Notes under the pieces: generated by a model
The model's database searches: none
Seen by the model: only the letters and a program-made list of their open reading frames with translations
What the model was told of the DNA's origin: nothing
Source of the DNA: Lewinellaceae bacterium
GTDB taxonomy: Bacteria; Bacteroidota; Bacteroidia; Chitinophagales; Saprospiraceae
Direction: 5' to 3'
Length of the DNA stretch: 41,381 nucleotides
Assembly (NCBI GenBank): GCA_029976695.1
Contig: JARQTN010000182.1
Span: 1 to 41,381, forward strand
Shown here: one piece after another, positions 1 through 41,381 of the stretch
How the letters are laid out: each line of letters opens with the position of its first letter
Position numbering within the stretch: position 1 is the stretch's first letter
Program-made: the position numbers and the translations under genes

Positions 1-1597
1 AGTTCTGGTCAACCGAGATCTGGACCAGGTCATTACATGCCAGTGATGTCAGTACAGGTCCGCTGTATTCATTCACGGCCACATCGAATGAACATGAGGC
101 AACAACATTGCCATCAAAATCAGTACCCTCCCAGGTGACAGTTGTCACACCTGCAGGGAAAGCAGAACCGGATTCCAGTCCCGAAACCAATGCAAACTCA
201 ACCCCGACGCACGCACCTGTATCCTGTACAGCGTAACTCACGACCGCATCGCACTCGCCCGCACCAAGGTTCACAACGATATCATCCGGGCAAACGAGCC
301 CGCATTCACCAGAAGCAATTGGGGCACCGTATTCATCAATAAAGCGTGCACTAACACCGGAAATGACAGTCTCCACAAGGTTTCCTGCCGCATCAATCTC
401 ATGCACACCACCTCCGTTTGTCACCAAAAAGTTTCCGTTTCCAAGCTCATAAACACCACGCAAACCAGTCAGAGGTGGAGCGATCGTCTGAACAAGGTTA
501 TAACCGGGATCATAGATGTATACGACATCATCGGTAAACTCTGCGATTGCAATATTTCCGTTTGCAAGCTCATTTACCTGTTCAGAAAACGGAAAATCAT
601 CCGGGTTCACGAGAGAGGCTACAAAATTCCCCATATCGTCATATATCAGGACCTCATCTGAATTGATACTTGGCACAACATATTGATTATTCGTTTGCCA
701 GTATTCGACATCAAACGGGCCGCCCAGTCCTCCGGTTCCGCTTGGGATGAAATCGCCCAGGTAATTTCCTGCGGCATCAAATTCCACAATGGCATCCTGC
801 GTGGGCGATGTAAAGCCATCATTACTCACCAGCAAGGTTCCATTCGGAGACCATTCAATCCCCCTGATATTATTCAGGATATCCGTATTGACCACACCAT
901 CTGGAGCGAAAATATTTTGGTATGCCCCATTTTCGTCATAACGCTGAACAACATCATCCAACTGGTCAGAAAGATAAATATCACCAATACCTGTCCTGTC
1001 CGGGGTGGCATTGATCGGTGTACTCAGGTTATCGGGATCCGCAGGCACAAAATCTGCATTGATCAAGTCACCAGTCACGCGGTCAAACGCCATGACACGG
1101 TCATTACTTGACTCAGGAATGAGGATCACAGCATCCGGACCTGGCAGCTGGTTGTTTGGTATCCAGCGGCTTTGACCCTTGTTTTTCTCACCAGTAATCA
1201 CGCCAAACCCGTAGTTCTTGATCGCATTGTTGAGATCGAATGTGCTTTCTACAAAATTGTAAAATGCAGTAAAACCACCACTTCTGGGCTTTTGGAAGTT
1301 GGTGATCACAGTGTACACAACATGTCCATTTTCAACCCCTTTTGCTTCGATCAGGGCTTGTCCAGGGATCTGTATCGTATACGGAAGGCCCTGAATCACG
1401 GCCAGCGCCCTGGCATTTTTCACATGGGATGCATCCCTTTCCGAGGCCACCTCTAGGTAACCAAATGTTACAGAAGGCATGTCAGCAGGAAATGTTAATG
1501 AAGTCGGTATGGAAGCTGTCTGCCCAATTAAAGTTGGCAATGCCAGCAATACCATACCCAAAGACAACAAATAGGTAGTAATCGTTCGCTTATTCAT
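1..1597 (-). CDS. Secreted beta-propeller / HYR-domain protein (3' part outside window)
   Basis: An uninterrupted minus-strand frame runs from the ATG at 1597 to the left edge, at least 532 codons without a stop. The N-terminus MNKRTITTYLLSLGMVLLAL is a signal peptide with a likely cut after the following PTLIGQ. Residues about 140-410 hold repeated propeller-like segments of the type seen in NHL/SMP-30 proteins, such as GIEWSPNGTLLVSNDG, EVLIYDDMGNFV and YELGNGNFLVTNGGGVHEID. From about residue 420 the pattern CPDDIVVNLGAGECDAVVSY, followed by FPAGVTTVTWEGTDFDGN and ASCSF, is a HYR domain. Proteins of this type in Bacteroidota are usually exported, often by the type IX system, and end in a sorting domain, but that end is not in the window. 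The ligand or role is unknown. A weak candidate -7 box TATATTTA lies at 1674-1681 on the minus strand. Confidence 0.85.
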   Translation of the reverse strand, partial: MNKRTITTYLLSLGMVLLALPTLIGQTASIPTSLTFPADMPSVTFGYLEVASERDASHVKNARALAVIQGLPYTIQIPGQALIEAKGVENGHVVYTVITNFQKPRSGGFTAFYNFVESTFDLNNAIKNYGFGVITGEKNKGQSRWIPNNQLPGPDAVILIPESSNDRVMAFDRVTGDLINADFVPADPDNLSTPINATPDRTGIGDIYLSDQLDDVVQRYDENGAYQNIFAPDGVVNTDILNNIRGIEWSPNGTLLVSNDGFTSPTQDAIVEFDAAGNYLGDFIPSGTGGLGGPFDVEYWQTNNQYVVPSINSDEVLIYDDMGNFVASLVNPDDFPFSEQVNELANGNIAIAEFTDDVVYIYDPGYNLVQTIAPPLTGLRGVYELGNGNFLVTNGGGVHEIDAAGNLVETVISGVSARFIDEYGAPIASGECGLVCPDDIVVNLGAGECDAVVSYAVQDTGACVGVEFALVSGLESGSAFPAGVTTVTWEGTDFDGNVVASCSFDVAVNEYSGPVLTSLACNDLVQISVDQN

Positions 1598-2063
1598 GAG
1601 ATTGTTTTTGGTGATAAATGTTTCGTCTTATTCAATCCCGGCAATGGAATGGGGAGATTCCAAAACCGAAGTGTAAATATAGCGCAAATCGGCACAAAAA
1701 TAAATTTTTAATATATATGATTACCTTTAATATAAGTTTTTTGTCATATGTCTCATTTGCTCGACATTCCAAAGCCACGAAAATGCAATTTTGGAATTTC
1801 TTCCCGCTATTTTAATATACGAAATACCAAAAATTCGTCTCCAAAGACACAATTCGTCAAATGAGCACCAAAATCCATACCAATCCTTCTTCGCATGCCT
1901 TCAACAGGCCGTGGAACCGGCTCTTTTATGCGTTTATCCGCATATTCATTTGATCGCTTGTTCTGCACCAGAACAACCGAATACGCGAATAACTGCATAT
2001 ATGAATCACCGAATGAATTCACAATAGCTCGGTTTTCGTGTGCTCAAGAAAAGGATCACTTAA
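1598..2063. other. Intergenic region, 466 bp, no gene recognised
   Basis: This stretch separates the starts of the left-edge protein from the end of lysA. The half next to the left-edge gene is AT-rich and probably holds its promoter. Short overlapping reading frames exist on both strands, the longest being 71 codons at 1807-2022 on the minus strand, but none resembles a known protein or has a signal peptide. No tRNA-like cloverleaf, strong terminator or direct repeat was seen by eye. Only small inverted repeats occur, for example ATGCG/CGCAT around 1928-1943. Confidence 0.5.
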
Positions 2064-3275
2064 TCAAATGCCTGCGTCCACCTCTGTTGCAAGCATGTCT
2101 TGAAGGGTTTCGCGCCTGCGGATGAGGTAGTCTTTTCCGTCCTTCACAAGGATTTCCGCTGGCCGTACCCTGGAGTTATAATTGCTCGCCATCATGTAAC
2201 AATAGGCACCGGCATTATAAAACGCAAGGATGTCGCCCGGATGGATCTCTGCTACTTCCTGGTTGGATGAAAAGGTATCCGTTTCGCACAAATAGCCGAC
2301 AATATGGTACTGGTCCTTCTCCGCCCCCGGCCGGCTGAGGTTTTCAATCCTGTGGTATGCGCCATAATACATCGGCCTGATGAGGTGGTTGAATCCGGAA
2401 TTGACATAGGCAATGCTCCGTTTCCTGAAATGCTTTACCGTCGTGGCCTGCGTTAAAAAGACACCCGCCTGGCCGACGAGAAACTTGCCCGGCTCCATGA
2501 TGAGCTGCATGGGCTGGTGGTGCGTTTCCTGGAACCGGATAAAACGCTCCGTCACCATGCGCCCCAGTTCATGCATGTCTGTTTCATGATCTCCAGGTTT
2601 GTAGGCGACCTTGTACCCGCCTCCAAAATTGATATATCTCAGGTCTTTCCTGAATTCATGCGCTTTCTGGAGCAGAAACTCGAATGCTTCAAAATACTTT
2701 TCAACCGTGGAAATATCGGAACCGACATGGATATGCACACCCACAACTTTCACATCAAGACGCCTTACGTAATCAGCGATGACTTCTGTTTCGCGTACGT
2801 TCAGTCCGAACTTGCTGTCCTCGTCACCGACCTGGAGCTGATGGTGTCCGCCTGCCCTGATCGCCGGGTTAAAGCGGAGGATCACTTCAGCACCAGGCTT
2901 GTTTTTCGCAATAAACTCGAGCATGTCCAGGTTATCCACATGCAGCCCGATCCCGTGCTCGATGGCAAACAGGTACTCTTCACGTTCCGCACCGCTGGGT
3001 GTGAAGTTGACATCCGCCGGATCCACGCCGCTGCTCAATGCAATTTGCATTTCCTCGATCGAGACTGTATCAAAACCGCATCCAGTGCTGTTTACCAATT
3101 TCAATACATTCCGGTTTGTCAGCGCCTTCATGGCAAAATGAACACGAAATTCAGGGATTGGAAACCAGGATTTCAGCTTGTGGATTTGTCCCAGGATCGC
3201 ATTGCCATCATAGATATATAATGGTGTCCCATACTTTTCCGCGTATCCGAGCAAATGGCTGGCATCAAGATTCAT
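2064..3275 (-). CDS. lysA: Diaminopimelate decarboxylase
   Basis: This is a PLP-dependent fold-III enzyme that decarboxylates meso-2,6-diaminopimelate to L-lysine, the last step of lysine synthesis. The 403-residue product is close to the usual family length. It opens with the typical YGTPLYIYD segment and carries the PLP lysine at about residue 50 in HFAMKALTNRNVL. Other family signatures are HVGSDI, the glycine-rich NFGGGYK phosphate-binding region, EPGKFLVGQAG, the CETDTF cysteine region and GAYCYMMASNYNSR near the end. An upstream in-frame ATG at 3428 would overlap the carboxypeptidase gene by more than 130 bases and add residues foreign to the family, so the ATG at 3275 is chosen. It follows the carboxypeptidase stop by 14 bases, so the two are probably one transcript. 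No convincing ribosome binding site precedes it, as is common in Bacteroidota. Confidence 0.93.
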   Translation of the reverse strand: MNLDASHLLGYAEKYGTPLYIYDGNAILGQIHKLKSWFPIPEFRVHFAMKALTNRNVLKLVNSTGCGFDTVSIEEMQIALSSGVDPADVNFTPSGAEREEYLFAIEHGIGLHVDNLDMLEFIAKNKPGAEVILRFNPAIRAGGHHQLQVGDEDSKFGLNVRETEVIADYVRRLDVKVVGVHIHVGSDISTVEKYFEAFEFLLQKAHEFRKDLRYINFGGGYKVAYKPGDHETDMHELGRMVTERFIRFQETHHQPMQLIMEPGKFLVGQAGVFLTQATTVKHFRKRSIAYVNSGFNHLIRPMYYGAYHRIENLSRPGAEKDQYHIVGYLCETDTFSSNQEVAEIHPGDILAFYNAGAYCYMMASNYNSRVRPAEILVKDGKDYLIRRRETLQDMLATEVDAGI

Positions 3276-3289
3276 GTGTATTGGGTTGT

Positions 3290-4603
3290 TTAAAAGGAGT
3301 CGCGAATATACTCCAAAATCCGCTGCATTTTCACCTTGACCGCATGCGAACTGCCGGGGTAATTGTTGTGCATGAATGAAAAGATCAGGAACCGTCCCTT
3401 GCGGGTATACAGGTATCCACTGAGGCAATGCTTGTTTCGAAGCGTCCCGGTTTTCGCATACACATAAGGTCGGTCAGCAGCATACCAGTTCCGGATCGTC
3501 CCGGAACCGCCTCCTTCAGCGAACACATCCCGGATCCATTGTTGAGATTTCTTTTCAGCTAAACGCTCCAACACCCATACGATCGTTCTCGGGGTGAACA
3601 TGTTGTACCTGGACAATCCCGAGCCGTCGTACCAGAACAATTCGTCCGGGGCATCAGTGAACAAATGCTCCTTGGCATAGTCGATCATGGTATCCGTTTG
3701 CATATATCCGAGGTGGTGATGTGCTGATGCCAGCATCAACTGTTCCGCGATGAAGTTATCACTGTGCTGCATTAGCTGGCGGTATACCGTATCCAGGGGA
3801 AGGAAGTATGCCGGACGAAATGAGGCAGGTCCAGATTCGTAGGAAGGGTTGACTTCAGTGCCAAGTGTATCGGCAAGCAGCTGGCTGGCCTCATAATCAG
3901 AATATGAAAATGGGATCTGCCGCGATACCGTATCCTGGAGCCTGTCAGGATCGTAGGAAAATGAGTTCGTAAACTCATCCCTGTAGAGCGCAGGCAGCTC
4001 GGGATCAGAATGCCGTGTGAAAAAACGGGCATACCAACCTGGTAACACAGAAACGGAATCCCCTTGTTTTTTGAACCAGACCAGGTTTCCGTACACGGGC
4101 AGGGCGGACTTTTCTGCCTGGTATCCGTAGGGGTAATCATTCCAGGCCCAGCCGTCTCCAAACCGCTTGTCGCGGAAATGCGCACTCACCAGCCTGACTT
4201 CCTTTGTTGTATCAATCAATGCAGATAGAGGATGCTGATATGCCCTGAATTCAGGGTGCAGGAAAGCAGGATTGCCCGTCCCCCTGACAAATACCTGATC
4301 CGTGGTTGCACCAATTTCAAGGGCAGGCAGGGAATCCGGAAGGAGGGAAACCGCAGTATACAGGGTAAAGATCTTCGTGTTGCTCGCGGGTACAAAATAT
4401 TTATCTGCATTTATTTGATAAATCATGTGATGTGCCACAGGGTCATACAGTGCAAAACCGGTATACTGGTCATGCATCAGGCCTGTTTCAGCCAGTTCTT
4501 TCCGGATTTGTTTATTTCCCTGATCGGGGATCATGATCCGCCTTGAACATCCCGCGACAAGCAGGATCGAGACGCAAAAAGAAATGAGAAGTGGATCACG
4601 CAT
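3290..4603 (-). CDS. dacB: D-alanyl-D-alanine carboxypeptidase/endopeptidase, PBP4 (S13) family lipoprotein
   Basis: PBP4-family enzymes trim the terminal D-Ala or cut cross-links of peptidoglycan stem peptides in the periplasm. The three active-site motifs of penicillin-interacting serine hydrolases are present in order: SxxK in VPASNTKIF at about residue 74, SxN in HSDNFIAEQ, and KTG in YAKTGTLRNK near the C-terminus. The N-terminus is a lipoprotein signal ending in LLVAGC, so the enzyme is probably membrane-anchored. The ATG at 4603 gives a compact lipoprotein signal and is preferred. An in-frame ATG at 4636 would add 11 residues and cannot be excluded. The protein of about 437 residues is near the normal S13 length. 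It lies directly upstream of lysA on the same strand and is divergent from a dipeptide epimerase, a neighbourhood that fits murein peptide metabolism. Confidence 0.9.
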   Translation of the reverse strand: MRDPLLISFCVSILLVAGCSRRIMIPDQGNKQIRKELAETGLMHDQYTGFALYDPVAHHMIYQINADKYFVPASNTKIFTLYTAVSLLPDSLPALEIGATTDQVFVRGTGNPAFLHPEFRAYQHPLSALIDTTKEVRLVSAHFRDKRFGDGWAWNDYPYGYQAEKSALPVYGNLVWFKKQGDSVSVLPGWYARFFTRHSDPELPALYRDEFTNSFSYDPDRLQDTVSRQIPFSYSDYEASQLLADTLGTEVNPSYESGPASFRPAYFLPLDTVYRQLMQHSDNFIAEQLMLASAHHHLGYMQTDTMIDYAKEHLFTDAPDELFWYDGSGLSRYNMFTPRTIVWVLERLAEKKSQQWIRDVFAEGGGSGTIRNWYAADRPYVYAKTGTLRNKHCLSGYLYTRKGRFLIFSFMHNNYPGSSHAVKVKMQRILEYIRDSF

Positions 4604-4666
4604 AAGCGGGCCGCATTTTTTTGTGGTTGCCTCCATGAAATTATCGATAAATGTCCATATTGCAGG

Positions 4667-5707
4667 ATGGCATCACCAAAAATCCGCTTCCGCCTGGAGC
4701 CTTACAGGGTGGACCTGTTCAAGCCGTTCCGGATATCGAGGGATGTGTATGACCACAAACTGGGCATGCGGGTATTCCTGGAAGCCGGGCCGCACACCGG
4801 AATCGGGGAAACCCAGGAGCACGTTTTTTATGGTGTCAGACAAGCCGGCCTCAAACAAAAACTGCTGGACCTGAAACCACTGATTGAATCTCAGGACCTC
4901 GTCCATCCGGCATCCATGTATGCTATCATGACTGATGCAATCGGCGATCACCCCTTTGTACTGGCCGCTGTGGATATGGCTTACTGGGACCTGTATGCAA
5001 GGGTGCATCACAAACCAACACGAGAACTCCTTGATCTGCCCAGGGTTCCCGAGCGAAAGCAATATTCTACCTGGACCATCACGATCGATACAGAGGACGC
5101 AATGGTCGGAGAGACAAAAAAACACAACTACAAGGTATTCAAGGTTAAACTGGGCACAGAAAACGATATGCGCATCATGGAGCTCCTCCTCTCGGAGACA
5201 GATGCCGATTTCTATGTCGATGCCAATTGCGGTTGGAGCCTGGATAAAGCAATTGAATTCACCCGGGCTTTCAGGGGAACGCGCCTCAGGATGATTGAGC
5301 AGCCCCTCCAAACTTCCCGGATCCGGGACATGCAATCCCTGAAAGATCAAACCGACATCCCGCTGATCGCAGATGAGAGCTTCATTCACCTTGAAGATCT
5401 CGAAGCTTGCCAGCCCGGTTTCGATGGCGTCAATATCAAGTTGCTGAAATGCGGTGGATTAACCCCCGCAATAAAAATCATCAGGAAAGCAATGGAGATG
5501 GAGATGGACCTCATGGTTGGCTGCATGACGGAATCCAGTATCGGGATCAGTGCGGCCATGCAAATTGTGCCCTGGATGAAATATGCAGATGTGGACAGCT
5601 TCATGTTTATCCGGAACGACCCGGCCACAGGTTGCCACGTGGCTACAGATGGTGAAATCACGCTGCCCGGAGGAAATGGAAATGGGTATCAATATTTACT
5701 GGAGTGA
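4667..5707 (+). CDS. Dipeptide epimerase (L-Ala-D/L-Glu epimerase type), enolase superfamily
   Basis: This 346-residue protein belongs to the muconate-lactonizing subgroup of the enolase superfamily. L-Ala-D/L-Glu epimerases convert the murein-derived dipeptide so that ordinary peptidases can hydrolyse it. The KxK catalytic element is visible in FKVKLG near residue 158. The three Mg2+ ligands appear in VDANCGW, IEQPL and ADES, and the second catalytic lysine in NIKLLKCGG. The C-terminal GCMTESSIG and the DVD of YADVDSF match the region that binds the dipeptide amino group in this family. It is cytoplasmic, with no signal peptide. Its start lies 63 bases from the divergent carboxypeptidase start, which supports a shared role in peptidoglycan peptide recycling. 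Specificity for another dipeptide is possible because the family includes many such variants. Confidence 0.85.
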   Translation: MASPKIRFRLEPYRVDLFKPFRISRDVYDHKLGMRVFLEAGPHTGIGETQEHVFYGVRQAGLKQKLLDLKPLIESQDLVHPASMYAIMTDAIGDHPFVLAAVDMAYWDLYARVHHKPTRELLDLPRVPERKQYSTWTITIDTEDAMVGETKKHNYKVFKVKLGTENDMRIMELLLSETDADFYVDANCGWSLDKAIEFTRAFRGTRLRMIEQPLQTSRIRDMQSLKDQTDIPLIADESFIHLEDLEACQPGFDGVNIKLLKCGGLTPAIKIIRKAMEMEMDLMVGCMTESSIGISAAMQIVPWMKYADVDSFMFIRNDPATGCHVATDGEITLPGGNGNGYQYLLE

Positions 5708-5764
5708 GCATACCGGGGTAAACTTTCTCAGTCAGGCTTGAGTTTATATAGAAAATTGCATGAT

Positions 5765-6547
5765 ATGGACTTTCAAAAAGATGTGATTGAAAAAAGCAGG
5801 GACGTACCTGTACTCGTTGATTTCTGGGCCCCCTGGTGTGGCCCGTGCAGGGTCCTGGGGCCCGTGCTCGATGAGCTGGCTGATGAGGCAAACGGGAAAT
5901 GGGAGTTGGTCAAACTCAATACGGAAGAGCACCCGGACATCGCCCGGCAGTATCATATCATGAGTATCCCGAACGTAAAGTTATTTTCCGGGGGTGAAGT
6001 TGTGGGCGAATTCATGGGCGCGATACCTAAAACGCAGGTCCAGAAGTTCCTCGCAGACAACATCCCGAGTGAAGCTGATAAAAGTGTCCAGGAAATCATG
6101 GAAAACACAGCACTGCCGCTGAAGGAGAAAGCCCGTCAGCTGGAAGCGGTCCTGGATGTATACCCCGGTGAAAAGTCTGTAGAACTGGCCATTGCACTGC
6201 ACACCGCCTTTGACAATCCGGGCCGGGCTGCAGACCTGGTGTCCGATATCAAAATGAGCAACCCGGCGCATGCGACGGCTGTCATGATCAGGGATATTGC
6301 TGAATTTATGTCCCTTGAAGTAGAAGGCGGCAGTCCGTTTGAGGATGATATCAAGACAGCCCAGGAAAACCTGCGCACGGAGGACTGGGAACCGGGCGTC
6401 AAGACCCTGATCAACCTGACATCCATTGATAAGAGCTACAGGAATGATCTTCCAAGAAGGGCCACGATAGCCCTCTTTAATTTCCTCGGGCCCCAACATC
6501 CGGTGACTAAAAAATTCCGGAAGATGTTCGATATGGTGCTCTGGTAG
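5765..6547 (+). CDS. Thioredoxin with C-terminal TPR-like extension (CnoX/YbbN-like)
   Basis: Residues 1-105 are a thioredoxin domain with FWAPWCGPCR, so both redox cysteines are present, and the cis-proline region SIPNVKLF. Residues about 115-260 form a helical extension containing QEIMENTALPLKEKARQLEA and ATIALFNFLG, in keeping with the TPR part of CnoX/YbbN proteins. Those proteins protect clients from oxidative damage and hand them to chaperones. Unlike E. coli CnoX, the intact CGPC suggests real disulfide reductase activity (inference). The ATG at 5765 is chosen because thioredoxins usually start just before the FxxxVIEKS element. A TTG at 5738 would add nine residues. The gene starts 57 bases after the epimerase and may be co-transcribed. 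It ends nine bases from the convergent methyltransferase. Confidence 0.88.
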   Translation: MDFQKDVIEKSRDVPVLVDFWAPWCGPCRVLGPVLDELADEANGKWELVKLNTEEHPDIARQYHIMSIPNVKLFSGGEVVGEFMGAIPKTQVQKFLADNIPSEADKSVQEIMENTALPLKEKARQLEAVLDVYPGEKSVELAIALHTAFDNPGRAADLVSDIKMSNPAHATAVMIRDIAEFMSLEVEGGSPFEDDIKTAQENLRTEDWEPGVKTLINLTSIDKSYRNDLPRRATIALFNFLGPQHPVTKKFRKMFDMVLW

Positions 6548-6556
6548 GACCGGTCG

Positions 6557-7225
6557 TCAGACTTCTTCCTTTCGGCCCACATACCTCAGCACATGAGCCG
6601 GGCCGACATGGTATTTGCCTTCATCAAGCGTTGTATGGAAGTCTCTCAGGTAGACCTCCCTGAGCGCGGCGAATTCTTCGCGTACGATATCAGGTGTGTA
6701 GAGCAACTCTTCTTTTGACGGTCCTCCGGATATCGCCTGGTATGCCAGTTGTGTTTTGGTAAAAACCTCCATGACCAGTGCACCCCCATTCTTCAATCCC
6801 CTGACAAGTTCGGGATACACCTGTTTCCGCCATTCCGGTTTCAAATGCACGTAACAAAGAAATACGATATCGTATTTTCCGGTCTCCGGGCTGAATTCCA
6901 GGACATCCCTCACCTGGTAGTCGATCTCGACACCTGCCAGGGAAGCCTGCTTCATCGCCGATTGTTGCGCTACTTCGCTGTAGTCGAATGCTTCCACTTC
7001 CCACCCCAAACGGGCGGCATAAACCGCATTCCTTCCCTGCCCCTCGCAGGGAAAAAGGATCCTGCCAGGCTCCCTGCCTTCAAGGTATTCCCTGACAAAT
7101 TCATTTGGCTTTTCACCGTAAGCCAGGCCTTCTTCAGCATACCGCTGGTCCCAGAATTCTTTCAATTTGAATTGTCGTTTATCATGTGATGTAATGAATT
7201 TTCTTCGGTATCTCGTTCCCCGCAC
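6557..7225 (-). CDS. Class I SAM-dependent methyltransferase (TehB/thiopurine-type)
   Basis: The 222-residue protein has a Rossmann-type SAM fold. FWDQRYAEEGLAYGEKPNEF is typical of the N-terminus of TehB/thiopurine S-methyltransferase relatives, and ILFPCEGQGRNAVYAARLG is the SAM-binding motif I. An acidic VEAFDYS segment follows, and DIVFLCYVHL is motif IV. Related enzymes methylate tellurite, halides, thiols or small toxic compounds, and the substrate here cannot be told from sequence. The first 15-20 residues (MRGTRYRRKF...) are unlike the family, so translation may start later, for example at the TTG for Leu22. The gene follows the epimerase gene after 90 bases on the same strand and may be read through from that operon, though no functional link is evident. 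Confidence 0.8.
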   Translation of the reverse strand: MRGTRYRRKFITSHDKRQFKLKEFWDQRYAEEGLAYGEKPNEFVREYLEGREPGRILFPCEGQGRNAVYAARLGWEVEAFDYSEVAQQSAMKQASLAGVEIDYQVRDVLEFSPETGKYDIVFLCYVHLKPEWRKQVYPELVRGLKNGGALVMEVFTKTQLAYQAISGGPSKEELLYTPDIVREEFAALREVYLRDFHTTLDEGKYHVGPAHVLRYVGRKEEV

Positions 7226-7315
7226 ATTCGTGATCCTCTGCTGATAAACAGATTTCCGGCCCTGGTGTTGATACCCGACACATCCAATTCTCCCGTCCCT
7301 CCCGGCAAATCCGAT

Positions 7316-8491
7316 TCAATGTATGAGTTGCTCAAGGGCACGGGCACACTGGAAGAGCGCCCTGGGCACGTGAAAGCATCCTTTCCATTTTCCCCCTTTC
7401 AGGTGAAGCAGTACTTCCCCCTGCCGGTTCAGATAACCAAACCACTCACCATGGTTCGGGTCCGGGAAATGCTGCCAGGTATAATCATGCAGTTTCTCAA
7501 ACCAGATGGCACATTCCGGCTCCCCAGTGAATGCATACCCCTTCAGCAATGCCACCAATGCTTCGAGGTGGACCCACCAGAGTTTCTGGTCCCATTCCAG
7601 CTGCTGTGGCGGGTATCCCCTTGCATCCATGAAATAGTAGATCCCGCCATACTTCTCGTCCCAACCATAGGTCAGCATATTCAACATCGTTTGAACGGCC
7701 CATTCCATAAGGGATTCATCATCCTTCCGGGCGGCCAGGTCCATGATAAACCAGGTCGCTTCGATCGCATGACCCGGATTCAGGAGACGCCCTTCAAAAG
7801 AGTTTACAAATTTCCCGTCCGGCGCTACATGCTCAAAGAGGAGGCCCTTGCCGGGATCATAGAAATCCCCACTGATTTCCCGGATACACTCCTCGATCGT
7901 TTCTTCCACAAGCTCACCGGGCAGGGCATCCTCGATCTCAAGCACCAGGTTGCACAGGATCATAGGCAGGGCGAAACTCTTCAGGGGACGTGTGCCGGGT
8001 ACGGCTTTCTCATAGATCCCTTTTGGATTACCCCTCCGTTCCGTGATGCGTTGGAATGTGACCGCCGCGATCTCACGTTGCTTCTCACTGCCAGTGGCCC
8101 GGGCAAGCTGCCCGAATGCCATCGCTGCAAAACAGTCAGAGAAGATATTGTACGGTTGTAAAAGCGGGCGCCCATCCCGGGTCAGGGAGAAGTACCAGTC
8201 CCCTTTTTCATCCCGTCCGTGTGCCTCCAGAAACCTGGCGCCATGCAGGGCAAAATCAAGCCAGTTCGGATTGCACTCCAGCTGGTTGTACAGCATTGAA
8301 AAGGTCCAGACCTGGCGCGCCTGCAGCCAGACGAACTTGTCCGTATCGTAGACCTCTCCATCGGAAAGCAGGCAGGAGAAATAGCCTCCATGTGCCTCAT
8401 CCATCGAATGGCGCAGCCAGAAAGGGATGACATTCTCAGTTAGTTCCCTGTAGTAGCGTTTTGCAAGAAAAGAAAAATCCATAGTCGCCAA
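7316..8491 (-). CDS. N-acylglucosamine 2-epimerase (renin-binding-protein type, AGE family)
   Basis: AGE-family (alpha/alpha)6-barrel enzymes epimerise sugars at C2. This 391-residue protein has the landmarks of the GlcNAc/ManNAc branch rather than of the cellobiose branch: FVWLQARQVWTFSMLYN near residue 53, RPLLQPYNIFSDCFAAMA, RPLKSFALPMIL, LLNPGHAIEATWF, LEWDQKLWWVHLEALVAL and GEWFGYLNRQGEV followed by GCFHVPRAL. The likely reaction is interconversion of ManNAc and GlcNAc in the cytoplasm, since no signal peptide is present. It starts two bases after the DUF4434 stop and is the third gene of the operon headed by the symporter. Its position next to NagB suggests that it funnels amino sugar to glucosamine-6-phosphate. 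Mannobiose 2-epimerase activity is a less likely alternative. A second in-frame ATG lies at 8482. Confidence 0.85.
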   Translation of the reverse strand: MATMDFSFLAKRYYRELTENVIPFWLRHSMDEAHGGYFSCLLSDGEVYDTDKFVWLQARQVWTFSMLYNQLECNPNWLDFALHGARFLEAHGRDEKGDWYFSLTRDGRPLLQPYNIFSDCFAAMAFGQLARATGSEKQREIAAVTFQRITERRGNPKGIYEKAVPGTRPLKSFALPMILCNLVLEIEDALPGELVEETIEECIREISGDFYDPGKGLLFEHVAPDGKFVNSFEGRLLNPGHAIEATWFIMDLAARKDDESLMEWAVQTMLNMLTYGWDEKYGGIYYFMDARGYPPQQLEWDQKLWWVHLEALVALLKGYAFTGEPECAIWFEKLHDYTWQHFPDPNHGEWFGYLNRQGEVLLHLKGGKWKGCFHVPRALFQCARALEQLIH

Positions 8492-8493
8492 TA

Positions 8494-9432
8494 TTAGTGC
8501 CGGCGCAAGTGCGCCAGATATCTGCTGTTCAAATGATGTGCTTGCACATATGCCGACTGGGGGCTCATGAAATGCGAGAATTCAAATGTGATGGCCTTCT
8601 CCATGCCTGCCTGTTCGGCAGCTTCGAGCTTCAGTAGCAGTTTTTCCCATTTTATGGGCATGAATTTAATCGGCATGTCCCGGTCAAATGACTCTGCATT
8701 GGTCCAGCAACGCATGCCATATTTTGTTGCCAGTTTTCTGTTCACATCAAGATAGTCCGGGAGCTGGGCGTAGTCCACATGCCCGTCCTGGAAAGCGAGG
8801 ATATCCACACTGTCCCGGATGCCGTCCAGGATCTCATCCCATGCCTGCTCATGCGCCTGAAGGGTGACGGCCTCTTCCCTGGTTAGTTCAGACTGGCTGG
8901 AAAGGATCGCTTTCGTACCATCGATGTAGGGCGATATCAGCGTCGGAAGGCCGCCGGAAACCTGCTTGCAATGCGCACCAAGTCGAGCATACAGGTCAAC
9001 CATGCCGCTCGTCCTGCGGCTGATCTCCTGGCACAGGTACCAGCCCCTGAATGCAGGTGAACTCCCATATTTCGCCCATACCTCATCGATAACCATGAGG
9101 TTCAGGTCCACTTCCTTCTGGTATTTCCCTTCATTCCACCAGTATCTACCCGAATCATACAGGCCAAAGTAAAAATCAAACTGGTACCGCTCACTCAATT
9201 CAAGAAACAAAGCAACAAGGTCTTCGGGAGGTTTGTGGCATTGTTCCTGCCCTGCCAAAACCGTTGATGGATATGTCAACCATTTGCCGTATCCGCAACG
9301 GATCATGACGACTGTATCGATCCCCATTTCTTTCATCAGCCGGAAGTCCTTGTCCCATTCTTTCCTGCCCCAGTTCTGGTGGGGGATGTCATGGCTGATC
9401 TCATCGAGGAATGTAGCGGTGATAGGCAACAT
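8494..9432 (-). CDS. DUF4434-type TIM-barrel protein, putative glycoside-acting enzyme
   Basis: The 312-residue product begins with TATFLDEISHDIPHQNWGRK and continues with GIDTVVMIRCGYG, which I recognise as the DUF4434 family, a TIM-barrel domain distantly like glycoside hydrolases. Later barrel-like strands include FDFYFGLYDSGRYWW, FRGWYLCQEISR, LPTLISPYIDG, VDILAFQDGHVD and MRCWTNAESFD. Acidic residues at strand ends, such as the Glu of CQEIS, Asp/His of FQDGHVD and Glu of NAESF, are candidate active-site residues (inference). There is no signal peptide, so it should be cytoplasmic. It is separated by one base from the symporter stop and two bases from the epimerase, so it is almost certainly part of the same pathway. 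The function is not established, and hydrolysis or isomerisation of an imported glycoside is a guess. Confidence 0.72.
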   Translation of the reverse strand: MLPITATFLDEISHDIPHQNWGRKEWDKDFRLMKEMGIDTVVMIRCGYGKWLTYPSTVLAGQEQCHKPPEDLVALFLELSERYQFDFYFGLYDSGRYWWNEGKYQKEVDLNLMVIDEVWAKYGSSPAFRGWYLCQEISRRTSGMVDLYARLGAHCKQVSGGLPTLISPYIDGTKAILSSQSELTREEAVTLQAHEQAWDEILDGIRDSVDILAFQDGHVDYAQLPDYLDVNRKLATKYGMRCWTNAESFDRDMPIKFMPIKWEKLLLKLEAAEQAGMEKAITFEFSHFMSPQSAYVQAHHLNSRYLAHLRRH

Positions 9433-9433
9433 A

Positions 9434-11254
9434 TCAGTTCTCCAGTTTGTCGTACCAGTACTTTTTCAATAAGCCACTCGTCAGGATAAAAACCATGCAT
9501 GTGATCACCAATCCCCTGAAATCCCGGATCAGCAGATACATCGGCATGATCACAAGCGTCATCTGCCAGATGATGCCGATGAGCACATTCCACACATCCC
9601 GCTTGAAGTCGCGGTTCGGCTCAAATCCCGGATCGTCATCCATCACTTTCCTACGCACAGGCCCCCAGGCACCCCAGGGTTTCGTTTGCCTGTAAAATGC
9701 CTTGAGTACCTCCATGTCGTCGGGCTTCGTGAGGTAGGTCCCCAGGATACATCCGGCAAATGAAAGCAGGAGGATCACCGGAAAAAGAAAGATATCCGCC
9801 GTACCCTGCCACAGAAAGGGCACGATCGTAGAAGCGACTAGCCCGCCCAGCATCCCGAAGAAATATCCGTATCCGTTGAACCGCCACCAGATCCATTTCA
9901 ACACATTCGCTGCCGCATATCCGCCATACAGGGAAGAAGTGATCCACAGGGTCAGGGAGTTGATTGACTCGGCAAAGAATCCCATGAATACGCCAATGAC
10001 GACAAGGATGAGCGAACTGGCATAACTGTATAGAACGTACTTCCTGTCACTCGCCTCCGGGTTGATGTATTTCTTGTACAGGTCATTGACGATATATGCC
10101 GGAGCTGCATTGATGAATGCCGCGAATGTCCCCATAAAGGCGGCCAGCAGCCCCGCCAGGAGCAATCCCTTGAATCCGATGGGCACGAAGCGTTCAATGG
10201 CCAGCGGGAGGACCAGTTCAAAATCGATGTCTGCACCCATTGCCTGAAATTCCGGCATGAGGTAAACAAGGGATAGCACGGCAAACCCGGTGATCATCAG
10301 GTACCTTGGAAAAAAAAGCACAAGGATCGTCAATCCGCTCATTTTTGCTGCTTCGGCCGGTGTCTTTGTCGAGAGCACACGCTGCATGTCGTAGCTTGGG
10401 ACAGGTCCTGCAAGACTGGCAAAAATGCCTTTGAAGATCATCATCATCACAAGGTATCCGATGAGTTCAAACCCGTCTGCATCGATCTTTTGGTTCACAG
10501 AATCCAGGTATCCCGTCCAGTCCATGTCGAGGTGCCAGCCAAAAAAGAAATCGGTCCATCCATCTGGAACAGCCTGTATCACCTGGTCTGCAGTCACCTG
10601 TGTGAACGCGATGTACCCGATCACCAGGCATGATATGGTCATGATGACAAACTGGAGTACCTCTGTGAGCACCACACTGTACATCCCCCCCTTGATCACA
10701 TACAGGGTAGTAATCGCAATGATGATCAGGGCATACGATTGTTCCGAGGTCAGAAAGACAGGTCCGGCAATAAAGGACAGGTCCCAGGGGAAAAAGATGG
10801 TGGCGAACTTCCCGATCCCGACGAAGAAATATGCGATGAAACCAAATACACTGATCACCGCAAAAATGGTCACGATGATATGGGACAGTCTTCCCCCGAT
10901 CTCATCACCAAACCTCGTGGTGATCCATTGTGCGCCGGTCATCACATTCGACCTGCGCAGCCAGATAGCCAGGAAAACCATCACAAAAACCTGGTTCCAG
11001 ACCGGCCACAACCAGGGAATCCAGGCGCTTTTCAACCCGTACACAAACATGAGGGTGACCGCCCACATGGTGCCTGAAATATCAAACATCCCGGAAGCAT
11101 TGGACAATCCGAGCATGTACCATTTGATCTGGTTGTTTCCCAGGAAATACGATTTCAGGTTACGGGATGCCCGTTTTGAGATGTAAAACCCAATGAAAAT
11201 TGTCAGGATGATGTAAAAAAGGACGATCGAAATGTCAACCGGGTGGAGAAGCAT
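9434..11254 (-). CDS. Sodium:solute symporter (SSS family)
   Basis: The 606-residue protein has about 13-14 hydrophobic segments and the SSS-family (SGLT/PutP/NanT-like) pattern. It begins with VDISIVLFYIILTIFIGFYI followed by FLGNNQIKWYMLGLSNASG, then FDISGTMW, then GAQWITTRFGD, and later GLLLAGLLAAFMGTFAAFIN. It should import a sugar or amino sugar across the inner membrane using the sodium gradient. As first gene of a tight operon with the DUF4434 protein and the epimerase, its cargo is probably the substrate of those enzymes, such as ManNAc, a mannosyl-GlcNAc disaccharide or a related sugar (inference). Its promoter region, shared divergently with nagB, holds the palindromic operator at 11316-11331, and the start codon lies 38 bases after the candidate -7 box at 11293-11300. 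Confidence 0.9.
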   Translation of the reverse strand: MLLHPVDISIVLFYIILTIFIGFYISKRASRNLKSYFLGNNQIKWYMLGLSNASGMFDISGTMWAVTLMFVYGLKSAWIPWLWPVWNQVFVMVFLAIWLRRSNVMTGAQWITTRFGDEIGGRLSHIIVTIFAVISVFGFIAYFFVGIGKFATIFFPWDLSFIAGPVFLTSEQSYALIIIAITTLYVIKGGMYSVVLTEVLQFVIMTISCLVIGYIAFTQVTADQVIQAVPDGWTDFFFGWHLDMDWTGYLDSVNQKIDADGFELIGYLVMMMIFKGIFASLAGPVPSYDMQRVLSTKTPAEAAKMSGLTILVLFFPRYLMITGFAVLSLVYLMPEFQAMGADIDFELVLPLAIERFVPIGFKGLLLAGLLAAFMGTFAAFINAAPAYIVNDLYKKYINPEASDRKYVLYSYASSLILVVIGVFMGFFAESINSLTLWITSSLYGGYAAANVLKWIWWRFNGYGYFFGMLGGLVASTIVPFLWQGTADIFLFPVILLLSFAGCILGTYLTKPDDMEVLKAFYRQTKPWGAWGPVRRKVMDDDPGFEPNRDFKRDVWNVLIGIIWQMTLVIMPMYLLIRDFRGLVITCMVFILTSGLLKKYWYDKLEN

Positions 11255-11292
11255 ATAAAATTTCGCTTACAAAAGATTGTTTAATTTTTTAC

Positions 11293-11300
11293 GCAAAGTA
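11293..11300 (-). promoter_or_regulatory. Candidate -7 promoter box for the symporter operon
   Basis: On the minus strand this reads TACTTTGC, close to the Bacteroidota -7 consensus TAnnTTTG. It lies 38 bases before the symporter start codon. The operator edge at 11316 is 15 bases upstream, so a bound repressor would cover the -33 region. The call rests on pattern and geometry only. Confidence 0.5.
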
Positions 11301-11315
11301 GGAAAAATCATTCTG

Positions 11316-11331
11316 CTGTGTACGGGCACAG
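11316..11331. promoter_or_regulatory. Palindromic LacI-type operator in the symporter/nagB divergent promoter
   Basis: The 16-base site CTGTGTACGGGCACAG is an imperfect palindrome (12 of 16 positions symmetric) with a central CG, the form typical of LacI-family operators. The exact reverse complement occurs at 22031-22046 in front of susC and lacI. It lies 15 bases before the candidate -7 boxes on both strands (11293-11300 and 11347-11354), so it would overlap both -33 elements. I infer that the LacI protein encoded at 20802-21893 binds here. Confidence 0.7.
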
Positions 11332-11346
11332 AAAAAATTATTTTAA

Positions 11347-11354
11347 TAATTTTG
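11347..11354 (+). promoter_or_regulatory. Candidate -7 promoter box for nagB
   Basis: TAATTTTG matches the Bacteroidota -7 consensus TAnnTTTG exactly. It begins 15 bases after the operator and ends 14 bases before the nagB start codon, which implies a very short leader. The call rests on pattern and geometry only. Confidence 0.5.
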
Positions 11355-11368
11355 CATAAAAATAGACG

Positions 11369-13294
11369 ATGGACCAACCTACGCAGCATGCCTTCCTGAC
11401 CCGTACGGAAAATATCCCGACCAGGATCTATGAAACTGCTTCCGAAGCCTCAAAAGTGATCGCCGGAGAAATTGCACAGGCGATCAGGGAGAAGGCAGCA
11501 CGGAACGAACATTGCGTACTTGGCCTTGCCACGGGCTCCTCTCCCACTTCTGTCTATGCCGAGCTCGTGCGCATGCATGAACAAGAAGGCCTGAGCTTTC
11601 AGAATGTCGTCACATTCAACCTGGATGAATACTACCCCATGCAGCCGAATGCACTGCAGAGCTATGTGCGATTCATGCATGAGCACCTTTTTGATCACGT
11701 CGACATCCGGAAAGATAACATCCACATCCCGGACGGGACCCTGGAAAAAGACGAAGTGCTTGATTTCTGCCTGGACTATGAAAAGAAAATCAAATCTTTC
11801 GGAGGGCTGGATATCCAGATCCTGGGGATCGGGCGTACAGGCCACATCGGGTTTAATGAACCGGGGTCGGGCATCAATTCCCCTACCAGGCTGATCACGC
11901 TGGACCACATCACGATCGTCGATGCGGCCTCTGACTTTTTCGGGGAGGAAAACGTACCCCAGAAAGCGATCACCATGGGTGTCGGGACCATCCTGCAGGC
12001 TAAAAGGATCATCCTGATGGCCTGGGGTGAAGGGAAGGCGCCGATCATCCGCAAGGCAATAGAAGGGCCAGTGACTGACCTGGTCCCGGCCACCTACCTC
12101 CAGAACCATGGAAACACCACCGTCTTCCTGGATGCCCCGGCAAGTGTCGAATTGACCAGGATCAAAACGCCATGGGTCCTGGGCAACTTCCGCTGGGACA
12201 AACAGAACATCAAGAAGGCCGTCATCTGGTTGAGCCAGAAAATCAAAAAACCCATCCTCAAGCTCACGAACCGGGATTACAGCGATAACGGGATGGTCGA
12301 TATCATTACTGAATTCGATTCTGCCTACAATACAAACCTGATGGTCTTCAATGCACTGAAAATGACCATCACAGGTTATCCGGGCGGAAAACCGGGCATG
12401 AGCAATGACGAGCATCCCGAACGCCCGGAACCGAAGAAAAAACGTGTGATCATTTTCAGCCCGCACCCGGACGATGACGTGATCTCGATGGGTGGTACCT
12501 TCATGCGGCTTCACGACCATGGACATGACGTCCACGTCGCGTATCAGACCTCCGGGAATATTGCTGTTTTTGATGATGATGTCATCCGGTTTGCGGACTT
12601 TGTAAACGATTTTCATGAAGAATTCGGCATGAAGCAGGATGTCACGCAGATGCTCTTCTCACGGGTCAGCGAACAAGTACGCTCGAAAGAGCCCGGCAAG
12701 GCAGATACACCCGATGTCCAGAAGATCAAGGGCCTCATCCGGCGGGCGGAAGCAAAAGCTGGTGCCCGGTATGTCGGCATACCGGATGAGAACACGCACT
12801 TCCTGGACATGCCTTTTTATGAGACGGGCCTTGTCAAGAAGAAACCGATCGGGGAAGAAGACATCAGGATCATTTGCGACCTGCTGCAGGAGATCAAACC
12901 GCACCAGGTCTTTGCTGCAGGTGACCTGTCCGACCCGCACGGCACACACAGGGTCTGCCTGGATGCCATTATCCAATCCCTCAGGAGGCTGAAAGATGAA
13001 CCATGGATGCAGGATTGCTTCGTCTGGCTCTATCGCGGTGCATGGCAGGAATGGGAGATCGAGAATATCGACATGGCCGTGCCGCTCAGCCCGGATGAAC
13101 TCCTGAAAAAGCGCCGGGCGATCTTCAAGCACCAGTCCCAAAAGGACAGGCCCCTCTTCCCTGGCCATGATGCGCGGGAGTTCTGGCAGCGTGCAGAAGC
13201 GCGGAACAGGCATACGGCTGTGGTCTATGATCAATTGGGCCTGCCCGAATATGAAGCGATGGAGGCATTCAAACGGTATTACCTGGAGGATTAG
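11369..13294 (+). CDS. nagB: Glucosamine-6-phosphate deaminase fused to a LmbE/PIG-L deacetylase-like domain
   Basis: Residues about 1-270 are a NagB domain. LGLATGSSP (51-59) is the phosphate-binding loop, NLDEYY (84-89) carries the catalytic aspartate, and GIGRTGHIGFNEPGS (153-167) is the family signature. NagB converts glucosamine-6-phosphate to fructose-6-phosphate and ammonia. Residues about 355-560 form a LmbE/PIG-L domain with the zinc motif HPDDD (366-370) and the third ligand region SDPHGTHR (521-528), so the deacetylase part looks intact. A protein of about 640 residues with this layout is known in Bacteroidota. The second domain may remove acetyl groups from an amino sugar, which would feed the first domain, but its substrate is not proven. 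The gene is divergent from the symporter operon and shares its operator with susC. Confidence 0.92.
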   Translation: MDQPTQHAFLTRTENIPTRIYETASEASKVIAGEIAQAIREKAARNEHCVLGLATGSSPTSVYAELVRMHEQEGLSFQNVVTFNLDEYYPMQPNALQSYVRFMHEHLFDHVDIRKDNIHIPDGTLEKDEVLDFCLDYEKKIKSFGGLDIQILGIGRTGHIGFNEPGSGINSPTRLITLDHITIVDAASDFFGEENVPQKAITMGVGTILQAKRIILMAWGEGKAPIIRKAIEGPVTDLVPATYLQNHGNTTVFLDAPASVELTRIKTPWVLGNFRWDKQNIKKAVIWLSQKIKKPILKLTNRDYSDNGMVDIITEFDSAYNTNLMVFNALKMTITGYPGGKPGMSNDEHPERPEPKKKRVIIFSPHPDDDVISMGGTFMRLHDHGHDVHVAYQTSGNIAVFDDDVIRFADFVNDFHEEFGMKQDVTQMLFSRVSEQVRSKEPGKADTPDVQKIKGLIRRAEAKAGARYVGIPDENTHFLDMPFYETGLVKKKPIGEEDIRIICDLLQEIKPHQVFAAGDLSDPHGTHRVCLDAIIQSLRRLKDEPWMQDCFVWLYRGAWQEWEIENIDMAVPLSPDELLKKRRAIFKHQSQKDRPLFPGHDAREFWQRAEARNRHTAVVYDQLGLPEYEAMEAFKRYYLED

Positions 13295-13359
13295 GAAAAG
13301 GGCCATCCCAATCGCCGGAAAACCTTACTTTGCAATTGGTGTTCTTTCACTGATTGCAC

Positions 13360-15576
13360 ATGGTTAAAACGGGTTTTATATTCATCATCTTCTTCCTGGT
13401 TTCCGCAAACTGGTTTCGGATGGAACAGCCTTTAGCGCTGACCGGGCTGCTGGTCGAGACAGGCTATTCGGCGGATATACTTGTGCGTGACTATTTCATC
13501 CGCGGTGCCTGCCGGAATGTTTCCAATATCACATCATTCGGCGATGTAGAGAGCATCGGCTACTTCAGCAATGGAGAGACTACGCTTGGCTTCGGAAACG
13601 GGATCATCATATCAACGGGTGAGGCAAAGGAAGCGGAGGGGGGAAATACTTCAACGGAAAAAACAACCTCATTCAACGACAATAAAGGGGATCGGGATCT
13701 CGAGATCTTCGCATCCAATGTCATTTACGATGCGACAGGCATTGAGTTTGATTTTGTTCCGCTGGGCAACCGGGTGACATTCCGGTACGTCTTCGCCTCG
13801 GAGGAATACTGCGAATTCGTCGGAAGCATCTTCAACGATCTGTTCGGTTTTTTTGTCAGTGGTCCCGGGATCAACGGGCCTTTTGAAAAGAATGCAATCA
13901 ATGTGGCTACGTTGCCAATTTCAGGTGAGTATGTGACGATCAACAATGTCAACCACAACAAAAACAGGGACTCATATATCCAGAATGAACTGATGGAAGA
14001 TGCGGACAAGTGCGGCATCCCATTTAATCCAAGCCACCTGGGCACCATTGAATTTGACGGGTTCACTATTCCACTCACAGCCACGATCGATGTGATCCCC
14101 TGCGAGACTTACCACATCCGGCTTGTGATTGGCGATGTAGGTGATGACAAGCTGGATTCTGCTGTATTTCTCGAGGCAAAGAGTTTCGATCTTGGCGGCG
14201 AAGTAACCGTCAGGGCTGAAGTCCCGGGCAGCCCCGAACCAAAGGCATACGAATCCTGCCGGAACGGGGTTTTCATTTTTGAACGCGGGGACGATACAGA
14301 CATGAATCAGCCACTGGATGTCCAATTTACGATCAGCCCCCAGTCGACTGCGATCCCGGGACTGGATTTTGAACCGATCCCTTCAATGATCACAATACCG
14401 GCTCAACAGGAAGAATTTGTGTTACCTGTAAAGGTCCTTGCGGACAACCTTGATGAAGAACCTGAATTGCTTCGTCTCGACATCGAATATGACTGTGCAT
14501 GCCGGGATCCCCGGGGTTCAGACATGTTTATCAGTGACCTGGACTCACTCCAGGGCATTTTTGAGGAGATCTATGCCTGTGCCGGCCAGCCTTTTGATGC
14601 AGAGCCGGTCGTGCTGGGCGGCGCACCACCCTATTCTTTCCAGTGGAACAACGGCACGACCGGCCCTGTACTTTCAGAAACGGTTGATGTGCCCACCCAT
14701 TTCACCGCACTGATTACAGATGCTTGCGGGGATACGGCAACGGTCATCGTCGGGGTCGGCATCCAGGCTGAGCCTGTTGCCTTTCTTTCAGGAGACTCCT
14801 CGATCTGCCTTGGTGACACGGCACTGCTGAAATTTGAATTTCAAGGGAATCCCCCATGGGAGGTGACGCTCATCGACTCCGATGGCAATGGTTCCACAAT
14901 CGGCAATATCAACGAAAACCCATTTTTCCTGCCTGTCTCAGAGCCCGGGGTGTTTGAACTGGTCCGTTTTAAAGATGCCTATTGTTCAGGCTTTGCTGAG
15001 GGACTGGCCGAAATCTCGATGGCAATTGATGATATTGACTGGGAAGTCATCCCACCCTCATGCCCTGAGAGCAGGGATGGCCAGATCATGATTTTACCGG
15101 GAGATATTGCCGAACCTGTGTTGTATTCGTGGGATGTTGACACCGGAAACACGCCCAACGCGACTGGCCTTGCTGCCGGCATTTACCCAGTCACAATAAC
15201 GGATGGCCAGGGCTGCAGTGCCGCCTATAGGATTGAGCTTCCCGAACCCGAGAGCTACCCTGAGGATTGTTACAAAGCCTCTGTCTATTATCCGAATGTG
15301 ATCACACCAGACGATGACGGAAACAATGATGAATTCATATTCTTCCTGTATCCTGGCCATTCCATCGAAAGTCTTGAAGATTTCAGGATCTTCGACCGTT
15401 GGGGAAATCTTGTGCATGCACGCACGAACCTCAAGTCAGATCCCGAGATCACTTTGTGGAACGGTATGCAAAGGGGAAACCAGGTAATCTCCGGGGTTTA
15501 CGTCTGGCAGGCCTCACTCCGGCTGGAAAACGGGCAGATCCGTTACCTGAGGGACAACCTGACCGTTTTACGCTGA
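13360..15576 (+). CDS. Secreted choice-of-anchor-L protein with T9SS type B (gliding-motility) C-terminal domain
   Basis: The 738-residue protein opens with a signal peptide (MVKTGFIFIIFFLVSANWF). Residues about 45-260 form a choice-of-anchor-L domain, seen in GFGNGIIISTGEAKEAEG, YVFASEEYCEFVGSIFND and RLVIGDVGDDKLDSAVFLEA. A Calx-beta-like segment follows at about 300-375, then two Ig/PKD-like regions and a SprB-type repeat near 570-630. The last 90 residues, from YYPNVITPDDDGNNDEF through FRIFDRWGNLV to SGVYVWQASL, are the gliding-motility-associated C-terminal domain used as a type IX sorting signal. It is probably a cell-surface or secreted adhesin-like protein. The ATG at 13360 is preferred over a TTG at 13354. 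A possible -7 box TTACTTTG lies about 25-35 bases upstream. Its link to the flanking glycan genes is unknown. Confidence 0.88.
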   Translation: MVKTGFIFIIFFLVSANWFRMEQPLALTGLLVETGYSADILVRDYFIRGACRNVSNITSFGDVESIGYFSNGETTLGFGNGIIISTGEAKEAEGGNTSTEKTTSFNDNKGDRDLEIFASNVIYDATGIEFDFVPLGNRVTFRYVFASEEYCEFVGSIFNDLFGFFVSGPGINGPFEKNAINVATLPISGEYVTINNVNHNKNRDSYIQNELMEDADKCGIPFNPSHLGTIEFDGFTIPLTATIDVIPCETYHIRLVIGDVGDDKLDSAVFLEAKSFDLGGEVTVRAEVPGSPEPKAYESCRNGVFIFERGDDTDMNQPLDVQFTISPQSTAIPGLDFEPIPSMITIPAQQEEFVLPVKVLADNLDEEPELLRLDIEYDCACRDPRGSDMFISDLDSLQGIFEEIYACAGQPFDAEPVVLGGAPPYSFQWNNGTTGPVLSETVDVPTHFTALITDACGDTATVIVGVGIQAEPVAFLSGDSSICLGDTALLKFEFQGNPPWEVTLIDSDGNGSTIGNINENPFFLPVSEPGVFELVRFKDAYCSGFAEGLAEISMAIDDIDWEVIPPSCPESRDGQIMILPGDIAEPVLYSWDVDTGNTPNATGLAAGIYPVTITDGQGCSAAYRIELPEPESYPEDCYKASVYYPNVITPDDDGNNDEFIFFLYPGHSIESLEDFRIFDRWGNLVHARTNLKSDPEITLWNGMQRGNQVISGVYVWQASLRLENGQIRYLRDNLTVLR

Positions 15577-18500
15577 TCAATTTGAGGCATCCTGCCGCGC
15601 CCCGTATCTAATGAAGCGCATCCAGTCGTCATTGCAACCGAACACGAACCAGGTTTCGCCTCCAGCAGACAGTTTCCTGATCTGCTTGACATCGTATGGC
15701 ACCTGGATACCGCTCTCCTCAACTGGAAGAGGTGAAAACCGCATCGTCCCATTCCCCTTCAACAGGATCCCGACTGAAGCATCATTGCGCGGGGTTTCCA
15801 CTTCCGATGTAAACAGATTACCAGCGGCGAGTATATCCGGAAAGCCATCATAATCCAGGTCCTCAATATGGATGTCATTTATGCTGGATACCTGGGCTTC
15901 ATTGGGCAGCGGGATCATTTCAAATGCCCCCCCGCCCCTGTTTTCAAGGATCGCGCTGGCAAAGGTCTGAGCTTGATAATGGAGGGCCTTCTCCAGCTTT
16001 TTCTCCCCATATACCTCCTCTATATTGGCTGACGCAAATTCTGCATACGTCGGGAATTTCTCTTTCAGGGATGGAACCTGATCACTGGAGCAAGACCTGC
16101 CGCGCAGCGGGTACTGTTCACCGAAATTGTAATAACTCAGGACAATATCCTTGGAGCCGTTTCTGTCAAAGTCATCATAATGCACTTCAAAGGGTGCTTC
16201 CGGACTTGCCTGATATTTGTAGTTCAGGCCGAGGTTGCCCACCACAAGGTCAAGGTCTCCGTCCCCATCGAGGTCTCCTTTCTCGATCGCATACCACCAG
16301 CCCGTGGAATTCGGGATCAGGTCATTTCGCCTGGTAAACGCACCGCCTGAATGCTCAAAGACGGTGATCGGCATCCATTCGCCTGTCAGGATGAAATCCT
16401 CGTCACCGTCACCGTCAAAATCCATCCATACGGCATCGGAGACCATACCAGCAAAAACCAGATCCGGCGCCAGCTTTTTGGTCATATCCCTGAACTTGCC
16501 GTTTTCATTGACGAGCAGCCGGCTCACCGTGGGTTCGGGATACGACCAGGGTTGATGCCTGCCGCACACAAGCAGGTCCATGTCCCCGTCACCATCAAAA
16601 TCCCGGGGCCTCACAGCGCCACCGCTTTCACGGAACTTCGGCAACAACGCTTCATCGCGCGCAAACTGGCCATCTGTATTCAGGTAGAGACGGTCCTGGT
16701 AATATGATGACTGGGGCGGAAATGCATTGCCTCCGCTGACCACATAAAGGTCCATGTCACCGTCCAGATCCACATCCATAAAGGCGGCATCGATATCTTC
16801 AAATAACGGATCATCCTTGATCAGGATCTCACTGAAATCTCCAGCTGCCTGCTGGACAAAGATCCTGCTTTGCTGTCCGGCTGCACCACCAGCGAACAAA
16901 TCATCAAGGCCATCCCCGTTCACATCCCCAACGGCGATCGCGGGGCCAAACTGGGACATCTTGTGGGGCAGCAACACCTGTTTTGCATAATCGTCGAAGT
17001 CATTCTCCTGATGCAAAAAGGCAATCGGCGGTGGATCACCCACTTCCACAAACAGGGGCTTTTGAATACGGCCTGGATCTTTTTGCTGTTTCAAATCCCG
17101 TACATCCACGATGACCACCTGGTTGGCTTCCACGTGCGCAAAAACAGCACTTCCTTTACCAGGCAGGGTGACCGTCATTTGATCCACCCAGGCATGGTTT
17201 CCAAGACCGAAATGCGCAACGTTCTCGCTCGTTGAATACATCCCGCGTACACTCGTCAGCTCGCGTACCTGGCGTGAGCCGTCAGCCATTTTGATGTTGA
17301 CCACTGCCCCGAAAACAGGTTCATGGTTATCCTGGTCCAAAACCCTTACAAGCAACCAGTTGGCGTTTTCGAATGATTCTGAATTATTCCGGTAGACCTG
17401 TGCAGGTGCATTGAGGTGGTTGACGATGAGGTCCAGGTCGCCGTCACCGTCCAGGTCACTGTAGGCAGATCCATTTGAGAATGTTTCTCCCGACAGGCCC
17501 CATTCATCCATCACTTTCTCAAACGTTAGGTCACCCTGGTTTCTGAACATATAATTCTGGAGTGGCACACTGGGCAGGAGGTTAAGGGCTTTTTCCAGGT
17601 CCAGGATATCGAAAACCGATACGTCACCTGCATTCGGGTTTGCCCTGATAAAATCATCTATGGATTTGCGCACGTATTTCGGGAATGTCTTGGAGGCATC
17701 TGTATTGCGGATATCCCTGAGCAACCCATTTGTGATATGCACATCCTGCCATCCATCCTGGTCAAAATCGGCGATCAGGTTGGACCAGCTCCAGTCCGTG
17801 CTTGGCATCCTGCTGAGCTGCGCGATGTCGCTCCATCGGACACCACCCTGGTTCAGGTGCAGGGCATTATACATATACTGGTAATGCCCGCCCTGATCCA
17901 CGACTTTCCAGAATGCATCCGGATTCATCCCGCTCATGTTAGCCTTCAGCCTGAAATTATCCTCCGCGACCATATCAAGGGTCATCACATCCAGCCAGCC
18001 ATCATTATTGATATCCCCGGCATCGACGCCCATCGTATAAAAGGAAATATGATTCATTTCCTCTTTCATGACATCAGTGAAGGTCCCGTCGCCGTTGTTG
18101 CGGTACAGAAAATCCGGGGCATCGTAATCATTGCTGACATATATGTCCGGCCAACCGTCCTGGTCAAAATCACCGATCGAGACACTATTCGGATAACCGG
18201 GCTTCAACACACCTGCATCCCTTGACACATCAAGGAAGGTGCCATCCCCCCTGTTGCGCATCAGCCTTGGGGCCCAGCGTTCCTGCATCAGGTCCTGGCC
18301 CATGTACGCGGAGTAGTTACCCGGGTTTGGCGGCTGGTTCAGCAGGAATACATCCAGCCATCCATCCCGGTCATAATCGATGAATGCCGCATGACGTGTC
18401 CGCTCGGGGCTGTCCAAACCGGAAACAAAACTTTTCTCTTCAAAACGGACACCAAACAGCCCACCACCAAGATCAACCTTCTCCCCGGTATTGATGTATA

Positions 18501-18951
18501 ACTTGTTTTTTCTCCTGGCAGGGGATTCATCATACAGTTCGCGGGTGACATAGATATCGAGCCAGCCGTCATTGTTGACGTCCCCGACGACCACTCCCGA
18601 ACTCCAACCATCATCCTTCAAAATGCCAGAAGGCCCGGTTCCATCCTCAAACTGCATCCCGCCTTTGTTGTAGTAGAGTGCATCATGGACGAGATTGCCT
18701 GCGAAAAAAAGGTCCGGCAAGCCATCCTTGTTGAAATCCCCGACGCCCACACCTGCCCCGCCGTAGTAGTTACTGTACAGCAGGATATTATGTGTTTTCT
18801 CATCCGTTAATGTGTTTTCAAAAGTAATCCCGGTTTCATCAGTGGATAGCGGAGAAAACCGCTTCAGCTGCGCATTCATTTCCGGCAATCCAATCCAGAC
18901 AGCGCAAAAAGAAGAAAGAAGCAGGTACAGGTAATTATTTCCAGTTCCCAT
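15577..18951 (-). CDS. FG-GAP/VCBS-repeat protein with ASPIC/UnbV domain (CRTAC1-like)
   Basis: The 1124-residue product starts with a signal peptide (MGTGNNYLYLLLSSFCAVW) and holds 14 visible calcium-binding-type repeats of the form DxNxDGxxDL, for example DFNKDGLPDLFF, DVNNDGWLDIYV, DLDGDGDLDLIV, DFDGDGDEDFIL and DLDYDGFPDILA. These fold as integrin-like beta-propellers. Between the two propeller groups, near residues 565-675, lies an ASPIC/UnbV module with FGAVVNIKMADGSRQVREL and YSTSENVAHFGLG. Such proteins are exported and are common beside SusC/SusD loci in environmental Bacteroidota, where they may bind glycans, but the exact role is unknown. A longer frame reaches 19062, but the ATG at 18951 gives a proper signal peptide and overlaps the upstream oxidoreductase by 17 bases, which suggests translational coupling. 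Its stop abuts the convergent neighbour's stop. Confidence 0.88.
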   Translation of the reverse strand: MGTGNNYLYLLLSSFCAVWIGLPEMNAQLKRFSPLSTDETGITFENTLTDEKTHNILLYSNYYGGAGVGVGDFNKDGLPDLFFAGNLVHDALYYNKGGMQFEDGTGPSGILKDDGWSSGVVVGDVNNDGWLDIYVTRELYDESPARRKNKLYINTGEKVDLGGGLFGVRFEEKSFVSGLDSPERTRHAAFIDYDRDGWLDVFLLNQPPNPGNYSAYMGQDLMQERWAPRLMRNRGDGTFLDVSRDAGVLKPGYPNSVSIGDFDQDGWPDIYVSNDYDAPDFLYRNNGDGTFTDVMKEEMNHISFYTMGVDAGDINNDGWLDVMTLDMVAEDNFRLKANMSGMNPDAFWKVVDQGGHYQYMYNALHLNQGGVRWSDIAQLSRMPSTDWSWSNLIADFDQDGWQDVHITNGLLRDIRNTDASKTFPKYVRKSIDDFIRANPNAGDVSVFDILDLEKALNLLPSVPLQNYMFRNQGDLTFEKVMDEWGLSGETFSNGSAYSDLDGDGDLDLIVNHLNAPAQVYRNNSESFENANWLLVRVLDQDNHEPVFGAVVNIKMADGSRQVRELTSVRGMYSTSENVAHFGLGNHAWVDQMTVTLPGKGSAVFAHVEANQVVIVDVRDLKQQKDPGRIQKPLFVEVGDPPPIAFLHQENDFDDYAKQVLLPHKMSQFGPAIAVGDVNGDGLDDLFAGGAAGQQSRIFVQQAAGDFSEILIKDDPLFEDIDAAFMDVDLDGDMDLYVVSGGNAFPPQSSYYQDRLYLNTDGQFARDEALLPKFRESGGAVRPRDFDGDGDMDLLVCGRHQPWSYPEPTVSRLLVNENGKFRDMTKKLAPDLVFAGMVSDAVWMDFDGDGDEDFILTGEWMPITVFEHSGGAFTRRNDLIPNSTGWWYAIEKGDLDGDGDLDLVVGNLGLNYKYQASPEAPFEVHYDDFDRNGSKDIVLSYYNFGEQYPLRGRSCSSDQVPSLKEKFPTYAEFASANIEEVYGEKKLEKALHYQAQTFASAILENRGGGAFEMIPLPNEAQVSSINDIHIEDLDYDGFPDILAAGNLFTSEVETPRNDASVGILLKGNGTMRFSPLPVEESGIQVPYDVKQIRKLSAGGETWFVFGCNDDWMRFIRYGARQDASN

Positions 18952-20827
18952 GCAAATCAACTTTTTTATGTTGAAACAAATCACATACCTGATCCAAAAG
19001 TACAGCCAATTCCCTTTTGGTGGCATAGCGGTCGGGCTCATACTTCGGTAATTGATAGACATTTGTCCAATTCTCCTGGATCATTTTCACAAATTCCTGT
19101 GCATTACCAACATCCATTTCCAATGCCTGTTTTGAAGCGATGGTATAGACCAGGTCTATCGCCTGTGCAACAGAAAGGAACATATTTTCCACTTCAAATC
19201 CAATATCTTCCCGAAAATCGTCCAGATCCCTGGCCAGGTCATGTGCGTTTACGATGGAATCCGGATAAAAATACGTCCTGTTCGCCCATTTGTACGGCAC
19301 ACCCTCGCCTCGCAGGATGCCGGTCGCACCGATCTTCTGTATCGCAGTAAAATGTGGATCTTCAGGGGATACATCAACGTAAGGGAGCAGGTATCCGCCG
19401 TACTCAAGGGCCCGTTGCTGGACCGTCCTGGGATCGAGTTGGTATAGCGGAACATCTCCAAGCGATGCCATTGCCGCCATCAGGCCGGCTGCCTGTCCCG
19501 TCTGGATCACGACTGGCTGCAGGCGGGTCGTCCCGTTTACAATATTGGTCACCGAGATCGCTTTATCGGCAATGACGAGGCCATCCACCCCGGCCGGGAT
19601 CAGGCAACCCATAGGTACTGAATAGGAAGGCACAGGGGGAAAATCCAGTTCAGGGGCCTCCGGCACCTCATCGTGATGGTGGTCTATCGGATAATCGCCA
19701 ACAGCAATCCCGGTCCGGTACAGCCCGTCATCGTATGGCTCCGTGATATGTGCAAGGTTCATCCTTACAATTCCCTCGATCCGTCTCCCTTCCCTGTGAT
19801 AGGGATAAAATGGGAGTAAGTCATCTGTCGGAAATTCATCATCAGCCAGCCCCAAATGGGAAAAGCCAAGTTCATGCTGCAGGAAATAGATATAGCGCAA
19901 GGTTTTTGCTTTTGCCATGGCAATCACGGAGTCCCGCTTCGCCTGATTCATTTCCACCATGTTCACGCCGAAATCGTTCCCGTGGCGGGGCCAGTTGATC
20001 ATGTACTTGCTTCCGGGCAATTTACCATATGTCATCATCTGCTCACAATCCAATGCATCTTCAAGCATGCAGCCGGCATGCTTGCAGGTGCAGGTGAATT
20101 CTCCGGGATCGTACCCTGATGGTTTGGTGATTGTCATATCCCGCCCCTCTCCATAATCCTTGAGGATCGCAACATAGGTAAGGTCCTGGACAATATCATT
20201 GCTTTGTTCTGGCGCAATGGATTCCCCGGATACAGCCCTGGCATCCATGCCCAGATCAAAACGGGCGCCAGCTTCCGCCGCCACATCTCCCAGGTCGGTG
20301 CCATCCACCAGGATTTTCGGAGTGATCACCTTTTTCTCGCCGTTTGTGTTTGTCACTTCTACCTTCCATGGCATTTGCTTTTCGAGGAGTTTCCATTCCG
20401 CCTCCAGGTATATCGTCAACATTTCTTCCCGCCTGGCGAGTGCAGACCAAACTTCTGCCCCGACACGGGGTTCAAACATTGTATTGCTCACCCACCCGGT
20501 AAAAAGGGAATCCGCGCCACCATAATGTGCGCGCAGCATCGACCTGAATTCCCCCCAGAGGCCAGCCGGAAGATGATGGTTCCCATCGGTGGCACTCACG
20601 CCAGCTGCGGTAAGCATGCCACCGAGCCATGGATAAGGATGCACCAGGATGGTTTCGGCCCCGCTGCGTGCAGACTGGATCGCTGCCGATATCGCGCCTG
20701 TCCCCCCTCCGATCACGAGGACATCTGCCTTCCGGACATCCGGGCGCACACCCTTACAACCCGAAAAAGCAAGGAAAACAAAAGCGAATACCAGGACGGA
20801 GCTAAATGACAATGTGCATTTTCTCAT
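18935..20827 (-). CDS. FAD-dependent oxidoreductase lipoprotein (FAD_oxidored family)
   Basis: The protein of about 630 residues has a lipoprotein signal ending in LAFSGC (Cys24). The dinucleotide-binding motif VLVIGGGTGAISAAIQSARSG follows at about residues 36-56, and PYPWLGGMLTAAGVSATDG and LVDGTDLGDVAAEAGARFDLG are hallmarks of the FAD_oxidored family. An FAD-contacting segment lies later at GLVIADKAISVTNIVNGT, with LQPVVIQTGQAAG after it. A cysteine cluster, CTCKHAGCMLEDALDC, sits at about residues 246-261 and could bind metal. Family members occur in polysaccharide loci and are thought to oxidise sugar or related hydroxyls, but substrates are mostly unknown. It overlaps lacI by 26 bases and the ASPIC gene by 17 bases, so the three genes form one operon. 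Other in-frame ATGs at 20854 and 20842 are less suited to a signal peptide. Confidence 0.88.
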   Translation of the reverse strand: MRKCTLSFSSVLVFAFVFLAFSGCKGVRPDVRKADVLVIGGGTGAISAAIQSARSGAETILVHPYPWLGGMLTAAGVSATDGNHHLPAGLWGEFRSMLRAHYGGADSLFTGWVSNTMFEPRVGAEVWSALARREEMLTIYLEAEWKLLEKQMPWKVEVTNTNGEKKVITPKILVDGTDLGDVAAEAGARFDLGMDARAVSGESIAPEQSNDIVQDLTYVAILKDYGEGRDMTITKPSGYDPGEFTCTCKHAGCMLEDALDCEQMMTYGKLPGSKYMINWPRHGNDFGVNMVEMNQAKRDSVIAMAKAKTLRYIYFLQHELGFSHLGLADDEFPTDDLLPFYPYHREGRRIEGIVRMNLAHITEPYDDGLYRTGIAVGDYPIDHHHDEVPEAPELDFPPVPSYSVPMGCLIPAGVDGLVIADKAISVTNIVNGTTRLQPVVIQTGQAAGLMAAMASLGDVPLYQLDPRTVQQRALEYGGYLLPYVDVSPEDPHFTAIQKIGATGILRGEGVPYKWANRTYFYPDSIVNAHDLARDLDDFREDIGFEVENMFLSVAQAIDLVYTIASKQALEMDVGNAQEFVKMIQENWTNVYQLPKYEPDRYATKRELAVLLDQVCDLFQHKKVDLHGNWK

Positions 20828-21893
20828 ACTCTTCTTCGACATAGTACCTGACATTCTCGCGCATCACAACATCTAGCGGCAGGAATTGGAGCCGCTGGAT
20901 GTCCCTTTTCAGCACCAGGTGATTAAACAGGTTCATCATGCCCAGGAATCCCTGTTTATATGGATTCTGGTTGATGAGAAACGAAATATCCCCGGATGCC
21001 AGATACGCCAGGTTTTGTTCAATCAGGTCAAACCCGATCAGTGAAACCGGTTTTTGCTGATATTTCTTTATAGCCGGAACCACACGAAACAATTTTGACG
21101 TGGAAACGAAAATGCCCTGCGTCGCCGGATACTTCGCCAGCATTTCCCGGATAAAGCATTCGGTTCCTGTGAGATCCTGGATATCCCCGTAGCTTTCCTG
21201 GACAACGTGGATGTGTTTCTCCGCCTGCTTGTTGAAAAAATCCTCGAACCCTGCCTGTTTGTCCAGCAGGTGCCGGGCATTATACACTTCCTTTTCAAGA
21301 TGGAGGATGATCGCCGTTGCGCCGGGGCTCATTTCGAAATTCAGCAATTTCGCAGCCAATACGCCGGAAGCGTATGAATCCTGGCCGATATAAGCCAGGA
21401 AACAGGAGGTTTCCCGCTCAAGCAAAGTATTGATCTCCACATATTTCAGTCCTTTGGCATCACAATGATCAAGGAGTTCATGGCTTTCACGTGCAAAGCT
21501 GGGTGCCACAAGCAGGGCATCATATGGTGTTCGGAGGATACGTTGCCCCAAAGATCTGAAATGCTCTGGGTCTGCATCCCGAAAAGGATAGTAATCGATC
21601 TGTACGCCGTAGTCCCGCAATGTCTTTACGGCCCTGTGGATCCCTTCCAGCGGCTGTTCCCAGAATGGATCGCCTTCATGGCCAGGGATCAGGACGGCAA
21701 TTTGCCAGCTCTTCTTTGAAGCGAGTGCACTGGCGATGACATTCGGTTCATACTCAAGCTTTTCCATGGCTGCGATCACTTTGTCCCGTGCCTTTGTCGA
21801 AACATTCCCGCGGTTGTGGAGCACCCTGTCCACTGTGCCTTTTGAGACACCAGCCACCTTTGCGATGTCCTTTATTCTGATGCGCTTATTCAT
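20802..21893 (-). CDS. LacI-family transcriptional regulator
   Basis: The 363-residue protein starts with a LacI helix-turn-helix: IKDIAKVAGVSKGTVDRVLH covers the two helices, followed by RGNVSTKARDKVIAAMEKLE and a hinge region NVIASALASKKS. Residues about 65-330 form a periplasmic-binding-protein-like effector domain (IAVLIPGHEGDPFWEQPLEG, DALLVAPSFARES, LIGFDLIEQNLAYLASGDIS). It is the only DNA-binding regulator in the window. It lies 300 bases from the divergent susC, and that gap contains the 16-base palindrome also found at nagB. It is therefore the best candidate for the repressor or activator of the whole mannoside locus. The effector is unknown, and a mannoside or amino sugar is plausible. 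The gene is first in an operon with the oxidoreductase and ASPIC genes. Confidence 0.93.
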   Translation of the reverse strand: MNKRIRIKDIAKVAGVSKGTVDRVLHNRGNVSTKARDKVIAAMEKLEYEPNVIASALASKKSWQIAVLIPGHEGDPFWEQPLEGIHRAVKTLRDYGVQIDYYPFRDADPEHFRSLGQRILRTPYDALLVAPSFARESHELLDHCDAKGLKYVEINTLLERETSCFLAYIGQDSYASGVLAAKLLNFEMSPGATAIILHLEKEVYNARHLLDKQAGFEDFFNKQAEKHIHVVQESYGDIQDLTGTECFIREMLAKYPATQGIFVSTSKLFRVVPAIKKYQQKPVSLIGFDLIEQNLAYLASGDISFLINQNPYKQGFLGMMNLFNHLVLKRDIQRLQFLPLDVVMRENVRYYVEEEYEKMHIVI

Positions 21894-22030
21894 GAAAGGG
21901 ATTCAATCTGGTCCGTGTTCCGGTATGCGTTCCTGCAGCCCAAATGCATAAAATCAATGGCATCTGAAAATCATTTACCGCAAACCGTAATTTGTTCTTT
22001 AATAAATCAAAATAAATAAAAAAATTTGGT

Positions 22031-22046
22031 CTGTGCCCGTACACAG
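22031..22046. promoter_or_regulatory. Palindromic LacI-type operator upstream of susC
   Basis: CTGTGCCCGTACACAG is the exact reverse complement of the site at 11316-11331. Both copies sit in divergent promoter regions. Here the site ends 15 bases before the candidate susC -7 box at 22062-22069, the same spacing as at nagB. It lies 138 bases from the lacI start, so autoregulation is also possible. Identity over 16 bases with conserved spacing makes chance unlikely. Confidence 0.72.
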
Positions 22047-22061
22047 AGTAAAGATATTTTT

Positions 22062-22069
22062 TACATTTA
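22062..22069 (+). promoter_or_regulatory. Candidate -7 promoter box for susC
   Basis: TACATTTA differs by one base from the Bacteroidota -7 consensus TAnnTTTG. It begins 15 bases after the operator. If used, the susC leader would be about 115-120 bases long. I see no obvious riboswitch or terminator in that leader. Confidence 0.42.
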
Positions 22070-22193
22070 TCGCGTCGCTTAAGGAATAACACTCATATTT
22101 CAAGGTGGCATCAAGGCAAATTCCTGAACAAATCAATTTATAATCAATCAATTAGGCACATTTAACTCACATGTATCTACAAATTTTCCGATT

Positions 22194-25100
22194 ATGAAAA
22201 ATCACTTACTTGTATTCCTTTTTTTCATTTTGGGATCGGCATCCGTGTTGGCCCAGAATGTGATCACCGGTAATGTCACCGGTTCAGACGGGGTAGCCCT
22301 CATCGGGGTATCCGTGTACCAGGAAGGGGACCCCGGAAATGGTACGGTTACAGACATTGACGGGAACTACACGATTGAGGTTCCGTCAGGCTCCGTATTG
22401 ATTTTCTCCTACACCGGGTATGAAACACAACGCATCGAGATTGGGGACCAATCCGTGATCGACATTGTGCTCAGCCAGGGTGTTGCACTCGATGAGGTGG
22501 TCGTCACCGCTCTTGGCATCGAACGGGAGAAAAAAGCCATCGCATATTCCGTCACGGAAGTGGATGCTGAAACTTTCTCTGCAGCACGCGAAATGAATGT
22601 CATCAACTCTCTTGCAGGGCAGGTAGCCGGTGTGAATGTCGCCCAGTCCGCGACCGGAGCAGCCGGTTCAACGCGTGTTGTGATCCGGGGGAACAGTTCG
22701 ATCTCGGGGAACAACCAGCCGCTTTATGTGGTGGATGGCGTTCCGATCGACAACACAAACCTCGGTTCCGCCGGGATGTGGGGCGGACAGGACTGGGGTG
22801 ACGGGATTTCCTCCCTCAACCCGGACGACATTGCCTCTGTAACCGTCCTGAAAGGTAACTCCGCTGCAGCCTTGTACGGATTCCGTGCTTCGAATGGTGT
22901 GATCCTGATCACGACAAAAACCGGGAAAGCAAGGAAAGGCATCGGTGTCGAGATCAACTCCCAGGTCAGGGGAGAAAGCCTGTTCAACCTGAATGACTGG
23001 CAGACCGAATACGGCCATGGCCGGATGGGCATGAAACCCACTACAATGGCAGAAGCTATGGCAAATGGTCTGTATTCATGGGGGGCAAGGCTCGACGGAT
23101 CTAATGTCATCCAGTTTGACGGTGTGGAGAGGCCCTATTCCTACGCCGGAGATCCACAGAGTGAATTTTACCGGACGGGGCTTACGTTTGCAAATACGCT
23201 TTCACTGACCGGCGGATCAGAAAGGGTCAATTACAGGTTTTCAGCAGCTAACCTGTCAAATGAGGATATTGTTCCGAACTCAGGACTTGACCGGAACACG
23301 TTTACATTGAATACCAATGCACAGCTTGGCGAGCGTTTTACAGCAAATGTGAGTGCGACCTATGTAAATGAAAACGCTCAAAACAGGCCGCGCCTCTCGG
23401 ATTCGCCGGGAAATGCCAACTTCACAGTAGGCTTACTGCCTCCCTCGATCGATGTCAATGACCTGAGGGGTGATGAAAACAAGCTGGGGGCAATCGAAGA
23501 TGGCACTGAACTTCAATTTAACGATAACGTGTTCGTCACCAATCCATGGTGGGCCGCGCACCAGTTTGAGGCAAACTCCACGAAAAACAGGCTGATCGGA
23601 AACGTCCGTTTACGCTACGAATTGTTTGACGGATTGTACATCCGTGGGCGCCTTGGTCTCGACAGGTATGATCGCCAAAGGCGCAACCTGACACCTTATG
23701 GTACGGCGTACAGCACCCTTGGACAAATTGATGAACAGTCTACGAACTTCCAGGAACTGAACAAGGAATTGATCCTTGGCTATGACAAGCAAATCACAGA
23801 AAATGTCTCGCTGAACCTTTTTGTCGGAGGAAACCAGCTGAGCAACAGGAGGGAAAACATCGGTGCAAGCGGGAACAATTTTGCTGTCCCCTTCCTGCAC
23901 GATATCCGCAACACCTCAAACCGCAGTGTCATTTATGACTTAAGCGAATTCAAGGTAAACTCACTTTTTGCCTCTGCCGAGATCGGACTTTTACGCTCGA
24001 TCTACCTGACCGGGACGGTGCGCAACGACTGGTTCTCGACGCTGACTGACATCGATGGTATCACCGATAACGACAAGACATATTACTCCGGGGGCGTGAG
24101 CGTTGTGCTGACAGATCTGTTTGATCTTCCAAGCGCGATTGAATTCGCGAAATTCAGGGCAACATATGCCGAGGTAGGTGGTGTCGGTGCTGCAGAACAG
24201 CCCTACCAGCTCTCACTGGCATATGGCGTATTTGCACAGGGCCACCTCGGCCAGCCGCTGGGCGGGATCATCAATAATTCCATCCCGAATTCAAACCTGG
24301 AGCCTTTGACTTCAAAAGAATTTGAAATCGGCCTTGACCTGAGGTTCCTGGATGGTCGACTGGGCCTTGACATTGCCTGGTACAACAGGAATACCCTGAA
24401 CGATATCCTTGGCGGCGCAGTTCCACCCACCACAGGGTATGATTCAAGGATCGTGAACATCGGGAAAATGGACAATACAGGTATCGAATTCCTGCTGAGT
24501 GCAAACCCGGTGCGCAAGAATAACTTCAGGTGGGATGTTTCCCTGAATTTCTCGAACAACCAGAATGAAGTAGTCAGCCTGCTTACAGAAACGCAGGAAG
24601 ACCAAGAAAGCATTCGCGTGGAGGAAGCCAGAACGAGAAATGCGTATATCAACCACATAGAGGGACTTCCATACAGCCAGGTCATGGGCTTTGACTATGC
24701 CCGGGATGATGCCGGGAATATCCTGCTGGATGACGAAGGGATCCCATTGCAGGGGGAACTCATGGCCTTCGGGACAGGTGTCCATCCAACGGCAGTGGGA
24801 TTGAATAACAGCTTCACCATTGGGAATTTCAACGTAAACTTCCTGGTTGAAGGAAAATTTGGCGGTTACATCTACGCAGCGACCAATGCATATGCCTATT
24901 CAAGGGGTCTCCACAAGGCAACGCTGGAAGGCCGTGAAAGCGGGATTGGTAATGTAGCTCCTGCCGATCTTGAGAACTACTACAGCCGTATTTACAACAT
25001 TTCGGGTGAGTTCATCGAAAAAGCAGATTTCATTAAACTGCGTCAGGTGGTCTTATCCTACAACCTGCCAAAATCACTTTTCGGAAATGTGCCGATCGAG

Positions 25101-25265
25101 GGGATTACCATCGGTCTCGCAGGAAGGAATCTCGCTCTGCTGGCAAGCAGCGTGGAGAATATCGATCCGGAATCTACGTACACGACTGGCAACGGCCAGG
25201 GACTCGAGATGTTCGGGGTACCGCAAACAAGGTCATTCCAGTTTAACCTTGGCATCAAGTTCTAA
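22194..25265 (+). CDS. SusC/RagA-family TonB-linked outer membrane transporter
   Basis: The 1023-residue protein begins with a signal peptide ending in SVLAQ. A carboxypeptidase-regulatory-like domain follows (NVITGNVTGSDGVALIGVSV, about residues 22-95) and then the SusC signature region LDEVVVTALGIEREKKAI. The plug domain shows VVIRGNSSISGNNQPLYVVD, DGVPID, and SVTVLKGNSAAALYGFRASN with GVILITTK. The rest is the 22-strand barrel, ending in SFQFNLGIKF with the terminal aromatic residue typical of outer membrane proteins. SusC proteins import oligosaccharides in TonB-dependent fashion with the SusD partner, whose gene follows after 23 bases. The downstream mannosidases suggest a mannose-containing oligosaccharide as cargo. 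It is probably controlled by the operator at 22031-22046. Confidence 0.95.
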   Translation: MKNHLLVFLFFILGSASVLAQNVITGNVTGSDGVALIGVSVYQEGDPGNGTVTDIDGNYTIEVPSGSVLIFSYTGYETQRIEIGDQSVIDIVLSQGVALDEVVVTALGIEREKKAIAYSVTEVDAETFSAAREMNVINSLAGQVAGVNVAQSATGAAGSTRVVIRGNSSISGNNQPLYVVDGVPIDNTNLGSAGMWGGQDWGDGISSLNPDDIASVTVLKGNSAAALYGFRASNGVILITTKTGKARKGIGVEINSQVRGESLFNLNDWQTEYGHGRMGMKPTTMAEAMANGLYSWGARLDGSNVIQFDGVERPYSYAGDPQSEFYRTGLTFANTLSLTGGSERVNYRFSAANLSNEDIVPNSGLDRNTFTLNTNAQLGERFTANVSATYVNENAQNRPRLSDSPGNANFTVGLLPPSIDVNDLRGDENKLGAIEDGTELQFNDNVFVTNPWWAAHQFEANSTKNRLIGNVRLRYELFDGLYIRGRLGLDRYDRQRRNLTPYGTAYSTLGQIDEQSTNFQELNKELILGYDKQITENVSLNLFVGGNQLSNRRENIGASGNNFAVPFLHDIRNTSNRSVIYDLSEFKVNSLFASAEIGLLRSIYLTGTVRNDWFSTLTDIDGITDNDKTYYSGGVSVVLTDLFDLPSAIEFAKFRATYAEVGGVGAAEQPYQLSLAYGVFAQGHLGQPLGGIINNSIPNSNLEPLTSKEFEIGLDLRFLDGRLGLDIAWYNRNTLNDILGGAVPPTTGYDSRIVNIGKMDNTGIEFLLSANPVRKNNFRWDVSLNFSNNQNEVVSLLTETQEDQESIRVEEARTRNAYINHIEGLPYSQVMGFDYARDDAGNILLDDEGIPLQGELMAFGTGVHPTAVGLNNSFTIGNFNVNFLVEGKFGGYIYAATNAYAYSRGLHKATLEGRESGIGNVAPADLENYYSRIYNISGEFIEKADFIKLRQVVLSYNLPKSLFGNVPIEGITIGLAGRNLALLASSVENIDPESTYTTGNGQGLEMFGVPQTRSFQFNLGIKF

Positions 25266-25288
25266 TTCAATCACGATTAAACTTATCA

Positions 25289-26797
25289 ATGATGAAATCA
25301 TTTGGAAAATATATTCTCCTGATCGCAGCATTCTCAATTGTGCTGACCCCGTCATGTGATGACGGTTTCGCAGAGTTGAACGTAAACCCGGGTGCTGCAA
25401 ATTCTATAGATCCCGGCTTTCAGTTCTCATGGATCCAGCTAAGGACATCCGGTGAAAGATATGAAAACTGGAGGGCGGCGTTGATCTATTCCTCCATGAT
25501 GGTCCAGCATATGGCTGCACTTTGCGGCTACTGGTCCGGCGACAAGTACACATACAATGCGGGATATGCATCCTCGCTTTTTGACCGTGGTTATCCACAG
25601 CAGGTAAAGGAAATCCAGGACCTGGTGTATAACCTCGAAACAACCGAGGACGCTGATTTTGCCATGCTTGGTATGGCCAAGATCTGGCGCGCGGTCATTT
25701 TCCACAGGATGACGGATATGTATGGAGATATCCCATATTTCGAGGCAGGTTTGGGCTTTATCGAGCAAAACTTCGACCCGACATGGGACTCCCAGGAAGA
25801 TATCTACAAAGACATGCTGTTCGAACTTGAAGAAGCAGTAGGACTCCTGGGCAGTGGTACGGGCTTTGGATCAGCAGACTTCATCTTTGGCGGTGACGTA
25901 GAGAAATGGAGGCGTTTTGGTAATTCACTGATGCTTCGCCTGGCGATGCGGCTTTCCGAAAGGGAGCCTTCCATTGCTTCAGAGTACGCTGGAAAAGCGA
26001 TTTCGGGCGGCACGCTGCTTGATGGAGACGACGTCTTCCTGCCCCATACAAATGGCCCGGAAGGTGTGAATATGAACGGCATCGGAGAGGTCCTTGACAA
26101 ATCAAACGGATTTGGTGATGACTGCCCCAGGCTGAGCCAGACACTGGTGGACTGGATGCTGGCAACCGGTGATCCAAGACTGGATGTCATTGGTGAACTT
26201 CCTGCCAATGGCGGAGGCCACAATGGCCTGCCCAACGGTTTGGATGAAATGCTCATCCAGGACAACCCGACGGGCACAGAACTTGATGATTTCGATCGTG
26301 TCAATCCACTGATTGTAAGGGTGAGCTCACCGATGGCATTCATGACAGTTGCAGAATCAAGATTCCTGGAAGCGGAGGCTGCCCTCAGGGGATGGGGATC
26401 AGGTAATGCAAACGACCTGTATGCACAGGGTGTGCGCAACGCCATGCGCATTTATGAGAAGTATGATGCATCCCTCGCCATCGATGATGCAGCAATAGAT
26501 GCTTACCTGGCTGCAAACCCGTTCGACGGCAGCATGAAAATGCTTGGGGAACAGTATTGGGCAGCCACATTCCTGAATGAGTATGAAGCGTATTCAAATT
26601 ACAGGAGAACGGGATACCCGGAACTTGTGCCAACTAACCATCCAACCAACGTGACCGGTGGCACGATACCAAAAAGGCTTGTTTATCCCCAGGGCATCCT
26701 GAACAGCGAGAAGTTTCAGGAAGCTAAAGCAAGGCAAAACTTGCCAGATGACTTTGCCAGTATCATGACAGTACCAGTCTGGTGGGATGTCAACTGA
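25289..26797 (+). CDS. SusD/RagB-family (SusD-like 2) glycan-binding lipoprotein
   Basis: The 502-residue product has a lipoprotein signal ending at the Cys of LTPSCDDGF. The segment FAELNVNPGAANSIDPGFQF and the later WRAVIFHRMTDMYGDIPYFEA are the SusD-like-2 pattern: TPR-like helices that hold an outer-membrane surface lipoprotein forming a lid on SusC. Further family features are WRRFGNSLMLRLAMRLS and, near the C-terminus, YWAATFLNEYEAYSNYRRTGYPEL. It binds the substrate at the cell surface. A second ATG lies one codon downstream of the chosen start, so translation could begin at 25292. The gene ends 42 bases before a hairpin that may reduce transcription into the mannosidase genes. Confidence 0.94.
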   Translation: MMKSFGKYILLIAAFSIVLTPSCDDGFAELNVNPGAANSIDPGFQFSWIQLRTSGERYENWRAALIYSSMMVQHMAALCGYWSGDKYTYNAGYASSLFDRGYPQQVKEIQDLVYNLETTEDADFAMLGMAKIWRAVIFHRMTDMYGDIPYFEAGLGFIEQNFDPTWDSQEDIYKDMLFELEEAVGLLGSGTGFGSADFIFGGDVEKWRRFGNSLMLRLAMRLSEREPSIASEYAGKAISGGTLLDGDDVFLPHTNGPEGVNMNGIGEVLDKSNGFGDDCPRLSQTLVDWMLATGDPRLDVIGELPANGGGHNGLPNGLDEMLIQDNPTGTELDDFDRVNPLIVRVSSPMAFMTVAESRFLEAEAALRGWGSGNANDLYAQGVRNAMRIYEKYDASLAIDDAAIDAYLAANPFDGSMKMLGEQYWAATFLNEYEAYSNYRRTGYPELVPTNHPTNVTGGTIPKRLVYPQGILNSEKFQEAKARQNLPDDFASIMTVPVWWDVN

Positions 26798-26838
26798 TCT
26801 CATTAAGAGAAACTGTATTCATTTTATAATCGATATTT

Positions 26839-26875
26839 GCACAGATGAGCCTAAAAACTCATCTGTGCCTTTTTA
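26839..26875 (+). terminator. Rho-independent-type terminator or attenuator after susD
   Basis: A perfect 11-bp stem, GCACAGATGAG at 26839-26849 paired with CTCATCTGTGC at 26858-26868, encloses an 8-base loop and is followed by CTTTTTAA. It lies between susD and the GH92 gene. Partial termination here would give more SusC/SusD than enzyme mRNA, as is common in such loci (inference). Confidence 0.85.
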
Positions 26876-26888
26876 ACACATACCCTGA

Positions 26889-29180
26889 ATGGCTGCAGGA
26901 AAGTCCCTTTTTTCGTTTTTTTCCATTGTGCTTATCCCCTTCCTGTTCACCGCCTGCGATCCTGTCCAGCAGAGCGAGCCGGTCAGTGCCTCGAATGATT
27001 CCCTGACTCGGTATGTAGATCCCTTTATCGGGACAGCAGAGCATGGTCACGTGTATCCGGGGGCTACTGTGCCCTTTGGCATGGTCCAGCTCAGTCCGGA
27101 CAACGGCACGCAGGGCTGGGACTGGTGCAGCGGCTATAACTGGATCGACAGCACGATCGTGGGCTTCAGCCATACCCACCTGAGCGGCACCGGGATCGGG
27201 GACCTGCTGGATATTTCGATGATGCCGGCCAATGCCCGCCTGGATTTCAGCAAACAGGATCCGCCAAAGAATTCTGAGTATACAACGACTTTCTCCCACA
27301 CCAATGAATCCGCCCAGCCGGGATACTACAGTGTCTTGCTGGATAACGGGATCAGGGCCGAACTGACCGCTTCAACCCGCGTTGGCATGCACCGCTACAC
27401 ATTTCCGGATGCAGCCCAAAAGCATCTCCTGCTTGACCTGGGCTTTGCCATAAACTGGGACAAACCCACCCGGACATCAATGACAGTGGACGGGGAAAAC
27501 AGGATGGTCACAGGGTACCGCTACTCCACCGGATGGGCAAAAGACCAGCGTGTCTATTTTGCTGCAAAATTCTCTGAGCCAATCTCTGGTTTCACCCTTG
27601 CAGACAGTACCGAAATCATCGAAGAGACACGGGCTGAAGGCGAAAAACTCCGGTTCCAACTGCAATTCGGGAATGCAACCCGAACCGTCCTGGTTAAAGT
27701 GGGCCTTTCGACAGCGGATGATGCCGGCGCGATTGCCGCATTGGACGAAATACCGGACTGGGATTTCGATGCCCAAAAAGAAAATGCAAGGATGCTTTGG
27801 GAAGAGGAGCTCTCAAAGATCAGGATCTCCACAACGGACGAAAACCTCAGGAAAGTATTCTATACCTCCCTCTACCGGACTTGCCTCGCTCCAGTCGTGA
27901 TGTCAGATGCAAACGGAAAATACAAGGGCGCCGATGGGAAAGTGCACACTTCTGAGGGATGGACCCGTTATGACATCTTTTCCCTCTGGGATACATTCCG
28001 TGCTGCAAACCCATTGTACACGATCATCCAGGAGGACCGGATCAATGATTTTATCCAATCGATGCTCGCCCATTACGATGAATACGGCCTCCTCCCGGTC
28101 TGGTCGTTGTTGGGGAATGAAACGAATACAATGACCGGATACCATGCCATCCCGGTCCTTGTCGATGCCTACATGAAAGGCTTCCGGGATTACGATGTCG
28201 AAAAGGCCTATCAGGCTGTGATTGCAAGTGCCATGCAGGATATCCGGGGAACGGATGATTACCGGGAATACGGGTACATCCCCTTTGACAAGGAAGGCGA
28301 ATCAGTAACCCGGACGCTCGAATATGCCTATGACGACTGGTGCATTGCACAATTTGCCAAAGCACTTGGAAAGGAGGAAGACTACCGGAAATTTATGGAG
28401 CGGTCAGAAAGTTATCGCCCCCTGTTTGATCCCAAGACCGGATTTATGCGCGCGAAATATTCCAATGGCAAGTGGAAAACCCCGTTCGACCCGCAATACT
28501 CGAGTCATGACTTCAGCGTGGCTGAATACACGGAGGGGAACGCCTGGCAACATTCCTGGTTTGTCCCCCAGGATCCGGCAAGCCTGATCGCGCTCCATGG
28601 CGGTGATGAACCGTTTGTCACAAAACTCGATTCCCTGTTTACGATAGACTCCGAGATCCGGGGGGATTTCGCTTCTGCAGATATTTCCGGGTTGATCGGC
28701 CAGTATGCACATGGCAATGAGCCGAGCCACCATATCGCTTACCTGTACAATTATGCCGGCGTACCATCCAAAACACAAGATATCGTCCGGAAAATCATTG
28801 ATACCCAGTACAATGACACACCATCCGGGCTCTGCGGGAACGAAGATTGCGGGCAAATGTCCGCATGGTACGTTTTTTCTGCGATGGGATTTTATCCGGT
28901 AAATCCCGCCCAGGGTGTTTATGTCATCGGGACACCCGTCTTTAACCGGGTGGAAATCGAAAATAAAACCGGGAAAGACTTCATCGTCATTGCAGAAGGG
29001 ACCTCATCCGAAAACAGGTTCATCCAGTCGGCTTCCTGGAATGGAGCACCCTATTCTAAAACGTACATAACCCATGACATGATCACCACAGGCGGAACCC
29101 TTGAATTTGAAATGGGAAAGACCCCAAACAACACCTGGGGTACTTCTAAAGAGGCATTCCCGCCATCGAATACAATGTAA
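26889..29180 (+). CDS. GH92-family alpha-mannosidase lipoprotein
   Basis: The 763-residue protein carries a lipoprotein signal ending in FLFTAC. The GH92 opening RYVDPFIGTAEHGHVYPGA with PFGMVQLSPD, then GFSHTHLSGTG, are at residues about 40-100. The catalytic (alpha/alpha)6 domain includes RYDIFSLWDTFRAANPL, the acid motif HGNEPSHHIAYLYNYAG and the base/calcium motif GNEDCGQMSAWYVFSAMGFY. GH92 enzymes are calcium-dependent exo-acting, inverting alpha-mannosidases, and the GNEDCGQ form of the motif fits alpha-1,2-type members (from memory). As a lipoprotein it acts in the periplasm or on the cell surface. It lies 91 bases after susD beyond the hairpin, and four bases before the GH47 gene. Together with GH47 it points to high-mannose N-glycan or alpha-mannan substrates. 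The start at 26889 gives a normal signal. Confidence 0.95.
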   Translation: MAAGKSLFSFFSIVLIPFLFTACDPVQQSEPVSASNDSLTRYVDPFIGTAEHGHVYPGATVPFGMVQLSPDNGTQGWDWCSGYNWIDSTIVGFSHTHLSGTGIGDLLDISMMPANARLDFSKQDPPKNSEYTTTFSHTNESAQPGYYSVLLDNGIRAELTASTRVGMHRYTFPDAAQKHLLLDLGFAINWDKPTRTSMTVDGENRMVTGYRYSTGWAKDQRVYFAAKFSEPISGFTLADSTEIIEETRAEGEKLRFQLQFGNATRTVLVKVGLSTADDAGAIAALDEIPDWDFDAQKENARMLWEEELSKIRISTTDENLRKVFYTSLYRTCLAPVVMSDANGKYKGADGKVHTSEGWTRYDIFSLWDTFRAANPLYTIIQEDRINDFIQSMLAHYDEYGLLPVWSLLGNETNTMTGYHAIPVLVDAYMKGFRDYDVEKAYQAVIASAMQDIRGTDDYREYGYIPFDKEGESVTRTLEYAYDDWCIAQFAKALGKEEDYRKFMERSESYRPLFDPKTGFMRAKYSNGKWKTPFDPQYSSHDFSVAEYTEGNAWQHSWFVPQDPASLIALHGGDEPFVTKLDSLFTIDSEIRGDFASADISGLIGQYAHGNEPSHHIAYLYNYAGVPSKTQDIVRKIIDTQYNDTPSGLCGNEDCGQMSAWYVFSAMGFYPVNPAQGVYVIGTPVFNRVEIENKTGKDFIVIAEGTSSENRFIQSASWNGAPYSKTYITHDMITTGGTLEFEMGKTPNNTWGTSKEAFPPSNTM

Positions 29181-29184
29181 GCAC

Positions 29185-30588
29185 ATGAATGCACGACAGC
29201 TCACATACCTGACTTCAATTTTCTTTTTGTTTTTGATTCCTGTAAAAGCCCAGCAGCGACCACCAGCACATCAAATGCAAACGGCTACTGGCCGGAGCCT
29301 TGTTTCCGAAACCGAAAGGGAGGCCTTCGCAAAACTGGTAAAAGCTGAATTCGTCCATGCATGGAACGGGTACAAGAAATACGCCTGGGGCCATGATGCA
29401 CTGAAGCCCCTGAGCAAATCCTACAGGGACTGGTATGCCCATTCACTGTACATGACACCCCTTGACGGTTTTGACACCATGATCCTGATGGGGCTGGAAA
29501 AAGAAAAGGAGGAAGCAAAAAAACTGATCCTTTCCGAACTGAGGTTTGACCATGATATGCCTGTCCAGGTATTCGAGGTCACGATCCGGGTCCTTGGTGG
29601 CCTCCTTTCCGCATATCAGCTGGACGGGGACCCGAAATTCCTCCAGCTTGCCGAAGACCTGGGCCAGCGCATGCTGCCCGCATTCAACTCACCGACCGGG
29701 ATGCCTTACCGCATGGTCAACCTGAAAACCGGCGAAACGGATGATCACCTGAACAACCCGGCGGAGATCGGCACGCTGCAGCTTGAGTTCGGCCTGCTCA
29801 GCAAGCTCACCGGCAATCCGGTTTACTACGACAAGGCAAAAAAAGCCTGCACCGCACTTTTTGAGCACAGGTCCGATATCGGTCTCGTAGGTACCGTAAT
29901 TAATGTCAATACCGGGGAGTGGGTCGAGACAGGCAGCCATATCAGCGGCATGATCGATTCCTATTATGAATACCTCCTCAAATGCGGGCTCTTCTTTGAT
30001 GATGCTGATTACCTGGCCATGTGGAATGCCAGCATCGGTCCGGTCAACCAGTACCTGCTGGATACAGCTGAGACAGGCCTCTGGTACAGTCATGTGGACA
30101 TGCATACCGGCAAGCGGCTGAAAACACAGTTTGGTGCACTCGACGCCTTCATGCCAGCCTTGCTCGCACTTGGCGGGGACATCGAAACAGCAAAGGCCGT
30201 CCAGGAGTCCTGCTACAAAATGTGGACGACTTTCCGCATTGAACCCGAACAAATCGATTATACCAAAATGGAAATCCTTTCCGGTTATTATGTGTTACGG
30301 CCGGAGAATATCGAATCGGCGACCTACCTGTACCACCATACGGGTGACAGGAAGTATTTTGAAATGGGAAAAACGATGTTCGAAAGCATTGTGAAATACT
30401 GCAGGACTGAGGAAGCATATGCTGAGCTTTCAGACGTATCCACAATGACCAAAACGGATGGCCTTGAAAGTTTCTTCTTCGCCGAGACCCTGAAGTATGC
30501 TTATCTCTTAGGCAACGACACAACTCCGAAAGGATTCACGAATACCATTTTCAACACCGAAGCACATCCTTTCCAAAAAACGTGGTAG
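29185..30588 (+). CDS. GH47-family alpha-1,2-mannosidase
   Basis: The 467-residue protein has a cleavable signal peptide (MNARQLTYLTSIFFLFLIPV, cut near KAQ). GH47 features follow along the (alpha/alpha)7 barrel: FVHAWNGYKKYAWGHDALKP, YMTPLDGFDTMILMGL, VTIRVLGGLLSAYQLDGD, EIGTLQLEFGLLSKLTGNP, SHISGMIDSYYEYLLK, YYVLRPENIESATYLYHHTG and the calcium-binding threonine in IFNTEAHPF at the C-terminus. GH47 enzymes hydrolyse alpha-1,2-mannose with inversion. The family is best known from eukaryotic N-glycan trimming, with bacterial members much rarer. The predicted location is the periplasm. An upstream ATG at 29101 lies inside the GH92 gene and gives no signal peptide, so 29185 is chosen, four bases after the GH92 stop. 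The next gene starts two bases after this one ends. Confidence 0.93.
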   Translation: MNARQLTYLTSIFFLFLIPVKAQQRPPAHQMQTATGRSLVSETEREAFAKLVKAEFVHAWNGYKKYAWGHDALKPLSKSYRDWYAHSLYMTPLDGFDTMILMGLEKEKEEAKKLILSELRFDHDMPVQVFEVTIRVLGGLLSAYQLDGDPKFLQLAEDLGQRMLPAFNSPTGMPYRMVNLKTGETDDHLNNPAEIGTLQLEFGLLSKLTGNPVYYDKAKKACTALFEHRSDIGLVGTVINVNTGEWVETGSHISGMIDSYYEYLLKCGLFFDDADYLAMWNASIGPVNQYLLDTAETGLWYSHVDMHTGKRLKTQFGALDAFMPALLALGGDIETAKAVQESCYKMWTTFRIEPEQIDYTKMEILSGYYVLRPENIESATYLYHHTGDRKYFEMGKTMFESIVKYCRTEEAYAELSDVSTMTKTDGLESFFFAETLKYAYLLGNDTTPKGFTNTIFNTEAHPFQKTW

Positions 30589-30590
30589 CA

Positions 30591-31784
30591 ATGAACCATA
30601 TCGTATTGCCATTTGCCAAAAAACTGGAAATGCTTCAGCAAAGGCATGATCAATTGATCGGGCAGCCAAATGAGCCCCTGGATACCTATGATAACGGGAT
30701 CTTCCAGCGATACCAAAACCCTGTACTCACTGCCGGGCACACACCTTTGCACTGGAGGTATGACCTGAACCCGGAAACAAATCCATACTGCCTCGAGAGG
30801 CTTGGGATCAATTCCGTATTCAATACGGGGGCGATTGAGTGGCAGGGCAAGGTTATCCTGATCCCGCGGATCGAGAGCAATGATGTGAAATCCTTCTTCG
30901 GTATTGCAGAAAGTGAAAACGGAATCGATAATTTCGGGTTTCGCGATTATCCGATCATCATGCCCCAGACGGATGACCCGGACATGAACGTGTATGACAT
31001 GCGCCTGATCGCGCACGAGGACGGCTGGATCTACGGGACATTCTGCAGTGAAAGGAAAGACAAATCCAGGCCGGAAGACACTTCTGCCGCCATTGCCCAA
31101 TGCGGGATCGCCCGGACGAAAGACCTGGAACACTGGGAAAGGCTGCCCGACCTGAAATCACCATCGCCACAACAACGAAATGCAGTACTCCACCCCGAGT
31201 TTGTCAACGGCCAGTATGCATTTTATACAAGGCCGATGGACGGATTTATCGAAACTGGGGGGGGCGGGGGCATCGGTTGGGGCACGTGCCCGGACATCAC
31301 GAATGCCGTGATCGAAAAGGAGATCATCATCGATTCAAAGAAATACCATACGGTCAAGGAAGTAAAGAACGGACTCGGGCCTGCGCCCCTCAAAACAGAT
31401 ATCGGCTGGCTCCACCTCGCGCATGGTGTCAGACGGACCGCGGCGGGGCTTCGATATGTCCTCTACCTGTTTCTTTGCGACCTGGAAAAACCATGGCTCG
31501 TCACCCGCAATCCCGTCAGGCACTTTCTGGCACCGCACGGGATTGAAAGGGTTGGTGATGTATCAAACGTGGTCTTTTCAAACGGCTGGGTCATGCGGCA
31601 AAACGGTGAGGTCCTGATCTATTACGGATCCTCGGACACGCGTGTACATGTGGTCACCACCACAATAGACATCCTGAAGGATTATATCCTGAATACCCCG
31701 GATGACCCGGGGAATACATTTGCATGTGTGCAGCAGCGCAGGGCGCTGGTGGAAAAAAACCTCGCATACCTGGACAAAAAATAA
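30591..31784 (+). CDS. GH130-family beta-mannoside phosphorylase (mannosylglucose-phosphorylase-like)
   Basis: The 397-residue protein has no signal peptide and is predicted cytoplasmic. GH130 motifs include RYQNPVLTAGHTPLHWRYDL, TNPYCLERLGINSVFNTGAI, FFGIAESENGIDNF, NVYDMRLIAHEDGWIYG with the catalytic aspartate, VLHPEFVNGQYAFYTRPMDG, GWLHLAHGVR and IYYGSSDTRVHV. Length and overall pattern resemble subfamily 1, whose studied members phosphorolyse 4-O-beta-mannosyl-glucose to mannose-1-phosphate and glucose. Because its neighbours fit N-glycan processing, Man-beta-1,4-GlcNAc is an alternative substrate (inference). The ATG at 30591, two bases after the GH47 stop, is preferred over a GTG at 30582. 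The enzyme would finish the pathway begun outside the cytoplasm by GH92 and GH47. Confidence 0.9.
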   Translation: MNHIVLPFAKKLEMLQQRHDQLIGQPNEPLDTYDNGIFQRYQNPVLTAGHTPLHWRYDLNPETNPYCLERLGINSVFNTGAIEWQGKVILIPRIESNDVKSFFGIAESENGIDNFGFRDYPIIMPQTDDPDMNVYDMRLIAHEDGWIYGTFCSERKDKSRPEDTSAAIAQCGIARTKDLEHWERLPDLKSPSPQQRNAVLHPEFVNGQYAFYTRPMDGFIETGGGGGIGWGTCPDITNAVIEKEIIIDSKKYHTVKEVKNGLGPAPLKTDIGWLHLAHGVRRTAAGLRYVLYLFLCDLEKPWLVTRNPVRHFLAPHGIERVGDVSNVVFSNGWVMRQNGEVLIYYGSSDTRVHVVTTTIDILKDYILNTPDDPGNTFACVQQRRALVEKNLAYLDKK

Positions 31785-31805
31785 AAATCTTGCGATCTTA
31801 AACGA

Positions 31806-34130
31806 ATGAGGAATCTTGCACATGAGGTCTTTCTTTTTCTGACGGGATGTATCTTACTCCTGGCGGCCTGTACTCAAAATACTGAACACAACCAGGCCGA
31901 ACAGACTCCTGCATTGCCCGAAATTGTCGATTTCAACTTTCATGTGAAGCCGATCCTGTCCGACCGGTGTTTCAAGTGCCACGGACCGGATCCGAATACC
32001 CGCGAAGCCGGCTTGCGGCTCGATACCGAGGAAGGTGCTTTTGCCGCCCTTGGGGATACCGGCGAAAGGCATGCCATTATCCCGAAAGATACGGCCAACA
32101 GTACGATCCTGTCCAGGATCTACACACAGGACCCTGATGACATCATGCCGCCACCAGAATCAAACCTGACCCTGACAGAACGGGAAAAGACCATCATTCG
32201 CAGATGGATCGAGCAGGGCGCAGAATGGAAGGAACACTGGTCCTTTATCCCGCCGGAAAAACCGGAAGTGCCGGAAATCGAAGACGAGGACCGGGCATCC
32301 AATGAAATTGACCATTTTATCCTGGCAAGACTCGAGCAGGAAGGCCTCTCCCCTGCCCCGGCTGCCGAAGCGGAAAAATTGCTGCGCAGGGTCTCCTTTG
32401 ACCTGACCGGGCTTCCACCTTCGATTGAAGAAATTGAAGCATTCAGGAACGACCACAGCGAGGAAGCGTACGCAAAAATTGTCGACCGCCTGCTTTCGAC
32501 TGATGCGTATGCAGAGAAGATGGCCTCCCACTGGATGGATATTGCCCGGTATGCAGATACACATGGGTATCAGGACGACCTCGAGCGCACCATGTGGCCA
32601 TGGCGCGACTGGGTCATCCACGCTTTCAGGAAGAACATGCCCTACGATTCATTCATCGTCTGGCAGCTTGCGGGGGACCTGCTCCCAAACCCTACGAGGG
32701 AACAGGTCATTGCCACGGCCTTCAACAGGAATCACAAGATCACACAGGAAGGCGGCGTCATTCCGGAAGAATACCGCGTCGAGTATGTTTCAGACAGGAC
32801 GACGACATTTGGAACAGCATTCCTGGGATTGACACTGGAGTGTGCCAAATGCCACGACCACAAGTATGACCCGGTCACCCAAAAAGACTTTTACAGCCTG
32901 TATGCATTTTTCAACAATGTGCCTGAGGTCGGGCTGATCGAACCGTATGGTGCCATCCCCGAACCCTATATTGAACTCACCAGGGAGGAAATCGAGGAGA
33001 CGCTCCATTTTATCCGGAACCTGGACACTGTGGACAGGATCCCCCTTATGGTGATGGAGGAAATGAAAACGCCCAGGCAAGCTTACATCCTGAAAAGGGG
33101 GGCCTATGACAAGCAGGGGGAACCCGTCTCTCCCGATACACCTGAAGAATTGCCCGGCTTTGATGAATCCTATCCAAAGAACCGCCTCGGCCTGGCCAAA
33201 TGGCTTTTCGATGAGAAGCATCCGCTGACGGCCCGTGTCGCGGTGAACCGGCTCTGGCAACAATGCTTCGGCCAGGGGATTGTCAGTACATCCGAAGACT
33301 TTGGCAACCAGGGTGCCTTGCCCAGTCATCCGGAACTGCTGGACTGGCTGGCGATCAAACTCATGGAAGAAAACTGGGATATCCGGAAAATGCTGAAATA
33401 TATTGTCCTTTCTTCCACCTACAGGCAAAGTACAAAAGTGACAGCTGAACTGCTTGAACGCGATCCGGAAAACAGGTTGCTGGCCCGTGCACCAAGGCTG
33501 AGGCTGAAAGCAGAAATGATCCGGGACCATGCCCTGGCCATCAGCGGACTCCTGAACCCCGAGATCGGGGGGCCAAGCGTAAAACCATACCAGCCTCCTG
33601 GACTATGGGCTGAAACAACCGGAGGCGGTGGCGGAAGTACCGCGAAATACGTGGAGGATGAAGGTAACAAACGTTACCGGAGAAGCTTGTACACTTTCTG
33701 GAAAAGGACCGTGCCTCCCCCGAACATGATGACATTCGATGCGGCATCGCGGGACCTGTGCACGGTACGGAGGCAATCGACAAGCACCCCCCTCCAGGCA
33801 CTTACCCTGATGAATGATCCGCAGATCGTGGAGGCATCCAGGGTGCTTGCATCCCGTGCATGTGAGGAAAAAGAAGTGGTCAACGACAGGATCAGGATGA
33901 TGTTCCAGGCCGCCACTTCGCGCGCTCCTTCAGAAGATGAACTTGCCCGCTTATTGGCCTATTATGCAGAGGAAAAAGCGCGCTTCCAGGAAAATGAAGG
34001 ACTGGCCGAGGCGCTGCTGTCCACGGGTCCGTATCCGCAGCTGTTCACAGAAAACCAGCCGGATGTGGCCGCACTGACAGTAGTTGCCAATGCGATATTC
34101 AACCTTGACGAAACGATCAGCCGTGGCTAA
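31806..34130 (+). CDS. Lipoprotein with planctomycete-cytochrome-C-like, DUF1549 and DUF1553 domains
   Basis: The 774-residue protein has a lipoprotein signal (CILLLAAC). Residues about 40-120 are a planctomycete cytochrome C-like domain with one CxxCH motif, [24 protein letters not shown]1549 domain follows ([55 protein letters not shown]) and contains a second CxxCH in [18 protein letters not shown]1553 makes up the C-terminal half ([52 protein letters not shown]). The two motifs could bind haem, so a periplasmic redox role is possible. These proteins are abundant in Planctomycetota and Verrucomicrobiota, nearly always paired with DUF1501 proteins as here, and their function is unresolved. 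It starts 21 bases after GH130 and overlaps the DUF1501 gene by eight bases. Confidence 0.9.
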
Positions 34131-35622
34131 AACAGACCCGATCAGACACGAAATCGAACAAAGCCAGCTCGGCATGAACCGGCGTAACTTCCTTTCGAAG
34201 GCGAGCCTGGGGATTGGGGTGGCTGCACTTTCGAGCCTGCTGGGTTGCAACCCATTCCGCCGAACTGGACCAATATCAGACACAAACCAGGCAGATATGC
34301 TGTCCGGTATCCTCGATGCACCGCACTTTGCACCAAAAGCAAAACGCGTCATCTACCTGTTCCAGAGCGGGGGGCCATCACAGCTTGAACTCCTTGACTA
34401 CAAGCCGCTGCTCAATAAACTCAATGGCGAGGAGTTGCCTGAATCTGTCCGCAACGGCCAGCGGCTGACGGGCATGACCTCCAACCAGGAATCCTTCCCG
34501 TTGGCAGGCTCGCTTTATACTTTTGACCAATTTGGCCAAAACGGCACCTGGGTTTCCGAACTCCTGCCATATACGGCACAGATCGTGGATGAACTGTGCA
34601 TCGTCAGGTCCATGTACACGGAAGCGATCAACCACGACCCGGCCATCACCTTTTTCCAGACGGGCTCCCAGCAACCCGGAAGGCCCTGTATGGGATCCTG
34701 GCTCAGCTACGGGCTCGGCAGCATGAATGAAAACCTGCCGACTTTTACGGTTCTCTTGTCGCGCGGAACAGGACGGAAATTTGGCCAGCCGCTTTATTCA
34801 AGGCTCTGGGGCAATGGGTTCCTGCATTCCCTGCACCAGGGCGTGCAATTCAGGTCCGGAAAAGACCCGGTCCTCTACCTGAACAACCCGGAAGGGATCG
34901 ACAGTGTGAGCCGGCGGAAAATGCTCGACCAGCTGGCTGCCCTGAATGCAAGGCAATTTAGGGAGTACGGGGACCCGGAAATCAACAGCAGGATCGCCCA
35001 GTACGAGATGGCCTACCGCATGCAGACCTCTGTACCCGAGGTTATGGATATTTCCGATGAGCCGGATTATATCTACCAGATGTACGGCCCTGAGGCCATG
35101 CAGCCCGGAAGCTTTGCGGCAAACTGCCTGCTGGCCCGCCGGTTGGCGGAAAGGGATGTCCGGTTCATACAGCTCTACCATATGGGCTGGGACCACCATG
35201 AAAACCTGCCATCGGCAGTAAAAAACCAGGCCCGCGATGTGGACCAGGCATCCGCAGCCCTTGTCATGGACCTGAAACAAAGGGGCATGCTGGACGACAC
35301 GCTGGTCATCTGGGGCGGCGAATTCGGAAGGACCAATTACTCCCAGGGCATCCTCACGGACACCAATTACGGACGGGACCACCACCCCAGGTGCTTCACC
35401 ATCTGGATGGCCGGCGGCGGGATAAAACCAGGCCTGGTCTATGGTGAAACGGATGATTTCGGGTATAATATCGTAAGCAAGCCTGTCCATGTGCATGACT
35501 TCCAGGCCACGATGCTCCACCTCCTGGGCATTGATCATGAACAGCTGACCTATAAATACCAGGGGCGGCGGTTCCGCCTGACAGACGTGCATGGAAAAGT
35601 GGTCAGAGATCTGCTGGCTTAA
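34123..35622 (+). CDS. DUF1501 (sulfatase/alkaline-phosphatase-like) protein with Tat-type signal
   Basis: The 499-residue protein has an N-terminal twin-arginine-type signal, MNRRNFLSKASLGIGVAALS followed by SLLGC, after a short leader of the kind usual in this family. DUF1501 proteins have an alkaline-phosphatase-like fold. Family landmarks here are RVIYLFQSGGPSQLELLDYK, QPGRPCMGSWLSYGLGSMNE, VRFIQLYHMGWDHHENL, LVIWGGEFGRTNYSQGI and DHHPRCFTIWMAGGGIKPG. The activity is not established. Partners of the DUF1553 type almost always lie directly upstream, as here. The GTG at 34123, overlapping the previous stop region by eight bases, keeps the leader. The alternative ATGs are 34084, deeper in the previous gene, and the Met of MNRRNF at 34174. 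The stop shares bases with the next gene's ATG. Confidence 0.88.
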   Translation: MAKTDPIRHEIEQSQLGMNRRNFLSKASLGIGVAALSSLLGCNPFRRTGPISDTNQADMLSGILDAPHFAPKAKRVIYLFQSGGPSQLELLDYKPLLNKLNGEELPESVRNGQRLTGMTSNQESFPLAGSLYTFDQFGQNGTWVSELLPYTAQIVDELCIVRSMYTEAINHDPAITFFQTGSQQPGRPCMGSWLSYGLGSMNENLPTFTVLLSRGTGRKFGQPLYSRLWGNGFLHSLHQGVQFRSGKDPVLYLNNPEGIDSVSRRKMLDQLAALNARQFREYGDPEINSRIAQYEMAYRMQTSVPEVMDISDEPDYIYQMYGPEAMQPGSFAANCLLARRLAERDVRFIQLYHMGWDHHENLPSAVKNQARDVDQASAALVMDLKQRGMLDDTLVIWGGEFGRTNYSQGILTDTNYGRDHHPRCFTIWMAGGGIKPGLVYGETDDFGYNIVSKPVHVHDFQATMLHLLGIDHEQLTYKYQGRRFRLTDVHGKVVRDLLA

Positions 35623-36680
35623 TGCATTGCCCCATGAACAGGAGGAAGTTTGTGGGAAATATGGTCAGAACGCTGGCTCTTGGCATAGCCGCACCTTTTG
35701 TTCCCGGCTCCGGGAAGTCAGACCTTTTCCCTTACCGGGATGTAGTACTTGGGCATGGTGATTTCAAATACCGGATCGATATGGACTGGGGTGCACTTGA
35801 CCCATCGTTTTATCCCGTCAATGACTGCCATGAGATGGTGCAGGACTCAATGGGCAGGATCGTACTCCTGACAAACCATACAAAGAACAATGTGATCATC
35901 TATGACCGCTCGGGCAAACTCCTCGAGGTTTGGGGAACCGATTTTCCCGGGGCGCACGGACTCACACTGAATGTCGAAGGCGGAGAGGATTTCCTGTATA
36001 TTTCAGATAATGTGAGGCACGAGGTCATCAAAACAACCATTGACGGAAAAGTGGTGATGACGCTCCCCTACCCTGCGGAAAGTGGAAAGTACGCCTCCCC
36101 GGAAGCATATATCCCCACGGAGACCGCCATTGCACCAAACGGAGATATCTATGTGGCTGACGGATACGGTTTGCAATATATCCTCCATTACAATGCGAAT
36201 GGGGATTTGCTGAATGTGTTTGGGGGACGGGGCGAAGGAGATGCCCATTTTGACAATGCCCACGGTATCTGTTACGATGACCGCGATCCTGCAAATCCTT
36301 GCCTGCTGATCACGGCCAGGCAGCAAAACAAACTGAAGAAGTTTTCACTGGACGGACAACTCCAGGATGTGGTCCATTTACCCGGGGCCTACATTTGCCG
36401 ACCGATTGTCCATGCTGAAAATGTGTACCTGGCAACCATCTGGTCAGGGGACGGGGAGGCTGAGTCAGGCTTTGTTTCGATCCTGGACCGTTCAAACAAG
36501 CTGGTCTCCGCACCGGGTGGGTGCAGACCCGTTTATCAGGATGGCAAACTCAACCACATGTACCAGGTCATCCGCGTATTCAGGCACCCTCACGATGTAT
36601 GCGTTGACAATGACGAAAACCTCTATGTCGCGCAATGGAACAGCGGGAAGACATACCCCATCAAGCTTACGCGGGTCTGA
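35622..36680 (+). CDS. Secreted six-bladed beta-propeller (NHL/SMP-30-like) protein with Tat-type signal
   Basis: The 352-residue protein starts with a twin-arginine-type signal (MNRRKFVGNMVRTLALGIAA). Six-bladed-propeller repeats follow: DSMGRIVLLTNHTKNNVIIY, DRSGKLLEVWG, GGEDFLYISDNVRHEVIKT, APNGDIYVADGYGLQYILHY, NANGDLLNVFGGRGEGDAHF, ICRPIVHAENVYLATIW and HDVCVDNDENLYVAQWNSG. Proteins of this class can be lactonases, hydrolases or plain binding proteins. Its ATG overlaps the DUF1501 stop (TAATG), so the two are translationally coupled. It seems to be the last gene of the mannoside locus and may be the third part of a DUF1553-DUF1501 export or redox unit. Translation from the ATG at 35634 would also keep the signal. 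Confidence 0.82.
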   Translation: MHCPMNRRKFVGNMVRTLALGIAAPFVPGSGKSDLFPYRDVVLGHGDFKYRIDMDWGALDPSFYPVNDCHEMVQDSMGRIVLLTNHTKNNVIIYDRSGKLLEVWGTDFPGAHGLTLNVEGGEDFLYISDNVRHEVIKTTIDGKVVMTLPYPAESGKYASPEAYIPTETAIAPNGDIYVADGYGLQYILHYNANGDLLNVFGGRGEGDAHFDNAHGICYDDRDPANPCLLITARQQNKLKKFSLDGQLQDVVHLPGAYICRPIVHAENVYLATIWSGDGEAESGFVSILDRSNKLVSAPGGCRPVYQDGKLNHMYQVIRVFRHPHDVCVDNDENLYVAQWNSGKTYPIKLTRV

Positions 36681-36720
36681 AAATAAAACAGGCATCAACC
36701 TTTGGATCGGGAGATGCCTG
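36681..36720 (-). terminator. Candidate terminator for the asnA operon (minus strand)
   Basis: An 8-bp perfect inverted repeat, CAGGCATC at 36689-36696 and GATGCCTG at 36713-36720, is followed on the minus strand by TTTTATTTTC. The 16-base loop is long, so the element is moderate. It lies between the convergent ends of the propeller gene and asnA and lacks a T-run on the plus side. Confidence 0.5.
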
Positions 36721-36743
36721 CCAAAAAACTTCATCAATTGGTT

Positions 36744-37874
36744 TCATTCCAGCACGTGAATATTCTTCTCACGGCATATTTCCTTGAATTTTTCCGGCCA
36801 TACGGTCACACTCACTTCCCCGATATGCGCCTTCTGGAGCAGGTGCATGTAGGTCCTTGATTGTCCGATGCCACCACCAATGCTCAAAGGCACTTCATCA
36901 TTCAGGATGGCCTGGTGGTAAGGGAGTTCCAGCATTTCTGTCTGGTCGGTAATCTCAAGCTGTTGCCGGAGCGTTTCCTTGTTGACCCTGATCCCCATCG
37001 AGGACAACTCGTGGCGCCTTTTCGTCACCGGGTTCCAGACAAGGATGTCTCCATTCAATCCATGGAATGTACGTCCATCCGGGCCCTGGGTCGGTGTGAC
37101 CCAGTCATCGTAGTCCGGAGCCCTGAGTTCATGTGGATATCCGTCATCCAGGACCCATCCGATGCCGATGATGAAGACAGCAGGATATTCAGCAAGGATT
37201 TTCGTTTCTCGCTGTTTCCGTGGAAGATCCGGAAACTTGTCCAGGATCTCTTCGGCATGGATAAAGTGGATCTCTTCAGGCAGGTTTTCGGAAGCAGGTC
37301 TTTTCAAAACCGGGAATAATTCCTGGACGCCTGTCTCGGCTTCCTTTAGGACTTTCCAGATCTTCCGAACCACATTCTTCAGATAATCCAGGTTTCGATG
37401 TTCTTCCGAGATCCTTTGTTCCCAGTCCCATTGATCCACATAGGCACTATGGTCATGATCAAGGAAGTAGTCTTTCCGCACCGCATGCATGTCTGTGTTC
37501 AATCCTTCTCCGACTTCAAAGCCGAATTGTTTTAAAGCCACTCGCTTCCATTTTGTAGCTGCCTGGACTACCTGCGCGTGGATCGGATTCAATCCACGGT
37601 CATTGGAAATGTAAAACTCTACAGGAGTTCTGCTCCCATCCCTGTCCAGCATATCATTCACACCACTTTCTTCATCCACGATCAGGGGTACCGTTACCCG
37701 GATGAGGTTTAACTCCCTGGCCAAACCTTTCTCTATGGTCTCCTTTACATAATTAATTGCCACCTGGGTCTCCTTCGGAGTCAGTTTGCTTGCATAGTTG
37801 TCCGGAAGGATCTGTGCGACTTCCTCATAACTTCCAATGCCGGGTCCGGCAAGGTCTAATTGCTTGTTTCCCAT
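36744..37874 (-). CDS. asnA: Aspartate--ammonia ligase (asparagine synthetase A)
   Basis: AsnA makes asparagine from aspartate, ammonia and ATP and resembles class II aminoacyl-tRNA synthetases. Family motifs here are LNLIRVTVPLIVDEESGVND, HAQVVQAATKWKRVAL, GLNTDMHAVRKDYFLDHDHS with YVDQWDWE, ELRAPDYDDW, GLNGDILVWNPV, ELSSMGIRVNKETL and IGGGIGQSRTYMHLLQ with HIGEV. At 376 residues it is longer than the roughly 330 of E. coli AsnA, mainly from about 20 extra N-terminal residues before ILPDNYASKL and small insertions. It overlaps the upstream P-loop protein gene by 19 bases, a sign of translational coupling. Together with gdhA just beyond, the area concerns ammonia assimilation. Its transcription probably ends at the hairpin 36689-36720. 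Confidence 0.92.
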   Translation of the reverse strand: MGNKQLDLAGPGIGSYEEVAQILPDNYASKLTPKETQVAINYVKETIEKGLARELNLIRVTVPLIVDEESGVNDMLDRDGSRTPVEFYISNDRGLNPIHAQVVQAATKWKRVALKQFGFEVGEGLNTDMHAVRKDYFLDHDHSAYVDQWDWEQRISEEHRNLDYLKNVVRKIWKVLKEAETGVQELFPVLKRPASENLPEEIHFIHAEEILDKFPDLPRKQRETKILAEYPAVFIIGIGWVLDDGYPHELRAPDYDDWVTPTQGPDGRTFHGLNGDILVWNPVTKRRHELSSMGIRVNKETLRQQLEITDQTEMLELPYHQAILNDEVPLSIGGGIGQSRTYMHLLQKAHIGEVSVTVWPEKFKEICREKNIHVLE

Positions 37875-39220
37875 TGCTCAGATTTTATTTCATGTTTATG
37901 GATAAAGGTTTCGAGGAGGTGATCGAGTTTGTTTGCCCCCTTTTCCTTGAAGGAATATTGCACACGCGTGGAAGCATGGCCAATATCGATCAGGCGCGCC
38001 AAATTGATCGGCGTACCAATGACGACCGCATCACAATCTGCATGGCGGATCGTCTCCTCCAGGTCAAGAAGCTGAACTTTTCCGTAGCCCATCGCCGGGA
38101 GGAGATTCCCGATATTCGGATAGGTCTGGAAGGTCCGCTTGAGTTTGCCTTTCAGGTAGGGCCTCGGATCAATGATCTCACTTGCACCGTGCCGCTGTGC
38201 TGCGATCGTGCCGGCTCCGATTTTCATGCCGCCATGTGTGAGCGTAGGCCCATCTTCCACCACAAGGACCCGTTTGCCCTTAATGAGTTCAGGATGGACA
38301 GTATCAATTTCAAGGGATGCCTCGATGACGGGTGCATTCGGAGCATAGCGATGTGCATTCTTAAGGACTGTAGCAATACCCTCCTCGGTGGCACTGTCGA
38401 CTTTCGAGATGATCACCGCATCAGCCATCCTGAGGTTTACCTCGCCGGGATAGTAGGCAAGTTCATCCCCCGGGCGGTGTGGGTCAAGGAGGGTAAAATG
38501 GAAGTCAGGCTTGTAGAACGGCCAGTCATTGTTCCCGCCATCCCACAGGATCACGTCGCACCCCAGCGGGTCCTTTTCGGCGGCCTCCAGGATCGCACCA
38601 TAATCTGCCCCTGCATAGATGACATGTCCGTTTGCCACATAGGGCTCGTATTCCTCCATCTCCTCTATGGTACATGCCTGGTCCTGAAAATCCTGCATGG
38701 ATGCAAAGCGCTGCACTTTCTGGTTTTCCAGGTTGCCATAAGGCATCGGGTGCCTGATCACAACAGGTCGGATACCCTTGTCCTGGAGAATATTCAAAAT
38801 GTGCCTCGATGTTGGGCTCTTGCCACACCCGGTCCTGACAGCACATACCGCAATCACCGGTTTATTGCTTTTGATCATGGTATCCTCGGGGCCCAGCATC
38901 GTAAAGGTCGCACCCGCAGCCTGTACCACAGCTGCCAGGTGCATCACTGTATCATATGAGACATCCGAATAGGAGAAAAAACATTCCTCAATCCTCTTTT
39001 GCCTGATCAGTGTGGTGAGTGAATCCTCCGGGAGGATCGGGATGCCATTCGGATATTGTTCCCCCGCAAGGGATGCAGGATAATTGCGCCCTGCAATGTC
39101 GGGAATCTGGGCTGCAGTGAATGCGACAATTTCATAGTTGGGATGGTCCCTGAAAAAGACGTTGAAATTGTGAAAATCACGACCGGCAGCCCCTAAAATC
39201 AGTGCTTTCCTTTTGTTCAT
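37856..39220 (-). CDS. P-loop protein related to cyclic 2,3-diphosphoglycerate synthetase
   Basis: The 454-residue protein begins with a Rossmann-like segment (RKALILGAAGRDFHNFNVFF). A P-loop is at IAVCAVRTGCGKSPTSRHIL, about residues 123-142. Further motifs are IRHPMPYGNL, CDVILWDGGNNDWPF (Walker-B-like), VNLRMADAVIISKVDSAT and VVEDGPTLTHGGMKIGAGTI. The whole pattern is that of the cyclic 2,3-diphosphoglycerate synthetase family, which in methanogens makes a thermoprotective solute. Bacterial members are GTPase-like proteins whose activity I cannot state. There is no signal peptide. A longer frame reaches 39307 but the ATG at 39220, opening on the Rossmann strand, is preferred. It is translationally coupled to asnA by a 19-base overlap. 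A weak candidate -7 box, TAGTTTCG on the minus strand, is at 39242-39249. Confidence 0.8.
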   Translation of the reverse strand: MNKRKALILGAAGRDFHNFNVFFRDHPNYEIVAFTAAQIPDIAGRNYPASLAGEQYPNGIPILPEDSLTTLIRQKRIEECFFSYSDVSYDTVMHLAAVVQAAGATFTMLGPEDTMIKSNKPVIAVCAVRTGCGKSPTSRHILNILQDKGIRPVVIRHPMPYGNLENQKVQRFASMQDFQDQACTIEEMEEYEPYVANGHVIYAGADYGAILEAAEKDPLGCDVILWDGGNNDWPFYKPDFHFTLLDPHRPGDELAYYPGEVNLRMADAVIISKVDSATEEGIATVLKNAHRYAPNAPVIEASLEIDTVHPELIKGKRVLVVEDGPTLTHGGMKIGAGTIAAQRHGASEIIDPRPYLKGKLKRTFQTYPNIGNLLPAMGYGKVQLLDLEETIRHADCDAVVIGTPINLARLIDIGHASTRVQYSFKEKGANKLDHLLETFIHKHEIKSEQWETSN

Positions 39221-39448
39221 TGGTTCATTGATTAGTTTGCCCGAAACTATCGATTCAGCATGTGATTTCGGTTGATCAGGATCATGGGCGGATATGTGAA
39301 AGATCATACTTCCGGGTAGCGATTATCATCACCTGCCATAGCCTTAATCATACGGTCGATTGATCAGAAAAGATACATTTGGAGCAAAACATAATTGATG
39401 TATTTCTCATTGAATACATTAAATTCCTAACTAAAGCCAAATGTAACT
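39221..39448. promoter_or_regulatory. Divergent promoter region between the P-loop/asnA operon and gdhA
   Basis: This 228-base gap lies between two gene starts. On the plus strand TACATTTG at 39374-39381 matches the Bacteroidota -7 consensus TAnnTTTG exactly and sits 67 bases before gdhA. On the minus strand TAGTTTCG at 39242-39249 is one mismatch away. Three TGATCA-related motifs occur in the region, but no clear operator is seen. Confidence 0.4.
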
Positions 39449-40819
39449 ATGGATCAAAACACAGCCCTGGTACCGACAATCTCCCCCGCCGTAGAGGAAT
39501 TCATGGCAAAGGTGCGTGCCAAAAACCCGCATGAACCAGAATACCTGCAGGCAGTGCAAGAAGTTGCGGAAGTGGTCATTCCATTCATGGAATCCCACCC
39601 GGAATACAAAAAAGCAAAAATCCTGGAGAGGTTGGCGGAACCGGATAGAATGATCGTTTTCCGGGTTCCCTGGATAGACGACAAGGGTGAATTTCAGATG
39701 AACCGGGGATTCCGGGTTCAGATGAGCAATGCGATTGGCCCATACAAGGGCGGACTGAGATTTCACCCGTCAGTTAACCCAAGCATCCTCAAATTCCTCG
39801 CCTTTGAACAGGTGTTCAAAAACTCACTGACCATGCTCCCGATGGGTGGTGGTAAAGGTGGGTCTGATTTCGATCCCAAGGGGAAATCAGATAACGAGAT
39901 CATGTCATTCTGCCAGAATTTCATGATTGAACTTTCGAGGCATATTGGAGCGAATACCGACGTACCTGCAGGTGACATTGGAGTCGGCGGCCGTGAAATC
40001 GGATTCCTCTTCGGCCAGTACAAAAGGCTGAACAACAAATTCACGGGTGTCCTAACCGGAAAGGGACTTTCCTATGGTGGAAGCCTGATCCGTCCTGAAG
40101 CAACGGGCTATGGTACATGCTATTTTGCCGCGGAAATGCTGCAGATGAGGGGCGATAGTATGAACGGAAAGATCGTCACGGTCTCCGGTTCAGGAAACGT
40201 TGCCCAATATGCAATTGAAAAAACGATCCAGCTGGGCGGCAAGGTTGTCACTGCATCCGATTCCAATGGTTCGATCTACGACCCCTATGGCATCGATGAA
40301 GAAAAGCTTGCTTTCATCATGGAATTGAAAAACGTGAGAAGAGGCAGGATCAGGGAATATGCTGAGAAATACGATTGCGAATACTTTGAAGGCAAGCGGC
40401 CCTGGCACATCAAATGTGACATTGCATTGCCATGTGCTACAGAAAACGAGCTGGATAAAAAAGATGCGCTTACCCTTGTAAAAAATGGTTGCATGCTTGT
40501 CGCTGAAGGTGCGAATATGCCAAGCACACCGGAAGCGATCAGGGTGTTCCAGGAAAATGCAATACTCTATGCACCAGGTAAAGCAGCCAATGCAGGAGGT
40601 GTTGCTACTTCCGGTCTGGAAATGACCCAGAATTCCATGCGCCTGGCATGGACAAGGGAACGGGTCGATGAAGAATTGCGCAAAATCATGGCCGGAATCC
40701 ACAAAAAATGTGTTGAATACGGGACTCAGCCGGACGGTTCGGTCGACTATGTAAGAGGTGCGAATATCGCAGGTTTCGTACGGGTCGCTGATGCCATGCT
40801 CTCTGAAGGCAACGTCTGA
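39449..40819 (+). CDS. gdhA: Glutamate dehydrogenase (hexameric, probably NADP-dependent)
   Basis: The 456-residue protein interconverts glutamate with 2-oxoglutarate and ammonia. It matches the short hexameric class of about 450 residues. Features are GPYKGGLRFHPSVNPSILKF, then LTMLPMGGGKGGSDFDPKGK with the catalytic-lysine region, DVPAGDIGVGGREIGFLFGQ, SLIRPEATGYGTCYFA and the coenzyme fold VSGSGNVAQYAIEKTIQLGG followed by KVVTASDSNG. The C-terminal CMLVAEGANMPSTPEA and ANAGGVATSGLEMTQNS are also typical. The serine/asparagine after the acid of the coenzyme fold (ASDSNG) fits NADP use (inference). It faces the asnA operon across a 228-base divergent promoter region and is followed by a strong terminator, so it is probably monocistronic. 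Confidence 0.95.
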   Translation: MDQNTALVPTISPAVEEFMAKVRAKNPHEPEYLQAVQEVAEVVIPFMESHPEYKKAKILERLAEPDRMIVFRVPWIDDKGEFQMNRGFRVQMSNAIGPYKGGLRFHPSVNPSILKFLAFEQVFKNSLTMLPMGGGKGGSDFDPKGKSDNEIMSFCQNFMIELSRHIGANTDVPAGDIGVGGREIGFLFGQYKRLNNKFTGVLTGKGLSYGGSLIRPEATGYGTCYFAAEMLQMRGDSMNGKIVTVSGSGNVAQYAIEKTIQLGGKVVTASDSNGSIYDPYGIDEEKLAFIMELKNVRRGRIREYAEKYDCEYFEGKRPWHIKCDIALPCATENELDKKDALTLVKNGCMLVAEGANMPSTPEAIRVFQENAILYAPGKAANAGGVATSGLEMTQNSMRLAWTRERVDEELRKIMAGIHKKCVEYGTQPDGSVDYVRGANIAGFVRVADAMLSEGNV

Positions 40820-40843
40820 CGGGGTTTGCAAGAACCAACCTTT

Positions 40844-40881
40844 ACTGCCGGCCACAGCCTAGTGGCTGGCAGTCTTTTTTT
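40844..40881 (+). terminator. Rho-independent terminator after gdhA
   Basis: A 12-bp stem with one G-T pair, ACTGCCGGCCAC at 40844-40855 with GTGGCTGGCAGT at 40862-40873, has a six-base loop and is followed by CTTTTTTTA. It lies 24 bases after the gdhA stop. Confidence 0.9.
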
Positions 40882-40965
40882 ACTTCATGTCCTTTCTCGC
40901 CAGTGACGGAATGGTTGAATTGCCCTGAATGTTCTTTCCCGGCAAATTTATTCGTAGATTTTACC

Positions 40966-41381
40966 ATGCAATTCAGGAATATCTTATTTGGAATCGGAAT
41001 CATGGCCGGCATGATTTTACCTGACCTGGTATCCGCACAGGATGCCAGCAATGGGGAACTCCACAGTCAATTCCAGTTGGCAACCCCATGGGCTAAGGAT
41101 GCGGCCACAATCTTTGGCGATAACACTATCCAGGAGCTTGAGTTTGGCCTCGAAGGTGCTGTAATCAGATATACCCTTGATGGCACAAGACCATCCCCGG
41201 AATCACCGCGCTATACAGGTCCGATTCCTGTGGAGAACACCTGTGTGCTGAAGGCCAGAACATTTCACCCGGATTATATCCCCAGTGAAGCATTGACCAT
41301 CCATTATTTCAAGGCTGCCCAACTCCCTGAAATCCGCCAGATCTCTCTGAAACCAGATCCGGACCCGGCTTATCCGGGGCG
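40966..41381 (+). CDS. Secreted protein with N-terminal chitobiase-C-terminal-like domain (3' part outside window)
   Basis: An open frame runs from the ATG at 40966 to the right edge, 138 complete codons without a stop. The N-terminus is a signal peptide (MQFRNILFGIGIMAGMILP), with cleavage near VSAQ. Residues about 40-115 match the Ig-like domain found at the C-terminus of chitobiases (CHB_HEX_C type): IRYTLDGTRPSPESPRYTGP, VLKARTFHPDYIPSEA. Such domains are often attached to glycan-degrading or outer-surface proteins, but the catalytic part, if any, is outside the window. It follows the gdhA terminator and so should have its own promoter. Confidence 0.8.
   Translation, partial: MQFRNILFGIGIMAGMILPDLVSAQDASNGELHSQFQLATPWAKDAATIFGDNTIQELEFGLEGAVIRYTLDGTRPSPESPRYTGPIPVENTCVLKARTFHPDYIPSEALTIHYFKAAQLPEIRQISLKPDPDPAYPG

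Follow-up and report, generated by a model that had tools for sequence, protein, structure and literature searches.

A predicted mannoside utilisation locus in a Lewinellaceae bacterium combines GH92 and GH47 with a GH130_1 paralog whose acceptor site appears changed

A gene cluster of a Lewinellaceae bacterium (GTDB family Saprospiraceae; contig JARQTN010000182.1; the window is the whole stretch of 41,381 nucleotides that was analysed) places a GH130 mannoside phosphorylase behind a SusC/SusD pair and two putative alpha-mannosidases, raising the question of which sugar this phosphorylase releases alongside mannose 1-phosphate. The first-pass annotation had proposed a route for high-mannose N-glycans, in which a GH130 resembling mannosylglucose phosphorylases would have switched its acceptor to N-acetylglucosamine (GlcNAc).

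Profile matches agreed with the annotated place of SusC, SusD, GH92, GH47 and GH130, which are collinear on the forward strand between 22194 and 31784 (Table 1), with gaps of 23, 91, 4 and 2 bases, respectively; the ATG starts of GH47 and GH130 were read from the sequence. This arrangement, a SusC/SusD pair followed by mannoside enzymes on one strand, is that of a polysaccharide utilisation locus and supported the designation as a mannoside utilisation locus. The SusC-SusD-GH92-GH47 order was found again, at 62–69% identity, in the four other loci with the most similar GH47, one of which (L024) has two additional ORFs within it, so the grouping goes beyond chance. However, the operon does not end with GH130, as first delimited, and runs on through genes for a PSCyt1-PSCyt2-PSD1 protein, a DUF1501 protein (start set from an alignment of eight copies) and an NHL-repeat protein, with gaps of 21 and 43 bases and then a one-base overlap. 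A protein at the window's end resembles L027:1331-2170 (33% over 144 aa, 63% over 30 aa), which directly follows NHL in locus L027; it is probably a piece of the operon that became detached.

Table 1 Features of the locus and its surroundings. Signal peptides and lipoboxes were judged by eye from N-termini.
Feature	Position	Strand	Evidence
N-acyl-D-glucosamine 2-epimerase	7316..8491	-	NF052547 655.6 bits (cut-off 600); 2gz6 E 4.2e-170
NagB-PIG-L fusion (glucosamine-6-phosphate deaminase)	11369..13294	+	TIGR00502 262.6 bits (cut-off 236.9)
FG-GAP/UnbV_ASPIC protein, divergent	15577..19062	-	PF13517, PF07593
Exported FAD-dependent oxidoreductase (lipobox), divergent	18935..20854	-	PF12831 E 3.6e-83
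LacI-type regulator, divergent	20802..21893	-	PF00356; also near 6/11 other Val94 loci
SusC/RagA TonB-dependent transporter, signal peptide	22194..25265	+	TIGR04056 608.6 bits (over cut-off); PF07715
SusD-like surface glycan-binding lipoprotein	25289..26797	+	PF12771 E 1.3e-75
GH92 alpha-mannosidase lipoprotein, BT3130 type	26889..29180	+	PF07971/PF17678; best PDB match 6f8z
GH47 class I alpha-1,2-mannosidase, signal without lipobox	29185..30588	+	PF01532 E 9e-124, 414 bits; best PDB match human ER mannosidase I
GH130_1 mannoside phosphorylase (predicted), no signal	30591..31784	+	PF04041; 3was E 7.7e-154
PSCyt1-PSCyt2-PSD1 lipoprotein	31806..34130	+	PF07635, PF07583, PF07587; two CxxCH haem motifs
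DUF1501 protein, RR-type signal and lipobox	34174..35622	+	PF07394 E 1.2e-159
NHL-repeat protein, RR-type N-terminus	35622..36680	+	PF01436; synteny
Relative of L027 Fn3_assoc/CHB_HEX_C protein	40903..41379, leaves window, to about 41595	+

The signal types read earlier were found again by eye: GH92 has a lipobox (LFTA↓CD), GH47 a cleavable signal that ends in PVKA↓QQ and lacks a lipobox cysteine, and GH130 none. The order of pathway steps deduced from these compartments was rejected, because the GH47 carries a lipobox in all four close relatives, so the pattern is not conserved. GH47 itself is complete, and keeps the equivalents of the catalytic residues Glu330, Asp463, Glu599 and Thr688 of human ER mannosidase I (ERManI); ERManI Asp523-His524 is replaced by Gly-Ala. 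The family had been called uncommon in bacteria. Within Bacteroidota it is not very rare, as a profile search matched 41 of 395 sampled genomes, this one included; 39 of these exceeded the cut-off, and 32 covered the full length with E values of about 1e-100 or better. GH92 has both domains, and its nearest solved relative is BT3130 (6f8z). The His-Glu pair of the +1 site preceding GQYAHGN (His584/Glu585 of BT3990; PMC5930347), a signature of alpha-1,2 activity, was absent from the window copy and from the seven GH92 of the same type that were viewed (7/7), and present in the GH92 of locus L073. The same source places BT3130 outside any characterised locus, with an uncertain and likely alpha-1,3 linkage (PMC5930347).

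The assignment of GH130 to the mannosylglucose-phosphorylase subfamily held. The window copy is 58% identical to the Man-Glc phosphorylase of B. fragilis (BfMGP) and 57% to RaMP1 (515.8 and 490.4 bits, the next solved GH130 reaching at most 99.9 bits). The homology spans almost the full length, most charged positions are conserved, and like these enzymes the window copy has no signal. By sequence it is a GH130_1 enzyme outside GH130_2, the known Man-GlcNAc subfamily: against solved structures it matched 5ay9 at E 4.1e-146 and the GH130_2 enzyme UhgbMP (4udg) at only E 4.1e-19. Asp131, the catalytic residue of GH130_1, is kept in 168/168 rows of the GH130 alignment. The acceptor site differs, with Val in place of BfMGP Arg94; elsewhere in the protein Arg, Met and Cys replace Asn277, Gln211 and Thr291, changes that mark its clade, in which 277 is Arg or Lys. 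In BF0772, Glc at +1 is held by polar contacts from two residues, one of them Arg94 (PMC4599007).

A survey of 398 family genomes gave 59 GH130_1 matches in 49 of them, 12 with Val and 47 with Arg at position 94. The Val94 copies were exactly the set listed earlier from their neighbourhoods, the residue being already known for three (window, L025, L027). In two trees built without the four diagnostic columns they formed one separate clade within GH130_1 (support 100/96 and 100/97). All association between Val94 and neighbourhood thus counts as one evolutionary event and not as 12 independent ones. In the wider alignment Arg94 was kept in 155/168 rows across many phyla, with 13 exceptions. Residue 277 was Arg or Lys in 12/12 Val94 copies, and Arg in L189 (Bacteroidales), versus one Arg and one His among the 155 Arg94 rows. 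L189 fell inside the Val94 clade in one tree (support 64) and appeared as a separate second change in two others, which weakens the case for a single origin of Val94.

The two types also differ in their neighbours. Homologues of the cellobiose 2-epimerase in L023 adjoin 38/47 Arg94 copies and 0/12 Val94 copies, although some Val94 loci are cut by contig ends; beside the window copy stand GH92 and redox-type genes instead. The epimerase in the window is no sign of a mannan route either, since its matches (Table 1) identify it as an N-acylglucosamine 2-epimerase; its link to the locus is unproved. A PF04041 search of the genome found two GH130, both GH130_1. The second is of the Arg94 type, 69% identical to BfMGP, and is flanked by a cellobiose 2-epimerase (3wkf, E 1.6e-113) on one side and a symporter on the other, close to a GH5, the usual context of the mannan route. 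Of the 12 genomes with a Val94 copy, seven also have an Arg94 copy, and each of these seven has the epimerase homologue near that copy. Together, the Val94 clade and the mannan-type Arg94 copy in the same genome mark the locus GH130 as a paralog whose acceptor site has changed, and the changes at 94, 277, 211 and 291 make glucose an improbable natural acceptor for it.

These observations bear on a first alternative, an ordinary Man-beta1,4-Glc phosphorylase in which Arg94 was lost to Val by neutral drift, and a locus that breaks down a glycan with Man-Glc at its end, such as the invertebrate-type Man-beta1,4-Glc glycolipid core. Its identity to BfMGP and RaMP1, the invariant Asp131 and the description of GH130_1 as acting strictly on Man-Glc (PMC8950772) all fit such an enzyme. 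Drift sits poorly with the loss of Arg94 in so few rows across many phyla, with the missing epimerase at Val94 loci and with a genome that already has an Arg94 copy and its epimerase, and we consider this explanation unlikely, if the least unlikely of the alternatives.

Several features make GlcNAc the most likely acceptor. Since both GH130 matches belong to GH130_1, the genome has no GH130_2 rival for a Man-GlcNAc role. NagB lies near 2/12 Val94 loci: in L072 it separates GH92 from GH130, and in L092 it comes last. The L072 protein is a relative of the NagB-PIG-L fusion in the window, which lies outside the operon and possibly provides a downstream step; this fusion and the N-acylglucosamine 2-epimerase of the window are further hints of GlcNAc. 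GH18 stands beside L070 and L189, hence near only 1/12 since L189 lies outside the 12, and GH20 beside L025 (neighbour names for GH20, GH18, ROK and glutamate dehydrogenase are Pfam-based). The mannosidases, the NagB and GH18 genes of a few relatives and the lack of GH130_2 give moderate support. The low counts of NagB, GH18 and GH47 (the last in 3/12 Val94 loci) weigh against GlcNAc, as does UhgbMP, the solved Man-GlcNAc enzyme, which has Arg at the position aligned with Arg94; Arg94Val is thus not the known route to GlcNAc acceptance. The proposed acceptor switch therefore stands in part: the sign of a changed site is real and GlcNAc is plausible but unproved. The N-glycan fit fared similarly, being favoured by GH92 with GH47, whereas a scan of the locus genes turned up neither an endo-beta-GlcNAcase (GH18/GH85) nor a PNGase. 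A search of the genome for GH85 gave no match, and two GH18 lie on other contigs.

The alpha-mannosidases could instead serve a fungal or algal alpha-mannan, in which case GH130 would act on the side, on some other beta-mannoside. The likeness of GH92 to BT3130 and the scarcity of GH47 among Val94 loci would suit this. However, the locus proteins that were scanned include no GH76, GH99 or GH125, and GH92 and GH130 are kept together in 9/12 Val94 loci; we judge such a locus decidedly improbable.

The PSCyt/DUF1501/NHL module occurs in 8/12 Val94 loci versus 3/12 for GH47. The PSCyt protein has CxxCH motifs at residues 55 and 346 and is predicted to be diheme. Of the divergent genes, the FAD oxidoreductase recurs in four of the 11 other Val94 loci (L069, L073–L075) and the FG-GAP/UnbV_ASPIC gene in two (L025, L069). 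Searches found no solved relatives of the PSCyt and DUF1501 proteins (E up to 0.1), nor any, at E up to 0.01, for the FAD protein. AlphaFold models built on alignments of eight close copies were too poor to use, with a mean pLDDT of 43.7 for PSCyt and 34.5 for DUF1501. These neighbours would suit an acid acceptor: the FAD oxidoreductase and diheme PSCyt protein would oxidise the reducing end and GH130 would phosphorolyse a mannosyl aldonate or uronate with Arg/Lys277 binding the carboxylate, by analogy with the cellobionate phosphorylase route of GH94. Besides the cytochrome and FAD proteins in part of the clade, the near-exclusive Arg/Lys277 fits, as does a Man-GlcA phosphorylase reported in GH130 (PMC8950772). 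A GntP-type permease, suited to an acid and counting against GlcNAc, lies between GH92 and GH130 in L073–L075 and in none of the rest of the 138 GH130 loci searched. The three loci are near-copies (permeases 93–94% alike) and so count as one case, and NagB in the L072 operon points to an amino sugar; for this locus we find an acid acceptor improbable. The broader proposal, that the whole Val94 clade is a new GH130 activity on mannosyl aldonates or uronates, coupled to oxidation by the exported FAD and PSCyt/DUF1501 proteins, we hold to be slightly less probable again. PSCyt relatives near 3/47 and DUF1501 relatives near 2/47 Arg94 copies also count against the Man-GlcNAc reading.

We return to an alpha-mannoside locus in which GH130, as a Man-beta1,4-GlcNAc phosphorylase, ends an N-glycan-like route, a reading that we judge evenly poised between right and wrong. 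SusC/SusD would bind and import the glycan; outside the inner membrane GH47 would take off alpha-1,2-mannose and the BT3130-type GH92 alpha-1,3-mannose. After transport across the inner membrane, a step that we infer along with the enzyme activities and the N-glycan substrate, cytoplasmic GH130 would phosphorolyse the last beta-1,4-mannoside, from the Man-beta1,4-GlcNAc core, to mannose 1-phosphate and GlcNAc as the reducing-end sugar. Reaction and pathway position would be those of the GH130_2 enzymes UhgbMP and BT1033, with UhgbMP only distantly homologous. The high-mannose N-glycan operon of B. thetaiotaomicron (BT3987 GH18 and three GH92) likewise trims mannose with GH92, as outlined in a review (PMC10154615) in which GH47 does not occur; the window operon differs in having GH47 and lacking GH18. 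Planctomycete-type PSCyt/PSD clusters also pair a PSCyt/PSD protein with a neighbour whose family is unknown, and a 2017 paper suspects a carbohydrate link with nothing known of the genes' roles (PMC5615132). In the window, by contrast, such a protein shares an operon with identified families of mannoside enzymes, and the bacterium belongs to a family of Bacteroidota.

The Val94 clade could thus represent an independent origin of Man-GlcNAc phosphorolysis, and the co-occurrence of Val94 copy and Arg94 paralog in seven of 12 genomes offers a natural pair for testing the evolution of acceptor choice. The tie of PSCyt/PSD1, DUF1501 and NHL proteins to the locus points to mannosides as the kind of substrate on which to test these proteins, and an oxidation-coupled GH130, if true, would give the PSCyt/PSD/DUF1501 proteins a defined substrate context.

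The locus lies on contig C182 of a 4.12-Mb draft genome that is 97% complete. Profile matches confirmed the SusC/SusD pair and the GH92, GH47 and GH130 genes that the first-pass annotation had recognised. The coordinates it gave for them stand, but the operon does not end there, since the PSCyt, DUF1501 and NHL genes run on downstream. The unnamed gene between the NHL and CHB_HEX_C-like genes had no match in Pfam or NCBIfam, and a relative of the CBM9-like protein of L027 (L numbers denote the neighbourhoods compared), 62% alike over 375 aa, lies just past the window end. The NHL and CHB_HEX_C-like genes are directly adjacent in L027, L069, L070, L071 and L092.

Features of the window and of compared neighbourhoods (L prefix)
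Feature	Position	Strand	Remark
SusC, SusD, GH92, GH47, GH130	22194-31784	+	profile matches
PSCyt1 + PSCyt2 + PSD1 lipoprotein	start 31806, 21 bases 3' of GH130	+	two CxxCH haem motifs
DUF1501 protein	start 34174	+	after PSCyt gene; RR-type signal and lipobox
NHL protein	end 36680	+	after DUF1501 gene
LacI-type regulator, then exported FAD oxidoreductase, then FG-GAP/UnbV protein	from 21893 downward	divergent	
Aspartate-ammonia-ligase gene (TIGR00669), unnamed gene, glutamate-dehydrogenase-type gene	36744-40819		between NHL and CHB_HEX_C-like genes
Relative of L027 CHB_HEX_C protein	40903		33% over 144 aa
N-acylglucosamine 2-epimerase, DUF4434 protein, sodium:solute symporter	7316-11254	-	cluster
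NagB-PIG-L	11369		
Large secreted protein	13354-15576		CHU_C type IX secretion signal domain
Sulfatase with CHB_HEX_C domain, then PSCyt1-type protein	L038:2865-7059		just past window
Second GH92 of the genome	L239:288-3684		directly 3' of ROK-family gene
GH92 (alpha-1,2 signature), GntP permease, Val94 GH130	L073:5918-10943		consecutive; order repeated in L074, L075; no SusCD seen nearby
Symporter, GH130_1, GH18 (planctomycete)	L145:183-3765		in a run; L166 has a similar pair, GH18 directly after the GH130 match

As the first-pass annotation had proposed, the window GH130 belongs by sequence to the mannosylglucose-phosphorylase subfamily, GH130_1 (3was, B. fragilis BfMGP, E 7.7e-154; 5ay9, R. 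albus RaMP1, E 4.1e-146; versus only E 4.1e-19 for 4udg, the Man-GlcNAc phosphorylase UhgbMP). A search of 398 family genomes (E ≤1e-100) returned 59 matches in 49 genomes, and neighbourhoods were compared for all 58 besides the window. Twelve sequences (window, L025, L027, L069-L076 and L092) were set apart by their neighbours, which included GH92 in nine, SusC and SusD in seven and the PSCyt-DUF1501-NHL set in eight. A cellobiose 2-epimerase homologue occurred in none of these 12 neighbourhoods and close to 38 of the remaining 47 copies, near which PSCyt relatives were found three times, DUF1501 relatives twice and NHL never. At the column of BfMGP Arg94 all 12 carry Val, while the other 47, BfMGP and RaMP1 carry Arg; the grouping preceded the reading of this column, except for the window, L025 and L027, whose residue was known earlier. 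The 12 also share Met for Gln211, Cys for Thr291 and Arg (11) or Lys (1) for Asn277.

The sample was widened with 80 named loci (the best 80 of at least 564 relatives) and 29 from 395 Bacteroidota genomes, 57 of which had a match at E ≤1e-140; 27 further new matches lay outside the sample. Removal of two copies and two distant rows left 168 rows, 162 of them different (the six doubles all Arg94). With the best 80 of at least 564 relatives included, these comprised 155 Arg and 13 Val. The thirteenth Val94, in a Bacteroidales MAG (L189), combines Val94 and Arg277 with retained Gln211 and Thr291, and adjoins a divergent GH18. In trees built without columns 94, 211, 277 and 291, the 12 Saprospiraceae copies, the window copy among them, formed one clade (FastTree 97; IQ-TREE 100/96 with 61 chosen rows and 100/97 with 54). 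The planctomycete Arg94 copies L145, L166 and L194 are possibly its sister (78/58).

Seven of the 12 Val94 genomes (G000, the genome studied here, and the related G001, G014, G030, G195, G226 and G244) also hold an Arg94 copy, each with an epimerase homologue close by. The second copy in G000 (L023) shares 62% identity with the window copy and 69% with BfMGP, against 58% between the window copy and BfMGP; a search found no third GH130 in this genome. L023 GH130 is flanked by a symporter and by a cellobiose 2-epimerase (E 1.6e-113 to 3wkf; the sole epimerase of the set compared with solved structures), and its surroundings also hold a GH5 and a hybrid two-component regulator. This neighbourhood is the known mannan route, following the pathway names in PMC8950772.

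Among 199 family genomes, 17 had a GH47 (PF01532) match, 16 of them over the cut-off, and the matches numbered 18; with three weak matches (E ~1e-4) excluded, 14 places and the window were compared. The closest relatives of the window GH47 (L024-L027, 63-65% identity) share with it the order SusC-SusD-GH92-GH47, although in L024 a further two ORFs separate SusD from GH92. GH130, PSCyt, DUF1501 and NHL follow in three of these five loci (window, L025, L027), and in L027 a CHB_HEX_C and then a CBM9-like protein come after NHL. All four relatives carry a GH47 lipobox, which the window GH47 lacks, so the proposed ordering of the route by signal type does not hold. Aligned with human ER mannosidase I, the window GH47 retains the catalytic and calcium residues and has Gly-Ala for the Asp523-His524 pair. 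The window GH92 is closest to BT3130, and the alignment, by spacing, gives counterparts to both +1-site tryptophans, 172 and 198. PMC5930347 describes BT3130 as likely alpha-1,3-specific and its clade, except BT3965, as alpha-1,3-specific or having several activities including alpha-1,3. In the motif view the window GH92 has no counterpart of the His-Glu pair found in alpha-1,2 enzymes, and GH47 may therefore provide the alpha-1,2 step that this GH92 would lack.

Neighbours were then counted at 12 Val loci (L189 included, window excluded) and 124 Arg loci, a number that contains six duplicates; some loci end at contig ends, and L071 starts at its GH130. In this sample, which includes the best 80 of at least 564 relatives, Val versus Arg loci had an epimerase in 0 versus 79 (Fisher P = 1.4e-5), GH92 in 8 versus 0 (P = 2e-10), NHL in 7 versus 0 (P = 5e-9) and NagB in 2 versus 0 (P = 0.007), P values that ignore kinship, the Val loci being essentially one clade and the association therefore fixed once or twice. 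The GH92 of L073-L075 is of a different type (34-35%). The acceptor switch guessed by the first-pass annotation gains a concrete basis in Val94, present throughout the clade, with GlcNAc a candidate for the new acceptor. In favour of GlcNAc, NagB-PIG-L lies between GH92 and GH130 in L072 and closes the L092 locus, a GH18 neighbours L070 and L189, a GH20 neighbours L025, and the window itself has an N-acylglucosamine 2-epimerase and NagB-PIG-L 9-15 kb upstream. Against it, UhgbMP has Arg at the Arg94 column, none of the locus genes scanned was an endo-glycosidase and a GH85 search of the genome gave no match; a PNGase search also gave none, but picked up no control either. Two GH18 of the genome lie on other contigs, one 57% like that of L070. 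The basic residue at 277 and the GntP permease of L073-L075 make an acid a candidate acceptor instead.

In the titles and abstract openings searched, we met no description of a Saprospiraceae GH47-GH92-GH130 locus or of an acceptor change within GH130_1. In BF0772 (BfMGP), according to PMC4599007, two residues make polar contacts to the +1 glucose, one of them Arg94. Asp131 is present in all 168 rows (the best 80 of at least 564 relatives included), and the other invariant charged residues are also kept. Loss of Arg94 with retention of these residues argues for the Val94 GH130 being a predicted active enzyme whose acceptor would be other than glucose.
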